From Tubiluchus corallicola (taxonomy: Eukaryota; Priapulida; Priapulimorpha; Priapulimorphida; Tubiluchidae): 64,000 nucleotides of DNA. A program made the position numbers and the translations under genes. Positions 1-64,000 of this stretch are shown in pieces. Position 1 is the stretch's first letter. Each line of letters starts with the position of its first letter. The stretch spans positions 18,501-82,500 of the forward strand of contig JAQGDQ010000872.1 of the NCBI GenBank assembly GCA_030141605.1, written 5' to 3'. The notes under the pieces were generated by a model, which was given only the letters and a program-made list of their open reading frames with translations, made no database searches and was not told the DNA's origin.

Positions 1-41
1 CAGGGACGATAATAAACACAATAAAACACAAGTAGACTCAC

Positions 42-143
42 TCTGCAAGGCAGCATCAGAAACCATGACTAAATCATATTCGGCTGCTTCATAGGCTGGG
101 ATCATGTTGTTAATTTTTGGATTTATCCCAACAGTTTTACCAC
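42..143 (-). CDS. UGCG: UGCG exon 4 (second acidic motif)
   Basis: Encodes [18 protein letters not shown] and then [17 protein letters not shown]. The NPKINN block and the DxA position replacing DSG are diagnostic of the GT21 family. The donor GTGAGT at 36-41 shows that coding continues in exons beyond the left edge. Confidence 0.9.
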
Positions 144-3100
144 CTGCATAATTTAAATATACATTATGGGAATCAGTAAAAACAATAGACAATTAACGCA
201 ATTTGTACATTCGTGCACTTGCCACGCCTCTCTTATTATGTAACTTTAGACGAATCAATGCTTTTCAATTCACTTACAATAACAGCAGCAACATGTTTGA
301 TTCTAAAGGAAGGTCGATTTACTGGTTGACTGAAATTAAGGTCAGTTTTAGGGAGAACATTTGGTCAAGTTTTTACCGATAGCAGAAAAATGCTTATTAA
401 ATGCATCTGTGACATCAGCAAAATTGATCCTTGCCGTCAAAATTTAACTTAATTGCTTTAGCATGGTATTTACCAAATGTAAAAACTTGAAGCTGTGCAG
501 TTGACTGGAATGTAAAAAGGAACCATTGTACCATGGAAACTACGGCCAAATCGCGTTGAAAACACCGGTTCTCGTCTGATCACCGAAATTAAGCAACGTA
601 GAGCCTGGTTAGTACTTGGATGGGTGACCACCTAGGAATACCAGGTGCTGTAGGCTTGCGGGATGCCCACACTGTATCTCGACACTAGGCGGAGGAGCTG
701 CACAAGCAGCCAACGGCTAGAGGGCGGAGGAGGTCAAGTGACTCAATGGCCATGTGTAGAGGAGTAAACCTTCCAAATCAGGAGTGGAGCCCCGATGGCG
801 GACCAGTGTAGCATGCTCCCTGACTCCGGCAGCTCCTGCAGCCAACCTGGTGCTAAACGTATCGTTCCGCTTTCCTTTGGACTAGACCAGGGAGGAATAG
901 AGGGGTTCCTATTGTCTGGGCAACTCAGGATCTCCATACACCTTGCCCAGGCCTGTGCCATGGAGAGGCCACTCCAGTGGTTCAAGGATAGGATTGCTCA
1001 GCCACAGTCGACTCTGCAGCTCCATCAATGTGATCAATAACTGACTCTATTGGCACACACTCCATTGTCTTCCGAGACAGAAGGATGCCAACATAAACCA
1101 TTGTCAAGAAGAGAATATATCATTAAAAATAAGCTAAAAGATCTGATTCTCTTAAAGACTTACCAATGAAGACTCTAGCAGACACGTTAGGATATTTATC
1201 AATTAACATCTGAGTAAGCATCAATGCAGAGTCTGTTTCATCGGGCAGACAGAAAAGCAGCTCATACTGAAAAACAAATTTATTGAAATCTAAATTTAAT
1301 AAGATTTATTAAACTCATTTTAAAACAAATCAGTGCAGCGAGTCCTTAATGCATTCCAGCAAAATGCGACGTTAAGCGAAACGTCGTTAAACGAAACCAA
1401 CGCTATGAAAGATGAGAAATTAGAAATGACATTCTAAAAGAAATTCAAGCGGCAAAAATCAATGCTTACATTACATTAGCTTATTTCATTCATATAAACT
1501 AAACGTTTTACGAGTTTTATTTATACTTCAACAGATTAATTTCATTCTGTTTGTTTTAAACTACCTATCTTTCTTATCAATACTTAGCTAATGGTTTCGT
1601 TAACATTGACGCAGTTAGTGATCAAACACTGCACAGAAAAGGAAAAGGAATTGAAACAAATGCGTCTAGATACTGGTTGCTATAGCAACAGGTTGCATGC
1701 AAAATTCCTTTCTATAAAGTTTGCACCTAGACATTTGGAGGTGTATCGCAAATACATCTCGCTTTGTACAAATTGCTAGCATTTAGCAGTCAGTCGGCAA
1801 GCAAAAATATAAATAATAATTATACTAGTTTAAATCACTTACGCCATTCCAGAACCAAAAATGCAATATGTACTGCTTTAATGCTTCAAATTGGGTAAAA
1901 ATGTTGTTGAGAAAATAAAAATGGCTTTCAGCAAAGTAAAAACATCGACGTTAAAATTAAACATGGCCGTTAAGCGAGGCAAAGACGTCAAATGTTTACA
2001 GCGTCGCTAAAACGAAACGTCACTGAATTAGGAGTCACTAAGCAAGGACTCGCGGAATTTAATTACTCGAAACACTAAAAATAAAAATATCTAGTACCTT
2101 GGGATATTTAATATTAAAAAATGTCTCCAAGTTTATTGCAAGATTATCATCAGCACCAACAAGAGGTTTGATTATTGACACACCAGGAGAATCGGCTTTG
2201 CAATATAGAAGAGGTTTGCGTCGATATAGTCTCCATTTTCTGTACAAGACAACAATAATATACAGTATCTGCAAAAGTTGGGAAGAACACAGAGCATTGT
2301 AGAAAAACGTTACAGATTTGCAAACGATAGACAAACAGCCAGCAATTGAATTGTTTATTTCAACCACTAACACAAAAATTCATTAACTAATTTGAATGAC
2401 TGCACTGGTTTGCTTAACTTAACACTAAATAAGTAACAACAAATTCAAAGGCAGGTCCCAAGCAAGTTGCTATACCACAATGGTGCTATGTGATAAGAAT
2501 AAAATTTCTGTAAAATAAGCCTGCGTGTGTGTCAATACTTTTAAAATCACGGGACAGATATGCTTCCTATTCCCAAACGTATGTAGAACTACTGGATGTC
2601 TATGTTCCAGTGGCGGCTCGCGTGTAGGTACTGTGGAACTGGAGCACCCCCTACTTTCGCTCAATATTATCGATAATATTCAATATAATAAGTCTTTTTT
2701 ATTCAGATCTTCTTTATACTTATACGGTCCAGAGCACGTGAGGGTAGTACCGTTTGCTTCACAGCCCAGCAGAGTGGCGTGTTTGGCTGTTGTGTGCATG
2801 CGGCCATGCGCACATCTGAGGTAACACACTGTGCACTGTTGCTCACACAGTTTGTTGTCAGTTGTCACGTGCTTAAAAACAGAGTATCATTATATTCTTG
2901 AACCGCAGCAATTGAGGCTGTTAGTAAACAAAAATGTTTTGTTGAGGGTTTTATCAAGTTAATGTATAAATTTTTGTATGTTAAAATTACAATTACAAAT
3001 TTCAAAAATAAAATTACATATGTAAGTTTCATTTTACACAGTATTAAAACAATGGTTAAAAATTTTCTGAAGCAGCAGCCCCAGTAATTTTAACTACGAG

Positions 3101-6100
3101 CCGCCACTGCTATGTTCTATTCAGTATGTGAGTTGCAAGGGGAATACTTTCTGTTTCTCCTACACTACGCCACCTGTAATTTATGTTACCTACACAATTA
3201 ATTAATATCTTCAACCAGAACAGGTAAAACACAATGAAGGATGCATTAGACAGGTAAAACCAACTTGTGGTTCCGCATCTTCTAAGTTTGTGTCTTGAAT
3301 CTGTTTTAGTTATTATTTTTGTGTGCTGTCTTAATTGTTAATACGTTCAAAATTTCAGAAGTGGAATTCAAATGGCCAGATTTCATTTCTTAAAAGTAGA
3401 CAAAAATTCATTCTTATTTATTCAGTTTTATTACTGTAAATACTACGTATTATACTTACATTTTCTCAAGAAAAAACTTTGAGTTTTTCCAACTTCATTA
3501 GCGATCCAACTTATTATAATTACGTCTCAAACAAAATAACATAAAAATGCAGTATTTTTAAATACTATTGTTTATCTTTTTTAATTCTGTTCAAGAACTT
3601 CTGTTTATACATTAAAATTATTTTGAAATTTAACAAATTTGTAGTGATAAAAAAAACAAGTGTTCACCGCAGCAGCAAAATCATATAGGCTGAGTTATAA
3701 TGCTTCACAATGAAACAACTAAACTTTGTATGTTGAAACAATTAAACTTTATACATTGACTAAGGTTGAAACGGTTAGGATTTTTTACTAATTATTAATT
3801 GCGGTCGGTTAACCTTTTATCCATGCTGGATGATGTCGTACATATGACAAAATATCGAATACGTAACAAACTAATATGAAGAAATTGCCCAACTCTAATC
3901 CCCATTATATAATCATAGAAATTCACTCAACTTGGTATGTCTTTAGAACGTGAATAAATTATGTGCAATTTCCACTATTTGAAGAAGTTTTTGAACAACA
4001 AATTTTAAATTATAAAGCAGTAAAAGTGACACAATTACCCCCAAATTTCATTTTACAATTAACCCCAAATTTCAATCTATAGAGAAATACCTGCGCTGCA
4101 ATTACCCCTTCGAATCACGCCATGTTTACTCACACATTGTTGGTTGTACATAAACTCACATGTTTTCAGAGACTGCCACGCTAGAATCGCCACGTGCGCA
4201 AACTCCGAATATTAATGCATAACGAACAATAAAGCACCTTGGGTTAGTCTTGCTTTCACGACTCCATGTTTTCAGTACTGTAACAGTTATACCAGGGCAG
4301 AGTTACGATCATGCAAACTAAGAGAAAATATGGGAATTTCAACGATACAAGGTTTAAAAAGTCACAAGGAGATCATACGTGTTAGTTTTAACATGTTGTA
4401 GGATCTTTCTGCCTATGCAGCTGATGAGCAAATAGTGCTTATACTATAGGTTACGTTTGCACTCTGCCGATATGAAGGAAGTCTTGCGATGGTTTATCAA
4501 TGATTTTCTGTGTGCGTGATAGAACTTGTTTGTGAAAAAATTGTGTTATGTTAAAATGTAAAGGAAAATAATGGTTAAACGGTTAGTGATTTTCTAAACG
4601 GTTACACCAGATGGCAGTCGGTTAAACGTTTAAACAGCTAACCGTCTCAACCTTAACATTGACATAAGAAACCAGTTTAACAATTTGATCCATGCATCAA
4701 ATACTTATTTAAAAAATGTCAAAAAATATGCATCAAACTTCATTTTCCTCATTGACCTTGTTGGACATCTCAATCAATCTGAAAAAGAAATCAGATACTT
4801 TAATCTTTATCAATAAAATCTAAATACACCGAATAAATCAAAAACATGATGGAAATTAGCACTTCAAACAGGTTCAAGTTATTCTAATAATATCTTTTGT
4901 AATAAAAATATGATTTTTAACTAACAGCAGTTTGTTTGAAACATAGTTGGTTACGTAAAATAACTCAATTTTATCACATTTAAGTTACTAAACATTACAC
5001 TGGTTCTAATTATCGATAAACAACAGTACTTTGGAAGATAGACATTCCAGAATTCCGACTGCCGTGGAATATAACCGGCCTTGACAATCAAAGCATTCTC
5101 AACGGAAAGGTAGAGGCCATTTTTCTCTCCAAGCTGAGTCCAATTGATGTTGATCCTTTGGCCGTTAATTACAAGCCCACCATTGTTAGGTGTAGGGTGA
5201 CTATAATAGACAGATTGTGGAAGTTAATCAACTAATTTTATCATCATAATATCTGTTCATGCAAACAAAAACCGTCTGTAAGTCGGCATAGTTAAAACTA
5301 CGTTACAATGCTTCAAAGCAGAGTACATCGAAAATTTTGTCAAATGCCAATTTTTTTGTTTTTTATAAAAAGAAATGCTAAATATATTGGATTTTATATT
5401 CTAGCATCAAATTATCAAGAGTGTTCAAAAAATACTAGAATTCTAATTTTATAATCCTGTGCCCACTTTTCTGTCTACAAACTAGTACTGTAATTGTAAA
5501 AAACTTGTATTTTCAAATTCCGATAGTAGCTCGTGGAAGCTGTCATTTTGCTTGGGGTTTTTCTGTTGCCAAGACCAGATCTTTGTCATTAAGAGCCAGC
5601 TACTGGATTTAAACATAACTTCAATGTGTTCTTGTAAAGTTCATAGCAACCAACGTTTGTACGGTTGCTAAGTGTTTTATAGAAACGCGACAAAAATAAT
5701 GGTTAACTTTAACAGAGATTTTCTCAAGGTTATGTTTTTCACTGCGTAGCCTGCACCTCAACTTCAATGTTGATTATCTCAGCTTAGAAATAACATAGAG
5801 TGATGAACTTGGTATCAAAATGATCCTCATGAGATTCTAGGTAAGGTTCTAGCTAGCTGTTTAGACTGTTACTATTACAATAGCTTGGGCTGCGAGGCGT
5901 TGTCAAGTGTACACAAATGTGTTGTTTGGTGCACTTAACCTTTGACCTTTTCACGATCATCATCAATCGCTGAATCTGTGATAAGGCTAATTACTGCATA
6001 TTTACCCAAATTTGACAAAATTAGTCAGTAGAGCTGTCATAATGTTTGAAATAATTCTATCTCTATTGTCAAACAATGCAAATGAAGGTATGCAGACGTC

Positions 6101-9100
6101 TTCCCCATTCAGCTCAATGCAGTAGACATAACCGGGTCTGTGGGGGGTGCCAAAGTCATATAATACATTTAAGCCCTGCGGAACAACTGAAATAAAATGG
6201 AATATGGTTCAATTAAAACCAAGAATTTTAATTTCCCGATCAGAAAAGCACAGAGACAGTTTAACTCCTTCAGGACCACACCAGTCAAAATAAATCTTAT
6301 AAGACCTATGACTCAAATGCAACTGTATGAACACAGACGTAACTAAATGATTACAAACTATGTACTGTTCTATTGAGGAGAATCTCGGCAATCCAATCAT
6401 GCTATTTGTTTAAACATTTACAAGTGACTTAATTTGATAAAATTAAGAAAAACATGCACTTTTCAGCCAACTTAGCTTACCAAATAGCTTAGTTTGATGT
6501 ACACTTGCATGATCGTATAAACTATTTTATTGATCGCCTGATTGCTACAGCCCAAGACAGCAGTCTGTTGTACAGAGTTCTAGGAAAAGCCATGCGATCA
6601 GCCAAGAAAAAATTAAGGTCGTTTCATCTTTTAAAAGAAACTTCTTCTTAAAAATACAGTAGACTTAAGGCCAAAGTGTATCAGAGTGTTGTGCTTGGAT
6701 AGTTGAAATTTTCCGCATTAGCCAATTTCGCAGAAGCGATACTATACATTGTTACAGTGCAAACACTACAGTTTACTGGAAGCTTTTTTCAATTTTTTTT
6801 CATCAAAAATCTATTTCTAATCTATCTAAGATAAGCAAATGCATTTCATATATAATTTTGCACGAAAATCATTGTGTGAGAAACCTACAAAAATTAGCGA
6901 CTGTAATGTAATCATTGCTTAGTGAGGGCAGGTTTCATGAACATGCAAAATGCAATAAAACCCTTATGGTCCTGAAGGAGTTAAGAAACAGTAGTTGAAT
7001 AAAAAGAGCCAAAAGACCATCTTACAGACCTAAGTATCAACATATGAATTATAAGATGTTAAACTTTTGCTTTAAAATCAGTTCAAGAAACTCACGCTGC
7101 CCATATGGAGATCGGTTTGGGAAATAATTGAAAGCAAAAGCCCAAAACGGAACACTGTTGTTTACGTGAAACTGAGACTCTAGGTCCATTGGAGCTGCAA
7201 ATAATGCATCAGTCACAACCTGTAACAAAGAGAATGATAAGGAATTGATAACAACAAAATAGTGTGAAATGGTCAAATTTATAGTAATGGTCTTCAATGT
7301 ATAATTTCTTACAGTCCACTGAGTGTTAATTATCCAAATTGACTCAGTGGCTTTTTAACCAACTTATTTACTTGGGGGAGGGGGGGTCAGTTTATCTTCA
7401 ACAGATCTAATATGTCCACTGTCAAAAAATTAATTTCTGCAGATGTCTTAGTTGAAACTGTCGTTACCTTTAGTCTATATTTACCTTCTGAAATTATCTA
7501 CAATAATGTATTTACTGAAATATGGAAAGCTGACGCAAGTTTTAAACATTTTAGCTTGAAAAAGCTGCCATGATTTAAAATAATGATCATTAAACCCATG
7601 GAACCTAGCCACGGGGGGGGGGGGGGGGAGGCAAGCCAGCCCAACTCAGATCCGGTCCCAAGCCAAAACTGCGCCAAAACCTTCTATGAATGAGTCGGTG
7701 AGACTTAAAGGGAAAGTCCACAAAGAAGCGGTCAGACCCGCTCTAATCTATGGGCTGGAAGCAGCTTCTCTAAAGAAGACCGAAGAGAAGAAAATGGGTG
7801 TGGTGGAGATGAGGATGTTGAGATGGATGGTGGGAATAACAAGAAGAGATAAAATTAGAAATAATAATATCAGAGGAACAGTAAAAGTAGTGGAAGCCTC
7901 GCAAGATTGCGATGGTATGGACACCTGAAAAGAAGAGTTGGTGAAGATCATGTGGGAAGGGAAGACATAAATGAAGAGATGGTCAACAACAGGAATGCTT
8001 GGAGAAGACTCATTCACAACGGCGACCCCGAATAGGGAAAAGCTGGGAAGAAGAAGAAGATCATTAAACCCATGGAGAGACGTAGTCAGAACACATATTT
8101 CAATGTAACCGGCAAAATTGCTGCAGAAAAAACCATTACTGGCATTTTGTCAGCAAAAATTAAATTGCACGTAAGACAACGGAAACACGATTTTAAAACA
8201 GAATTCTAAAATGTTTCAATAAGTTGTTTACATTTATAATTGATTCAAGCGCATGAGCATTGTTCGCTTGTCCTTCCCACCGATGATACTCAAGAAATAT
8301 CGCATCACCCACGAGTCCACTAGGGTCCCTTAATCCGATTTTCTGCTTCAGAACAGTAATGAGAGAGTTCTGCCAACTTTCTTGTGTCACATCATTTAAC
8401 GTTGTGTCAACAAACTCTAAACAAGAATGAAAAATGACGAAGAATGAAAAAAATATACCAAATCATAAGTAGTGAGCATGCAGAAGGGAAGGAAAGGGCA
8501 ATTTAAAAGTATGCCCCAAAAAGCTTTCCAGGCAAGTTATATTACTTAGCATTACACTTATCTGCTTGAAAGATTTGTGCAACTAAAAAGATAATTCTTA
8601 GTAATTCAAAATATTTGCGCCAACTGGTAAACGTCACTGACTCACCTTCCCAGTGTGCATCACAGACTCACCAAAAAATGTACTATTAACTTTATTTACA
8701 AGATACAGTAATTTGTACTTTTGCTTACTTAATGAAGCATGTTCTAAGAATGCTCTGATTATTTTTTAACTTAATGCAATTTTACCTAAACTTGTTTCAA
8801 AAACTAACCATCAAAATAGCTGCAGCTAACAGCCACCAGGAGAGTTTAACTTTTCAAGTTTTCCGCAGCCTTGCTAATAAATACAAAGCCTGCGTGCAAT
8901 GGTAATTTATAGTTATTGAACTGTGAGCTATGAAAGATCTCATTTTTTTTCTTTAAACTTTATGCACTGTTATCAAAGCACTTTTTGCTACAAGTTAGTA
9001 CACAATTTATACAACAACAGTGCATTTAAAGGAAGAGATGAAGTTAAACAATGACCACTTGCTCACCTTCTCAGTGTGCACCACTGCTTAACAGAAAATG

Positions 9101-12100
9101 TGTTTTTAATCTTATTGACAACATATAGTAATTTATACATTTGCTTAGCTAGTGAGTGAGCTACAAATCTGATTTAAATTTTCAAACTTTATGCAACGTT
9201 ATCAAAGCATTTTTCTGTTAAATATTACTACACAATTTACAGAAGTACGATGAACTTAAACAGGATGTTGGTCCGGAATTTCACTTCTGCTTTAAATAAT
9301 ACTAAGACCATGATGGTAAAGCTTCAGCATTTACTGCACAGTGCACTGGTATATTAAGTCATACAGTAACTAAATTGAAAGACATAAGACTTTTCAGCAG
9401 AGCTCTTCAGTGTCTATTGTAATTATGTCAAAATATTAGGTAAAAGCACAAAACTAAAACTGTTGCTGAAAGTAACCATGTTTGTTACTGAATAAAACTA
9501 GTACTAGATTCAGTAACTAAAATAGAGACAAGTTAGTAACATGTTCTTTTTGTCTAAGTAGTAGTAGTACACACCACGGAAGCAGTACGATTGCACAAGA
9601 AGACACTGAAGAGTTCCACTGAAAAGTCTTATGTCTTTCAAATTAGTTACTGTATGACTGCATATATCAGGTCTTGTGCACTGTGCAATAAATTATTATT
9701 ATTATTATTATGAGTTTATTTCGTATAAAAACATACAGTTTACAAAGATAAAGATGTTAGTAAAACAGGTAATGCGATGTTAGTAAAGTAACATATCTAC
9801 AGACATTCAACTTTATAATAACCACACATTGTAGTTCCCTTGTAATTATATTACATTATACAGTGTTGTAAGGAGCTATAATAGATATCTTAAAACATAA
9901 TCTTTAAATGAGTTCTTAACCTTTAATTTTACATTTTCGTTTAGATCTACAGTACAACCATATTTGTATCTTAAATTTACTTGACTGTTATTTACATAGT
10001 AGCATAGCTTTGGAATTCTCAATGTGCAGGAGTTTACAATTTTTCTCACAAAGTTTAATTTTCGACTATCTATTAAATAATTCGCAGGCATTGTGCCACA
10101 AAAATACATTAACAATTTGACACTTTTATTTTGTCTAAAATCGAATATTTTTCTATAAGCAGTGTTCCATTTTACCCTAATGGCATTAACTTCATTGTTT
10201 GATAAATGTTGAAACTTTACCATCATTGTCTTAGCATTATTTAAAGCATTATAATGAATTCAACGGAAGATATGAAGTTAAACAATGTTGAACTTAACCT
10301 AACAAAGTTGTGGCTTCATCTTTCGTTACACCTGTAATGAACGGCACACGGTTGTAATCTCCTGTTTGCAGTAATTTTCTTGGTTCGTCAGGTAGAAATC
10401 CACCCGGCCCATCAACTACGGGAGCCCAGGGTAATATCCAATCAGTTTCCTGAAATAAATGTAACCTCAATAAATGCAAATGGCTCAGTACGTTGCTAGA
10501 ACATAGAACATATAGAACATAGAACATTTATTTTCTCCAATTAGTTGTGACATAAAAAGTTTTGTAAATATTACGTAATTATAATCGTGGAGCAGGGCAG
10601 AGAAGGACCATAGGGTCATCTAGTCTCCTGTCCTTTCTTATAAATAGATTAGTAATATTAACAATCAACTGTGATGCTGCAGATAACAAAAACAAAAACA
10701 AATAAGAACTGAAAACAACAAAAAAAATAATGATAATAAAGTTGGATATCAAAATCCAAACAAAACAATACAATTATTCAGTAAAGAGGATTATTATATG
10801 TAGCAGTTTCAAATGGGGTCTTATTAACAGGGGAAAATGACCAAGGTTAGTGAGTAAAGTTAAAAAACTGAGAGTATGGAAAGAAAAAATAAGCATCAAA
10901 AAAGTGCAATATAGAAAAATTTACGAGAAAAAGTAAGTATGAGAAAGAGCAACAATTACTTAGGAGGTGAGGAGAAAAAAGAAATACCAGAACTGTGATG
11001 TTGGACTTCACAGTGTAACTTTATGATAACATTAAGCAGTTAGTGTGGTTTGACTTATAAATAAAACAGTTTAAGACATCGTGAAATTTTTTCCCAATCA
11101 AGACATCTGGTCAAAGCATCATTAGAAACTTCAGGACCGTAAGTTTGCTGCATTTTGCATGGTTTCATGAAAAACTGCTCTCTCACTAAGTAGAGATTAC
11201 ATTATATTTGATAATCTATGTAGTTTCTACTCCTCAGACAATGGGCTTTTATGCAAAATTATGTATGAGAATGCATTTGCTTATATTAGACAAATTAAAA
11301 ATTGATTTTTGATAAAAAAATAAAAAAAGAAAAAAATTACTGCTGTTCAGTAACAGCAGTGTTCGCACCATAACAACTTACACCATTTTTTGTGTGAAAT
11401 TGGCTAATACAGAAAATTTTACAGTTATGGTGTCGCCCCCCAAACGCCCCACCCACCTAGCAATGCCACTGTGAGTTTAACAACTTTATAAAAAGGTACT
11501 GGGAGAAATAAGTGCAAACAATCACAGTTTTTAATGAAGAATACATAAAATGTAGTTACATCTACATCTGCTGTCACTAAAGTTTCACCATCTACTGCCT
11601 GCAAGCACTCAATCAACTTCTGCTCATCATCTCTTCTACCCAGCTGACAACCCACAGCATCCGCAAGTCTCTCCGCAAACCTTTCCGGTTCCGGATTGTA
11701 TGACAGCAACGATAACGAACTTCCACTAGCTGCCACACCTTGTCTAAACAAGCCTGCAGTTAGTGGAGACAACACGTGTAAGGACACTGCAATCGCTCCA
11801 CTGCCGTGTCCAAAAAGTGTTACACGTGACGAATCGCCGTTGAACAGTGCAACGTTGCTCTGTACCCACTTTAGCGCTTGAACTTGGTCTAACATGCCGT
11901 AATTTCCTGGAGCGGCCTCATTGCCTGTGCTTAGAAAACCTGAAAAAAATTGTAATATCACATAAAGGTCAAATTGAACGCAGAAACAAGTCTTCTTTGA
12001 TTAAAAGAGCTAACCGTACTTTAAATTTCAACACAAACTTTATTAAATCACACATCTTCCTTCCTACTGAAATCGGGACTTGAAGCTGCATTTTGTTCAA

Positions 12101-15100
12101 CGATATGATAGTCTTAGTGTTAACCATTGCGACTTTTAGATCAGCTACCATTCAAATTTTAATAATTTAGTGAATAATTATGATCCACGGGGGATTATTT
12201 GCACCTAGACTAGATTAGAATCCATGTAGATTTTTTTCTGTGATTAGTGCAGTTGAAAAATGACACACAAATGTAATAAAACTTAAATTTAAATAAACTA
12301 ACATTAAAACTACAAATCAAGTAAATGATTAACAGGTCACTAGTACTTACCAAGGCGCCCAAGACGAAAGTTTGGCACAACAACTACCACGTCCAACTTT
12401 GCCAACTCCATTGCATGGTACAGCGGGTTAGCTGCCCAGTCAGAGTGAAATAATCCAGAATGCAGGTATACGACGACGGCATACTTAATGGTCACCCCTC
12501 TCCTGGCAATGTCGGGCTGCAAAATGATTCACGATCCTCAGAAACAAATTTACGACATTTTGTTTAACTAAAAACTCATAATATTAAAAATTTAAATACA
12601 CAAGTAATAAGCAATCAAAGCAGAGAACACTGATATTAGACAACAAAGCAATCAAGTCAAAACAAATATTAATGAAAGGAACCCATAGATGACAAGTGTG
12701 GAAGTTGTAATTGTACATTTTTTAGGTGCTGCCATCTATGAACTAATGCATGTTCACTGGATCTCCCCCTATTTTTCAGTAATGGTTTTTGTGAAGCCAA
12801 GTTTGCATAATCACCTATACCTATATATACTGACTGGATTTACTTTCTGGTCACTGTCCAACTCTCAGTGATCAGTCATGCTACTCATGTTACTCACTGT
12901 CTAACTCTCAGTGTTCAGTGCAGCAGTCGTGCTACTCATGTTACTCACTGTCTAACTCTCAGTGTTCAGTGCAGCAGTCGTGCTACTCATGTTACTCACT
13001 GTCTAACTCTCAGTGTTCAGTGCAGCAGTCGTGCTACTCATGTTACTCACTGTCTAACTCTCAGTGTTCAGTGCAGCAGTCGTGCTACTCATGTTACTCA
13101 CTGTCTAACTCTCAGTGTTCAGTGCAGGACACTCTTGTTCTCAGTGTTCAGTACAGCAGTCATTCTACTTATGTGTATGTAGTCTAATAAACACTTTTCA
13201 GTTTTGTGCAAATATGTAGTATAGTTGTTTATTCTTGTTCTACAAAGTGAATGATTTACAACTTTAAACATGACTTTCACAACAAGTTTTATATAAAATA
13301 TAACAGCTTAGGAAGGGCTTTACAAACAGTTCCTAATGCACATTGAAGTGGCTGAGCCTAATAGCTGCAACCTCTCTAACTGGTGATCACTGCATATCAC
13401 AAAACAATGCAAAAATACCAAACAAAATATTTGTTGTACCTAAAGTTTTCATTTTATGTACAACTGTCAAAAATAAGTGCAAATTGAGTGCAAATAATTC
13501 ACCATTATTATGTCCCTGATAATTTGACTCTAACTTGTTGGCATTCTTCTGTCTCGGAAGACAATGGAGTGTGCGCCAAGAGAGACAGTTATTGATCACA
13601 TTGATGGAGCTGCAGCGTCGACTGTGGCTGAGCAGTCCGATCCTTGAACGTCTCCAGGGCGCACACCTGGGCAAGGTGTGTGGAGATCCTGAGTTGCCCA
13701 GACAACAGGAACCCCTCTTTTCCTCCCTGGTGTAGTCCAAAGGAAAGCGGAGTGATACGTTTGGCATCAGGTTGGCTGCAGGAGCTGCCGGAGTCAGTGA
13801 GCATGCTGCACTGGCTCCACTCGTGATTTGGAAGGTTTACTACTCTACACATCACCGTTGGGTAACTTGACCTCCTCCGCCCTCTAGCCATTGGCTGCTT
13901 GTGCAGCTCCTCTGCCTAGTGTCGAGATACAGTGTGGGCATCCCGCAAGCCTACAGCACCTGGTATTCCTAGGCGGTCACCCAACCAAATACTAACCAGG
14001 CTCTACGTTGCTTAACTTTGGTGATCAAACGAGAACCGGTGTTTTCAACGTGATATGGCCATAGATTAATGGCTCTAACTAAGTTGTGGAAAACAACATT
14101 AACAAAAAACAGTGTAGAGTCCATGACCATACATCACATATATCTCTGTCAAGTATATACATATGTATACATGTTATCATAGACTTACTATAGGAGTGTA
14201 AATATTTAAGTAGAGACAATCTTCACTTTGTTTCTGTATGTTTGTGAATCCCACATTTGTCTGCGCTTTCTTTTGCCAGCAGGCCGGGCCGAACAACGTT
14301 GCATCTCTAACACCAGTCCAGCCAGAATGAGCTTCTGGTGCCTACGCAAGTACAAAGGCTGGACATTAAGTGTGCGGAAATGCATATGTCCTTGGTTACA
14401 ATAGCTGTACAAAAGTTTAAATTAATTTAAAGCACTAGAAAACCTATTGCTTACATAAATCTTCAAAATGTTTGGCTTATAATTTTGCATCACTTACTGT
14501 CTTATTGCGCACAGAGCTTGCATTTAGAGTGATATTTTGGCAATTGGCATTGCAAATTTAGGCATAAGCAATTAGGCTACTACAGTAGTCTAATTAATGT
14601 CCCTAATTTGTCAATGCTTTTGCTTTTGTTGTTACCGTTGTTGTTGCTGCTGCAGCATGTTACTGTTTTTGTTGTTGTTATTGCTGTTGTAGCTGCTGCT
14701 GCATGTTGCTGTTGTTGCTGCTGCTGCTGCATGGTGCTGTTGTTGTTGTTGCTGATGTTGTAGCTGCTGCTGCATGTTGTTGTTGTTCTTGCATGTTGCT
14801 GTTGTTGTTGTTGCTGCTGCTGCTGCTGCATGTTGTGGTTGTTGCTGCAGCTGCATGTTGCTGTTGTTGTTACTGCTATTGCTGCTGCTGCTGCATGTTG
14901 CTATTTTTGTTGCTGCTGCTGCATGTTGCAATTGTTGTTACTGTTACTGATGCTGCGCACTGTTGCTGCTGCTTTTGCAGCTTGCTGTTGTTGTTGCCCT
15001 TGTTGTTAGCATTATTCTAGTGAAATTACCACAAGTTATAAAACAGTTAAGTTTTACAATTAAAAACAGAAGAGCATACCTTGAAACGTTTGTCTCCAAC

Positions 15101-18100
15101 AGGTGGTTCAGCATACGGAACATTGCGATAAACATGAACGACTCTTCCATTAGAAGCTGCCAGTGAAATACCTTGCAATGAACCGCCATGAGGAAAAACA
15201 ACTAAAGGAGGCGGCGGTGGAATGACGCGACGCTGGTTTTGCGCATTCATTAAACACATTAAACACATTAAAATAACAAAACTAAAAACCTGCATGTTGC
15301 ATACAATGTGAATAAAAAATCTTCGGGGAAAACTATGTAAGGATTATGAGTAAGCGTTAAGCACTAGGTCAGTATTGCCACAACTTCTTTACTTAAGAAC
15401 TACAAATATGTCAAACGATGGCATTTCTTTGAGCCGAAATTCACCTGCACGCTTGACCTATTATTCTATAAAAGAAACTTCACCTACAAACGTCCAAAGG
15501 TGAACAAATAGTGTCTGCAGAACAATGCAAGAAAACAGCAAGTTCAAATAAGTGGAAAGAGCAAACAAAGTTACAACTAGATCATTATGCGTATTAATTT
15601 GTGCTTTCAATTGAAGTGTGGAACAGAATCTTGGAAAAACGGACAAACTTACCCAAACATGAAACGTAAGATTAAAAAGAAAGCACCCAGTCAAAAGCTT
15701 CAGTGAAATTCGTAATGCACAAGTTGACACAGTTAAAAACATAATTAAGACCTTAGGTCTCTAAGCAATAATAATTATCAGAAAAACATTTCATCAAACA
15801 ACCAACAACAAAAAAGTTACTCGAGGCCCGTACATTCTGAAGAGAAATTCATCATGTGGTTCAAGTGCAGCTGCAATCTGATATACTAATTATGATAATT
15901 TATTGTTAATTCCTAGAACAAGCACGAACAAAGATTAATTCTTTCAAAAATGGATAATACAATTATGAAGTTGAGTTTCCACTGAATGACAGGCTACTTC
16001 CTAAACTGTAATCCAATACCGGTTATGTAACAATGTATTAAACATGACAATGCAACCAAATGGGCCCTCTAATTGAGCTTGATTGTAGTGCATGCATTAT
16101 GTACTTATACATTATTACGAGGTACACTTTATATTTTTTTGTCGTATTTTAATGTTGTAAAGTAATATACGTACAACTACACTGCTGAATTAACAATAGT
16201 TCAGAGCAGCATATAAAGCACTGCACCAAAAAAACAAAGAAATATCAGGTGACAAAAAGTGACAGGTATCATCCAGTGTAATCACGAATAAACAAGGTAA
16301 ACATTGCCATGAAAAGAAAGACATTATGTGCTGAAGGTTTAGTATGTGAAAGGAGAAATTCAGTGACAACGAAAGACCACAGTTTCCAACGACCCAAACG
16401 ACTGCGATGATGACCCATCAATCCTGATGAGTGAGTTGGAAGCAGCTATTGAGGAAATGAAGAAGGAAGAAGTGGCAGGACAGGGTGGAGTTGTTATTGA
16501 AATGATCAGCCGCATGAATCCACAGGTCTGGTAAAGCAAGGCTACTTGATCCGTTTAATGGAAAGAACAACTCATTCAGTATGTGAGGTTTATTCCGTTT
16601 AAAGTAAAGAACAGCTCATGCAGTATGTGAGGTTTATTCCGTTTAATGGAAAGAACAACTCACTCAGTATGTGAGGTCTATTTTACTGTTACCACTTAAA
16701 CTTAGAAAAATATGACAAAGAAATTAGCAAAGAATTGCCTATAAAGCATAAATTTAAAATATGCGACTTCTGAATAGAAATTTTCAGTCGCCATAGTTGC
16801 CCCCATTCACTTGAAAATCAAGGAAAAACTGGGAGGAAGAATCCGTATGCAAGCCCTATTGTTCGCCATTGTTGCAAAAACATGTAACACCTAATTAACA
16901 TGCTAGCCCCACTGTGCCAGGTGTTAAACAAATTAGCTTCATGCTACAAATTGATGAGTTCTCCTATGCAAATTGTACCGCTTAGAATGAGCAGACTCAA
17001 TTACTAACATGAAAACATTCTGTGTTATTGTTTAATGTATGCCGCTCTCATCCACGGTACATAATGCAACAACTCAGTGTTCAGTACTGTCAGCCGCTGC
17101 AAGAGCCACCTGGTGGTGGATGGATGAACCCTGCCTTTGTCATTAGTTAACTGATTAGTGGCCAGACTAAACTTGTGTTGCTTTTGTGAAAACTTCATAA
17201 CAGTGTTGCTGAGTGGTTAGTGGCCAGACTCAACTTGTGTTGCTTTTGTGAGAATTCCATAACATTGTTGCTCAGTGATTAGTGGCCAGACTCAACTTGT
17301 GTTGCTTTCGTGAAAACTTCATAACATTGTTGCTCAGTGGTTAGTGGCCAGACTCAACTTGTGTTGCTTTTGTGAAAACTTCATAACAGTGTTGCTCAGT
17401 GGTTAGTGGCCAGACTCAACTTGTGTTGCTTTTGTGAAAACTTCATAACAGTGTTGCTGAGTGGTTAGTGGCCAGACTCAACTTGTGTTGCTTTTGTGCA
17501 AACTCCATAACAGTGTTGCTCAGTGGTTAGTGGCCAGACTCAACTTGTGTTGCTTTTGTGAAAACTTCATAACAGTGTTGCTGAGTGGTTAGTGGCCAGA
17601 CTCAACTTGTGTTGCTTTTGTGAGAACTTCATAACAGTGTTGCTCAGTGGTTAGTGGCCAGACTCAACTTGTGTTGCTTTCGTGAAAACTTCATAACATT
17701 GTTGCTCAGTGGCTAGTGGCCAGACTCAACTTGTGTTGCTTTCGTGAAAACTTCATAACAGTGTTGCTCAGTGGTTAGTGGCCAGACTCAACTTGTGTTG
17801 CTTTTGTGAAAACTTCATAACAGTGTTGCTCAGTGGCTAGTGGCCAGACTCAACTAATGTTGCTTTTGTGAAAACTTCATAACAGTGTTGCTCAGTGGTT
17901 AGTGGCCAGACTCAACTTGTGTTGCTTTTGTGAAAACTCCATAACAGTGTTGCTGAGTGGTTAGTGGCCAGACTCAACTTGTGTTGCTTTTGTGAAAACT
18001 TCATAACAGTGTTGCTCAGTGGTTAGTGGCCAGACTCAACTTGTGTTGCTTTTGTGAAAACTTCATAACAGTGTTGCTCAGTGGTTAGTGGCCAGACTCA

Positions 18101-20234
18101 ACTTGTGTTGCTTTTGTGAAAACTTCATAACAGTGTTGCTCAGTGGTTAGTGGCCAGACTCAACTTGTGTTGCTTTTGTGAAAACTTCATAACAGTGTTG
18201 CTCAGTGGTTAGTGGCCAGACTCAACTTGTGTTGCTTTTGTGAAAACTTCATAACAGTGTTGCTCAGTGGTTAGTGGCCAGACTCAACTTGTGTTGCTTA
18301 TGTGAAAACTCCATAACATTGTTGCTCAGTGGTTAGTGGCCAGACTCAACTTGTGTTGCTTTTGTGAAAACTTCATAACATTGTTGCTCAGTGGCTAGTG
18401 GCCAGACTCAACTTGTGTTGCTTTTGTGAAAACTCCATAACAGTGTTGCTGAGTGGTTAGTGGCCAGACTCAACTTGTGTTGCTTTTGTGAAAACTTCAT
18501 AACAGTGTTGCTCAGTGGTTAGTGGTCAGACTCAACTTGCGTTGCTTTTGTGAAAACTTCATAACAGTGTTGCTCAGTGGTTAGTGGCCAGACTCAACTT
18601 GTGTTGCTTTTGTGAAAACTTCATAACATTGTTGCTCAGTGATTAGTGGCCAGACTCAACTTGTGTTGCTTTTGTGAAAACTTCATAACATTGTTGCTCA
18701 GTGGTTAGTGGCCAGACTCAACTTGTGTTGCTTTTGTGAAAACTTCATAACATTGTTGCTCAGTGATTAGTGGCCAGACTCAACTTGTGTTGCTTTTGTG
18801 AGAATTCCATAACATTGTTGCTCAGTGATTAGTGGCCAGACTCAACTTGTGTTGCTTTTGTGAGAATTCCATAACATTGTTGCTCAGTGATTAGTGGCCA
18901 GACTCAACTTGTGTTGCTTTTGTGAGAATTCCATAACAATGTTGCTCAGTGATTAGTGACCAGACTCAACTTGTGTTGCTTTTGTGAAAACTTCACAACA
19001 TTGTTGCTCGCAGAAAGCGAATGAGATATTACCGAGGCTAATGTTGGTTATGGCCTGAAGCTAAATGCTTCGGGACAGAAAAGACTGAAAACAGTGAAAT
19101 TAAACGTAAAGATGGCAAGATGACTGACCACATAGGAATTGTACTTCTGCTATATGGGAAGTGAGATCGCAAGATAAAGAAGGATGACAGGTGCAATAAG
19201 GAATAAAATGCAGAACTGGGAAAACAAGGACCCAGTTTATAATGCTAAAATTTCTTTCGAATCCAAAAATTTGCATAAATACCAGGAAAAGGATGGGACA
19301 CTATAAAAGAAATTTCTGGAAGGAACAAATCAAAGAAAGAATAGCTAGAGAAAGACAGTGAAGACATAGATGATATCAATGACTGGACAATGATCAAGAA
19401 AAAGAATGCTATCATCAGAAAGAGTGAACACAAAGAAAAATTGCATAAGAACTAGCCACCAAGCAAGATATAAAAATAAGATAATAAAAGACTAATAAAT
19501 AAAACTAAAAAACATGGATGCCTTGTCACTGTCGCTACTTTTGTTACAGTACCGGTGCCGTAACAAAATTACGGTACTTTGCCAAATAATAATCCTCAGC
19601 TTAATATCTGTAACAAAAGGCAGTTTCTACGGTGACAGAGTTCAAGTTGTTTTTATATTAAACAATGTACACAACTCACCTTTATCTCACCTTTGCAGCT
19701 ACCCCAATTATGTTGGTTATTTTTGAGACTTTAGTTTTGGTAGCCATTGTGTAAGGAACACGAAAAATTGGTGAGGTTCATAACCATTACTACTACTAGT
19801 ACTACACTTAATCGCTATCTTGACTTAATTACTTAACCTGTAATTTCTTTCGACGGTAACAGAGAAAACTTAACCGTAATCTAAGTACTTAGTCTTAATT
19901 AATCGTAACTTAGTACATTCATTCTAAACAATAAATTTAAAATCATAACAAGTAATACTGTTAACAACGCCGACGACGTAAAAAATGAGGCGTGTAATCG
20001 TAACGTACCCCGCACCGGTCTGCTTTAACCGCAACGCTAGGATACACCAAATTTCTAACGCAGGAACTGCACAAAAAGCAAATAATGTTGTTTCCGCATC
20101 AGAAATACTTTTACTTACCCGTAGATAATGGCAATAAGATGAATAGTAAAAGACAACAACCACACTATAGTGAAAAAAGTCGAAAACCAAAAAGTAAAAT
20201 TTGAATATACATCACGTAAAACGTAAGCAGCCAT
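42..20234 (-). CDS. UGCG: Ceramide glucosyltransferase (UGCG), N-terminal part, 4 exons, continues off left edge
   Basis: Exons in transcript order are 20119-20234, 2098-2239, 1164-1266 and 42-143; phases match at each junction and give 154 residues plus a partial codon. The family (GT21) transfers glucose from UDP-glucose to ceramide on the cytosolic face of the Golgi. Seen here: an N-terminal membrane segment ending IHLIAIIYG, a basic stretch KWRLYRRK, then [34 protein letters not shown] and VGINPKINN, which follow the animal UGCG order without a gap. The first two acidic positions of the D-D-D-Q/RxxRW signature are present (LPDETD near residue 96 and VSDAAL near residue 148); the rest lies off the window. 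Intron 1 is about 17.9 kb and contains a whole same-strand esterase gene. A chimeric or broken UGCG is unlikely because residues on both sides of intron 1 join in the conserved order. Confidence 0.9.
538..1075 (+). repeat. 5S rRNA-derived repeat, copy 1 (5S-like head 538-657, about 420-bp tail)
   Basis: The head matches 5S rRNA almost end to end: CTCGTCTGATCACCGAA, TTAAGCAACGTAGAGCC, GGTTAGTACTTGGATGGGTG, AATACCAGGTGCTGTAGG. The tail runs to about the CCGAGACAGAAGGATGCC sequence and is more GC-rich than its surroundings. A second copy with the same head and tail lies at 13538-14063 on the other strand. A head plus a fixed tail, dispersed in introns, indicates a 5S-derived SINE (SINE3-like) or a mobilised 5S unit rather than an rDNA cluster. 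It lies in UGCG intron 3. Confidence 0.75.
1164..1266 (-). CDS. UGCG: UGCG exon 3 (first acidic motif)
   Basis: Encodes [17 protein letters not shown] and then [21 protein letters not shown] corresponds to the UDP-sugar binding acidic position of the family. The acceptor is TTTTTCAG and the donor GTAAGT. Confidence 0.9.
1336..2055. mobile_element. MITE-like element with GCGAGTCCTT terminal inverted repeats
   Basis: The left end reads GCGAGTCCTTAATGC and the right end carries GCAAGGACTCGC, its inverse. CGTTAAGCGAAACGTCGTTA and GCGTCGCTAAAACGAAACGT inside form further inverted similarity. No transposase frame is seen. The target duplication was not resolved. It fills most of UGCG intron 2. Confidence 0.55.
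2098..2239 (-). CDS. UGCG: UGCG exon 2
   Basis: 47 codons from KWRLYRRK to FNIKYPK. The acceptor is TTGTCTTGTACAG and restores the phase-2 split Gly codon from exon 1. The donor is GTACTA, weaker than its neighbours. A second acceptor-like site (CTTTTGCAG, at 2269) lies 29 bases upstream; using it would break phase with exon 1. Confidence 0.88.
2608..3109. mobile_element. hAT-type MITE with perfect 8-bp target duplication
   Basis: The termini are CAGTGGCGGCTCGCGTGTAG and CTACGAGCCGCCACTG, inverted repeats of the hAT superfamily type. The 8-base direct repeat CTATGTTC flanks both sides (2600-2607 and 3110-3117). It is non-autonomous, 502 bp, in UGCG intron 1. Confidence 0.85.
3118..4950. other. 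UGCG intron 1, no gene found
   Basis: AT-rich sequence downstream of the nested esterase and upstream of UGCG exon 2. I see no exon with a usable frame and family match, and no tandem array. Confidence 0.5.
4951..5200 (-). CDS. Esterase-like exon 9 (C-terminus, stop TAA)
   Basis: Begins [11 protein letters not shown], has the [16 protein letters not shown] block (family W-P-Y....YL) and FWNVYLPKY, then a 24-residue unrelated tail to TAA at 4951-4953. A GTACTG just after LPK could be a donor to a further exon, so the true C-terminus is less certain than the domain. Confidence 0.8.
4951..15295 (-). CDS. Cholinesterase/carboxylesterase-family protein, catalytically dead, secreted
   Basis: Nine exons: 15080-15295, 14189-14341, 12351-12516, 11560-11939, 10299-10449, 8232-8416, 7096-7219, 6006-6186, 4951-5200. 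Joined they give 601 residues, the usual length for the alpha/beta-hydrolase type-B carboxylesterase family. Order seen: signal peptide (residues 1-19), [88 protein letters not shown], and a C-terminal [13 protein letters not shown] block ending in FWNVYLPKY. The GxSxG elbow is GHGSG, with Gly224 in place of the serine. The HGGG oxyanion motif is HSGL (142-145), and the HG of the catalytic histidine is QG (462-463). Only the acidic member (KDE, Glu350) remains. Loss of the serine also marks neuroligins, neurotactin and glutactin, so an adhesion or binding role is likely. No transmembrane helix or GPI signal is clear. The gene lies inside UGCG intron 1. Confidence 0.88.
5253..5842 (+). mobile_element. 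Family-A MITE, 3'-truncated copy
   Basis: Starts GCAAACAAAAACCGTCTGTA and carries the family interior, including the AGCAACCAACGTTTGTACGG hairpin region. The right terminal repeat is missing. It lies in esterase intron 8. Complete copies are at 39790 and 61896. Confidence 0.7.
6006..6186 (-). CDS. Esterase-like exon 8 (histidine position lost)
   Basis: [15 protein letters not shown], then a 36-residue lineage-specific stretch with two cysteines ([16 protein letters not shown]) and the conserved helix ending LLTNFVKFG. Where enzymes have HG before the acidic loop this has QG. The acceptor is TTATTTCAG and the donor GTAAAT. Confidence 0.85.
6265..6980. mobile_element. piggyBac-type MITE flanked by TTAA
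   Basis: The ends CTCCTTCAGGACC and GGTCCTGAAGGAG are perfect 13-bp inverted repeats, and both are flanked by TTAA (6261-6264 and 6981-6984), the piggyBac target. 716 bp, no transposase, in esterase intron 7. Partial relatives lie at 11128, 34900 and 37630. Confidence 0.85.
7096..7219 (-). CDS. Esterase-like exon 7
   Basis: [20 protein letters not shown] to [24 protein letters not shown] corresponds to the helix preceding the substrate-gorge strand of the family. The donor is GTGAGT, phase 1. Confidence 0.88.
7600..8062 (+). pseudogene. RTE/R-type LINE 3' fragment, frameshifted
   Basis: Encodes [20 protein letters not shown] and [17 protein letters not shown], then after a frame change [20 protein letters not shown] and [11 protein letters not shown] before a GAAGAAGAAG terminus. 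This is the C-terminal end of a non-LTR reverse transcriptase ORF. A poly-G tract (7614-7628) lies at its 5' side. Confidence 0.75.
8232..8416 (-). CDS. Esterase-like exon 6
   Basis: Starts [15 protein letters not shown], with the Glu codon split across the junction, and ends HALESIIN. It covers the variable helical region between the acid and histidine segments. The acceptor is CTTGTTTAG and the donor GTAAAC. Confidence 0.85.
8460..9000. repeat. Dispersed repeat family D, copy 1
   Basis: Shares CCCAAAAAGCTTTCCAGGC, TTACAAGATACAGTAATTTG and GAATGCTCTGATTATTTTTT with copies at 56560-56960 and 63480-63900 and with a shorter copy just to the right. No terminal inverted repeats were recognised. 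Confidence 0.6.
9050..9250. repeat. Dispersed repeat family D, short copy
   Basis: TGCTCACCTTCTCAGTGTGC through the TATCAAAGCATTTTTCTGTT part repeats the right half of the neighbouring copy, so the two stand as an imperfect direct pair in esterase intron 5. Confidence 0.55.
9690..10230 (-). pseudogene. LINE 3' end remnant (CR1/L2-like ORF2 C-terminus)
   Basis: Minus strand: [39 protein letters not shown] and a terminal [10 protein letters not shown] are typical of the C-terminal region after the reverse transcriptase in CR1/L2-clade elements. The element ends in an ATAATAATA tail at 9690-9712, fixing its orientation. Confidence 0.7.
10299..10449 (-). CDS. Esterase-like exon 5 (PVVDG and KDE)
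   Basis: [20 protein letters not shown] to [16 protein letters not shown] and GVTKDE match conserved family blocks; the Glu of KDE is the acid of the canonical triad and is kept although its partners are gone. The donor is GTTAAG. Confidence 0.92.
11128..11425 (-). mobile_element. Partial piggyBac-type MITE
   Basis: AACTTCAGGACCGTAAGTTT and the following TTTGCTGCATTTTGCAT match the right end of the 6265-6980 element in inverse orientation. The other end and the TTAA are missing. Confidence 0.55.
11560..11939 (-). CDS. Esterase-like exon 4 (nucleophile elbow without serine)
   Basis: The longest exon, [20 protein letters not shown] to about ETLVTADVD. The elbow reads [20 protein letters not shown] against the family VTLFGESAG. 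A Cys pair (VGCQLG, IECLQ) matches the second conserved disulphide. The donor GTAACT at 11554-11559 is chosen; GTAGAT six bases earlier in the transcript would also keep frame and remove two residues. Confidence 0.92.
12351..12516 (-). CDS. Esterase-like exon 3 (degenerate oxyanion hole)
   Basis: Encodes [20 protein letters not shown], then the beta-strand [14 protein letters not shown]. The family oxyanion motif HGGG is HSGL here. The acceptor is TTTTGCAG and the donor GTAAGT; it ends in phase 1. Confidence 0.9.
12715..13270 (+). repeat. Dispersed repeat family N (possible solo LTR), copy 1
   Basis: Contains GGTGCTGCCATCTATGAAC and, 450 bp on, AATAAACACTTTTCAGTTTT, as do 51430-51830 and (more divergent) 58585-58830. 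A polyadenylation-like AATAAA before the 3' end resembles a long terminal repeat; the boundaries are uncertain. Confidence 0.4.
12860..13165 (+). repeat. 51-bp tandem repeat, about 5 copies
   Basis: The unit contains CAGTGCAGCAGTCGTGCTAC and TCATGTTACTCACTGTCTAA; the full copies are nearly identical and the outer ones diverge. The unit is a multiple of three, which leaves two frames open; coding is not implied. Confidence 0.9.
13538..14063 (-). repeat. 5S rRNA-derived repeat, copy 2 (5S-like head 13947-14063)
   Basis: Inverse copy of the 538-1075 element. On the minus strand the head carries GGTTAGTATTTGGTTGGGTG and AATACCAGGTGCTGTAGGC, then the same tail ending at the CCGAGACAGAAGAATGCC block. 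About 30 tail bases present in copy 1 are missing. It lies in esterase intron 2. Confidence 0.75.
14189..14341 (-). CDS. Esterase-like exon 2 (EDCLYLN motif)
   Basis: 51 codons, [20 protein letters not shown] to [20 protein letters not shown] is the carboxylesterase type-B signature 2; its cysteine and the one in FGPAC form the first conserved disulphide pair of the family. The donor is GTAAGT. Confidence 0.92.
14636..15006. repeat. Impure CTG/GTT trinucleotide tract in esterase intron 1
   Basis: Runs of GTTGTTGCTGCTGCTGCATG and variants for about 370 bp. The minus (gene sense) strand is CAG/CAA and would read as poly-Gln, but it lies between exons 1 and 2, which join perfectly without it. 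Confidence 0.9.
15080..15295 (-). CDS. Esterase-like exon 1 (signal peptide)
   Basis: Starts [19 protein letters not shown], a typical signal peptide, then a poly-proline stretch [11 protein letters not shown] and [15 protein letters not shown], the conserved N-terminal block of type-B carboxylesterases. The donor is GTATGC, phase 0. Confidence 0.9.
15296..16240. other. Upstream of the nested esterase; no gene found
   Basis: A 93-codon open frame on the minus strand (15461-15742) is hydrophobic but has no recognisable motif, no splice partner and a composition typical of AT-rich noncoding sequence. The esterase promoter should lie here; no TATA box with a convincing start was identified. Confidence 0.4.
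16340..16530 (+). pseudogene. Short non-LTR reverse transcriptase fragment
   Basis: [20 protein letters not shown] followed by [14 protein letters not shown] resembles the segment just before the RT core in RTE-like elements (EV..A...MK..KAPG.DGIP.EM). It is truncated at both ends. Confidence 0.5.
16533..16690 (+). repeat. 44-bp tandem repeat, about 3 copies
   Basis: CAGTATGTGAGGTTTATTCC occurs at 44-bp spacing (16577, 16621, 16665 start points). The unit resembles the terminal region of the family-C MITE (GGAAAGAACAACTC), so it may be an amplified transposon end. Confidence 0.75.
17150..19013 (+). repeat. 62-bp minisatellite, 30 copies
   Basis: TGGCCAGACTCAACTTGTGT recurs at exact 62-bp spacing from 17159 to 18957. 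Units differ at few sites (CAGTGGTTAGT or CAGTGATTAGT; AACTTCATAACA or AATTCCATAACA), and variants cluster at the right end, consistent with local spread of units. It lies in UGCG intron 1, upstream of the esterase. Confidence 0.95.
19014..20118. other. UGCG intron 1 5' part; no gene found
   Basis: Includes GAAAGA-rich sequence (19040-19440) that may be a decayed LINE, and AT-rich sequence with no supported exon. Confidence 0.4.
20119..20234 (-). CDS. UGCG: UGCG exon 1 (start codon, membrane anchor)
   Basis: Begins [10 protein letters not shown] and contains one long hydrophobic stretch ([18 protein letters not shown]) followed by IAIIYG, the same place where animal UGCG has its N-terminal anchor. 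It ends in phase 2 before a GTAAGT donor. The ATG sits in GAAATGG, a good initiation context. An in-frame ATG 31 codons upstream (20325-20327) exists but would add sequence not expected in the family. Confidence 0.85.
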
Positions 20235-20521
20235 TTCCACAGAATAAACGATATAAATGAGATTTTTCCAAAGCCGTGCACCAAAGCATATGTTCTGTAC
20301 GAATGATTGTGCACAACTGCCGCCCACAACTTAGGCACTTGTCTTAAGTTGTCTGCAGCTTGACCCGAGTGGCCGCTGCCTCTGCTGTCAAAGAAAAAAC
20401 AATAATGATGGTCCTGCCCTAGGATTGCACGATCTCTTTCTTTTATAATTTAAAATTTACCGCAGTGAAGACATGACTTCTAGTTAGTTGTGTATTGAAT
20501 ATCATGTTCTGGTCACAGTTG

Positions 20522-22050
20522 ACAGGGTTGTTCCGATCACGATGAGACTCCAATGACAGTTTAAATCACACACTACTATTAGATAATTTGAAAGAACTTG
20601 GATTTGAACTATCAGCATTAAAATTAATTAATGATTACCTTCAAAATAGAAAGCAGCGGGTTAAAATAAACTCTACAACATTCTCAGATTGGTCTAACCT
20701 TCAACGAGGTATCCCGCAGGGCACACTGTTGGGACCTCTACTGTGTAACCTTTACATCAACAATATTTCTAACGTTCTACAACATTAAAATATTATGCAA
20801 TATGCAGACGAGACTATTTATCTGGCTCACGAGAATATCAGCATTGCAAAACAGTACTTAGAAAAAGACATAAAGAATATCAGCATGGCATTTAATTATT
20901 ATAAGCTAAAAATGAATAGTGACAAAACAGAATTTATGGTATTATCTCCAACAATTAACAATACTGAAAATACAGCTGCTATATCCTTGCAAATAGTAAA
21001 TGATGTTATCATGCAGTCAAAAGTTGTTAATTTCTTAGGCACTAATTTGGACAACATGCTAACATTGGAAGAGCAGTTCATCAACATTTATAAAAAAATG
21101 GCATTAAGTACTTCGTACCTTCGACAAATCAGAGGACAGCTATCAAAACAAACAAAAATTCTAATTTTCAAAACTTTAATTCTGCCCCATTATTTATATG
21201 CCTGCATACTGTACCAAAAAGTGAAAAGACAGTCGTACATCAAATTAATTGTACTTTAAAACTGTGCTTTACGATTAGTTAATGGCCATTCTTTGAAATC
21301 ATCTCACAATGCATGTAAATATTCTGCCACCTCTTTAAGAAACTCCACGAAAATCCCGATATTAGAAGCCCACAGAGATTATCAAATTCTCCTGTTTCTC
21401 TATAAATATATCAACAATATTAATTCTCCTTTCAAAAACAATAAGTTCCCACTTCTTAAAAACCCCAGTATGAATAACAGAACACTAAAGTTAAGAAACA
21501 TTAGAACGAACAATCAATATAGAAAGAATTCCATTACTAAGCAAGCAATACAACTTTGGAATTCATTACCGACATCACTAAAACACAGTAGCTCTTTATC
21601 AATATTCAAGTCTAAATTGAAAAAACAAACATTTAATGACTCGTTTTGAATATCCGACATATGAAGACGATGATATTTACTCAAATCATAATTTCATTTT
21701 TCCTAGACCTTACTAAACTAGTTTATATTTTATTTTTGAATTTCTAGTTGCACTTATAGTTTAGCTTGCACTAGATGCACTTGCCCAGAACAGTGTATTT
21801 TTTTATTTGAACTAACACTGATTGTCTCTCTTTTATTATGATGGTCAATGTTTTTAAAATGGCAAATAAAGTTTTTACTAATACTACTACTACGAAAAAA
21901 CTGATCCGAACCGATACAGATTGCCGATTTCTGCTAAATCCGATCCGAACCGATACAGATTACCGATTCCTGCCAAAACCGATAACCGAAATGATACCGA
22001 TTTTTTTATTTTTTTGAAACTGATACCGAAACCGATCTATTGGAACAACA
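20522..22050. mobile_element. hAT-like termini enclosing a LINE fragment
   Basis: The left end CAGGGTTGTTCCGATCACGA and the right end GATCTATTGGAACAACACTG are inverted repeats of hAT form, and the right arm is full of CCGATACCGAT-type sequence. The LINE remnant between them suggests insertion of one into the other. An 8-bp target duplication was not found. Confidence 0.5.
20540..21890 (+). pseudogene. Non-LTR retrotransposon 3' half, broken reverse transcriptase
   Basis: Reads LDNLKELGFELSALKLINDY, RGIPQGTLLGPLLCNLYINN, a stop, QYADETIYLAHENI (YADE where active enzymes have YADD), LKMNSDKTEFMVLS, LIFKTLILPHYLYACILYQ and, in a further frame, ILEAHRDYQILLFLYKYINN and AIQLWNSLPTSLK. It is 5'-truncated, has at least two frame breaks and an altered metal-binding Asp, and ends near AATAAAGTTTTTACTAATAC. 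A remnant, not active. Confidence 0.85.
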
Positions 22051-22059
22051 CTGGCTGGC

Positions 22060-22837
22060 CGTTTAACTAAAACAGAATTGGATGAATTAATTAGAAAGCA
22101 AAAATTTTATGTGGTTCAATAATGTCAAAAACGAGAAATAATTATAATCATAATTAATGACGAGCGAACAGCAAAGATAAAGTGGTGTAAAAGATTTTGG
22201 TGTAATTTTGACAAGTTGATCGTGCCTCTGATCTCGCAAACAAACACTTTTTATTAATGTCTGTTTGATATCCACGGTATGGCGCGTAAAGTAGCTCCCA
22301 TAAAATGATAACTTTTCCTTTGGACTGTGGCAAAGAGTCTGCATATTGCATACATCCACCCCATCAGCCATCATGGTTGTAACTACAAGTGTGAGACGAA
22401 TTTTTGCTAATAATTGACATCGATGGCGTAGATTCTGTCGTATCATTAATTGTTTTAGTGACTTCTTTCATTCCACTAAATCTATTTGATTTTTTATGGT
22501 ATGTATTCTACGTTAATAATCACGTTGTTTATATAATCTACCACATCGCTTGAAGTGTAAGGTATAAATATAATCTATTCTAGAATTAAGAGTTACCACG
22601 ACTAATTTGTTGATGTTCGCAGATCTTTCCAATCTGTTTCAACAGTCGATTAGAATATACAAGATATATACTTATAGATAAAAATATTTTCACCCAAATT
22701 GCAATGCAATACAGCTGAGCCCATAAAAAGGCAATATTGCAACTTTTAATAGAGGAAAATGTACTACTATAATAATAATAAAACTCCTAAAATAACAAAC
22801 TCTGTCTTTGTTACTTGTATATGGTTCAGCTATAGAG
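22060..22837. other. UGCG-FGGY spacer; no gene found
   Basis: Two overlapping minus-strand open frames (22087-22446) have no recognisable domain. Promoters for the divergent UGCG and FGGY genes should lie between 20235 and 23457. Confidence 0.4.
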
Positions 22838-23390
22838 CTAAAGGAAAGGTCAAGTCGCTTAGCACGTTGGGTTTATTCTACTGTTATCACTTCAACTTAG
22901 AAAAATGTAAGAAATTTGCAAAAAACTATATATAAAGTATAAAGTTAATTTATACAAACTATTTGCTGAAAAGAGATTTTTGTGTGTGGTGGTAGCTACC
23001 ATTCTCTTGGAAAATATGGTGGTCTTTGTGACTTTTTGTAAGGCCATTGTGACTTTCGTAAACATACACTGCTTAAACTAATTCAAACTTCTTAGGCTTA
23101 CCTAATGCTCGTGCAAAAACATCACATAATTAGCTATCTAATTTTTTGTAAAAACTTTTTGTACTTTTGGCAGCGATTCAAAGTGTGCTTCTTTTATTCT
23201 GCTGGTGCATGATGCGATTGGTGAATAGGCATTCAATATGGGAGTGCCAAAGCTTGAAATGATCACGATAGTAAAGTGTTTTTGTTAATTTTGAGAGGCA
23301 CTTATCACACTTTTATTACTAAACTCTTCTATCATTTTCTGCAAACATCGAAATAAGCCAAACTTCCCAGAAAGCTTGGCCTTTCCTTTA
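22838..23390. mobile_element. Family-C MITE, copy in front of FGGY
   Basis: The left end CTAAAGGAAAGGTCAAGTC and the right end GGCCTTTCCTTTAAAG are inverted repeats; the interior GGGTTTATTCTACTGTTATC matches 48465-49020. It ends about 68 bp before FGGY exon 2. Confidence 0.65.
23238..23270 (+). CDS. Candidate FGGY exon 1 (weak)
   Basis: ATG opens MGVPKLEMITI in phase 0 and is followed by a GTAAAG donor-like site, so it can be joined to exon 2 with a 187-bp intron. The peptide has no conserved feature and lies inside a MITE. The true first exon could be elsewhere upstream. Confidence 0.2.
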
Positions 23391-23457
23391 AAGACTAAAA
23401 TAACTCAACTAACATTAAAGGCTAAGTTAAACATCAAGTTGTTTTTTGATAATTCAG

Positions 23458-23643
23458 GAGCAGACACCGAGATTTTATATCGGTGTTGATGTGGGTACCG
23501 CTAGTGTACGAGCAGGCCTGTTTGATGGTAACGGTAACTTGGTGCACCTATCAACAAGAGAAGTAAAGGTGCATGAGCCAGCACCAGACAGGTTTGAACA
23601 GTCATCAGCAGACATATGGGAATGCACTTGTACAGTAGTAAAA
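23458..23643 (+). CDS. FGGY: FGGY exon 2 (phosphate-binding DVGT)
   Basis: [20 protein letters not shown] to [21 protein letters not shown] is the first phosphate-binding loop. The acceptor is GATAATTCAG and the donor GTGAGT. There is no ATG in this exon, so translation starts in an upstream one. Confidence 0.93.
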
Positions 23644-26600
23644 GTGAGTAGTTTTCGTGCCTTTGAACTCACCTTTGTAGGTAATGAATTCCTATAGAAT
23701 AAGCATTCTTACCTACTAATATTACCTTTTAAAGCAGAACAGCGAGATTTTTCATATCCTATCGTATTTTGAAGTACGGTAAAACGTATACATTTTTACA
23801 CATATTATAATAATGCCAAGGCATGTATGATAATTAGATAATAAATTAAAAACTTAACTAACGACTGGCAAGCCCAGCTAGTGATAACATCACAAACGAA
23901 CAATTTTCAGCAGTAAAAACATTCCACGAGTGTGTTGCATGTGTTTGCGAAAGTGAAAATTGAAGTACAATGCTACTATACAATATTCAGTGCAATACAC
24001 GAAAACTCGGCAAATTTTAAGATAAAAATCGATTTTAAATTTACCACCATGCTCACGCATGAGCTCTGGAATGTGTGTATTATGTCACAAAAGAAACAAG
24101 TCTGAACTGAGAGGTACAGCACCTGTTTTTTATGCAACACATTTCTGGAATGCGGGCGCTAGTGCCCATCTAACTAATGAATAGCGAAATGCATGTAGCA
24201 GTGAAGAACTAGCTGCGGGAATGTGAAATTGTGTTTGTGTGGTAATAACTCTTTCAGTCTTTAAAAAATAGTATCCTCCCTTTCAATATTTTAAATAGTG
24301 GACTGTTTTGACCTATAGTTTAGGATTGGGTCTAGTTTTCCTGTAAATTGAATAATAAACTGGCTTTGTTTGGAATGATTTTTACCTAACAAAAAGCAGA
24401 CTTGTGCAGCACGAATACATGTACCTGCACACTTTTAAACATACTAAAATATTTTTATTTTGTTGTTTGTTTAGGAATTAACTGAAAATGTTAGCGACAA
24501 AAGCAGAGTGCGTGGCATTGGGTTTGATGCAACGTGTTCCATGGTGGTCCTGGATGAGAAATTTCATCCCGTGTCTGTTACTCCTTCAGGTTTGTGTAGA
24601 TGTTCATTGCTATGTGATGTGTAAATTTCAAATAGTCATTAGTAAAACTTCTGCACAAGTCATACTTAAATTAAATTAAAGGAAGACAGGATGATTTTCC
24701 ATATACTGCCCCCTTTTCAAGTCCCATAAAAAGTATACGTTTTAAAACGATTAATACGGCAAAAGCGTTCCTGATAATTAAATTACAGATTAAAAACTTA
24801 ACTAACAGTGGAAGAGATTCAGTGTATTGTACTAAATCTAGACAAGTTTTAAGATAAAAATTAAAATTCAAATTTACTGCTGTGCTCATGCATGAGCTGT
24901 CGAATGTGTGTTAGTAGAAACTAACACGTCTGAACTGAGAGGTACAGCACCTGTTTTTTGTGCACCGCATTGCCGCTAGAGTGTGGCAAAATTGTTATTT
25001 TTGTTTAGCAAAGTACTGTAGTTGTTAATTGAACATTTAGTCGTTTGTCATTGGCAGTATTGCCTGTTTATGTTTTTACTCTTGCTAAACTGTTTAACAC
25101 AAAATTGCTAAAGAGTCCTACTAGGCGGCAGCACTCCACATCCCATTTTGTTATCAAGAATAATCTTCTTTGACAAGACATGGCATCTTAGCCGTATTCA
25201 ACGTCTGTGCATCATTCTCAGTAAGGTAAATATCCACGAATGGTTGAAATCACCTAAAACGGGTTTTGAACTGGCACCTTTTGTCTCTAGGCACGCTTAG
25301 AAACCACTTGACTATTTTACTTTCCTCTGTCATGACTTGTAAATCTTTTTGTTCTTGTTTCATTACTAGTAAGAATGCAATTTCCTTTTTCGTGCTTTTA
25401 CTATATATGAATTGTGTTACAATTTTGTATTATAAAAATTTTAAAGGAAAATCATGTCTAATCTTTAGCACAATTCAATCTAATCTATAAAATATTGAAC
25501 GGGAATAGACTATTTTTTCAAGAATGAATTGCGTGAAAGAATTATTGCCAGAGAATAGTAATTTCATGGTCGCCTGGCTAGTGCTTCGGGCATCAGCGCC
25601 TGCATCTTGGAAATGCGTTGTACAAAAAGCTGGTCTTGTACCTCTCCTTTCAAAGGTGTTCAGTTGTGATATAGTAGTGCACACTTTCCAGAAATCTGTA
25701 AATTTAAAACTTTTAAATTTTAAATTTTTCGAGTTTTTGTATATCACACTAAATGTTATACAGTGGCACTGTACTTCAATTTGCACTTTCACAAGCACTT
25801 GCAACACTTTCGTGGAATATTTTTGCTTTTAAAAATTATGTTAGTTTGTGGTGTTATCAATCAAAGTTGGTTTCACCCGCGTTAATTAAGTTTTTAATTT
25901 CTAATTTAATTATCTTAAACTGTTTTGCAGCATTAATTGTGTTAAAATGTATACTTGTTACTGGACTTGAGAATGGGGTAGTATATGAAAAACCATCATG
26001 TCTTCCCTTAACTATGTCTCTTCCTTATTCTTCTCTTCTCTCATCATCTTCATTCTTCATTCTTTGTTTCACTTTTCATGGCGGCTTAACAAGGTCCCCT
26101 TTATAGCCACCATGCAGCAAATTTCTCCATGCAATTTCCCCAAATAACTACCATGCAGCGCGTTCGTGGAAAATTTGTGCTGTTGAAAATTATGTTCATA
26201 GGTGATGTCATCTCTAGTTGGGCTCGTCGACATTAATTAAGTTCTTAACTTATTGTTTAATTACCAGAAATATTTTGGCATATAAGTGTTAAAACTAGAT
26301 GTATACTTTTTACCGCGCATCAAAATTGGTTAGAAAATGAAAAATCATCCTGTTTTCCTTTAAAACTAGGAAGCGATGAATGGAACGTTATCATGTGGAT
26401 GGATCATCGAGCTAAAGAACAAGCTGATCAAATCAACAGCACTCATCACAAAGCTCTGAATTTCTATGGTGGAAAAATATTCCTTGAACACGAACCGCCA
26501 AAACTTTTGTGGTTGAAACAGAATTTAAACGAATCCACTTGGAATCGTGCCAAACATTTCTTTGATCTACCTGATTTCCTCACTTTCAAAGCAACTGGCT

Positions 26601-29600
26601 CATTATCCAGGTAGGACTTATAGTCTATATTACAATAGTGGGGCCAGTTTATTGATTTATTTGATTGTACAATCATATCTCGATTTGACTCGAAAGAATA
26701 CATACACTGATCGGTAGAATCGGACAAAAACTGGACCGTTAAAAGTCTCACATACTGAGGACACAGTCTGTTGTTTCTCGAGCTGACCGCTAGCTGGCAG
26801 GCTGTTACATCATTACATCAGTGTAACCACGTGTATATCTCTATGTATAAAAATATATAGAATCAATTGCGCGGAGTTATTTGAGTCAATGTCGACAGTT
26901 TTTATATACTTTTGCATAGGAGCGGCCAGTACTAGACATTTTTGAGGCAATTAGCCGATTGATTCTACATTACTTTGAGCCTAATACATGTCTCCTACCG
27001 TATTTGCTTAGTATTGGTAAATATGGGCAATCGGCAAATTTGGACCGACGTCTCCCCGCTTTTGTCCAGCAAACCGAGATGTGAGTGTAACCGAATTGTG
27101 TTTTTGTTTCTTATCATTGGTTAATTTGTTTCAACAGTCGATGCAAATTGATTGTTTTACCAATACCGTTTTCATTTATTTCTTCAAAAATCGACAAAAA
27201 TTGTGTGACAGATACAGCTATCATTGCTGTTGAACCAAGTGATATAGTGCTGTCTTTCATCAGTAACTTAGAGGTGCATGGTGTCTCAAGAGCAAGAATG
27301 TAGGTTTTCGTGTATGCCTGAACGCAGGGATGAGAATTTTCCGCGGATGCTCGGAATTCCAAGTTTTTGGACGACCAGTAGTGCCATTTTTGTAAATCGC
27401 GTAAATTCTTTGAGAAAATTTTTACGGACCCAGTACATTATTTCACAAGCTGACCGCTAGTTGGCAGGCCGGTAGTTTGTTTACATCACGTACATCAGTA
27501 TAACCACGTGTATATCTCTATGTATAAAAATATAGAATCAATTGTGCGGAGTTATTTGAGTCAATTGCAGACAGTTTTTATATACTTTTGCATAGGAGTA
27601 GCCAGTACTTAGGCATTTTTTAGACAATTAGGTACCATGTATCCTTGATAGTTGGGTATTTTAAATTATGCATGAAACAAGGTAACTGATATTTTAAGTC
27701 CACTTAGAGGTTCTCTATGGTCACAAAATTGCAATTTGTTGCTGGCTCCGAGGGGGCTTTGCCTCTCAACCCCATTGAGGGCCTAGGCGGCCCCAAAACC
27801 CCCAGCCTGTTTCAGAGTTTTTTGCAATTTGTCATTCTCATCCCTGCTGATCGCTATTATGATCATTTATTAAATTGGTCTGGTGTCCGTTTATTATGCA
27901 ACTCATGACGGACCCCTACTGTTTTGTACAACCTTTTTTGATATTTTTTTTAATTAATTTTTTATGTTTTAATTTATGCCTGAATTTTGCTAGGTCATTC
28001 TGCTCTCTATCAAGTAAATGGGCATATCAGCTTGATCCACAAGAGCACAGAGGTTATTGGGACGATACATTCTGGACCGAGATTGGTCTTGAAGAAATGG
28101 TACAATCTTATTCTAAGCTAGGTAAAAAAAGTCGCATTTAGCATCATGATGAAATTTTACAACTCTTGTCGCGTTTTCTTTATGCTGTTTTGTTTTTATT
28201 TATGATTATTGATTACATTAGAATTGGTAATTATGTTTATTATAATTGTACTCGCTGTTTTTCATTGTGTATATTGTGTGTAAATTTTTGTTACTAAGTA
28301 TTAAAATATGTTCGTTATATTTTATTATATATGTATGTAGTAAAGGATTATAATTTGTAACTATGTCTATTGTATATTGTTGTCGTTCAATGTGTCTCAT
28401 GCATTAGATTCTAAATTATATAGGTTTGACATGTCAAATGTAGACCTGTGTTAATTCAAATGTTTCTTGGTAACTCAAATGTAGACTTAGGTAGTTCAAA
28501 TGTGTCAACAATGGTTTTCAACAAATCTTGAGCGCTTTTGGTAAGTCAAATGTGGATAGGTAGTAAAGCTTAAGGATGTTGAATTTAATCTCAATTTAAT
28601 ATTAATGGCTCGTAAGTTAAATAGGCCTACTAATAGATGCACTGTCTTTGGTTTATCTTTTTCTAATTTGCACTTAAATAACTTAGTTACCGATTTATTC
28701 AAAGTACCGCATCTACATTTGACTTACCCAAGTCACATTTGAGTTATGAAAACACATTCGAAATTCCCATGTCTACATTTGACTTGCCTAAGTCACATTT
28801 GAACTTTCCTGTGTCTACAATTGACATGTAAAACCTATTTATATATATATGTGAATAGGATTAATACATTGCAAATGCTTTTAGAAATTTTAAACATATC
28901 CATTCAAATAGAGAGACTATTCTGTACATAGTTTTTAAAAATAAAGAATTATGATAATAATAATAATAATAATAATAATAACATCAGGTTGTCCAGCAGA
29001 CTAGAATTAGAAGTTTTAACATTTTAAAGCATTTGAAATGAGTAGAGGGAGTAGGATATTTCAACATTCTTAGATGTAACGTTGCCACTTATAAAAGTTC
29101 TGCACATTGTCAGACATCTCTACTAAAACAGTTTTATCTCATTCCTTACGGTTTTGCTGTCACTTGTTTTCTATGCGGCAAATTTTGATTTTACCAAATA
29201 AAACCGAGGAAAAATGCTGCCCCATGTCCAGACTTCCTCTTTAATAAGCTCGTTTTACATGGAAATTGACTGCGACCAGCAGTAAAATTTAACAAACATG
29301 TGATGTTATTCTGCTGTTTTCAACTAGCAAAGTTATTACAAAACTCTTTTATCATTTAACTATGTCACCTTAACTTTTTTTGAGAAAGAAATTCATTGCC
29401 ATAGTTGTCATAACGTAACGTAACGTTTAAAAAATAACTCAAATCCTACTTGTATAATAGACGTATTCGGACTTGCAACGATACTTACCCCGGAATCAAT
29501 AAACATAGATTCGTACTTTCAACCGCCATTACGAACGCAGTACTTAAGCGAATTTAGTCGCGTAATACACGGTTAGAAAGCTCGTGAAATTCTCTATCTA

Positions 29601-32600
29601 ACCGTATATAGTTTGTTAAAAAGTAACGTAACTTTTATAAATTAACTCAAACCCTAGTTGTACATTCAAAATAGTTGTCATGGTTTTGCATGTGTGATGT
29701 GAAATCTCCTTTTTTTAAATTTTCGAAAAATCTCCGGATTTCTGGAGGTGAGAGGTCGGCGTTGTTTTTTTTTGTTATACTTTCTTACATCAAGCATTTC
29801 AACTCATGAATACCAGCCTAAAGTGCTTAGCATCTATTGCTAGTTAAACTGGTTAAGAACTTTTTCTGTTAGACGGTACAGGAACAGCATCATCACTTCT
29901 CATTTATCATGTTGACAGTTTAGATACAATCAATTACAATGTATCAACTCGTAGAGGAATAGCATCATCACTTCTCATTTATCATGTTGACAGTTTAGAT
30001 ACAATCAATTACAATGTATCAACTGGTAGAGGAACAGCATCATCACTTCTCATTTATCATGTTGACAGTTTAGATACAATCAATTACAATGTATCAACTG
30101 GTAGAGGAACAGCATCATCACTTCTCATTTATCATGTTGACAGTTTAGATACAATCAATTACAATGTATCAACTGGTAGAGGAACAGCATCATCACTTCT
30201 CATTTATCATGTTGACAGTTTAGATACAATCAATTACAATGTATCAACTGGTAGAGGAACAGCATCATCACTTCTCATTTATCATGTTGACAGTTTAGAT
30301 ACAATCAATTACAATGTATCAACTGGTAGAGGAACAGCATCATCACTTCTCTTTATCATGTTGACAGTTTAGATACAATCAATTACAATGTATCAACTGG
30401 TAGAGGAACAGCATCATCACTTCTCATTTATCATGTTGACAGTTTAGATACAATCAATTACAATGTATCAACTGGTAGAGGAACAGCATCATCACTTCTC
30501 ATTTATCATGTTGACAGTTTAGATACAATCAATTACAATGTATCAACTGGTAGAGGAACAGCATCATCACTTCTCATTTATCATGTTGACAGTTTAGATA
30601 CAATCAATTACAATGTATCAACTGGTAGAGGAACAGCATCATCACTTCTCATTTATCATGTTGACAGTTTAGATACAATCAATAACAATGTATCAACTGG
30701 TAGAGGAACAGCATCATCACTTCTCATTTATCATGTTGACAGTTTAGATACAATCAATTACAATGTATCAACTGGTAGAGGAACAGCATCATCACTTCTC
30801 ATTTATCATGTTGACAGTTTAGATACAATCAATTACAATGTATCAACTGGTAGAGGAACAGCATCATCACTTCTCATTTATCATGTTGACAGTTTAGATA
30901 CAATCAATTACAATGTATCAACTGGTAGAGGAACAGCATCATCACTTCTCATTTATCATGTTGACAGTTTAGATACAATCAATTACAATGTATCAACTGG
31001 TAGAGGAACAGCATCATCACTTCTCATTTATCATGTTGACAGTTTAGATACAATCAATTACAATGTATCAACTGGTAGAGGAACAGCATCATCACTTCTC
31101 ATTTATCATGTTGACAGTTTAGATACAATCAATTACAATGTATCAACTGGTAGAGGAACAGCATCATCACTTCTCATTTATCATGTTGACAGTTTAGATA
31201 CAATCAATTACAATGTATCAACTGGTAGAGGAACAGCATCATCACTTCTCATTTATCATGTTGACAGTTTAGATACAATCAATTACAATGTATCAACTGG
31301 TAGAGGAACAGCATCATCACTTCTCATTTATCATGTTGACAGTTTAGATACAATCAATAACAATGTATCAACTGGTAGAGGAACAGCATCATCACTTCTC
31401 ATTTATCATGTTGACAGTTTAGATACAATCAATAACAATGTATCAACTGGTAGAGGAACAGCATCATCACTTCTCATGTTGACAGTTTAGATACAATCAA
31501 TTACAATGTATCAACTGGTAGAGGAACAGCATCATCACTTCTCATTTATCATGTTGACAGTTTAGATACAATCAATTACAATGTATCAACTGGTAGAGGA
31601 ACAGCATCATCACTTCTCATTTATCATGTTGACAGTTTAGATACAATCAATTACAATGTATCAACTGGTAGAGGAACAGCATCATCACTTCTCATTTATC
31701 ATGTTGACAGTTTAGATACAATCAATTACAATGTATCAACTGGTAGAGGAACAGCATCATCACTTCTCATGTTGATAGTTTAGATACAATCAATTACAAT
31801 GTATCAACTGGTAGAGGAACAGCATCATCACTTCTCATGTTGACAGTTTAGATACAATCAATTATAATGTATCAACTGGTAGAGGAACAGCATCATCACT
31901 TCTCATTTATCATGTTGATAGTTTAGATACAATCAATAACAATGTATCAACTGGTAGAGGAACAGCATCATCACTTCTCATGTTGATAGTTTAGATACAA
32001 TCAATTACAATGTATCAACTGGTAGAGGAACAGCATCATCACTTCTCATTTATCATGTTGACAGTTTAGATACAATCAATTACAATGTATCAACTGGTAG
32101 AGGAACAGCATCATCACTTCTCATTTATCATGTTGACAGTTTAGATACAATCAATTACAATGTATCAACTGGTAGAGGAACAGCATCATCACTTCTCATT
32201 TATCATGTTGACAGTTTAGATACAATCAATTACAATGTATCAACTGGTAGAGGAACAGCATCATCACTTCTCATTTATCATGTTGACAGTTTAGATACAA
32301 TCAATTACAATGTATCAACTGGTAGAGGAACAGCATCATCACTTCTCATTTATCATGTTGACAGTTTAGATACAATCAATTACAATGTATCAACTGGTAG
32401 AGGAACAGCATCATCACTTCTCATTTATCATGTTGACAGTTTAGATACAATCAATTATAATGTATCAACTGGTAGAGGAACAGCATCATCACTTCTCATT
32501 TATCGTGTTGACAGTTTAGATACAATCAGTTACAATGTATCAACTGGTAGAGGGACAGCATCATTACTTCTCATTTATCATGTTGATAGTTTAGATACAA

Positions 32601-35600
32601 TCAATAACAATGTATCAACTGGTAGAGGAACAGCATCATCACTTCTCATTTATCATGTTGACAGTTTAGATACAGTCAATTACAATGTATCAACTGACTT
32701 GTTTTCAGGATTGGAAGCAAAAACACCTGGTGAACCTGTAGGTACCGGTCTATCATTCACTGCTGCACAAGAACTAGGTTTATTGGAAGGTACGGCTGTG
32801 GCAACATCTATGGTTGATGCTCACGCTGGTGGTTTAGGTAACAGATAATTACTTGTATATATTTGCTGAAACTTGCTTAAAAAATAGCGCATTTCTAATT
32901 TGACATTACAGGTAGTCGTTGACTTATGACCTTTGCAACTTGAGTTCCACTTTTTGACCCAAGTACAACTTAATTATAATTAGTATAATTAAATATAAGT
33001 AATTAATTATACAAAAGCAAGTATGACTCATATTTTCTTCTATTTTTTAAACGAATTAACTTTAAATCGTTGTCTGTTTCTATAACTTCATCGTAGGCAC
33101 TAATCCTTGTACACACATGTAACGTTTTGCATGCAGGGGCACACTGTTTGAATATTGGTTGAATATACCGGTCCAACTTGCATTCAATTCGTCTTACGAT
33201 CAATCCACCTGCAGGGGCACACTGTTTGAATATTGGTTGAATATACCGGTCCAACTTGCATTCAATTCGTCTTACGATCAATCCACCTGCAGGGGCACAC
33301 TGTTTGAATATTGGTTGAATATACCGGTCCAACTTGCATTCAATTCGTCTTACGATCAATCCACCTGCAGGGGCACACTGTTTGAATATTGGTTAAATAT
33401 ACCGGTCCAACTTGCATTCAATTCGTTTTACGATCAATCCACCTGCAGGGGCACACTGTTTGAATATTGGTTGAATATACCGGTCCAACTTGCATTCAAT
33501 TCGTCTTATGATCAATCCACCTGCAGGGGCACACTGTTTGAATATTGGTTGAATATACCGGTCCAACTTGCATTCAATTCGTCTTACGATCAATCCACCT
33601 GCAGGGGCACACTGTTTGAATATTGGTTAAATATACCGGTCCAACTTGCATTCAATTCGTCTTACGATCAATCCACCTGCAGGGGCACACTGTTTGAATA
33701 TTGGTTGAATATACCGGTCCAACTTGCATTCAATTCGTCTTACGATCAATCCACCTGCAGGGGCACACTGTTTGAATATTGGTTGAATATACCGGTCCAA
33801 CTTGCATTCAATTCGTCTTACGATCAATCCACCTGCAGGGGCACACTGTTTGAATATTGGTTGAATATACCGGTCCAACTTGCATTCAATTCGTCTTACG
33901 ATCAATCCACCTGCAGGGGCACACTGTTTGAATATTGGTTGAATATACCGGTCCAACTTGCATTCAATTGGTCTTACGATCAATCCACCTGCAGGGGCAC
34001 ACTGTTTGAACATTGGTTGAATATACCGGTCCAACTTGTATTCAATTCGTCTTACGATCAATCCACCTGCAGGGGCACACTGTTTGAATATTGGTTGAAT
34101 ATACCGGTCCAACTTGCATTCAATTCGTCTTACGATCAATCCACCTGCAGGGGCACACTGTTTGAATATTGGTTGAATATACCGGTCCAACTTGCATTCA
34201 ATTCGTCTTACGATCAATCCACCTGCAGGGGCACACTGCTTGAATATAGGTTGAATATACCGGTCCAACTTGCATTCAATTTATCTTATGATCAATCCAC
34301 CTGCAGGGGCACACTGTTTGAATATTGGTTAAGTATACCGGTCCAAGTTGTATTCAGTTCGTCTTACAATCAATCCACCTGCAGGGGCACACTGCTTGAA
34401 TATAGGTTGAATATACGGGTCCAACTTGCATTCAATTTATCTTATGATCAATCCACCTGCAGGGGCACACTGTTTGAATATTGGTTAAGTATACCGGTCC
34501 AAGTTGTATTCAGTTCGTCTTACAATCAATCCACCTGCAGGGGCACACTGTTTGAATATTGGTTGAATATACCGGTCCAACTTGCATTCAATTTGTCTTA
34601 CGATCAATCCACCTGCAGGGGCACACTGTTTGAATATTGGTTGAATATACCGGTCCAACTTGTATTCAATTCGTCTTACGATCAATCCACCTGCAGGGGC
34701 ACACTGTTTGAATATTGGTTGAATATACCGGTCCAACTTGCATTCAATTCGTCTTACGATCAATCCACCTGCAGGGGCACACTGCTTGAATATAGGTTGA
34801 ATATACCGGTCCAACTTGCATTCAATTTATCTTATGATCAATCCACCTGCAGGGGTACACTGCTTGAATATTGGTTAAATATTCCGGTTCAACTTGCAGT
34901 GTAACTTCAATGTTTGCACTGTAACAAAGTGCAGTATCAGTTATTTGAATCCACTGATGCAGAAAATTTCAACTACCCAGACACAACACTCTGATACAGT
35001 TTTGGGGCGGGTCGTAGCTAAAATTAGTGCAGTGCTGCTTCAGAAAATTTATAACCATTGCTATAATACTGTGTAAAATGTAACAAACATACGTAACCTT
35101 AGTGTTGTAGTTTTATTTGAAGATCAGGTGTTGGATGGCCGCTTTCCTTAATTGCAACTTTCTCATGGAGAGACAACTGTGAAAAATTAAGCTGTTCTAG
35201 TTCACTTACAGTTATGTTTAAACAATTTAAACCAGCATGATTGGATAGCCGATTTTGCCCTGAATAGAACAGTACCTAATTTATAATTATTTAGTGCTGT
35301 CTGTGCTCGTACAGTAGCAGAAAAGTCATAGGTCTTATAAGACCCATTTTGAATGGTGTGGTTCTGAAGGAGTTACTATTTTACAGGATCAGTAGCTTGT
35401 CAGGTGCAAGGAGAAGATAAAATCAATGAAGTTCCATTTGAAAACCGTCTTTCAATGATTTGTGGAACATCCACTTGTCATATGGCTGTAAGTGTAGATT
35501 TATATGTGAGAGGTAACTTATTTATAGGGTTTTGGGTGGGTGCTGTGCACTAATTGTAGAGCTCGTTAGATTCGCTCACTATGGATTTGAGACAGCTGAT

Positions 35601-35963
35601 GCAAATCTATTGAATTATAAATGCCATTTGCATTTATCTTACAGAAAAATAAGCACAGTAACAATGATGATGACAATTGGGGACCATTTTACTCTGCCAT
35701 GCTGCCCGCCTACTGGCTCACTGAAGGTGGACAAAGTGTTGCCGGCAAACTGGTAAAACTTGCCTTTCCTTTCATGTTTTTGATTAAAATGTTTGACATA
35801 AATTGTTCTTGTTACATATGAGCTTGAAAAAAAACTAACGTGAAAAAATCTTAACTGCGTTGAACAATGATGTAAGCTATTAATAAAACTATAATTGTGT
35901 GTATTATGCAACAGTGGTGTAGCTAGTAGTTGGGGGGGAACAACTGCTCTTCCAAGGACACTT

Positions 35964-36006
<43 letters not shown>

Positions 36007-36880
36007 TTAAATATATCCACAACAATCATTATAGCATTGTACATAAAAGTATTTAATAACATATTTATTATTATGTACACAAGATGCCAAGCCGCAAATG
36101 GGAATGTGGACTGAGTGTAATAGAAAAGAGCAGTAAAGGAGTAGAAAGAAAGGTTAATAGAAAATAGAAAGAAGGAGAAAGATGTGATGGTATCTGTATG
36201 AAGTAACGTGAACTATAGAAATGTAAAAATTGACATAGCCAGCAACGCAATGGATTCCCACAGGGACAGCAGTGTAATTAATCAAATTGATTTATTCTGT
36301 ATAATTAGAAAAGATTTCACTTTTAAGATTTCTTTTGATGTTATTTATAGATAAAGAATTTTTTATATATGCGTTGTTTTTTCAAAATTGGAGTCTTTTC
36401 AACGCTTTTTTGAACTAATTGCTTTACCAGAGTGCCCCTATGTGTTTTTGAAATGAGTGCACATTTGCCCAACTCTGTCAACGTTGACTGATTGAACCAA
36501 GGATCAAATTGCCCCAAAATCTTATTATTATAATGCTCTTTTCATACAATTGTCTAACAGTAGGCTTTTTATTGCATTCCATTTTTAATACAAAATAGCA
36601 ATTATGCACTTCCTTTGAAACTATATCTTCCTCGTGTTTTGATTTTAAACACAAAATTAATATGTATAATCAATACCTTAACCCTTTCACTACATTGTTG
36701 CTTTTTAACTGGGTCACTTTGACCTTTGCACATTTGACAATAACTTCTTGTGGTGTGTTACTAAAAGTTAATCTTGTAAATGATCAAATTGTTGTTCGTT
36801 ATTGAGTACTAATGTTAAATATTAGTGCTATTTCTAGACACGCACACACATGCACTAACGCACACACATGCACACACACT

Positions 36881-36911
<31 letters not shown>

Positions 36912-39900
36912 ATACATGCACACAATCATAAATAAGCATGTACTTATATTTTAGAAACCAGTTTTCACAAAAAACACAAAACTTATCCATAATATGCATT
37001 CATTTTATAAGTATGCAGTTTAATCAGCTAAATATACATTTCACCAACGATCTACAAGTGATTTTGCATGAGAACAAACCATAGAATGCGCCTGGCTTTA
37101 AACACTTATTGGCTGGTTAGCATTACTTGTTGCCAAGCAACCCCAATCCCACAGCTGTTAAACTTTTCTACAATGTTTTTACGTGGCCGTAGCAGAGAAA
37201 TAAACAGACCTGGATGACTGAGCTTAGTGCTGAGCTTGGGCGGCAGTCTACCGTCTTCCGTCCCTTGCATGAAAACATAGGTGGCAGTGTGCTTATATGA
37301 ATTCCTGTAGATTTTATTAAAACTTTAATCTTTTGCAAGTTAATAACTCACTCAAAATCAATGATCTTAATTAAGAACTTTTTTCTTTGCTTAATAAATG
37401 ACATATGTACTCAACTATGTAATAGACAGTAGGCTACTGCTTCACTAAACATGTATGTGCAAAAAAAGGTTAAAAATTTCATCACTACAAATTTCATGCT
37501 ATGATTTGCTTGAATGTTACTTAAAAAACTAGCAAATTTTACAATTCATACTTGTCAGTTACCATTATGACTATGTCGCATTGACAATACATTATATAAT
37601 ATTATACATTATACAATACGTAATATTAACTCCTTCAGGACCGTAAGAGTTTGCTGCATTTTGCATTGGTTCAGAAAAACTTCTCTCTCACTAAGTAATG
37701 ATTGCTTAATATTTGATAATTGGGCTTTCACACGATGGGCTTTCATGGAAAATTATACATTTGCTTATTTTAGAGCTTAGACAAATTAAAAATCGTTTTG
37801 ATGAAAAAATTGAAAAAAAGCTTTCAGTAGCTACAGTATTTGCACCGTAACAATGTACAGTATCACTTGTGTGAAATCCGTTAATGCAGAAAATTTCAAC
37901 TATCCAGACATACACTTTTGCCTCAAGTCTACTCTATTTATAAGGAGAAATTTCTGTTAAAAGTTGGGACGACCTTAATTTGTCCTTGGCTGATTGGTTG
38001 TTTTTTCCTGGAATTGGCAACAGAATTTTGTATAGCAGACAGTTCTCTTGGGCTGTAGCATTTATAAATGCTTAAACAAATAGCATGATAGGACAGCCAA
38101 GATTCTCCTGAATAGAGATAGCAATTACCTAATTTGTATTCAGTTACATTGAAAACTTAATTACATGTGAAAACAGCAGAGCAGTTGCAAAACTGAGGCT
38201 GTTTCTCTGAGTGTCTAATTATTTAGTCTAATTGGCTTTTAATCATTTCATTAGATTGACCATGTCATTGAATCACATCCAGCATACAGAGAGCTGATGG
38301 CTTCTCTTCTGGAGGGGTGAGCATTACTAGTCTTTTTTCTGTTAGTCTCATTTTACTAGTTGTAGAGCTGGCAAAAGTTTGACACAAAGTTACAACTTAA
38401 AAATACACAATATGTTTACATTTGTGTCTGTTACAGGATGCTTTCCTGGGTGTATCAAAATTTTATGACTCCCTAGGCTAATATTTCTGTCCCGCCCATC
38501 TCTATTGTGAATTTATGGCTGTTTATGTAACGATCAGATTAAACAATTACTTGTGGTGTATTAGAAACACTATTAACGTAATTTCTATGTGGTCATTATT
38601 AATTACATGTATTTGCATGGTGCTTATATTCAAGCAGGCTGCGCAAATACTTGTTGTGTAATACCTTGCTCTTGTTCGTTATGTGACACTTATATAGGAG
38701 CTGCTTTCGATAACTGTCTGTGGTGTATCATAAAATGCACCCTTTACATGAATATGAAAGTATACACCTTTTCCGAGGAAAATAAGATTTTTTTCTAAAA
38801 TGTGACGCCCCTCAAAATGTGACGCCCTAGGCTATAGCCTCGTTAACCTGTTGATTAATACGGCCTTGGATGCTTTACTTTGTGCCTAACAGAAGTTAAT
38901 GTTTTTCGACATAACTAACACTTCATCAGATTTAACGAGTATAATATTCCATTTTGCAGGACCAATGTTGCGAGAAACTTTGTAAAATTTACCGCTCCAA
39001 ATCTATGAATAAAATATGAATTTATATCACAACACGTTGAACATTATATGGCTTTAAAATATATATGAAATCTCTTCTACTCGAATCTTACTTATAATGC
39101 ATTTTTTAGGAAGTTTGATGGACACAGTACATCCCGCGTCTGGTTACAAAAGGGTTGATATTTTCATACTTTACATCATATCTCTACTGAACTCCTGTAT
39201 TTCATTTCTCTTCTCTCTTTCTCTACCTTATTCTATTATTTTATCTTTACTATTCCCTGTTTTTCTATAATTCTTTCTCTTGTTAATTAAGCAGTTTTTT
39301 CTCCACTTTTCATGGTGGTTTCACAGGCGTTGCTTCTTGACCACCATGCAGCATATATTCCCTGTTGATAAACAACATTACAATTATTGTAACTACAATT
39401 GATTTATAATAGTTACAATGTGATGATGGAAATTGTAATTATGCTGAACTGGATAGTAAATTACAATTACAAATTACAACGGAATAACTCATTTCAGAAG
39501 TCACGTACAAGAACTGCTCAATGAAAGACTACGAAATCTTGCCAAAGTTAGCAGCTGCTGGGTCGCAAACCTTGCTGGCACTCTGCATGTTTATCCAGAT
39601 TTCCATGGAAACAGATCACCACTAGCTGATAGTGGCCTTTTGGGAATGGTAGGTATTATAAGTGTCTCAGGTCCTGAGTATTACGTTTCGTGTGAGATTT
39701 GCTATCTTGTTCATTGTTTCATGTTTTGACAAGTAAAGATAAATCTTAACTGAATCTTTATTACATATTATACGCTTGTGGTTAATATACGTGTGCCTGC
39801 AAACCAAAATCGTCCATAAGTCGGCATAGTTAAAACTACATTATGATGATTCAAAGTAAAATGTATCGAAAATTTGGTCAAATGTCAATTTTTCGTTTTT

Positions 39901-42900
39901 ATAAAAACAAATGCTAAATATATTGGACTTTTATATTCTATTTTCGAATGATCAAGAAAATGTTTAAAAAATAGTGAAAGTTAGTTTTATAACCCCGTGC
40001 TTTTTTTATCTAGAAACTAGTACTACAACATGTAAAAAACTTGTATTTTCAAACTCCGATAGTAGCTCGTGGTAGCAGTCATTTTGCTTTGGGTCTTTCT
40101 CTGTTTACAAGTCCAGGCTTTCTTCGGGAAGAGCCATTTGCTGGATTTAAACATAACTTCAATGTGCTCTTGCAAAGTCCATAGCAACCAACATTTCTGC
40201 AGTTGCTAAGTGTTTTATAGAAACGCAACAAAAAACAATGGCTGACTTTAACAGTGATTTTCTCAAGATTTGGTTTTTCATTGTGGAGCCTGCACCTCAA
40301 CTTCAATGTGGATTATCTGAGCTTAGAAATAACATAGAGCAATGAGCTTGAATTTGGTATCAATTCGATCTTCATGAAATGGAGATTTGGGGCATATGAA
40401 TAACTAGAAAAGCTTAACTGCCGACTTATGGAGCATTTTGTTATGCAAGCACACATATAACATCTCAAATTTTGTTTTAATTTTGTACAGTGAATAATTA
40501 CATTTGTGCAAATTGAAATCTGGTAGATCAAAGAATATATCATAAACCGTGAAACTGATATAAATATTTTTTTATTACTTTGTCAAATTCTGTTCTGCAC
40601 TTGATGTCTCTTTTGATGCTCCATTATCATACATGTATTATGATTTTAATGGACTCCAGTGTCTTTTCAATACTTTGCAGGTATCTGGTTTGTCATTGGA
40701 TAACTCCGTCTCCAACTTGGCTGTATTATACCTAGCAACAATCCAGGCGCTTGCCGTAAGCATCTTCAAATTTTATTTAAGTATAAAAGAATGACATATC
40801 GGCTAAAGTTCACAATTTCTCACACATAAGAAATTAGTTCATGAAGTGGATTAGGATTAGGGTTAGGATTTGCATTAGCGTTAGTGTTAGGATTAGGATT
40901 AGCATTAGGATTTGCATTAGTGTTAGTGTTAGGATTAGGATTAGTGTTAGGATTTGCATTAGTGTTAGGATTAGGATTAGTGTTAGGATTTGCATTAGTG
41001 TTAGGATTAGGATTAGTGTTAGGATTTGCATTAGTGTTAGGATTAGGATTAGTGTTAGGATTTGCATTAGTGTTAGTGTTAAGATTAGGATTAGGGTTTG
41101 TGTTAGGATTTGCATTAGTGTTAGTGTTAGGATTAGTGTTAGGGTTAGTGTTAGGATTAGTGTTAGGATTAGGGTTAGGGTCAGTGTTAGGATTAGTGTT
41201 AGGATTAGGGTTATGATTAGTGTTAGTGTTAGTGTTAGGATTAGGATTAGTGTTAGGATTTGCATTAGTGTTAGGATTAGGGTTAGGATTTGCATTAGTG
41301 TTAGGATTAGGGTTAGGATTTGCATTAGTGTTAAGATTGGGATTAGGGTTAGGATTTGCATTAGTGTTAAGATTAGGATTAGGGTTAGGATTTGAATTAA
41401 TGTTAAGATTAGGATTAGGGTTAGGATTTGAATTAGTGTTAAGAATAGGATTAGTGTTAAGAATAGGATTAGTGTTAGGATTAGGATCAGGGTTTGTGTT
41501 AGGTTATTTAAACTGTGGTTTAATTGTAAACTCCTTCCGACGTATTTTGGTAAAAAAATATAGTTTTTACTTTTTATTAATACCCTTAAATGTTGGTTAA
41601 AACATTTGTGTTGCTTAGTTCATTGTAAGCACCTTCTCTTTCAGTATTCCACCAAGCATATAATAGAAGCAATGACCACAAGTGGACACCAGTTTGAGCT
41701 TTTGGTTATGTGTGGCGGATTAAACAAAAATGAACTTTATTGTCAGACGCATGCAGATGTTACAGGTAATTCCAAAGTGCACGAATTTTGTAGAGCAGCA
41801 GACCCCCCTGCATGACTTATGGGCACGGCGGAGTCGTGACTCAACCACCTTCTTAGCTATTATTTTGATGATGCAATTTCAAAGCTTTGACGGCGCAAGC
41901 CAAAAATTTGCACAGCTAGTCATTCAGTACCTTAATTAACCTAATTAAGTTAAATCAGTGTGTAGGGATGTTACTGCAATGCAATTGTCATTTCGGTTTG
42001 CCAATAATTGCACTTTTGGTTAAGTTTCGGTTTCGGCAAAATTTATTAAGTTTCGCAGCCGAAATTTCAGATAATATTTGTACCATGTTTCCGGATTTTA
42101 ACAGTATTTATCCAATTTACCTTTTCTTTCCTCCTAGATGTCAAAACCGCTGAAAAGTCTTAGCTAAATTAGTTCAATTAAATTTCGTTTACATAACTGT
42201 TTGTAACTTGCTTTTACCGGCAATGCGGCATATCTTCAATGCTGACGACTGTGAAGTTTTAGGGTCTCCAGGCCCAGTCAACCGAAAAATCATACCACGT
42301 TTGAATTTATTGGAGGAAAATCACATTTAATTTTATAATTTATGAGATATAGGCAAAAAAATATCTACAAATAAAATTTGTTTATTTTTAATGAAGCATT
42401 ATGATCTTCAAACATTAACCATTAAGGATATTTAAATCCAAAAACATTAAAACACATTTTCTAAGGTAAGTCACTCCATCAAACTTGAGGTTCTTGACTA
42501 TAAAACTTCCTTCTCCCTTTTGTATTACAATTTTTTATCAATAATTTTACATCACAGGAAATAAAAAACAAAATATTTTACTTATTTTAGAATTTTTTTT
42601 CAATTTTAGTAGTATTTGGTCTGCAAAAATGCTTCAGTTCAGTTTTGTTTCCGTATCGGTTTCCGTTGTTTCATAAAGTTCAGTTTCGGTTTGTAAATTC
42701 AGTTTCCGTACCATCCCTGTCAGTGCCGCAGGCCTTGAAGTATTTCATTTTTCTCACGAGGAACAGTTGATGCAAGCGTCACGAATTGTGGAAGATTTTC
42801 ACTCGTTTTCGTGGTGTGTTTGTCGTTTTGTTTATTTACTCATACATGGTTTTCCATGAATGTGTAGTACATGCACACACAAACGTTTTGTGTAGAAATC

Positions 42901-45900
42901 TACACACTTGTGCTTTCTTCTTCTTCTCCTTCTAACTCTCATTCCATCTATTGTAGGCATTGAGGTATCAAAATTTATCAGAGTATTCCAACCACTTCTA
43001 TCTGCAGCTAACAGTGTAAGTTCTTCTGCTCCTAAAGATAGATTTGGTTGAAGTTGTTGAACATCTTTATTTATCTTAGCTATACACGGTGTTTTAGGTT
43101 TACCAGATGGTTTTTTGCAAGGTTTTAAGGCTTCCTTTAAGGCGATTCTTACTGGTTCGTCATTTGGTAATCTTAGAAGACGCCCTAGCCATCTTAATCT
43201 TTGGATCTTGACTTTTGAACTCCAATAAATTTCTTTCATTCTAATGTATAAATCTTCATTTTTGATTATGTATGGCCATCTTATCTTTAAAACTTCCCCT
43301 AGAAGACTTCTTATGAAATGTGTCAATCTGGTTTTTGCATAATCGTTAAACCCGAAGTTTATTGTACATAAATATGCTGGTAACGTAAGCATTAAATAAT
43401 CCAAGTCTAATGTTAAGACTTAATTTCTTGCTAGTTAATACATTCTTGTGCTTTGAGTGATTTATATTTTCGAAAAATTCCCAATTCTTCCCAAGTGTAT
43501 CGCCGGGTTTTTTCCAGGTTTGCGGGTAATAATTCCGGATGTGGATAAATCCGTAGTACTGGGTTCTGCAATGCTGGGTGCTACAGCTTCTGGCGACTTT
43601 TCCTCGATCACCGATGCAATGAGATCGATGTCTGGTTGCGGACGACTACTTCATCCTCGACACAAAGACGTGGAGTAAGTCTTCTAGCTACAATTTTCAA
43701 TACAGTTTTTACCATTACCGTCAGTCTTTTTACTAAATTCATAATAAATTTTTTCCACAAGTTTGTTGCAGTTTTCGGGTCTTTGTGTAACAAGTACCTG
43801 ACTTCCTTTCAATTGTGTGTTTGCAAACCAAAACCATCCATAAGTCGGCGGAGTTAAAACTAAAATCAATTTTTCGTTTTTTGTGAAAACAAACACTAAA
43901 TATATTGGTGTTTTATATTCTTGCAACGTGGATGCAGTTCATTTTGCTTCGGGTTTTTTTCTTGCCAAGCCCAGATATTCGCCAGGAAGAGTCATCTACT
44001 GGATTTAAACATAACTTCAACGTGCTCTTGCAAAGTCCATAGCAACCAACATTTGTGCGGTTGCTAAGTGTTTTGTAGAGATGCGACAAAAATAATGGTT
44101 GACTTTGAAGCACTTCATAGGTGTAGTATGCACCTCAACTTCAACATGGATTATTTCATTTTAGCAATAACACAGAGCGATAAGCTTGGTATCAAAATGA
44201 TCTTGATGAAATCAAGAGTCAGGATATGTGAATAACTGGGAAAGCTTAATTGCCGACTTATGGACGTTTTTGCTATGCAAGTTTTAAATACACGAAGAAG
44301 CCATGCTCTAAAGAGTCAACATGAAGTTTATTAAGTGCAGGTGATCATTTCTACAGCAACGTCATTATTCATGCTAGAAGTCAAACAAATAATTAGAGCC
44401 CAGAGCCGCACCGTTTCAACTGAGCTCCAGCCGGTTTATTTCTACAGTTGACCTATGTTTGGGCTTTCAAAACCAAATTTGAAGCTAGATTACATTTTGC
44501 TCTTTCTTCCTTCTTTATTTACCAAAACATATCATTCCATCTAAACAAAACCATAAACAAATGACAAAAAATAAATAACATAATTCAGAGTTTCATACTG
44601 CACCGTCGCATTAATCAATAAATAGCTTTTATCTAATAGTAAATTTAAATTTTATAAAGTAATTTGAGTATATACGTACGTTTTTAGCCCCAAATCATGA
44701 GCAATTGCAACAGATAACGACAACATTTAATCAACCCACAATGACACGTCCTCACTTCACACGCCTCTGACACCGATCAAACTGATCACGTGTCCGGGCC
44801 AAAAAATCACCACAAGGTGGCCAAAGCCAACAACAAGTGAAGGCCGCAAAGCACGCCAATGCCAGATTTCCAGTACAAAGTAGCTGATAAGAAACCAGCT
44901 TTATTCGACAGGTCAGCTGGTCAGTGATGGGAGTCGAGCTAGCCGACAATTTTGCCGGCTGCGAATAATCACGTGACACTGCAAATCACTGGTTCAAATA
45001 TGGCAAACGCTTTGCGGATTCGCGGCCAGATTGTGCGTGTGCTGTCAGAGACACTAAACTTTAGAAATTTTTGAACGAGAAAGCTGGTCAATTCTAAATT
45101 AAATATACAAATGGCAACATAAGTCACATGCACGGGATCATTTAGGTGTTTTGGTATTGATTCGTTGGTAATCAAGATAAGCCTCGCCAAGAGTTGTATT
45201 TAAATTACATTTGCACTAAATCCATTGCTTTTTTAAAATAATAAAAAATGATCTCTAATGCATTATTTGAATTTGTACATCAGCTTTTTTCTGTGTTTAA
45301 GCAACAAGAATTATTTTAAAAAATCTGTCTTCATAATTTAACAGTTAACTAACAATTTATCATTTATTTAGTTAACAAAAATTCACGTTTTAGCTGACTA
45401 AGCTGATTTATTCTTTAAGTCAACTCAGCTGAAAAGTCAGTCAACTTCAACCGAGCTAGCTGATTTACTGTGTGAGTCAGCTGATGTAGTAGCAACTGTC
45501 TCAGCTTCAGCCGAGCTAGCTGATTTACTGTGTGAGTCAGCTGATGTAGTAGCAACTGACTCAGCTTCAGTCGAGCTAGCTGATTTACTGTGTGAGTCAG
45601 CTGATGTAGTAGCAACTGTCTCAGCTTCAGCCGAGCTAGCTGATTTACCGTGTGAGTAGTCAGCTGATGTAGTAGCAACTGACTCAGCTTCAGTCGAGCT
45701 AGCTGATTTACTGTGTGAGTCAGCTGATGTAGTAGCAACTGTCTCAGCTTCAGCCAAGCTAGTTGATTTACTGTGTGAGTCAGCTGATGTAGTAGCAACT
45801 GACTCAGCTTCAGTCGAGCTAGCTGATTTACTGTGTGAGTCAGCTGATGTAGTAGCAACTGTCTCAGCTTCAGCCGAGCTAGCTGATTTACCGTGTGAGT

Positions 45901-47160
45901 AGTCAGCTGATGTAGTAGCAACTGACTCAGCTTCAGCCAAGCTAGTTGATTTACTGTGTGAGTCAGCTGATGTAGTAGCAACTGACTCAGCTTCAGTCGA
46001 GCTAGCTGATTTACTGTGTGAGTCAGCTGATGTAGTAGCAACTGTCTCAGCTTCAGCCGAGCTAGCTGATTTACCGTGTGAGTAGTCAGCTGATGTAGTA
46101 GCAACTGACTCAGCTTCAGTCGAGCTAGGTGATTTACTGTGTGAGTCAGCTGATGTAGTAGCAACTGACTCAGCTTCAGCTGAGCTAGCTGATTTACTGT
46201 GTGAGTCAGCTGATGTAGTAGCAACTGACTCAGCTTCAGCCGAGCTAGCTGATTTACCGTGTGAGTCAGCTGATGTAGTAGCAACTGACTCAGCTTCAGC
46301 CGAGCTAGCTGATTTACCGTGTGAGTAGTCAGCTGATGTAGTAGCAACTGACTCAGCTTCAGCTGAGCTAGCTGATTTACTGTGCGAGTCAGCTGATGAA
46401 GTAGCAACTCATTCAGCTTCAGCCGAGCTAGCTGATTTACTGTGCGAGTCAGCTGATGAAGTAGCAACTCACTCAGCTTCAGCCGAGCTAACTGATTTGC
46501 TGTGTGAGTCAGCTGATGTAGTAGCAACTGACTCAGCTTCAGTCGAGCTAGCTGATTTACTGTGTGAGTCAGCTGATGTAGTAGCAACTGACTCAGCTTC
46601 AGTCGAGCTAGCTGATTTACTGTGTGAGTCAGCTGATGTGGTAGCAACTGACTCAGTTTCAGCTGAGCTAGCTGATTTACTGCGTGAGTCAGCTGATGTA
46701 GTAGCAACTGACCCACATTTCAGCCGAGCTAGCTGATTTACTGCGTGAGTTAACTGATGTAGTTGCAACTGACTCCGCTTCCGCCGAGCTAACTGATTTG
46801 CTGTGTGAGTCAGCTGATGTAGTAGCAACTGACTCAGCTTCAGCCGAGCTAGCTGATTTACTGTGTGAGTCAGCTGATGTAGTAGCAACTGACTCAGCTT
46901 CCACCGAGCTAGCTGATTTACTGTGTGAGTCAGCTGATGTAGTTTGTAGTATCATAAATGTACTGATTATTTGTTCTGGCTTCATTTCTAGCATTGATAA
47001 TGACAATTGCTGTCGAAACGATCATCTGTGCTTAAGAAATATCATGTTGTTTACTATTTTTGTTTTTTTTTCTGTTGACAGGTATCATAATAGAAAGTAC
47101 AAAGTGTTTCTACAAATGGTAGAAGATCAGAAGAAATATCAGGAAATTATGACATCCTAA
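23458..47160 (+). CDS. FGGY: FGGY carbohydrate kinase (D-ribulokinase type)
   Basis: Thirteen exons: 23458-23643, 24475-24589, 26370-26610, 27994-28121, 32709-32837, 35387-35487, 35645-35752, 38255-38316, 39498-39648, 40681-40755, 41645-41765, 43518-43674, 47082-47160. They give 550 residues, close to the 551 of human FGGY; a short first exon with the ATG is missing. Both actin-like ATPase folds are present: [17 protein letters not shown] (phosphate 1), [21 protein letters not shown] (catalytic Asp), [10 protein letters not shown] (phosphate 2), [29 protein letters not shown] (adenosine site) and a C-terminal [15 protein letters not shown]. The animal/yeast family phosphorylates D-ribulose to D-ribulose 5-phosphate. 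All key residues are intact, so it is probably active. Introns and 3' UTR carry several minisatellites. Confidence 0.95.
23820..26365. repeat. Dispersed repeat family L (several direct and inverted segments)
   Basis: GTCTGAACTGAGAGGTACAG and its surroundings occur near 24100 and 24930; inverse segments follow at 25560-26000 and 26200-26360. GGAAGACAGGATGATTTTCC (24680) and AATCATCCTGTTTTCC (26345) look like the outer inverted ends of one composite. FGGY exon 3 lies between two of the segments. Confidence 0.45.
24475..24589 (+). CDS. FGGY: FGGY exon 3
   Basis: [20 protein letters not shown] then [32 protein letters not shown] is a family hallmark. The acceptor is TTGTTTAG and the donor GTTTGT, phase 1. 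Confidence 0.93.
26370..26610 (+). CDS. FGGY: FGGY exon 4 (substrate-binding WMDHR)
   Basis: [20 protein letters not shown] to [20 protein letters not shown] and [14 protein letters not shown] form the sugar-binding side of domain I. The donor is GTAGGA, phase 2. Confidence 0.95.
26770..26955 (+). repeat. Dispersed repeat family K, copy 1
   Basis: GCTGACCGCTAGCTGGCAGG through ATACTTTTGCATAGGAGCGG recurs about 670 bp downstream at high similarity. Confidence 0.7.
27440..27635 (+). repeat. Dispersed repeat family K, copy 2
   Basis: GCTGACCGCTAGTTGGCAGG through ATACTTTTGCATAGGAGTAG; a fragment of the same family sits inverted near 54317-54385 in a ULK intron. Confidence 0.7.
27994..28121 (+). 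CDS. FGGY: FGGY exon 5
   Basis: [12 protein letters not shown], then [16 protein letters not shown] and YSKLG. The acceptor is ATTTTGCTAG and the donor GTAAAA. It is followed by a 4.6-kb intron mostly made of a 75-bp array. Confidence 0.93.
28421..28845. mobile_element. Palindromic MITE (TAGGTTTGACATGTCAAATG ends)
   Basis: The left end TAGGTTTGACATGTCAAATG pairs with the right end TTGACATGTAAAACCTA. The interior repeats AGTCAAATGTGG and GTTCAAATGTG motifs several times in both orientations. It lies in FGGY intron 5, just before an ATAATAATA microsatellite (28950-28981). Confidence 0.6.
29040..29880. other. FGGY intron 5, unique-looking sequence
   Basis: I see no exon here. AACGTAACGTAACG-type sequence occurs near 29410 and 29620 as an imperfect direct pair. 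Confidence 0.4.
29881..32697 (+). repeat. 75-bp minisatellite, about 37 copies, abutting FGGY exon 6
   Basis: The unit contains GGAACAGCATCATCACTTCT, TTGACAGTTTAGATACAATC and AATGTATCAACTGGTAGA. Most units are 75 bp; several lack the ATTTATC block. Units are almost identical, implying recent expansion or homogenisation. The last copy runs into GACTTGTTTTCAG, the exon 6 acceptor. Confidence 0.97.
32709..32837 (+). CDS. FGGY: FGGY exon 6 (catalytic Asp, DAHAGG)
   Basis: [20 protein letters not shown] to [10 protein letters not shown]. The Asp of DAHAGG is the catalytic base in this kinase family. The acceptor CTTGTTTTCAG follows the last 75-bp repeat after about a dozen bases. Confidence 0.95.
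33127..34905 (+). repeat. 78-bp minisatellite, about 23 copies, in FGGY intron 6
   Basis: The unit contains CTGCAGGGGCACACTGTTTG, AATATTGGTTGAATATACCG and CAATTCGTCTTACGATCAAT. It stays open for 581 codons on the plus strand and for long runs on the minus strand because the unit is a multiple of three without stops. Units near the right end diverge and form a two-unit higher-order pattern (TTTATCTTATG and TTCGTCTTACAAT alternate). Confidence 0.97.
34906..35372 (-). mobile_element. piggyBac-type MITE relative ending next to FGGY exon 7
   Basis: The right part, TCTTATAAGACC then GTTCTGAAGGAG, is the inverse of the left end of the 6265-6980 element; the flanking TTAC is a one-base variant of TTAA. 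The left end merges with ATGCAGAAAATTTCAACTAC, also family sequence. Confidence 0.65.
35387..35487 (+). CDS. FGGY: FGGY exon 7 (phosphate 2 loop GTSTCHM)
   Basis: [12 protein letters not shown] to [20 protein letters not shown] is the second phosphate-binding loop. The acceptor ATTTTACAG lies 13 bp after the end of a piggyBac-type MITE. Confidence 0.95.
35645..35752 (+). CDS. FGGY: FGGY exon 8
   Basis: [20 protein letters not shown] to [22 protein letters not shown] and EGGQS are invariant blocks of the family; the Asn/Asp-rich start is lineage-specific. The donor is GTAAAA. Confidence 0.94.
35955..36012. repeat. (TTTA)n microsatellite
   Basis: About 13 TTTA units in FGGY intron 8. Confidence 0.95.
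36020..37620. other. FGGY intron 8, no gene found
   Basis: AT-rich intron sequence with a CA microsatellite and no supported exon. Confidence 0.4.
36838..36915. repeat. (CA)n microsatellite, interrupted
   Basis: ACACACAC runs broken by ATGC and TC steps, in FGGY intron 8. Confidence 0.9.
37630..38150 (-). mobile_element. piggyBac-type MITE, truncated at one end
   Basis: TTAA (37626-37629) followed by CTCCTTCAGGACCGTAAG, then family sequence through GGGCTGTAGCATTTATAAAT; the other terminal repeat is absent. It ends about 100 bp before FGGY exon 9. Confidence 0.7.
38255..38316 (+). CDS. FGGY: FGGY exon 9
   Basis: A short exon, [20 protein letters not shown], phase 2 at its end before GTGAGC. 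It follows directly on SVAGKL as in other members. Confidence 0.9.
38317..39497. other. FGGY intron 9, no gene found
   Basis: AT-rich, with GTGACGCCC-type short duplications near 38800. No exon or array recognised. Confidence 0.4.
39498..39648 (+). CDS. FGGY: FGGY exon 10 ([10 protein letters not shown])
   Basis: [12 protein letters not shown] to [20 protein letters not shown] and [10 protein letters not shown] is the diagnostic eukaryotic FGGY block. The donor is GTAGGT. Confidence 0.95.
39790..40456 (+). mobile_element. Family-A MITE, complete copy
   Basis: The left end GTGTGCCTGCAAACCAAAAT continuing with CGTCCATAAGTCGGCA is matched inversely by the right end TGCCGACTTATGGAGC with TATGCAAGCACACAT. 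About 665 bp, no transposase, in FGGY intron 10. Confidence 0.8.
40681..40755 (+). CDS. FGGY: FGGY exon 11
   Basis: 25 codons, [20 protein letters not shown] then IQALA. The acceptor is ATACTTTGCAG and the donor GTAAGC. The following intron starts with a telomere-like hexamer tract. Confidence 0.93.
40845..41512 (+). repeat. Degenerate telomere-like hexamer tract
   Basis: About 110 hexamers of TTAGGA, TTAGTG, TTAGGG, TTTGCA and TTAGCG type, with a higher-order unit near GTTAGGATTTGCATTAGTGT. It is open in several frames on both strands for composition reasons only. It lies in FGGY intron 11. Confidence 0.92.
41645..41765 (+). CDS. FGGY: FGGY exon 12 (adenosine motif)
   Basis: [20 protein letters not shown], then [27 protein letters not shown] is the adenosine-binding glycine motif of the actin-like fold. 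The acceptor is TCTCTTTCAG and the donor GTAATT. Confidence 0.95.
41965..42720. mobile_element. hAT-like MITE rich in TTTCGGTTT
   Basis: GTAGGGATG at the left and CCATCCCTG at the right are inverted. CGGTTTCGGCAAAA and TTTCCGTATCGGTTTCCG clusters lie inward of each end. No target duplication resolved. In FGGY intron 12. Confidence 0.5.
42890..43400 (-). pseudogene. RTE-type LINE 3' fragment
   Basis: Minus strand: [20 protein letters not shown], then [18 protein letters not shown] and a basic [11 protein letters not shown] end. This is the C-terminal region of an RTE-like ORF ending in GAA-rich sequence. 5'-truncated; in FGGY intron 12. Confidence 0.75.
43518..43674 (+). CDS. FGGY: FGGY exon 13
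   Basis: [20 protein letters not shown] then [15 protein letters not shown] and [24 protein letters not shown] is conserved. The donor is GTAAGT, phase 2. Confidence 0.94.
43815..44281 (+). mobile_element. Family-A MITE, internally deleted copy
   Basis: GTGTGTTTGCAAACCAAAAC at the left and TGCCGACTTATGGACG with TGCTATGCAA at the right; about 200 bp shorter than complete copies. In FGGY intron 13. Confidence 0.75.
44282..45410. other. FGGY intron 13, no gene found
   Basis: Nothing supported apart from AT-rich intron sequence and a GC-richer stretch near 44740-45050 without a gene signature. Confidence 0.4.
45415..46950 (+). repeat. 60-bp minisatellite, about 25 copies, in FGGY intron 13
   Basis: The unit contains GAGCTAGCTGATTTACTGTG, TGAGTCAGCTGATGTAGTAG and CAACTGACTCAGCTTCAGCC. 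A 63-bp variant with an extra TAG step (GTGAGTAGTCAG) recurs about every third to fifth unit. The absence of minus-strand stops gives a 433-codon open frame that is not a gene. Confidence 0.96.
47082..47160 (+). CDS. FGGY: FGGY exon 14 (C-terminus, stop)
   Basis: [20 protein letters not shown] then EIMTS and TAA. It matches the C-terminal helix of the family. The acceptor is TTCTGTTGACAG, 130 bp after the 60-bp array. Confidence 0.94.
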
Positions 47161-47304
47161 TATCTGCATTCTAAGATTTGAAAGAATTTTCATAGTTTTT
47201 TGAAATCCAAATTAATTTGCTACAACCCAAATAATTTTGTTGATCTGGTTGGATATATACATAGCTGTATCATTTGATGTGTATTCAGGTTTGTGAAGTG
47301 TTCT

Positions 47305-47690
47305 TGCAGTCTAGCTACTTCCTTGCTTGCAGTCTAGCTACGTCCGTCCTTGCAGTCTAGCTACGTCCGTGCTTGCAGTCTAGCTACGTCCGTGCTTGCA
47401 GTCTAGCTACGTCCGTGCTTGCAGTCTAGCTACGTCCGTGCTTGCAGTCTAGCTACGTCCGTGCTTGCAGTCTAGCTACGTCCGTGCTTGCAGTCTAGCT
47501 ACGTCCGTGCTTGCAGTCTAGCTACGTCCGTGCTTGCAGTCTAGCTACGTCCGTGCTTGCAGTCTAGCTACGTCCGTGCTTGCAGTCTAGCTACGTCCGT
47601 GCTTGCAGTCTAGCTACGTCCGTGCTTGCAGTGTAGCTACGTCCTTGCTTGCAGTCTAGCTACCTCCTTGGTTGCAGTCTAGCTACGAAA
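47305..47690 (+). repeat. 23-bp minisatellite, about 17 copies, in the FGGY 3' UTR
   Basis: TGCAGTCTAGCTACGTCCG recurs at 23-bp spacing, with most internal units identical and the outer units diverged. It starts about 145 bp after the FGGY stop, so it is probably transcribed in the mRNA. Confidence 0.96.
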
Positions 47691-48204
47691 TGCACAGTTC
47701 CATACAAGGATTTTTGTAATTTTTTCAAGAACTAGGGAATGGCTAGTAACACTAAGCTTAAGGATTATATGATGTACAAGTATAAAAAAGAATTATAGAA
47801 AGACTCATTATATTGATATTGAACGTTATCGATAATACGGAGTGAAAATGGGTTGATGTAGTTCCGCAGTGTCTGTACATGAGCCGCCATTACACAACAC
47901 ATTAGAATCAATTTTTCATCGGGATAATGGAAGATGTTTATAACTGTGATTTAATTTTTTGCAGTGAAAATGAACTTAGAGGCTAAGATTTATTCTTATA
48001 GGATGTATATATAGATATATGTGTGTGATGTAAAGCAAAATCATGGTAGATAGCACAAAATTCTGTTTCTGTTTTTTTCTCATGTCAGCTTGTTGATAGT
48101 CTATTGTTTTAGAAAATTTGAGCCAGTCTACAATGAAAAGTAAGACATTGTGTGAAAGTGTATAGAAAAAAATTTGTCTTATAGTTTTTTAAATCTTAAG
48201 TAGT

Positions 48205-48210
48205 AATAAA
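48205..48210 (+). promoter_or_regulatory. Possible FGGY polyadenylation signal
   Basis: The first AATAAA after the FGGY stop codon, about 1.05 kb downstream and past the 23-bp array. No cleavage site evidence. Confidence 0.35.
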
Positions 48211-48464
48211 ATGAATAACATTGTTGAAATAGCAATTTCGTAACTCTAGTTAATTTCACCTTGATCATTTGTACATTTGCAGTCTCTATGTCTTATGCTT
48301 AATTTTTTATGTATTATACTAAATTCTGGACTTTCTAATGTCATGAGTTTTGTGTAACACATAAAAACATAAGCCAGAGAATGTCTACAATGATTTATTA
48401 ATGCAACTTCTGTCTGCAATGCAGTCCTATCTGTCTGTGTCTATTACAACGTCTTCACATCAGC

Positions 48465-49020
48465 TTAAAGGAAACGTCAAGTCTTCTAGGAAGTCAAGTT
48501 TATTTCAGTGTTTGCAAAAAGTGTTAGAAGGATTTAGTAATAAAACTATAATAAGTACCTCGGCTAATTAGTAAAATCACTTTAAAGTCGCAATTAATTC
48601 ATGTTTAGGCGCTCCCGTTTTGAATGCCCATTCCATTGACGTCATTCGTCTTGAAGAAAAGTAGCGCACTGTCTATTTCCTTCAAAATGATAATAAATTG
48701 TTACAAAAAAGCTAGATAGCTAATTTTGTAATATTCTTGTGTGAACCTTAGGTAAGCTGCAGAAGTTTGAATTAGTTAAATCAGCGCGCTTACGGAGAGT
48801 GACGCGCTTACGAAAACTCACGAAGTCTCCCAGTTACGTCATGATTTTCAAGTGAATGGCGGCAACCATCAAGCACGAAAATTTCTATTCAGAGGCAGTT
48901 TATTTCAGATCTATGCTTTATGGTCAGTTCTTTGCAAATTTCTTTGTTACATTTTTCCACATTTAGGTGATAACAGTAAAATAAACCCAACATACTGAGT
49001 GACTTGTTCTTTCCTTTAAG
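48465..49020. mobile_element. Family-C MITE with CTTAAAGGAAA ends
   Basis: The left end CTTAAAGGAAACGTCAAGTC pairs with the right end GACTTGTTCTTTCCTTTAAG. The interior holds AAATAAACCCAACATACTG, shared with 16690-16830 and 22838-23390. No coding capacity. Confidence 0.75.
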
Positions 49021-51009
49021 GCAACAACAGTACAGAAAGAAAACATTGTTCCTTTAAGGTAACGATGGTGCGGAAAGAAAACAAAGAAAAAATAACAATA
49101 AAACATAACAGCAGGTGTTGTCACACTTATTATTATCAATTATTAGAATAAATACTATCGTGGTATTTACATAACTGTACTCTATACCTTTACTTTACTT
49201 TACTAATCTCAGTTATTCGCACACGGTCACTTGCACACAGTCACACCCCCCATGCTCTCTATTCACATACGGTCACTCGCACACAGTCACACCCCCATGC
49301 TCTCATGTTAGTATTATATTAGCATTATATGCAAAAATTTACATAAATACAAGGTTCTACATTATATACACCTATGCATTAAGTTACAACTATGAGTTAC
49401 ACTATACGTGTTACAGTAATCATAATTATTCTCTGTATTCACAGTTTTTCTATCATAGCAACAAATTCACCGACAATGCTTTACTATCTGCTATCAGTGA
49501 CGAACATTGTAAAGGTACATTCATACTTTTCTGCTTCTACCCGCTTTGGTTAATTCTCAAGACGGCAAAAAATGCCCGCTAATACTACAACTATCGTGTT
49601 CAAGTGCGACAAAAATAACGTTTCCCTCACAGTTTATGAACAATCTACGTTAAATTTAAAACTCGCAAAATTATTTTCTAATAAATACTGATACTGCTAA
49701 CGCTAAGCCTACTAAACACGCAATTCCACAACATAATTATTTGTACAGTTAATAGTAAGACTAGATCTAAATAAGAACTAACATTTTAAACAGGGTATAA
49801 ACAAATCAGAAGATTACTTTCCAAACAAGAGTTTTGCAGTAAACAATAAGATTCAAACAATTATCAACAAGTGCAGCCGGCACATGACCAACTTTTGTAA
49901 CACGACTAAATGCTTAATGTTACTGCACAATTTATTGTATTAATTTGATGCATATTTTTCAAACTGAGTCATGACGTACAGACTAGTGTAGCTCCCAAAC
50001 ACACAGCACCTGGTTATAATGTTCTGTTCCAGACAGACACCTAAATCCACATCGTAGCTTCTCGTTTACACATTTGATGATGTTTCTCAAAAACAAATTA
50101 GATCAACAAGCGCACTACCAGTGTAAAAGTGATTGTTTGTATTGATAATTCATACAAGTACTATGAGTCCACTAAACTACAATGTACAACAGACTAGATG
50201 GCATTTAATTTACAACAGTCTATGGTTACGCTTAGTGTACAATGTAAGCAGTAAAATCATTAAGTAGCGCACTACACTGTGTGTCTCAGTCACCTGGCTA
50301 GGCTTACAATGCAACAGACTAGATTATGTACATATACAGTCAAATTATATATACATACATACAATATACAGGCCCTTATTTACACTAAGAAAGCTTCTTT
50401 GATGCCTGCAGAATTGCTGGAAATTTGACAAGCTCGAACAACTATAGCAACTTTTAACCTGTCAACCATGCCAGATTAAAATGAATTAATTCTCAAGTTC
50501 CATACAGAACGCAAGAGACTATAGTTTTATATATATATGCTTACATAAACAAGTAATTTATCTATCAAAATGACAAATACAATTCCTTGTACTGCATTCA
50601 TCAAATTAAGTTACTGATGCGCATGTTTTTTCACTTTATCGTAATATTTGAACATCTTCATTTGTTTACTCCGCTCTTACATAATAAATTTCGATACAAA
50701 GCAATCAAGAAGACTCGGTTAGGAAGAAAATAATGGTCACTTTTGTCAATTGTCCTTGAATCGTTGATGTAAAAATTGAATTTTTCTACATAAAATGCCT
50801 ATAAACACTGTCGCAACTATACCGAAGAATGCATTCCAAAGTTCTGAATGTACGACAGTCATTGGCTGTGTCAAATAACAATAGACAGGCGTAATGAACA
50901 ATGTTCTCTCGTTATGTCTTTGTACGTTCCCTACCCTTCCACATAGTCTACAGCTTATACAGTACAAATCCTAGTCTACTGTACAACAATTACAATAACT
51001 GAATCGACA
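49020..51009. other. Convergent FGGY/ULK intergenic region, no gene found
   Basis: Contains a two-copy repeat of about 50 bp (GTCACTTGCACACAGTCACA; 49200-49305) and a probable ULK 3' UTR up to 51009. No clear AATAAA on the minus strand within the first 500 bp after the ULK stop. Confidence 0.4.
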
Positions 51010-51216
51010 TCAATTGTCGTATGCCGTCACTAGACCGTGACTCTCCAACACAAACAATCTCTTCTCTACGTTCTGCTTATATCGGCAGAGAAGATCTCTG
51101 TCGTGGTCATCGCTGACCACTTGCGATAGACTGTGCAGCAGCACCTGCGCCATCTGGTAGCGACGAAACGAATCGTGAACGTTGCCGAATAACTCGTCTA
51201 GGGCTGCCTCGTGACA
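51010..51216 (-). CDS. ULK1/2: ULK last exon (EAT C-terminus, stop TGA)
   Basis: CHEAALDELFGNVHDSFRRY, then QMAQVLLHSLSQVVSDDHDR and VEKRLFVLESHGLVTAYDN. AALDE.F, RY..A..LL and VE.RL are the conserved end of ULK1/2. The acceptor is TTGTACTTTCAG. Confidence 0.95.
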   Translation of the reverse strand, partial: CHEAALDELFGNVHDSFRRYQMAQVLLHSLSQVVSDDHDRDLLCRYKQNVEKRLFVLESHGLVTAYDN

Positions 51217-54200
51217 CTGAAAGTACAAAAATGGCGCCTTGAGTACAAAATTAATAATATTATCAACAACTGTCTTAAACCACAAGTTAAGGCACCTACC
51301 TTTTTTGCCAGTTCTCAACAATAATTCGAATACGAGTTATCATTGGAATCCTTTGATCAAGGTCACATTTCTCAAAGTAATCTGGTTTACACTAACAATA
51401 ACATACAAAGTGTGAAAGTTGCTATTTATACATTGTAGTAAGGTGCTGCCATCTAGGTGTTAATCTTGTAACATTCCTCTAACTGACTTACTTTCAGTAT
51501 AATCGTATGTCCAGTGACTACATACATACTGGACCTCTATGGTTGTTGTGAAGCCTGTGCAAGTCTGTTTAGATCAAGTTCGATACCTGGATTCTGGTTG
51601 TGAAATAGGTTTTACTGTCTGTTTTTAGATTCTAGTTTTGCTAAATGTTAAATGCAGCAGTTTTTCTACTCAAGTTTCTGTAGTTAAATAAACACTTTTC
51701 TGTTGTGTGAAATGCAAAGATTTATTGTAGCTGTTTAGTTCTTATGCAAATTTTTCTGTGTGTCTAAACTCAAGCATATCAAAGTGACTCAATAACAACT
51801 TCAAAAATGACTTTTACACAAGGTAACAAAACATTTAGTAGGGTTAATATGCTGATTTACCCCTGCAAGAAAACGAATTTTTGGTGTTTTCTTGTAGCAT
51901 TTGGTCTAGAGGTCGAAATTTGACCACTGCAAAGGTCCTAATTATGACGTCAAAAAAGATGGTCGCCATTTGACCAAAATAAATGGATATTTAGTCTACC
52001 AGAATGGTGAAAAAATACTAATTTTAATTCAAAGGTATGAAACTTTACACAGTGCTAGAGCTCATTAAAGTGATCAATTTTGATTCCGGAGTTCCAATAT
52101 GGCTGCAGTTTTCGAAATAGCTGACAACTTGGCTGTTATTTGCTTACAGTGGCTATATCTTAGCTGTCAGGATAATGATTTTGGTGTCTAAATATATGTT
52201 TAATCCATATCTGATGTCTAAGCGCCCCCTATAGTATTACCGTATTTTAAAATGGCGGCTAAGATGGCTGCAAGTGTTGCACAAAAAGCGTTACCCAATA
52301 GACAGTAGTCTCAGCACTTACCATTTCTATTGCATAATTATAAATGATCTTGTTAGCTGTGACCGCACGCGTCTTCTGATCAGCCTGGAAGACTCCCTTG
52401 TTTTTCAGAGTTTTGCACACGGCCAGCGTCTTGTGATGATATTCATTCAATTCCTTGACGGCTACAATTAAACACAACGCAGTGTTTTGAAATTTCGCTA
52501 ACGTGTTCAGTCACGTTTTCTACCATCTGAAGCTTGTTCATGTAGCCAGCGTAAGTTTTGTTTTGTTTGATAACGTATTCAGAAAAGGCAAGAAAAAGAT
52601 GCGTAGCTTAATTTGGTTTACAACCTAGAGACAAATCTACAAGCAAAGTTGAATCCCGACAACACGATTAGCTTATAACGAAACTCTCAATAGAACCATG
52701 ATTTTATTACATCCCAAAACCTGTGTAACGACGTATGGATAATATGAAACTCGTTACTACGAAATCCCATTTTATGATTTTTCAAAAGTCCCGTCAATAC
52801 GAGTTCTATATAAATAAACACTTGTAATATGATTTCTGCTATGACCCGCCCCGTCTAGACACTCTTCATCTGTTGCTAACTGTGACTATAGCTTATAGCT
52901 AATTGTTTTTTCAACTCACTACGTGTCATAACACAATGCATGCAAATGCCAACTGTTGATTTAATCAGTCAGGTGCACAGAATTAAATGCCACCAGTGAA
53001 ATTATTGATTTCTGAAAAGACTTCCTCTTCCCATGTCTGATAGAAATTTGCCATTATAGTTCAAATCACCAATATTTGTTACTGCTGGTTGCTTACAGGT
53101 ATCCAGTTATAATACCAGAGCAACAAAAATTCACACTGATGACTCTCTAGCACCACTTGCTTACAGGTTTGATTCTATTAGACTGACTGGCAGCGTGTTG
53201 TTTGTAATTTGTACTTGTGGGATGCGAGGGTTAAACGAACTTAAATTAGTCTACTGATTAAAAGATAACCAATGTAGAGGCTCTGCAGGTGTCAGTTAAT
53301 TGATAACTGGAACTACAATATTAGGAAATGGGAATACAGTGTTCCCTCGCTACTTTGTGGTTCGTTTATCGCGGACTCGCTGTTTCGTGGGTTTTCAAAA
53401 ATATTAATGTAAAATATTTATCGCGGTATTTTCACTGTTTCGCAGGTTTTTGCCGTAGTCCGCGTAAAGTATTTTTACACATGCGAAGTACGTAATGTGT
53501 AGATTTGATGAATTTTGCATAAAAAATCGCAAAATGTATAAAAATATATTAAAAATAGTAATTGTAACATTAAAAGAATATTATAAATCTTGAAAAATTA
53601 CCATTTACAGCAAATAGTGTATTTATTCGTCGGATGAATACACACCAAAAACGAAATAGAGTACTTGCACCCGCAAATAAGTATAGCATCCCTACTTCGC
53701 AGAAATTCACTTATCGTGGGTGGACCTGGAACGGAACACCCACGATAAGTGAGGGAACGCTGTAATGTGCGTAAAGGAAACACTGTTAAATCAAAATAAT
53801 ACCTGGTTCTTGTGAAATTCGTATTACCGAAATTTGACTGCATGTTTTTTACTCTAACATGTGGGCATAAAACACGTAAGTAACAGACATAACAGACTGC
53901 GGACGAGTAGAAAATAAACCAAGTTCGTTGAACAGAACAACGCCAGCATACCATTTCTCACATTCTGTGATGGCTGTAATCTTCCAACTTTGATTTCTTC
54001 ACGCGCCAGACTCATGGCGGACGACACTAGATGGAGCACTCGCATGTAAACGACAAATTGCTCGGTGCGCCGGTAGTCATCGCCCAGCTGCGCAATGTGC
54101 TCCTGAGTTAGCATCTCATTCTGAAAGGAAGGAAAGCCTGTTAGAGACAAAGTTAACTCATATCTCAGTTTGCCGCAGAAAAGCGGGGAAATGTCACTCC

Positions 54201-57200
54201 GGATTTTCTGATTCTTCAAATTTCCCGATATTAAAGTAATGCAGTAGGCACTAGGTACATTGTTAGACTCACGGTAATGTAGACTAAATTGTCTAATTGT
54301 CTCAGAAATGTCTAGTACTGGCTGCAAAAGTATATAAAAACTGTCGGTAACTGCCTCAAATAACTCCGCATAAGTGACTCAATATTTTTCCTTCACGTAC
54401 TTAAAATAAGACATTCGTATGTGTCCAAAGAGCCTTTCCTATTTTTATGCCATCTTTACTTCCCTTTTGTGCACTATAATATATGTAGAAACAATCATGT
54501 TAAGTACCGTTTCGTTTGTAAGCAGGTACGTTTATCATGCACTAATACGCTAGCGTAAGTTTTGATTTGTATCTGTTACCCACTGGCCCACTGCAATTAA
54601 CCTCGTTACCCAAGAATTTCTGGAAGTTAAACATTTAATCACTTGTCTAGTGGTTTCCTTTTGATACTCAAGTTGCAAATCACGCTTTCAGGCTTAATAA
54701 GTTAACAGTGACTGATGCAAGTACAGTAATTTTTGTAGATAAACAAACTTGTGTGATTTAGAAAAGTATACTTTTTAATTATTGCTAATACACTTGTATA
54801 ATATACATTTTTTCTAATTTTTAACTGCACAGAGGAATTTAGGCATTACTTCGTTTCTAAAATTCATTAAAAACCTTTGCAGTGCACAGTAAGCTGATAC
54901 TTCTATACCAGTAACTACACCCATTGGTTAATAGGTTCAGTCGGTTAATTGGATCAAAACACTTCGGTCCCAAAGTGAATCTATCAAGTGGCCTCTACTG
55001 TATTTACATATATATGTATATGTATATATATTGAAAATTTTTAATATGAGTTTTTATGTTATTTACAAAGTTGAGAACTAATGTATTCCAGAAACGTCAA
55101 GTTACAATAATAAAATTTTTCATAAATAATACTGTTGCAATTTTACGTAAAAACGTACTCCTCTGTTCATGAACGATTCCGTCAGCTTCCCGATGGCTCC
55201 CTCTCTTGACTTGGCAATCTCGTACAGGTAATCCACCAGAGCAAGGACAAAGTTCAACTTAGCCAGAGTCTCATTGTGCTCTTTCTGCAAGCAAATAGAC
55301 AGCAAATCAAGGGATTAAATCAAAAGCACAATGGCAATGTTTTACACAATGCTGCGTAATGTTGTGTTGCAGAATTAAGGCTTGTAAGTGTTTTAATGTC
55401 GTCCTTAAACCGAAACAGCAAATGTTTGTTTCCATAGCAAAAACGTCTGTAAGTCGGCAGTTAAACTTTTCCAGTTATTCATATATCCTGAATTTCCATT
55501 TCATGAGCATCATTTTAATACCAAGTTCATCGTTCTGTGTTATTTCTAAGCTGAGATAATCCACGTTGAAGTTGAGGTGCAGGCTGTGCACTGAAAAACA
55601 TAATCTTGAGAAAATCACTGTTGAAGTTAGCCATTGTTTTTGTCACGTTTCTACAAAACACTTAGCAACAGCACAAATGTTGGTTGCTATGGACTTTGCA
55701 AGAGCAAATTGAAGTAACGTTTAAATCCAGTAGATGGCTCTTTATGATGAAGATCTGGGCCTGGCGACAGAAAAAATCCAAAGCAAATGCCTGCAATTCA
55801 CAAGTTATTATAGGAGTTTGAAAATACGAGTTTTTGACAAACACATTCCTAGTTTTTAGGCAAAGAAGTAGGTAAAGAGTTATAAAATTAAATGTTTAGT
55901 ATTTTTTAAACAATTTGCTGACATTTTGATGCTAGGATAGAAAATCCCATTATAATTAGCATTAGTTTTGAAAAAAAAATAAAAAAACTGACATCTGAGC
56001 AAATTTTTGATGCATTCTACTTTGAAGCATCATAACGCAGGTTTAATTATGTCGGCTTGCAGACGATTTTGGTTTGCGAACACATAAATGATTACAAATT
56101 ACCTCCAGTATAGTTTCTTCGGGAAGCTCTGGAGCCACAAGGTAAGCACATAAATGATTACAAATTACCTCCAGTATAGTTTCCTCGGGAAGCTCTGGAG
56201 CCACAAAGTAAATAGGACCCTCCATGTTCGGAGGACTCTGCGGTACAATGGCTCCGGGGTACAACTCCTCCACATCTCTCGTCTCCTTCGTCTCCGCAAT
56301 GGGTTCCGTACTCGGTTGAAATTCTCTTGCGCTGTGTGTACGATCTCGGTATGGTAAGACAATGTGTTGCCCGGCAACGGGTGCAGGGTACAAGATGGCT
56401 GTAAAACAAACAATGTAAACTGTAAAGAAATCTAATTAAAGGGAAAAAGGGAATTCTAGAGTTTGTCGCATAAAAATTTTCCTCGCAAAGTTGTATTACG
56501 AAGCTCTACGGCTACCTGCTTGAAAAACTTGAGTACTTAAAAAAGAAAATTTTTAGTTAATTTAAATGTTCGCACCACGCGGTAAAATGCCGTTGACTCA
56601 CCTTCCCAGGATGCACCACTGATTCACTAAAAAACATATTATCAATCCTATTGACAAGATACAGTAATTTAAAATTTTACTCAGTTAGTGATCTGTGTGC
56701 TACGAAAGCTCTGATTATTTTTCAAACTTTACACAATGCTATCTAAACTTGTTTCAAACAACTTACCATTAAAATTACTGCACCTAGCGATCATCGCTGA
56801 GTTTAAATTTACAAGTTTTATACAGCGTTACTGCTAAAGCAAGCTCTGTGCGCAATAAGACAGTACCCGTGTGGTGATGCAAAATTTGAAGACGAATTTT
56901 TCCGTTTTACGTAAGGAAAGGGTTTTCTCATGCTTTAAAACTGTAAAAATTACCTAAATACGAACTTACTTCTAACCACTATAGCAAAACAGACAAACGA
57001 AAAACTGATTTAAACAGTAAACAGTACATCATTATCAAAAAAAAACTACATAGAAAAGTGAAACCTACTTGGTACAAAGCCTCCATTCGTTAAAGCTGCT
57101 TTTAGTAGCTGCTCCGTTAGGCGACCGCCACTATTTGACCTCCTAAACATGGCCGCTCCACTCTCATATCCGGCATCTTCCTGCTCATTCCCTGGACAAA

Positions 57201-60200
57201 AAGAAAAAACAGAAACCACATGAAGTGAAATAGAGATGTTGCTTTTGTGGTTCAACCGACGTGTATTAAGAACGGAAAATTTAAAAAAGTACCTCTATAC
57301 CTAATAATAGATCTGTACGCTTACTTTGGACTGCAGTTTCATGTCTAGGTCTCATTATTACAATAACTACAACGTACAAATGGCAGCTTCCAAAATGAGA
57401 ATCTTATTGCAGCCATTTTGGACTTGTGATACCATATAATTGTGCTAGCAAACCAAAACCATCAATAAGTCGGCGTAGTTAAAACTACGTTATGATGCTT
57501 TGGAGTAGAATGCACCAAAAAATTTGGTCAAATGTCAATTTTTTGTGTTTTTATAAAAACAAATGGTAAATACATTGGACTTTTATATTGTAGCATCAAA
57601 TTATCAAGAAAGTGTTTAAAAAATACTAAAAATCTAATTTTATAACGCCGTACCCACTTTTTTGGCTAGAAACTAGTACTGCAATTGTAAAACTTGTACT
57701 TTCTAACTGCGTCTGTAGCTCCTGGAAATATTCATTTTACTTCAACGTGTTCTTGTCAAGTCCATAGCAACCAACATTTGCGCAGTTGCTAAGTGTTTTG
57801 TAGAAACGTGACAAGAAACAATGGCTGACTTTAACAGTGATTTTCTCAAGATTATGTTTTCCAGTGTGAAGCCTGCACCTCAACTTCAACGTGGATTATC
57901 TCAACTTAGAAATAACATAGAGCGATGAACTTGGTATCAAAATGATCCTCACGAAATGGAGATTCGGGATGTGTGAATAACTAGAAAAGCTTAATTGACG
58001 ACCTATGAATGATTTTACCATGCTAACACACATATACAAATTTCTGCATCTGGTAGTAAAACATACCCTGCACAGCAAAATCCACCATGTTAGCCGGCAT
58101 GGTCTGTGCACGCATACCACCGAATGCTGCCCTGAGCGGGCGAGTAGGACTTTCTCCGCCCGACACTGCAGGAAGATTTAGCGAATACGGTCCTTTAACC
58201 GGGGAGTCGGTTATCGTGGGCAAGCCGGGCTGTGCCAAACTGCTCGGGGTAGGAACACGATGAAGCAGCGGTACAGAAGTAGGTGGCGTACCTGTAATGA
58301 AATGATGTTCACTCTCGTTGTTAGTTACTAATCATTAAGCATTAAATGTCCTGGGTTGGGTGCGAAAGTGGTTTAGATTTCGGACTGCAACAATGCAGTC
58401 TTCGAGTCCAGCGCCTGCCAACGCTAGGACATAAACCCTACATGTTATTCGTTATTTGTGTGTTGCGTCTTTACATGTGTTGTTGTAAATGTAAGTCGCT
58501 AAATTGCCGTTAGTGTGGCAGCCTCTCTGTATTAGGCGAAAATTTCTTTCACTTTGCTTTAATATCTAACAGAAAATTGATGTTCTTGTGTAAGTGCTGC
58601 CACCTGTTTCACCTGGTTGGGTAGGTGAGTTGGCTTGAGCAGCAGTAGTCAGACTGCAATGATTTATGTTGACACATTCCAGAATTGCTAATATTTTTGT
58701 TTTCAAGATTTGAGTCTTACGTTTTTGTTGGATCTACTTCATTACCTTAATGTTTTCATAGTTGCAACAATGTAACAATGTAACAATACTAATAAACTTA
58801 GTTAATATGTTACATCCATCAGTCAGTTCACCTTCGCATACTAAACCTGTTGCTTAAGAAACAGACTCAATGTTTACCTGTACTCCACCGACGGTGCGGT
58901 GACCCCTGGCAGCTGGGCGGGGTCGTGCCAGCCCGCACTACTGAAAGGGGTGATACCGGAGGAGGCGTGCCCTGACTAGATGCACTACTCGAACGAACTC
59001 GGCCCAGATTTGGGGGAGTACCAATCATAAACTGAACTGTAACAGAAAATTTTCAAAAACTGTGTAAAAGCTCCTCCCACAACTGTTTTAATGAGAATAA
59101 TTATATAAAAATTATGAATAATTATGAATATTATAAATGTCAAGTGACGATTGTGGTTAAGACGCGTTGCTGTGGCACCCTTAACCTTTGACCTGCAGCA
59201 ACTGTGCGTGCTCACAACGAAACTGCGCGTGCTCACAACGAAACTGTGCGTGCTCACAACGAAACTGTGAAAAGAGTTATTGTAAACAAAATTTTGTCCA
59301 AATTTAGCTGATCCTGAGCATAAAGCTACAGTAGACAATTTGTTTCTGATACTTTACGTATCGAAAATTTGCAATAACAACGTTTAAGAAAGTGCAGCCT
59401 TAGAAAATTTAGTTTTCTTACCAGCAGGAGGCGACAGTGAGGCAATAGGGGCAGTAGAGCCAGCCGAGCCAACGGAAGCTGCTGAATCAGTTCTAGGAAT
59501 TGGCACGCCAGTTACTGCCTATTAAAGTAAAAAAACCATTAAAATGAGAAAAACTTTCACTTTGTAGAAATGAAGATTATGATTTAACAGCACAAGCATA
59601 CTAAAAGAAAACTTCAAAACAAAACAGCTGCTGTATACTACTCTCAAAATACTGACTTTATAGTATAGATTGTTGATTACCTTTGGTGGCCTACTGGGAC
59701 TTGCCTCAGACCGCTCTGACCTCATCGAATGGTCAGACTGCGGCAAAGACTGAGTAGAGTTAGACTGTTGCATTTTATTATAATTTTCAACCTGCAAAAA
59801 AATCAATAATTTAACATGTGCAAATTCGAACTAACATAAACATTTGATTTGGTAAAGCAGAGAAAATTCAAATTAAAATGTAAGCAATTTCAGCAGGTCA
59901 GTAGAGGAAACAGGCCAACCAATCACAAATCATTATAAAGCAAACAAATGCACATAAGCAAGACTTTTTCTGTTTTCTGTTTCTTCTGACTTTTCTTAAT
60001 ATGTTATATTCATCTGAGGCACTGTGACAAAAAGCACAGTAACAATGCATGCACTCACTTGAGAAGGAACGGGTATTGTGACAAAAACACAGTAACAATG
60101 CATGCACTCACTTGAGATGGAACGGGTATTGTGACAAAAACACAGTAATAATGCATGCACTCACTTGAGATGGAACAGGTATTGTGACAAAAACACAGTA

Positions 60201-63200
60201 ACAATGCATTCACGTGAGAAGGAACAGGTATTGTGACAAAAAGCACAGTAACAATGCACTCACTTGAGAAGGAATGGGTATTGTGACAAAAACACAGTAA
60301 CAATGCACTCACCTGAGAAGGAACAGGTACTGTGACAAAAAGCACAGTAACAATGCATTCACGTGAGAAGGAACAGGTATTGTGACAAAAAGCACAGTAA
60401 CAATGCACTCACTTGAGAAGGAATGGGTATTGTGACAAAAACACAGTAACAATGCATTCACCTGAGAAGGAACAGGTACTGTGACAAAAAGCACAGTAAC
60501 AATGCATTCACGTGAGAAGGAACGGGTATTGTGACAGAAAAGACAACAACAATGTCCTCACCTGAGAAGGAACAGGTACTGTGACAAAAAGCACAGTAAA
60601 AATGCATTCACGTGAGAAGGAACAGGTATTGTGACAAAAAGCACAGTAACAATGCACTCACTTGAGAAGGAATGGGTATTGTGACAAAAAGCACAGTAAC
60701 AATGCACTCACGTGAGAAGGAACAGGTATTGTGACAAAAACGCAGTAACAATGCACTCACCTGAGAAGCAACAGGTATTGTGACAGAAAACACAACAATA
60801 ATGTCCTCACGTGAGAAGGAACAGGTATTGTGACAGAAAACACAACAATAATGTCCTCACCTGAGAAGGAACAGGTATTGTGACAGAAAAGACAACAACA
60901 ATGTCCTCACCTGAGAAGGAACAGGTATTGGCTCTGACGCATACTCATCCGAACATCCCGACATCGGACGACTATGTATGTGCAGATCACTGGGACGTGT
61001 TGGACTTGACCGTTTGCAATAAGTAACACCATCAGACTTTGGATTGAAAGTTACAACACTTTGCTGGTGATTCTTAGTAGAGGACTGAGCAGCACTGGAA
61101 GAAATCAATGCATCGTCACATCAACTTCGATTAGCGGAATACTAAATCAGGAAATAAAGTGTAATAAATGTAATAATAATTAACATTTTTGCCAGTTTCG
61201 ATGTGCTGTAGGTCAAAGGTTTAAGTGTACCACAGCAACGCATCATAATTACAACCGTCATTGACGTGTGTGTAAAATAAAGCCGTCTGTCACATCAGTT
61301 CAGTAACTTCAGTTGTTTTGCGTGGACTTTGTTCAATTATGCATTAGTCTGTGCGTAGAGTGATTTACTAGCAGGATCTTGCTTGGGAACAAGAAAAATG
61401 AACTAGGTAAGGTTCTAGCCGTTAAAACTGTTACTAGTACAACAGCATGGGCTGCATTGTTAAGTGAACACAAATGCGTTGTCTGGTACACTTAACCTTT
61501 GACCTTTTACACGATCTTCACCAATCGCTGGAACTGTGAAAAGGCTCATTATACTTAAAAATAATAATAAAAAGTATAATAATAGTTATTTAAATTGACA
61601 TACTTGAATTGTGCATTATCCAAAGGTTTGCTAGCACACTCCATATCTTGATGGATTGGCAAATTGACAGGAACCATCACAAAATCCTAAAGAGACGATA
61701 TGAAAGTTTGTTATGCTAATTCAGCAAGCAATATGAGAAAAATATGAAAGTCTGGGATAGAGCATTTTTTGCCTTTCAAAACTACCTGAACTTTTATCAT
61801 TTCCCCCCTGCACACAGAATACAATTTATAATATATAAGAACTGTATAGGAGAATTCATTAGAAAAATGGAATAAGAACTTGTATGGTCATTACATGTGT
61901 GCTTGCAAACCAAAATCATCCATAATAAGGCATAGTTAAAACTACGTTATGATGCCTCAAAGTAGAATAACCCAAAAATTTGGTCAAATGTCATTTTTTT
62001 TTGTTTTTCATAAAAACAAATGCTAAATATATTGGAATTTTATATTCAAACATCAAGTTATCAAGAAAATATTCAAAAAATACTAAAAATTTAATTTTAT
62101 AACCTTGTACCCACTTTTCTGTCTAGAAATTAGTACTGCAATTGTAAAAACATTAGTATTGCAATTTTCAAACTCTGATAAGCAGCTCTTGGAAGCAGTC
62201 ATTTTGCTTCGGGTTTTTTCTGTTGCCAAGCCCAAATCTTCATAAGGAAGAGCCATCTACTGGATTTATACATAACTACAATGTGTTCTTGCAAAGTTCG
62301 TAGCAACCAACATTTGTACGGTTGCTAAGTGTTTTGCAGAAATGCAACAAAAAAACAATGGCCAACTTTAACAGTGATTTTCTCAAGATTATGTTTTTCA
62401 GTGTGCAGCCTGCACCTCAACTTCAATGTGGATTATCTCAGCTTAGAAATAACATAGAGCGATGAACTTGGTATCAAAATGATCCTCATGAAATGGAAAT
62501 TCAGCATACGTGAATAACTAGAAAATCTTAATTGCCGACTTACGGACGATTTCGCTATGCAAGCACACATTTTATCTACTGATCATTTCAGAACTTTCTA
62601 AATTATAATTACTCTGCATAGAAATGACTAGATAATGATATTTCTGCTACTTTCTAATGAGTGAATCATAAACATTTGACTATCTGGGACCTAGAGAAGC
62701 TCACATTGAAACAATCAACAGTGGAGTGAATTATGTGTTGTCTAAACGCAGGATAATTCCACAGTAATAACACAAGCTATTCAGAAATGTGATGAAGATT
62801 TCATCTCTTGATTTGATAACGTAGGAAAGTAAATGTTAGCACTGCTTTGGAAGTAACAATGTTGAAAACAAATAAATTAATTATATATATAAAATATATA
62901 TAATTATTTATATTATATATATATATTTTTCAGTTTATTTTTGTTACATTTTTCCTTTCACAGTGTGGGACAATCTAACAAGACCTGCTTTTTGATTGCC
63001 AGCAACACATTCACATTCATATATATATATAGACAATATATGTTGTCTTGTGCAGAAACAATAAAGACTTATTTTGTATTGTGTTCATTGTAGGCCCTTT
63101 TACCATATATTTATATTTTATAAATAATTACATTAATCAAAATTCAATAAGAAAACTTAAGTGTCGGAAGAACTATTAGATCCTTCATGTCGTCTGATTA

Positions 63201-64000
63201 TTTCAATTTGACAACTTGCATTTTAAAAAGCTCATGAACTGATAAAGAAATTGTTAAGAAAATGCTGGCCCTTCTTAAACGACAACAAAAGAGGCACCTG
63301 AAGTAGGTCTCAGAAAAATCGTCTTAAAAAATTATATTACGTTACAGTAATTTTACGCATATATCGTACTTGTATTAAAAGGAATTTTTGTTTGTTTTCA
63401 TTTTAAATCTCCAGCAATACTGTTCCGAAGTCGCCATTACATGACGTCACTATGCCACAACGTAAATCAGGGGAAGAAAAGGCAATGTTAAATTATGTCC
63501 CAAAAAACTTTCCATGCAAATCTATATTACTTAGCTTTTGCTTTACCTGCTGGAAAGACTTACGTAACTAGAAACAACCATTTAAAATGCTTGTGCCAGT
63601 TGGTAAAATGTTGCTGGCTTACCCTCCAGGGTGCACCACTCACTAACCAGAAACGTAATTTAATCTTATTGACAAGATACAGTAATTTAGAATTTTACTT
63701 AGTCAATGAAGAGTGTGCTACGAATGCTCTGATTATTTCTTAAACTTCACGCAATGTTATCTAAACCAGCTTCAAATGACATACCATTAAAATCACAGCG
63801 CTTAACGGTCATCGCCAAAGTTTAAATTTACAAGTTTTATACAGCGTTACTGCCGACGGAAGCCCTGCATGCAACAGAGAAAGTATATAAATGGTATAAA
63901 ATTTCAAGACGATTTTTTTAAGCTTTACATAAGTGGATGGTTTTCGCTCTAAGGATTAATCGCTATCACACTTACGCCACAAGCAACTGGAGATGAAGAA
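51010..64000 (-). CDS. ULK1/2: ULK1/2 (Atg1/unc-51) serine/threonine kinase, C-terminal part, continues off right edge
   Basis: Thirteen exons in transcript order: >64000-63976, 61686-61604, 61094-60911, 59791-59681, 59518-59422, 59036-58878, 58291-58067, 57191-57069, 56398-56169, 55284-55159, 54120-53952, 52461-52322, 51216-51010, about 625 residues. The N-terminal kinase domain lies beyond the window. Seen here: DFVMVPVNL at the start of the linker, PIPVPSQVENY, a long Ser/Pro/Thr-rich linker (GTPPNLGRVRSSS, GTPPPVSPLS), RSNSGGRLTEQLLKAAL, FVAPELPEETILEKEHNETL and the conserved C-terminal EAT (tandem MIT) domain, TEQFVVYMRVLHLVSSAMSL, AVKELNEYHHKTL, IIYNYAIEMCHEAALDELFG, KQNVEKRLFVLESHGLV. 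The kinase starts autophagy with ATG13 and FIP200; the EAT domain binds ATG13 and membranes. One ancestral gene before the vertebrate ULK1/ULK2 split is likely. Confidence 0.93.
51430..51830 (+). repeat. Dispersed repeat family N (possible solo LTR), copy 2
   Basis: AAGGTGCTGCCATCTAGGTG and AATAAACACTTTTCTGTTGT match the 12715 copy at the same spacing minus its minisatellite. It lies in the last ULK intron. Confidence 0.45.
52322..52461 (-). CDS. ULK1/2: ULK exon AVKELNEYHHKTL (EAT domain)
   Basis: AVKELNEYHHKTLAVCKTLK to TANKIIYNYAIEM. It matches VVRRLNELYK...TAERLIFSHAVQM of human ULK1 in length and pattern. The acceptor is TTTAATTGTAG and the donor GTAAGT. Confidence 0.92.
53337..53762. 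mobile_element. pogo/Tigger-like MITE with TA target
   Basis: The left end CAGTGTTCCCTCGCTACTTT and the right end AAGTGAGGGAACGCTG are inverted repeats of the pogo/Tigger kind, flanked by TA on both sides. 426 bp, no transposase, in a ULK intron. Confidence 0.82.
53952..54120 (-). CDS. ULK1/2: ULK exon TEQFVVYMRVLHL (EAT domain)
   Basis: NEMLTQEHIAQLGDDYRRTE, then QFVVYMRVLHLVSSAMSLAR and GRLQPSQNVRN. Two donors are possible: GTGAGA at 53961 and GTATGC at 53951. Only the second keeps phase with the next exon and gives the family spacing before AVKELNE. Confidence 0.92.
55159..55284 (-). CDS. ULK1/2: ULK exon KEHNETLAKLNF (EAT domain start)
   Basis: KEHNETLAKLNFVLALVDYL, then YEIAKSREGAIGK and TESFMNRG. 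It matches the first helix of the EAT/MIT1 region (KEHTE.L..L.F.L..V...LEIA). The donor is GTACGT. Confidence 0.92.
55425..56086 (-). mobile_element. Family-A MITE, inverse copy adjoining the duplicated exon end
   Basis: GCAAAAACGTCTGTAAGTCG at the left and GACGATTTTGGTTTGCGAAC with ACAT at the right. The terminal CACAT lies at the start of the 66-bp duplicated unit. Confidence 0.78.
56081..56212 (-). repeat. 66-bp tandem duplication of a ULK exon end and its donor
   Basis: CACATAAATGATTACAAATT, then ACCTCCAGTATAGTTTC and GGGAAGCTCTGGAGCCACAA occur at 56081 and 56147 with one or two differences. The intronic copy repeats APELPEETILE and the same donor. The spacing is 22 codons and the frame stays open across it. 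Confidence 0.92.
56169..56398 (-). CDS. ULK1/2: ULK exon ending APELPEETILE
   Basis: TILYPAPVAGQHIVLPYRDR to YFVAPELPEETILE. APELPEET-[LI]-[LM]E is the block immediately before the EAT domain in animal ULK1/2. The donor is GAG|GTAATT, and a second copy of the exon end plus donor lies 66 bp into the intron. Confidence 0.93.
56560..56960. repeat. Dispersed repeat family D, copy in ULK intron
   Basis: TTGACAAGATACAGTAATTT and GCTCTGATTATTTTTCAAAC as in the 8460 and 63480 copies; also TTACAAGTTTTATACAGCGT shared with the latter. Confidence 0.65.
57069..57191 (-). CDS. ULK1/2: ULK exon SGGRLTEQLLKAAL
   Basis: GNEQEDAGYESGAAMFRRSN then SGGRLTEQLLKAALTNGGFV and P. SxxRLTxxLLKAA is conserved in ULK1/2. 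The acceptor is TTTTTGTCCAG and the donor GTAGGT. Confidence 0.92.
57441..58033 (+). mobile_element. Family-A MITE copy ending 34 bp from a ULK exon donor
   Basis: TGTGCTAGCAAACCAAAACC at the left and CATGCTAACACACA at the right, with the ACCAACATTTGCGCAGTTGC hairpin inside. It occupies most of the intron 57192-58066. Confidence 0.78.
58067..58291 (-). CDS. ULK1/2: ULK linker exon PPTSVPLLHR
   Basis: GTPPTSVPLLHRVPTPSSLA to MPANMVDFAVQG, 75 residues of Ser/Pro linker. The acceptor is AATGATGTTC...ATTACAG at 58292-58294 and the donor GTATGT. Confidence 0.87.
58351..58600 (+). repeat. tRNA-derived SINE in a ULK intron
   Basis: AGTGGTTTAGATTTCGGACT (box A-like), a GACTGC/GCAGTC anticodon-arm hairpin and TTCGAGTCC (box B-like) stand at tRNA spacing, followed by a nonconserved body with GTAAGTCGCTAAATTGCC. 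An intact tRNA gene is unlikely because the acceptor stem does not pair cleanly. Confidence 0.6.
58878..59036 (-). CDS. ULK1/2: ULK linker exon GTPPNLGRVRSSS
   Basis: VQFMIGTPPNLGRVRSSSAS, then GTPPPVSPLSVVRAGTTPPS and SPHRRWSTG. Several SP/TP sites. The acceptor is TTCTGTTACAG and the donor GTAAAC, phase 1. Confidence 0.87.
59204..59272. repeat. 21-bp tandem repeat, 3 copies
   Basis: GTGCTCACAACGAAACTG at 21-bp spacing in a ULK intron, next to a GTTAAG-CCTTTGACCT repeat fragment. Confidence 0.85.
59422..59518 (-). CDS. ULK1/2: ULK linker exon AVTGVPIPRT
   Basis: AVTGVPIPRTDSAASVGSAG then STAPIASLSPPA. Low-complexity Ser/Ala/Pro; assigned from splice sites (TTTAATAG acceptor, GTAAGA donor) and matching phase on both sides rather than from conserved residues. 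Confidence 0.8.
59681..59791 (-). CDS. ULK1/2: ULK linker exon VENYNKMQQ
   Basis: 37 codons, VENYNKMQQSNSTQSLPQSD to SEASPSRPPK, rich in Ser as expected for the phosphorylated linker. The acceptor is TTTTTTGCAG and the donor GTAATC. Confidence 0.88.
60010..60930 (-). repeat. 50-bp minisatellite made of copies of a ULK exon end plus 5' splice site
   Basis: 18 units of 48-53 bp. On the minus strand each has the form CCTGTTCCTTCTCAGGTGAG, then a variable ATTGTTACTGTGC block and TTTTTGTCACAAT. The rightmost unit is the real exon end (coding PVPSQ) and donor; the other 17 lie in the intron. Confidence 0.95.
60911..61094 (-). CDS. ULK1/2: ULK linker exon ending EPIPVPSQ
   Basis: NAAQSSTKNHQQSVVTFNPK to ASEPIPVPSQ. 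PIPVPSQ continues into VENYNK of the next exon as PIPVPTQVQNY does in human ULK1. The donor is CAG|GTGAGG. The intron opens with 17 near copies of this exon-donor junction. Confidence 0.92.
61405..61550 (+). repeat. Dispersed ACTTAACCTTTGACCTTT repeat
   Basis: Matches 5840-5996 over about 140 bp (AACTGTTACTAGTACAACAG, GTACACTTAACCTTTGACCT, CAATCGCTG). Shorter related pieces lie at 59130-59200 and, inverted, at 61200-61260. Confidence 0.65.
61604..61686 (-). CDS. ULK1/2: ULK exon with DFVMVP block
   Basis: DFVMVPVNLPIHQDMECASK then PLDNAQFK. DFVMVP marks the start of the conserved linker block in animal ULK1/2. The acceptor is GTCTCTTTAG and the donor GTATGT, phase 2. Confidence 0.9.
61896..62570 (+). 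mobile_element. Family-A MITE, complete copy
   Basis: The left end TGTGTGCTTGCAAACCAAAA with TCATCCATAA and the right end TTGCCGACTTACGGACGATT with GCTATGCAAGCACACA are inverted repeats of about 35 bp. In a ULK intron. Confidence 0.8.
62571..63420. other. ULK intron, no gene found
   Basis: AT-rich, with TATATA runs near 62880-63030. No supported exon. Confidence 0.4.
63480..63900. repeat. Dispersed repeat family D, copy near right edge
   Basis: CCCAAAAAACTTTCCATGCA, TTGACAAGATACAGTAATTT and TTTACAAGTTTTATACAGCG align with the 8460 and 56560 copies in the same orientation. Confidence 0.65.
63976..64000 (-). CDS. ULK1/2: ULK exon at window edge
   Basis: Reads SSSPVACG before a GTAAGT donor, in phase with the DFVMVP exon. 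Only its last 25 bases are visible. Confidence 0.7.

Follow-up and report, generated by a model that had tools for sequence, protein, structure and literature searches.

The array of repeated 5' splice sites in a ULK gene of Tubiluchus corallicola is probably a slippage-born minisatellite of the mirage type, a nearly neutral passenger in which mostly the first donor is used, and not a selected system of decoys. The gene was studied in a window of 64,000 nt, the whole stretch of DNA analysed (contig JAQGDQ010000872.1, positions 18,501 to 82,500; positions below are those of the window), and comparable arrays were sought in the 343.5-Mb assembly of 2,344 contigs.

The most likely history starts from a short tandem duplication that took in the 3' end of a ULK exon together with the first bases of the following intron; slippage or unequal exchange, a mechanism deduced from the anatomy only, would then have expanded it to 18 units. 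The array would persist because the exon and the first donor stay intact: the spliceosome would mostly use the exon-proximal donor at 60910, the sole one that keeps the frame. The nearest decoy, at 60860, would be used at a low level, perhaps a few percent if human ABCA7 is a guide, and nonsense-mediated decay would remove the transcripts spliced there. Any larger effect would be tied to array length, for example by skipping of the 111-nt exon 3. The splicing role of the decoys can only be inferred; the most likely status of the array is that of a passenger with minor splicing effects.

A repeated junction in a ULK gene

The host of the array is a gene on the minus strand whose identity as the ULK/ATG1 kinase is read from its more downstream exons. 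When joined by hand and translated, these exons contain an ATG1-like MIT2 domain above the Pfam cut-off (5.8e-9) and a MIT1 domain just under it (1.9e-4), and they match ULK1 C-terminal chains in the Protein Data Bank (8sqz, E 2.6e-24; 8soi, E 2.6e-22). On these predicted exons the gene is ULK. The contig stops at the right edge of the window, so exons further upstream, those of the ULK kinase domain, are beyond reach; the exons around the junction, used as a phmmer query, gave no ULK match. The residues PIPVPSQ|VENY presumably resemble human ULK1. The parts of the gene considered here are these:

60911..61094, minus strand: ULK exon 2 of this analysis, 184 nt, its last 20 nt inside the array; ends ...PIPVPSQ
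60023..60930, minus strand: minisatellite of 18 junction units, each 20 nt of exon end and about 30 nt of intron start
59792..60910, minus strand: array-bearing intron, with about 230 nt of non-repeat sequence between the array end (60023) and the acceptor
59681..59791, minus strand: ULK exon 3 of this analysis, 111 nt; its skipping would be in frame
59518-59422, minus strand: ULK exon after exon 3, 97 nt

The exon at 61094-60911 is preceded by AG and has one frame open throughout, ending EPIPVPSQ. Tandem Repeats Finder (TRF) reports an array at 60023-60930 with a period of 50, 18.0 copies, 89% matches and a score of 1235; cut at the junction motif on the minus strand, it yields 18 donors and 17 complete units of 49-53 bp, and each unit carries the pattern ...ATACC..TTCC.TCTCA[G/C/A]|GTGA... 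The earlier note had described 18 units joining the end of a ULK exon (PVPSQ codons) to the start of its intron, with the authentic donor CAG|GTGAGG at the right end and 17 intronic copies; TRF and junction cutting bear out this description, and the same donor was found, with its intron starting at 60910. The first intron bases of the donors, in order from the exon, are 60910, 60860, 60810, 60760, 60711 and 60661 (donors 1-6); 60611, 60561, 60511, 60461, 60412 and 60362 (donors 7-12); and 60312, 60263, 60213, 60164, 60111 and 60058 (donors 13-18). The units are further organised into a higher-order repeat of about 149 bp. A 151-bp junction query against the genome returned 16 matches among the best candidates scored, all in the ULK locus.

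The proposed origin from an exon-intron junction is supported by two features of this layout: the 20 nt that recur come from the coding end of the ULK exon, and the unit belonging to the exon stands outermost in the array. The repeated exon part consists of codons ending IPVPSQ, and homology into the exon ends after these 20 nt, at the TRF end (60930); the exon-proximal unit carries the authentic donor, and the 17 further copies lie within the intron.

Strength and frame of the donors

Five of the 18 donors deserve separate mention:

60905..60913, minus strand: authentic donor CAG|GTGAGG; first intron base 60910; sole one of 18 that keeps the frame open
60855..60863, minus strand: first decoy donor; identical in all nine bases to the authentic site; its use would lengthen the exon by 50 nt, with a frameshift
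60755..60763, minus strand: decoy CAG|GTGAGT; U1 pairing stronger than the authentic site
60556..60564, minus strand: decoy CAG|GTGAGG; nine bases identical to the authentic site
60307..60315, minus strand: decoy CAG|GTGAGT; U1 pairing stronger than the authentic site

Pairing was evaluated with the 5' end of the animal's own U1 (ATACTTACCTG at L062:1501; nine of 11 U1 matches in the genome exceed the Rfam cut-off), beside a splice-site frequency matrix. The authentic site has a duplex energy of -11.6 kcal/mol; the decoys at 60760 and 60312 reach -13.3, those at 60860 and 60561 again -11.6, and the remaining 13 range from -2.0 to -8.4 kcal/mol. The sequences named beforehand for these decoys, GTGAGT at 60760 and 60312 and GTGAGG at 60860 and 60561, are confirmed. 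The claim that some decoys suit U1 better than the real site stands for two of 17 and is overstated as a description of the array, as two others are equal and 13 weaker. The weakness of those 13 lies mainly in the base before GT: over the 18 units, position -1 is G in six, C in six and A in six.

As to frame, use of the first decoy would lengthen the exon by 50 bases and shift the frame, as had been proposed, with a stop reached in exon 3; for the other 16 decoys the stop falls within the added array sequence. All 17 are thus predicted to give a premature stop.

Other arrays in the genome

The earlier note thought amplification at an exon-intron junction unusual. That judgement is not supported, given arrays elsewhere in this genome that start at exon ends, and published cases: the mirages of lancelets, and the variable number tandem repeats (VNTRs) of human ABCA7 and CBS. 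Pairs of CAGGTRAGT 22-52 bases apart number 768 genome-wide, against 67 for the reversed pattern. At least 36 arrays or pairs were counted among the matches listed, and the 5' edge was examined for 33. Five of these 33 have their first donor at the end of an exon that shows protein homology, four of them over the Pfam cut-off:

L013: dynein heavy chain exon, Pfam 2.9e-8
L019: citrate synthase exon, Pfam 1.7e-9
L027: JmjC exon, Pfam 9.3e-7
L066: sodium:dicarboxylate symporter exon, Pfam 4.3e-17
L021: insulin-degrading-enzyme family exon, the weaker case, Pfam 0.0017 (below cut-off), PDB 0.0043

Six further arrays of the 33 (L008, L009, L015, L022, L023 and L069) are suspected by reading to lie at exon ends; none of the six suspected exon ends has a Pfam match, L008 has no PDB match, and L022 gives a sulfotransferase at only E 0.25. 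Two more (L014 and L076) are situated about 90 nt past a Kunitz-like exon, which in L014 is below the Pfam cut-off. At the 5' edge of the remaining 20 no exon was seen; in one of them (L074) the stretch began within the array. In one firm case, C460 (L034), the unit clearly includes the exon end, at about 40 of 50 nt. The ULK gene itself has a second junction duplication:

56081..56211, minus strand: two copies of 66 bp, in frame, with donors at 56168 and 56102

Its copies are identical at 61 of 66 bases, and splicing from the second donor would lengthen the protein by 22 residues. Junction-born arrays thus recur in this genome, as judged from the predicted exons, in a sample that does not give their frequency.

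Two candidate generalizations were tried and given up. The first was that donors are preferred seeds of arrays: single motifs already number 8170 against 3468 for the reversed pattern, and many matches fall together in long arrays. Counted as arrays, over contigs up to C265, there are 11 for the donor against three for the control, a modest excess at a ratio close to that of the singles, and a seeding preference is therefore not claimed. The second was the length of the open frame as a sign of an exon, which fails to separate exon-abutting arrays from background: among the 31 of 33 arrays measured (two had too little upstream sequence), three reach the 95% level, one of them (L025) with no exon seen. 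For this reason the label firm is kept for the five exons with support from homology.

A dispersed 15-bp family (GTAAGTTTGGTACAG) contributes several more donor-motif arrays. The acceptor-like motif TTTTRCAGG has no tandem excess, with 122 pairs against 133 for the reversed pattern (singles 15006 against 8655), counted as individual matches and not as arrays.

A broader interpretation, rather improbable in our estimation, supposes that junctions recurrently seed minisatellites in this genome, that many working 5' splice sites are end units of arrays and evolve in concert with them, and that unequal exchange can move decoy variants into the donor or alter output with length. If this were true, array length at ULK and elsewhere would be a heritable dial on expression. 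The ULK case alone is one more example; several arrays in the same genome raise its value, since with them the choice of donor would become testable at scale. Where near-identical 5' splice sites stand next to a real one, nature has set up an experiment on spliceosome choice among equals, and a genome with a set of such arrays would allow that choice to be measured against distance, strength and copy number in one transcriptome. Such arrays are also relevant to the possible creation of introns by tandem duplication.

Is there selection on the donor motif?

Ten arrays (that of ULK, four at exons with homology support and five at suspected exons), each aligned to its own consensus, served to compare the divergence of the donor nine-mer with that of the remaining unit. 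The values are 0.047 for the motif and 0.052 for the rest; other donor arrays give 0.069 and 0.057 (seven of 11 with a usable TRF row) and reversed-motif control arrays 0.059 and 0.050 (11 of 14). Conservation of the donor motif was looked for in these ten junction or suspected-junction arrays and not found; there is no overall constraint on it. No sign emerged that the decoys are selectively maintained.

Taken alone, ULK tilts the other way: 21 of 162 cells diverge in its donor nine-mer, a higher share than the 40 of 722 elsewhere in the unit (Fisher p 0.0017), although this test overstates the evidence, since variants have been copied with the higher-order repeat and cells are not independent. 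Column entropy is 0.356 in the donor and 0.372 in the rest, and 17 of 45 nine-column windows are as variable, so that the donor is not set apart as a block. The tilt could reflect selection acting against strong decoys rather than neutrality. In such a history the array would have been born by chance, strong decoys beside a needed donor would have cost expression, and units that had lost the -1 G or the +5 G would have spread; the -1 column, the most variable of 53 in the array, fits such a history, as does the excess divergence of the donor. Against it, variants were copied along with the higher-order repeat; the first decoy, adjacent to the exon, retains all nine bases; and the ten arrays jointly lack the tilt. 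Wearing down of the decoys by selection therefore seems unlikely.

Selection in the opposite direction is less probable still. Here the decoy array would lower or tune ULK output by sending a share of transcripts into nonsense-mediated decay, a proposal that draws on the stops predicted from all 17 decoys and on the inverse correlation of VNTR length with expression described for human ABCA7 (PMC5954066). Against it, 13 of the 17 decoys fall below the real site in U1 pairing, and donor motifs in such arrays show no constraint.

Two last alternatives are very improbable. In a recursive-splicing ratchet, units of the form YYYYCAG|GTGAG would serve as acceptor and then as donor; six of 18 units, the exon's own included, do have AG joined to GT behind 11-12 pyrimidines of 15, but AG is missing in the other 12, so that the acceptor-donor pair is not retained, and the pyrimidine stretch is the end of the coding exon. 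That the real genome has fewer units is a natural suspicion, as tandem arrays misassemble easily and a single assembly was examined, but the units differ in an ordered way that a collapsed or stuttering assembly would hardly invent.

Comparison with known systems

A literature search, judged at the level of titles and the openings of abstracts, did not find the ULK array itself; the kind of array is known. A published model (the Rogers model) concerns intron gain from AGGT tandem duplication (PMC4974935), in which the GT of one copy and the AG of another become the ends of the new intron. It does not fit ULK, where the acceptor lies about 230 nt past the array end at 60023.

In human IFI6 (6-16), units of a minisatellite act as splice donors (PMC4526556, citing Turri et al. 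1995). The likeness to ULK is that repeat units carry donors; the difference is that downstream units of IFI6 are reportedly used, giving isoforms, whereas every downstream unit of ULK is predicted to give a stop. The human CBS gene has a 31-bp VNTR, c.1444_1467+7(16_21) (PMC2630376), a notation that we read as 16-21 copies of a unit with 24 nt from the exon end and 7 nt from the intron. There, as in ULK, the unit spans exon end and intron start; unit length and intron share differ, and CBS is described as polymorphic in people.

The VNTR in intron 18 of human ABCA7 is described as a 25-bp unit in 12 to 427 copies, starting with the GT of the exon 18 donor; retention of a single unit, at about 2%, breaks the frame, skipping of exon 19 grows with VNTR length, and length correlates inversely with expression (PMC5954066). 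In both genes the array begins at the real donor GT, and retention of one unit shifts the frame; in ULK too the first array unit is the donor-bearing unit, with 60910 outermost and its use presumed. The two differ in that the ULK unit adds 20 nt of exon, and in that splicing and length variation have been measured in ABCA7.

Also among the closest counterparts are the mirages of lancelets: minisatellite-like repeats that cross exon-intron boundaries and keep AG/GT signals in many, though not in all, of their units, described in Adh3, globin Gb6 and Gb9, TnC and PGBD5 (PMC3087553, PMC3902484). Adh3 data and globin RT-PCR are given there as suggesting normal splicing, and the repeats are reportedly unstable in length, even somatically (PMC3087553, PMC3902484). 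Mirages occupy 3' as well as 5' boundaries, and the splicing and instability data are theirs, the ULK case being read from DNA alone. The ULK array, with its 50-bp unit in 18 copies, has the same two hallmarks: the unit spans the boundary (20 nt of exon, about 30 nt of intron), and the splice signal is intact in many but not all units, CAG|GT in six of 18 and GT in all 18. The ULK array belongs to this known kind of boundary minisatellite.

Duplication and repeats in ULK and elsewhere in the window

The end of another exon of ULK, the autophagy-kinase gene, is duplicated together with its donor, the boundary reading ELPEETILE followed by GTAATTTG; the duplication keeps the frame, and a transcript spliced at the downstream copy of the donor would encode 22 additional residues. 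The ULK introns also contain related stretches around 'aggtcaaaggtttaagtgtaccacagcaacgcat', in both orientations, at about 59160-59199, 61205-61250 and 61480-61515; these are perhaps a dispersed element.

Long, homogeneous minisatellites are plentiful in the window. The ULK duplication and the other tandem arrays are as follows.

56081-56211, 66-bp x 2 duplication spanning a ULK exon end and its donor
17155-19009, long homogeneous minisatellite, 62 bp unit
29875-32696, long homogeneous minisatellite, 75 bp unit
33132-34898, long homogeneous minisatellite, 78 bp unit
45441-46943, 60-bp x 25 array, long open frames on both strands
47303-47687, long homogeneous minisatellite, 23 bp unit

On the plus strand, the open frame of the 60-bp array has a 20-residue period; a Pfam search with this array returned no family above its cut-off. 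A degenerate telomere-like repeat, GGATTAGGATTAGTGTTA, lies internal to the contig at 40848-41487.

Arrays elsewhere in the genome

A 15-bp minisatellite family, GTAAGTTTGGTACAG, is dispersed over contigs C195, C939, C507, C676, C823, C557 and C381 (stretches L053, L061, L072, L073, L074, L075 and L076), and an acceptor as well as a donor can be read in many of its units; in C195 and C381 it lies ~90 nt past a Kunitz-like exon.

One donor-bearing array, whose units carry a 5' splice-site motif, appears twice on contig C555, in opposite orientations and with unit order reversed (L023 and L032; C555:40783-41491 and C555:68256-68835); the pair may have arisen by inverted duplication, or the assembly may have joined a haplotype to this contig. 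At L020 and L056 (C338:42983-43613), a single donor-bearing unit sequence recurs on both strands within ~650 bases.

Putative neighbouring gene

Open frames at about 1-12000 of the window resemble, by eye, ceramide glucosyltransferase (UGCG), a putative identity.
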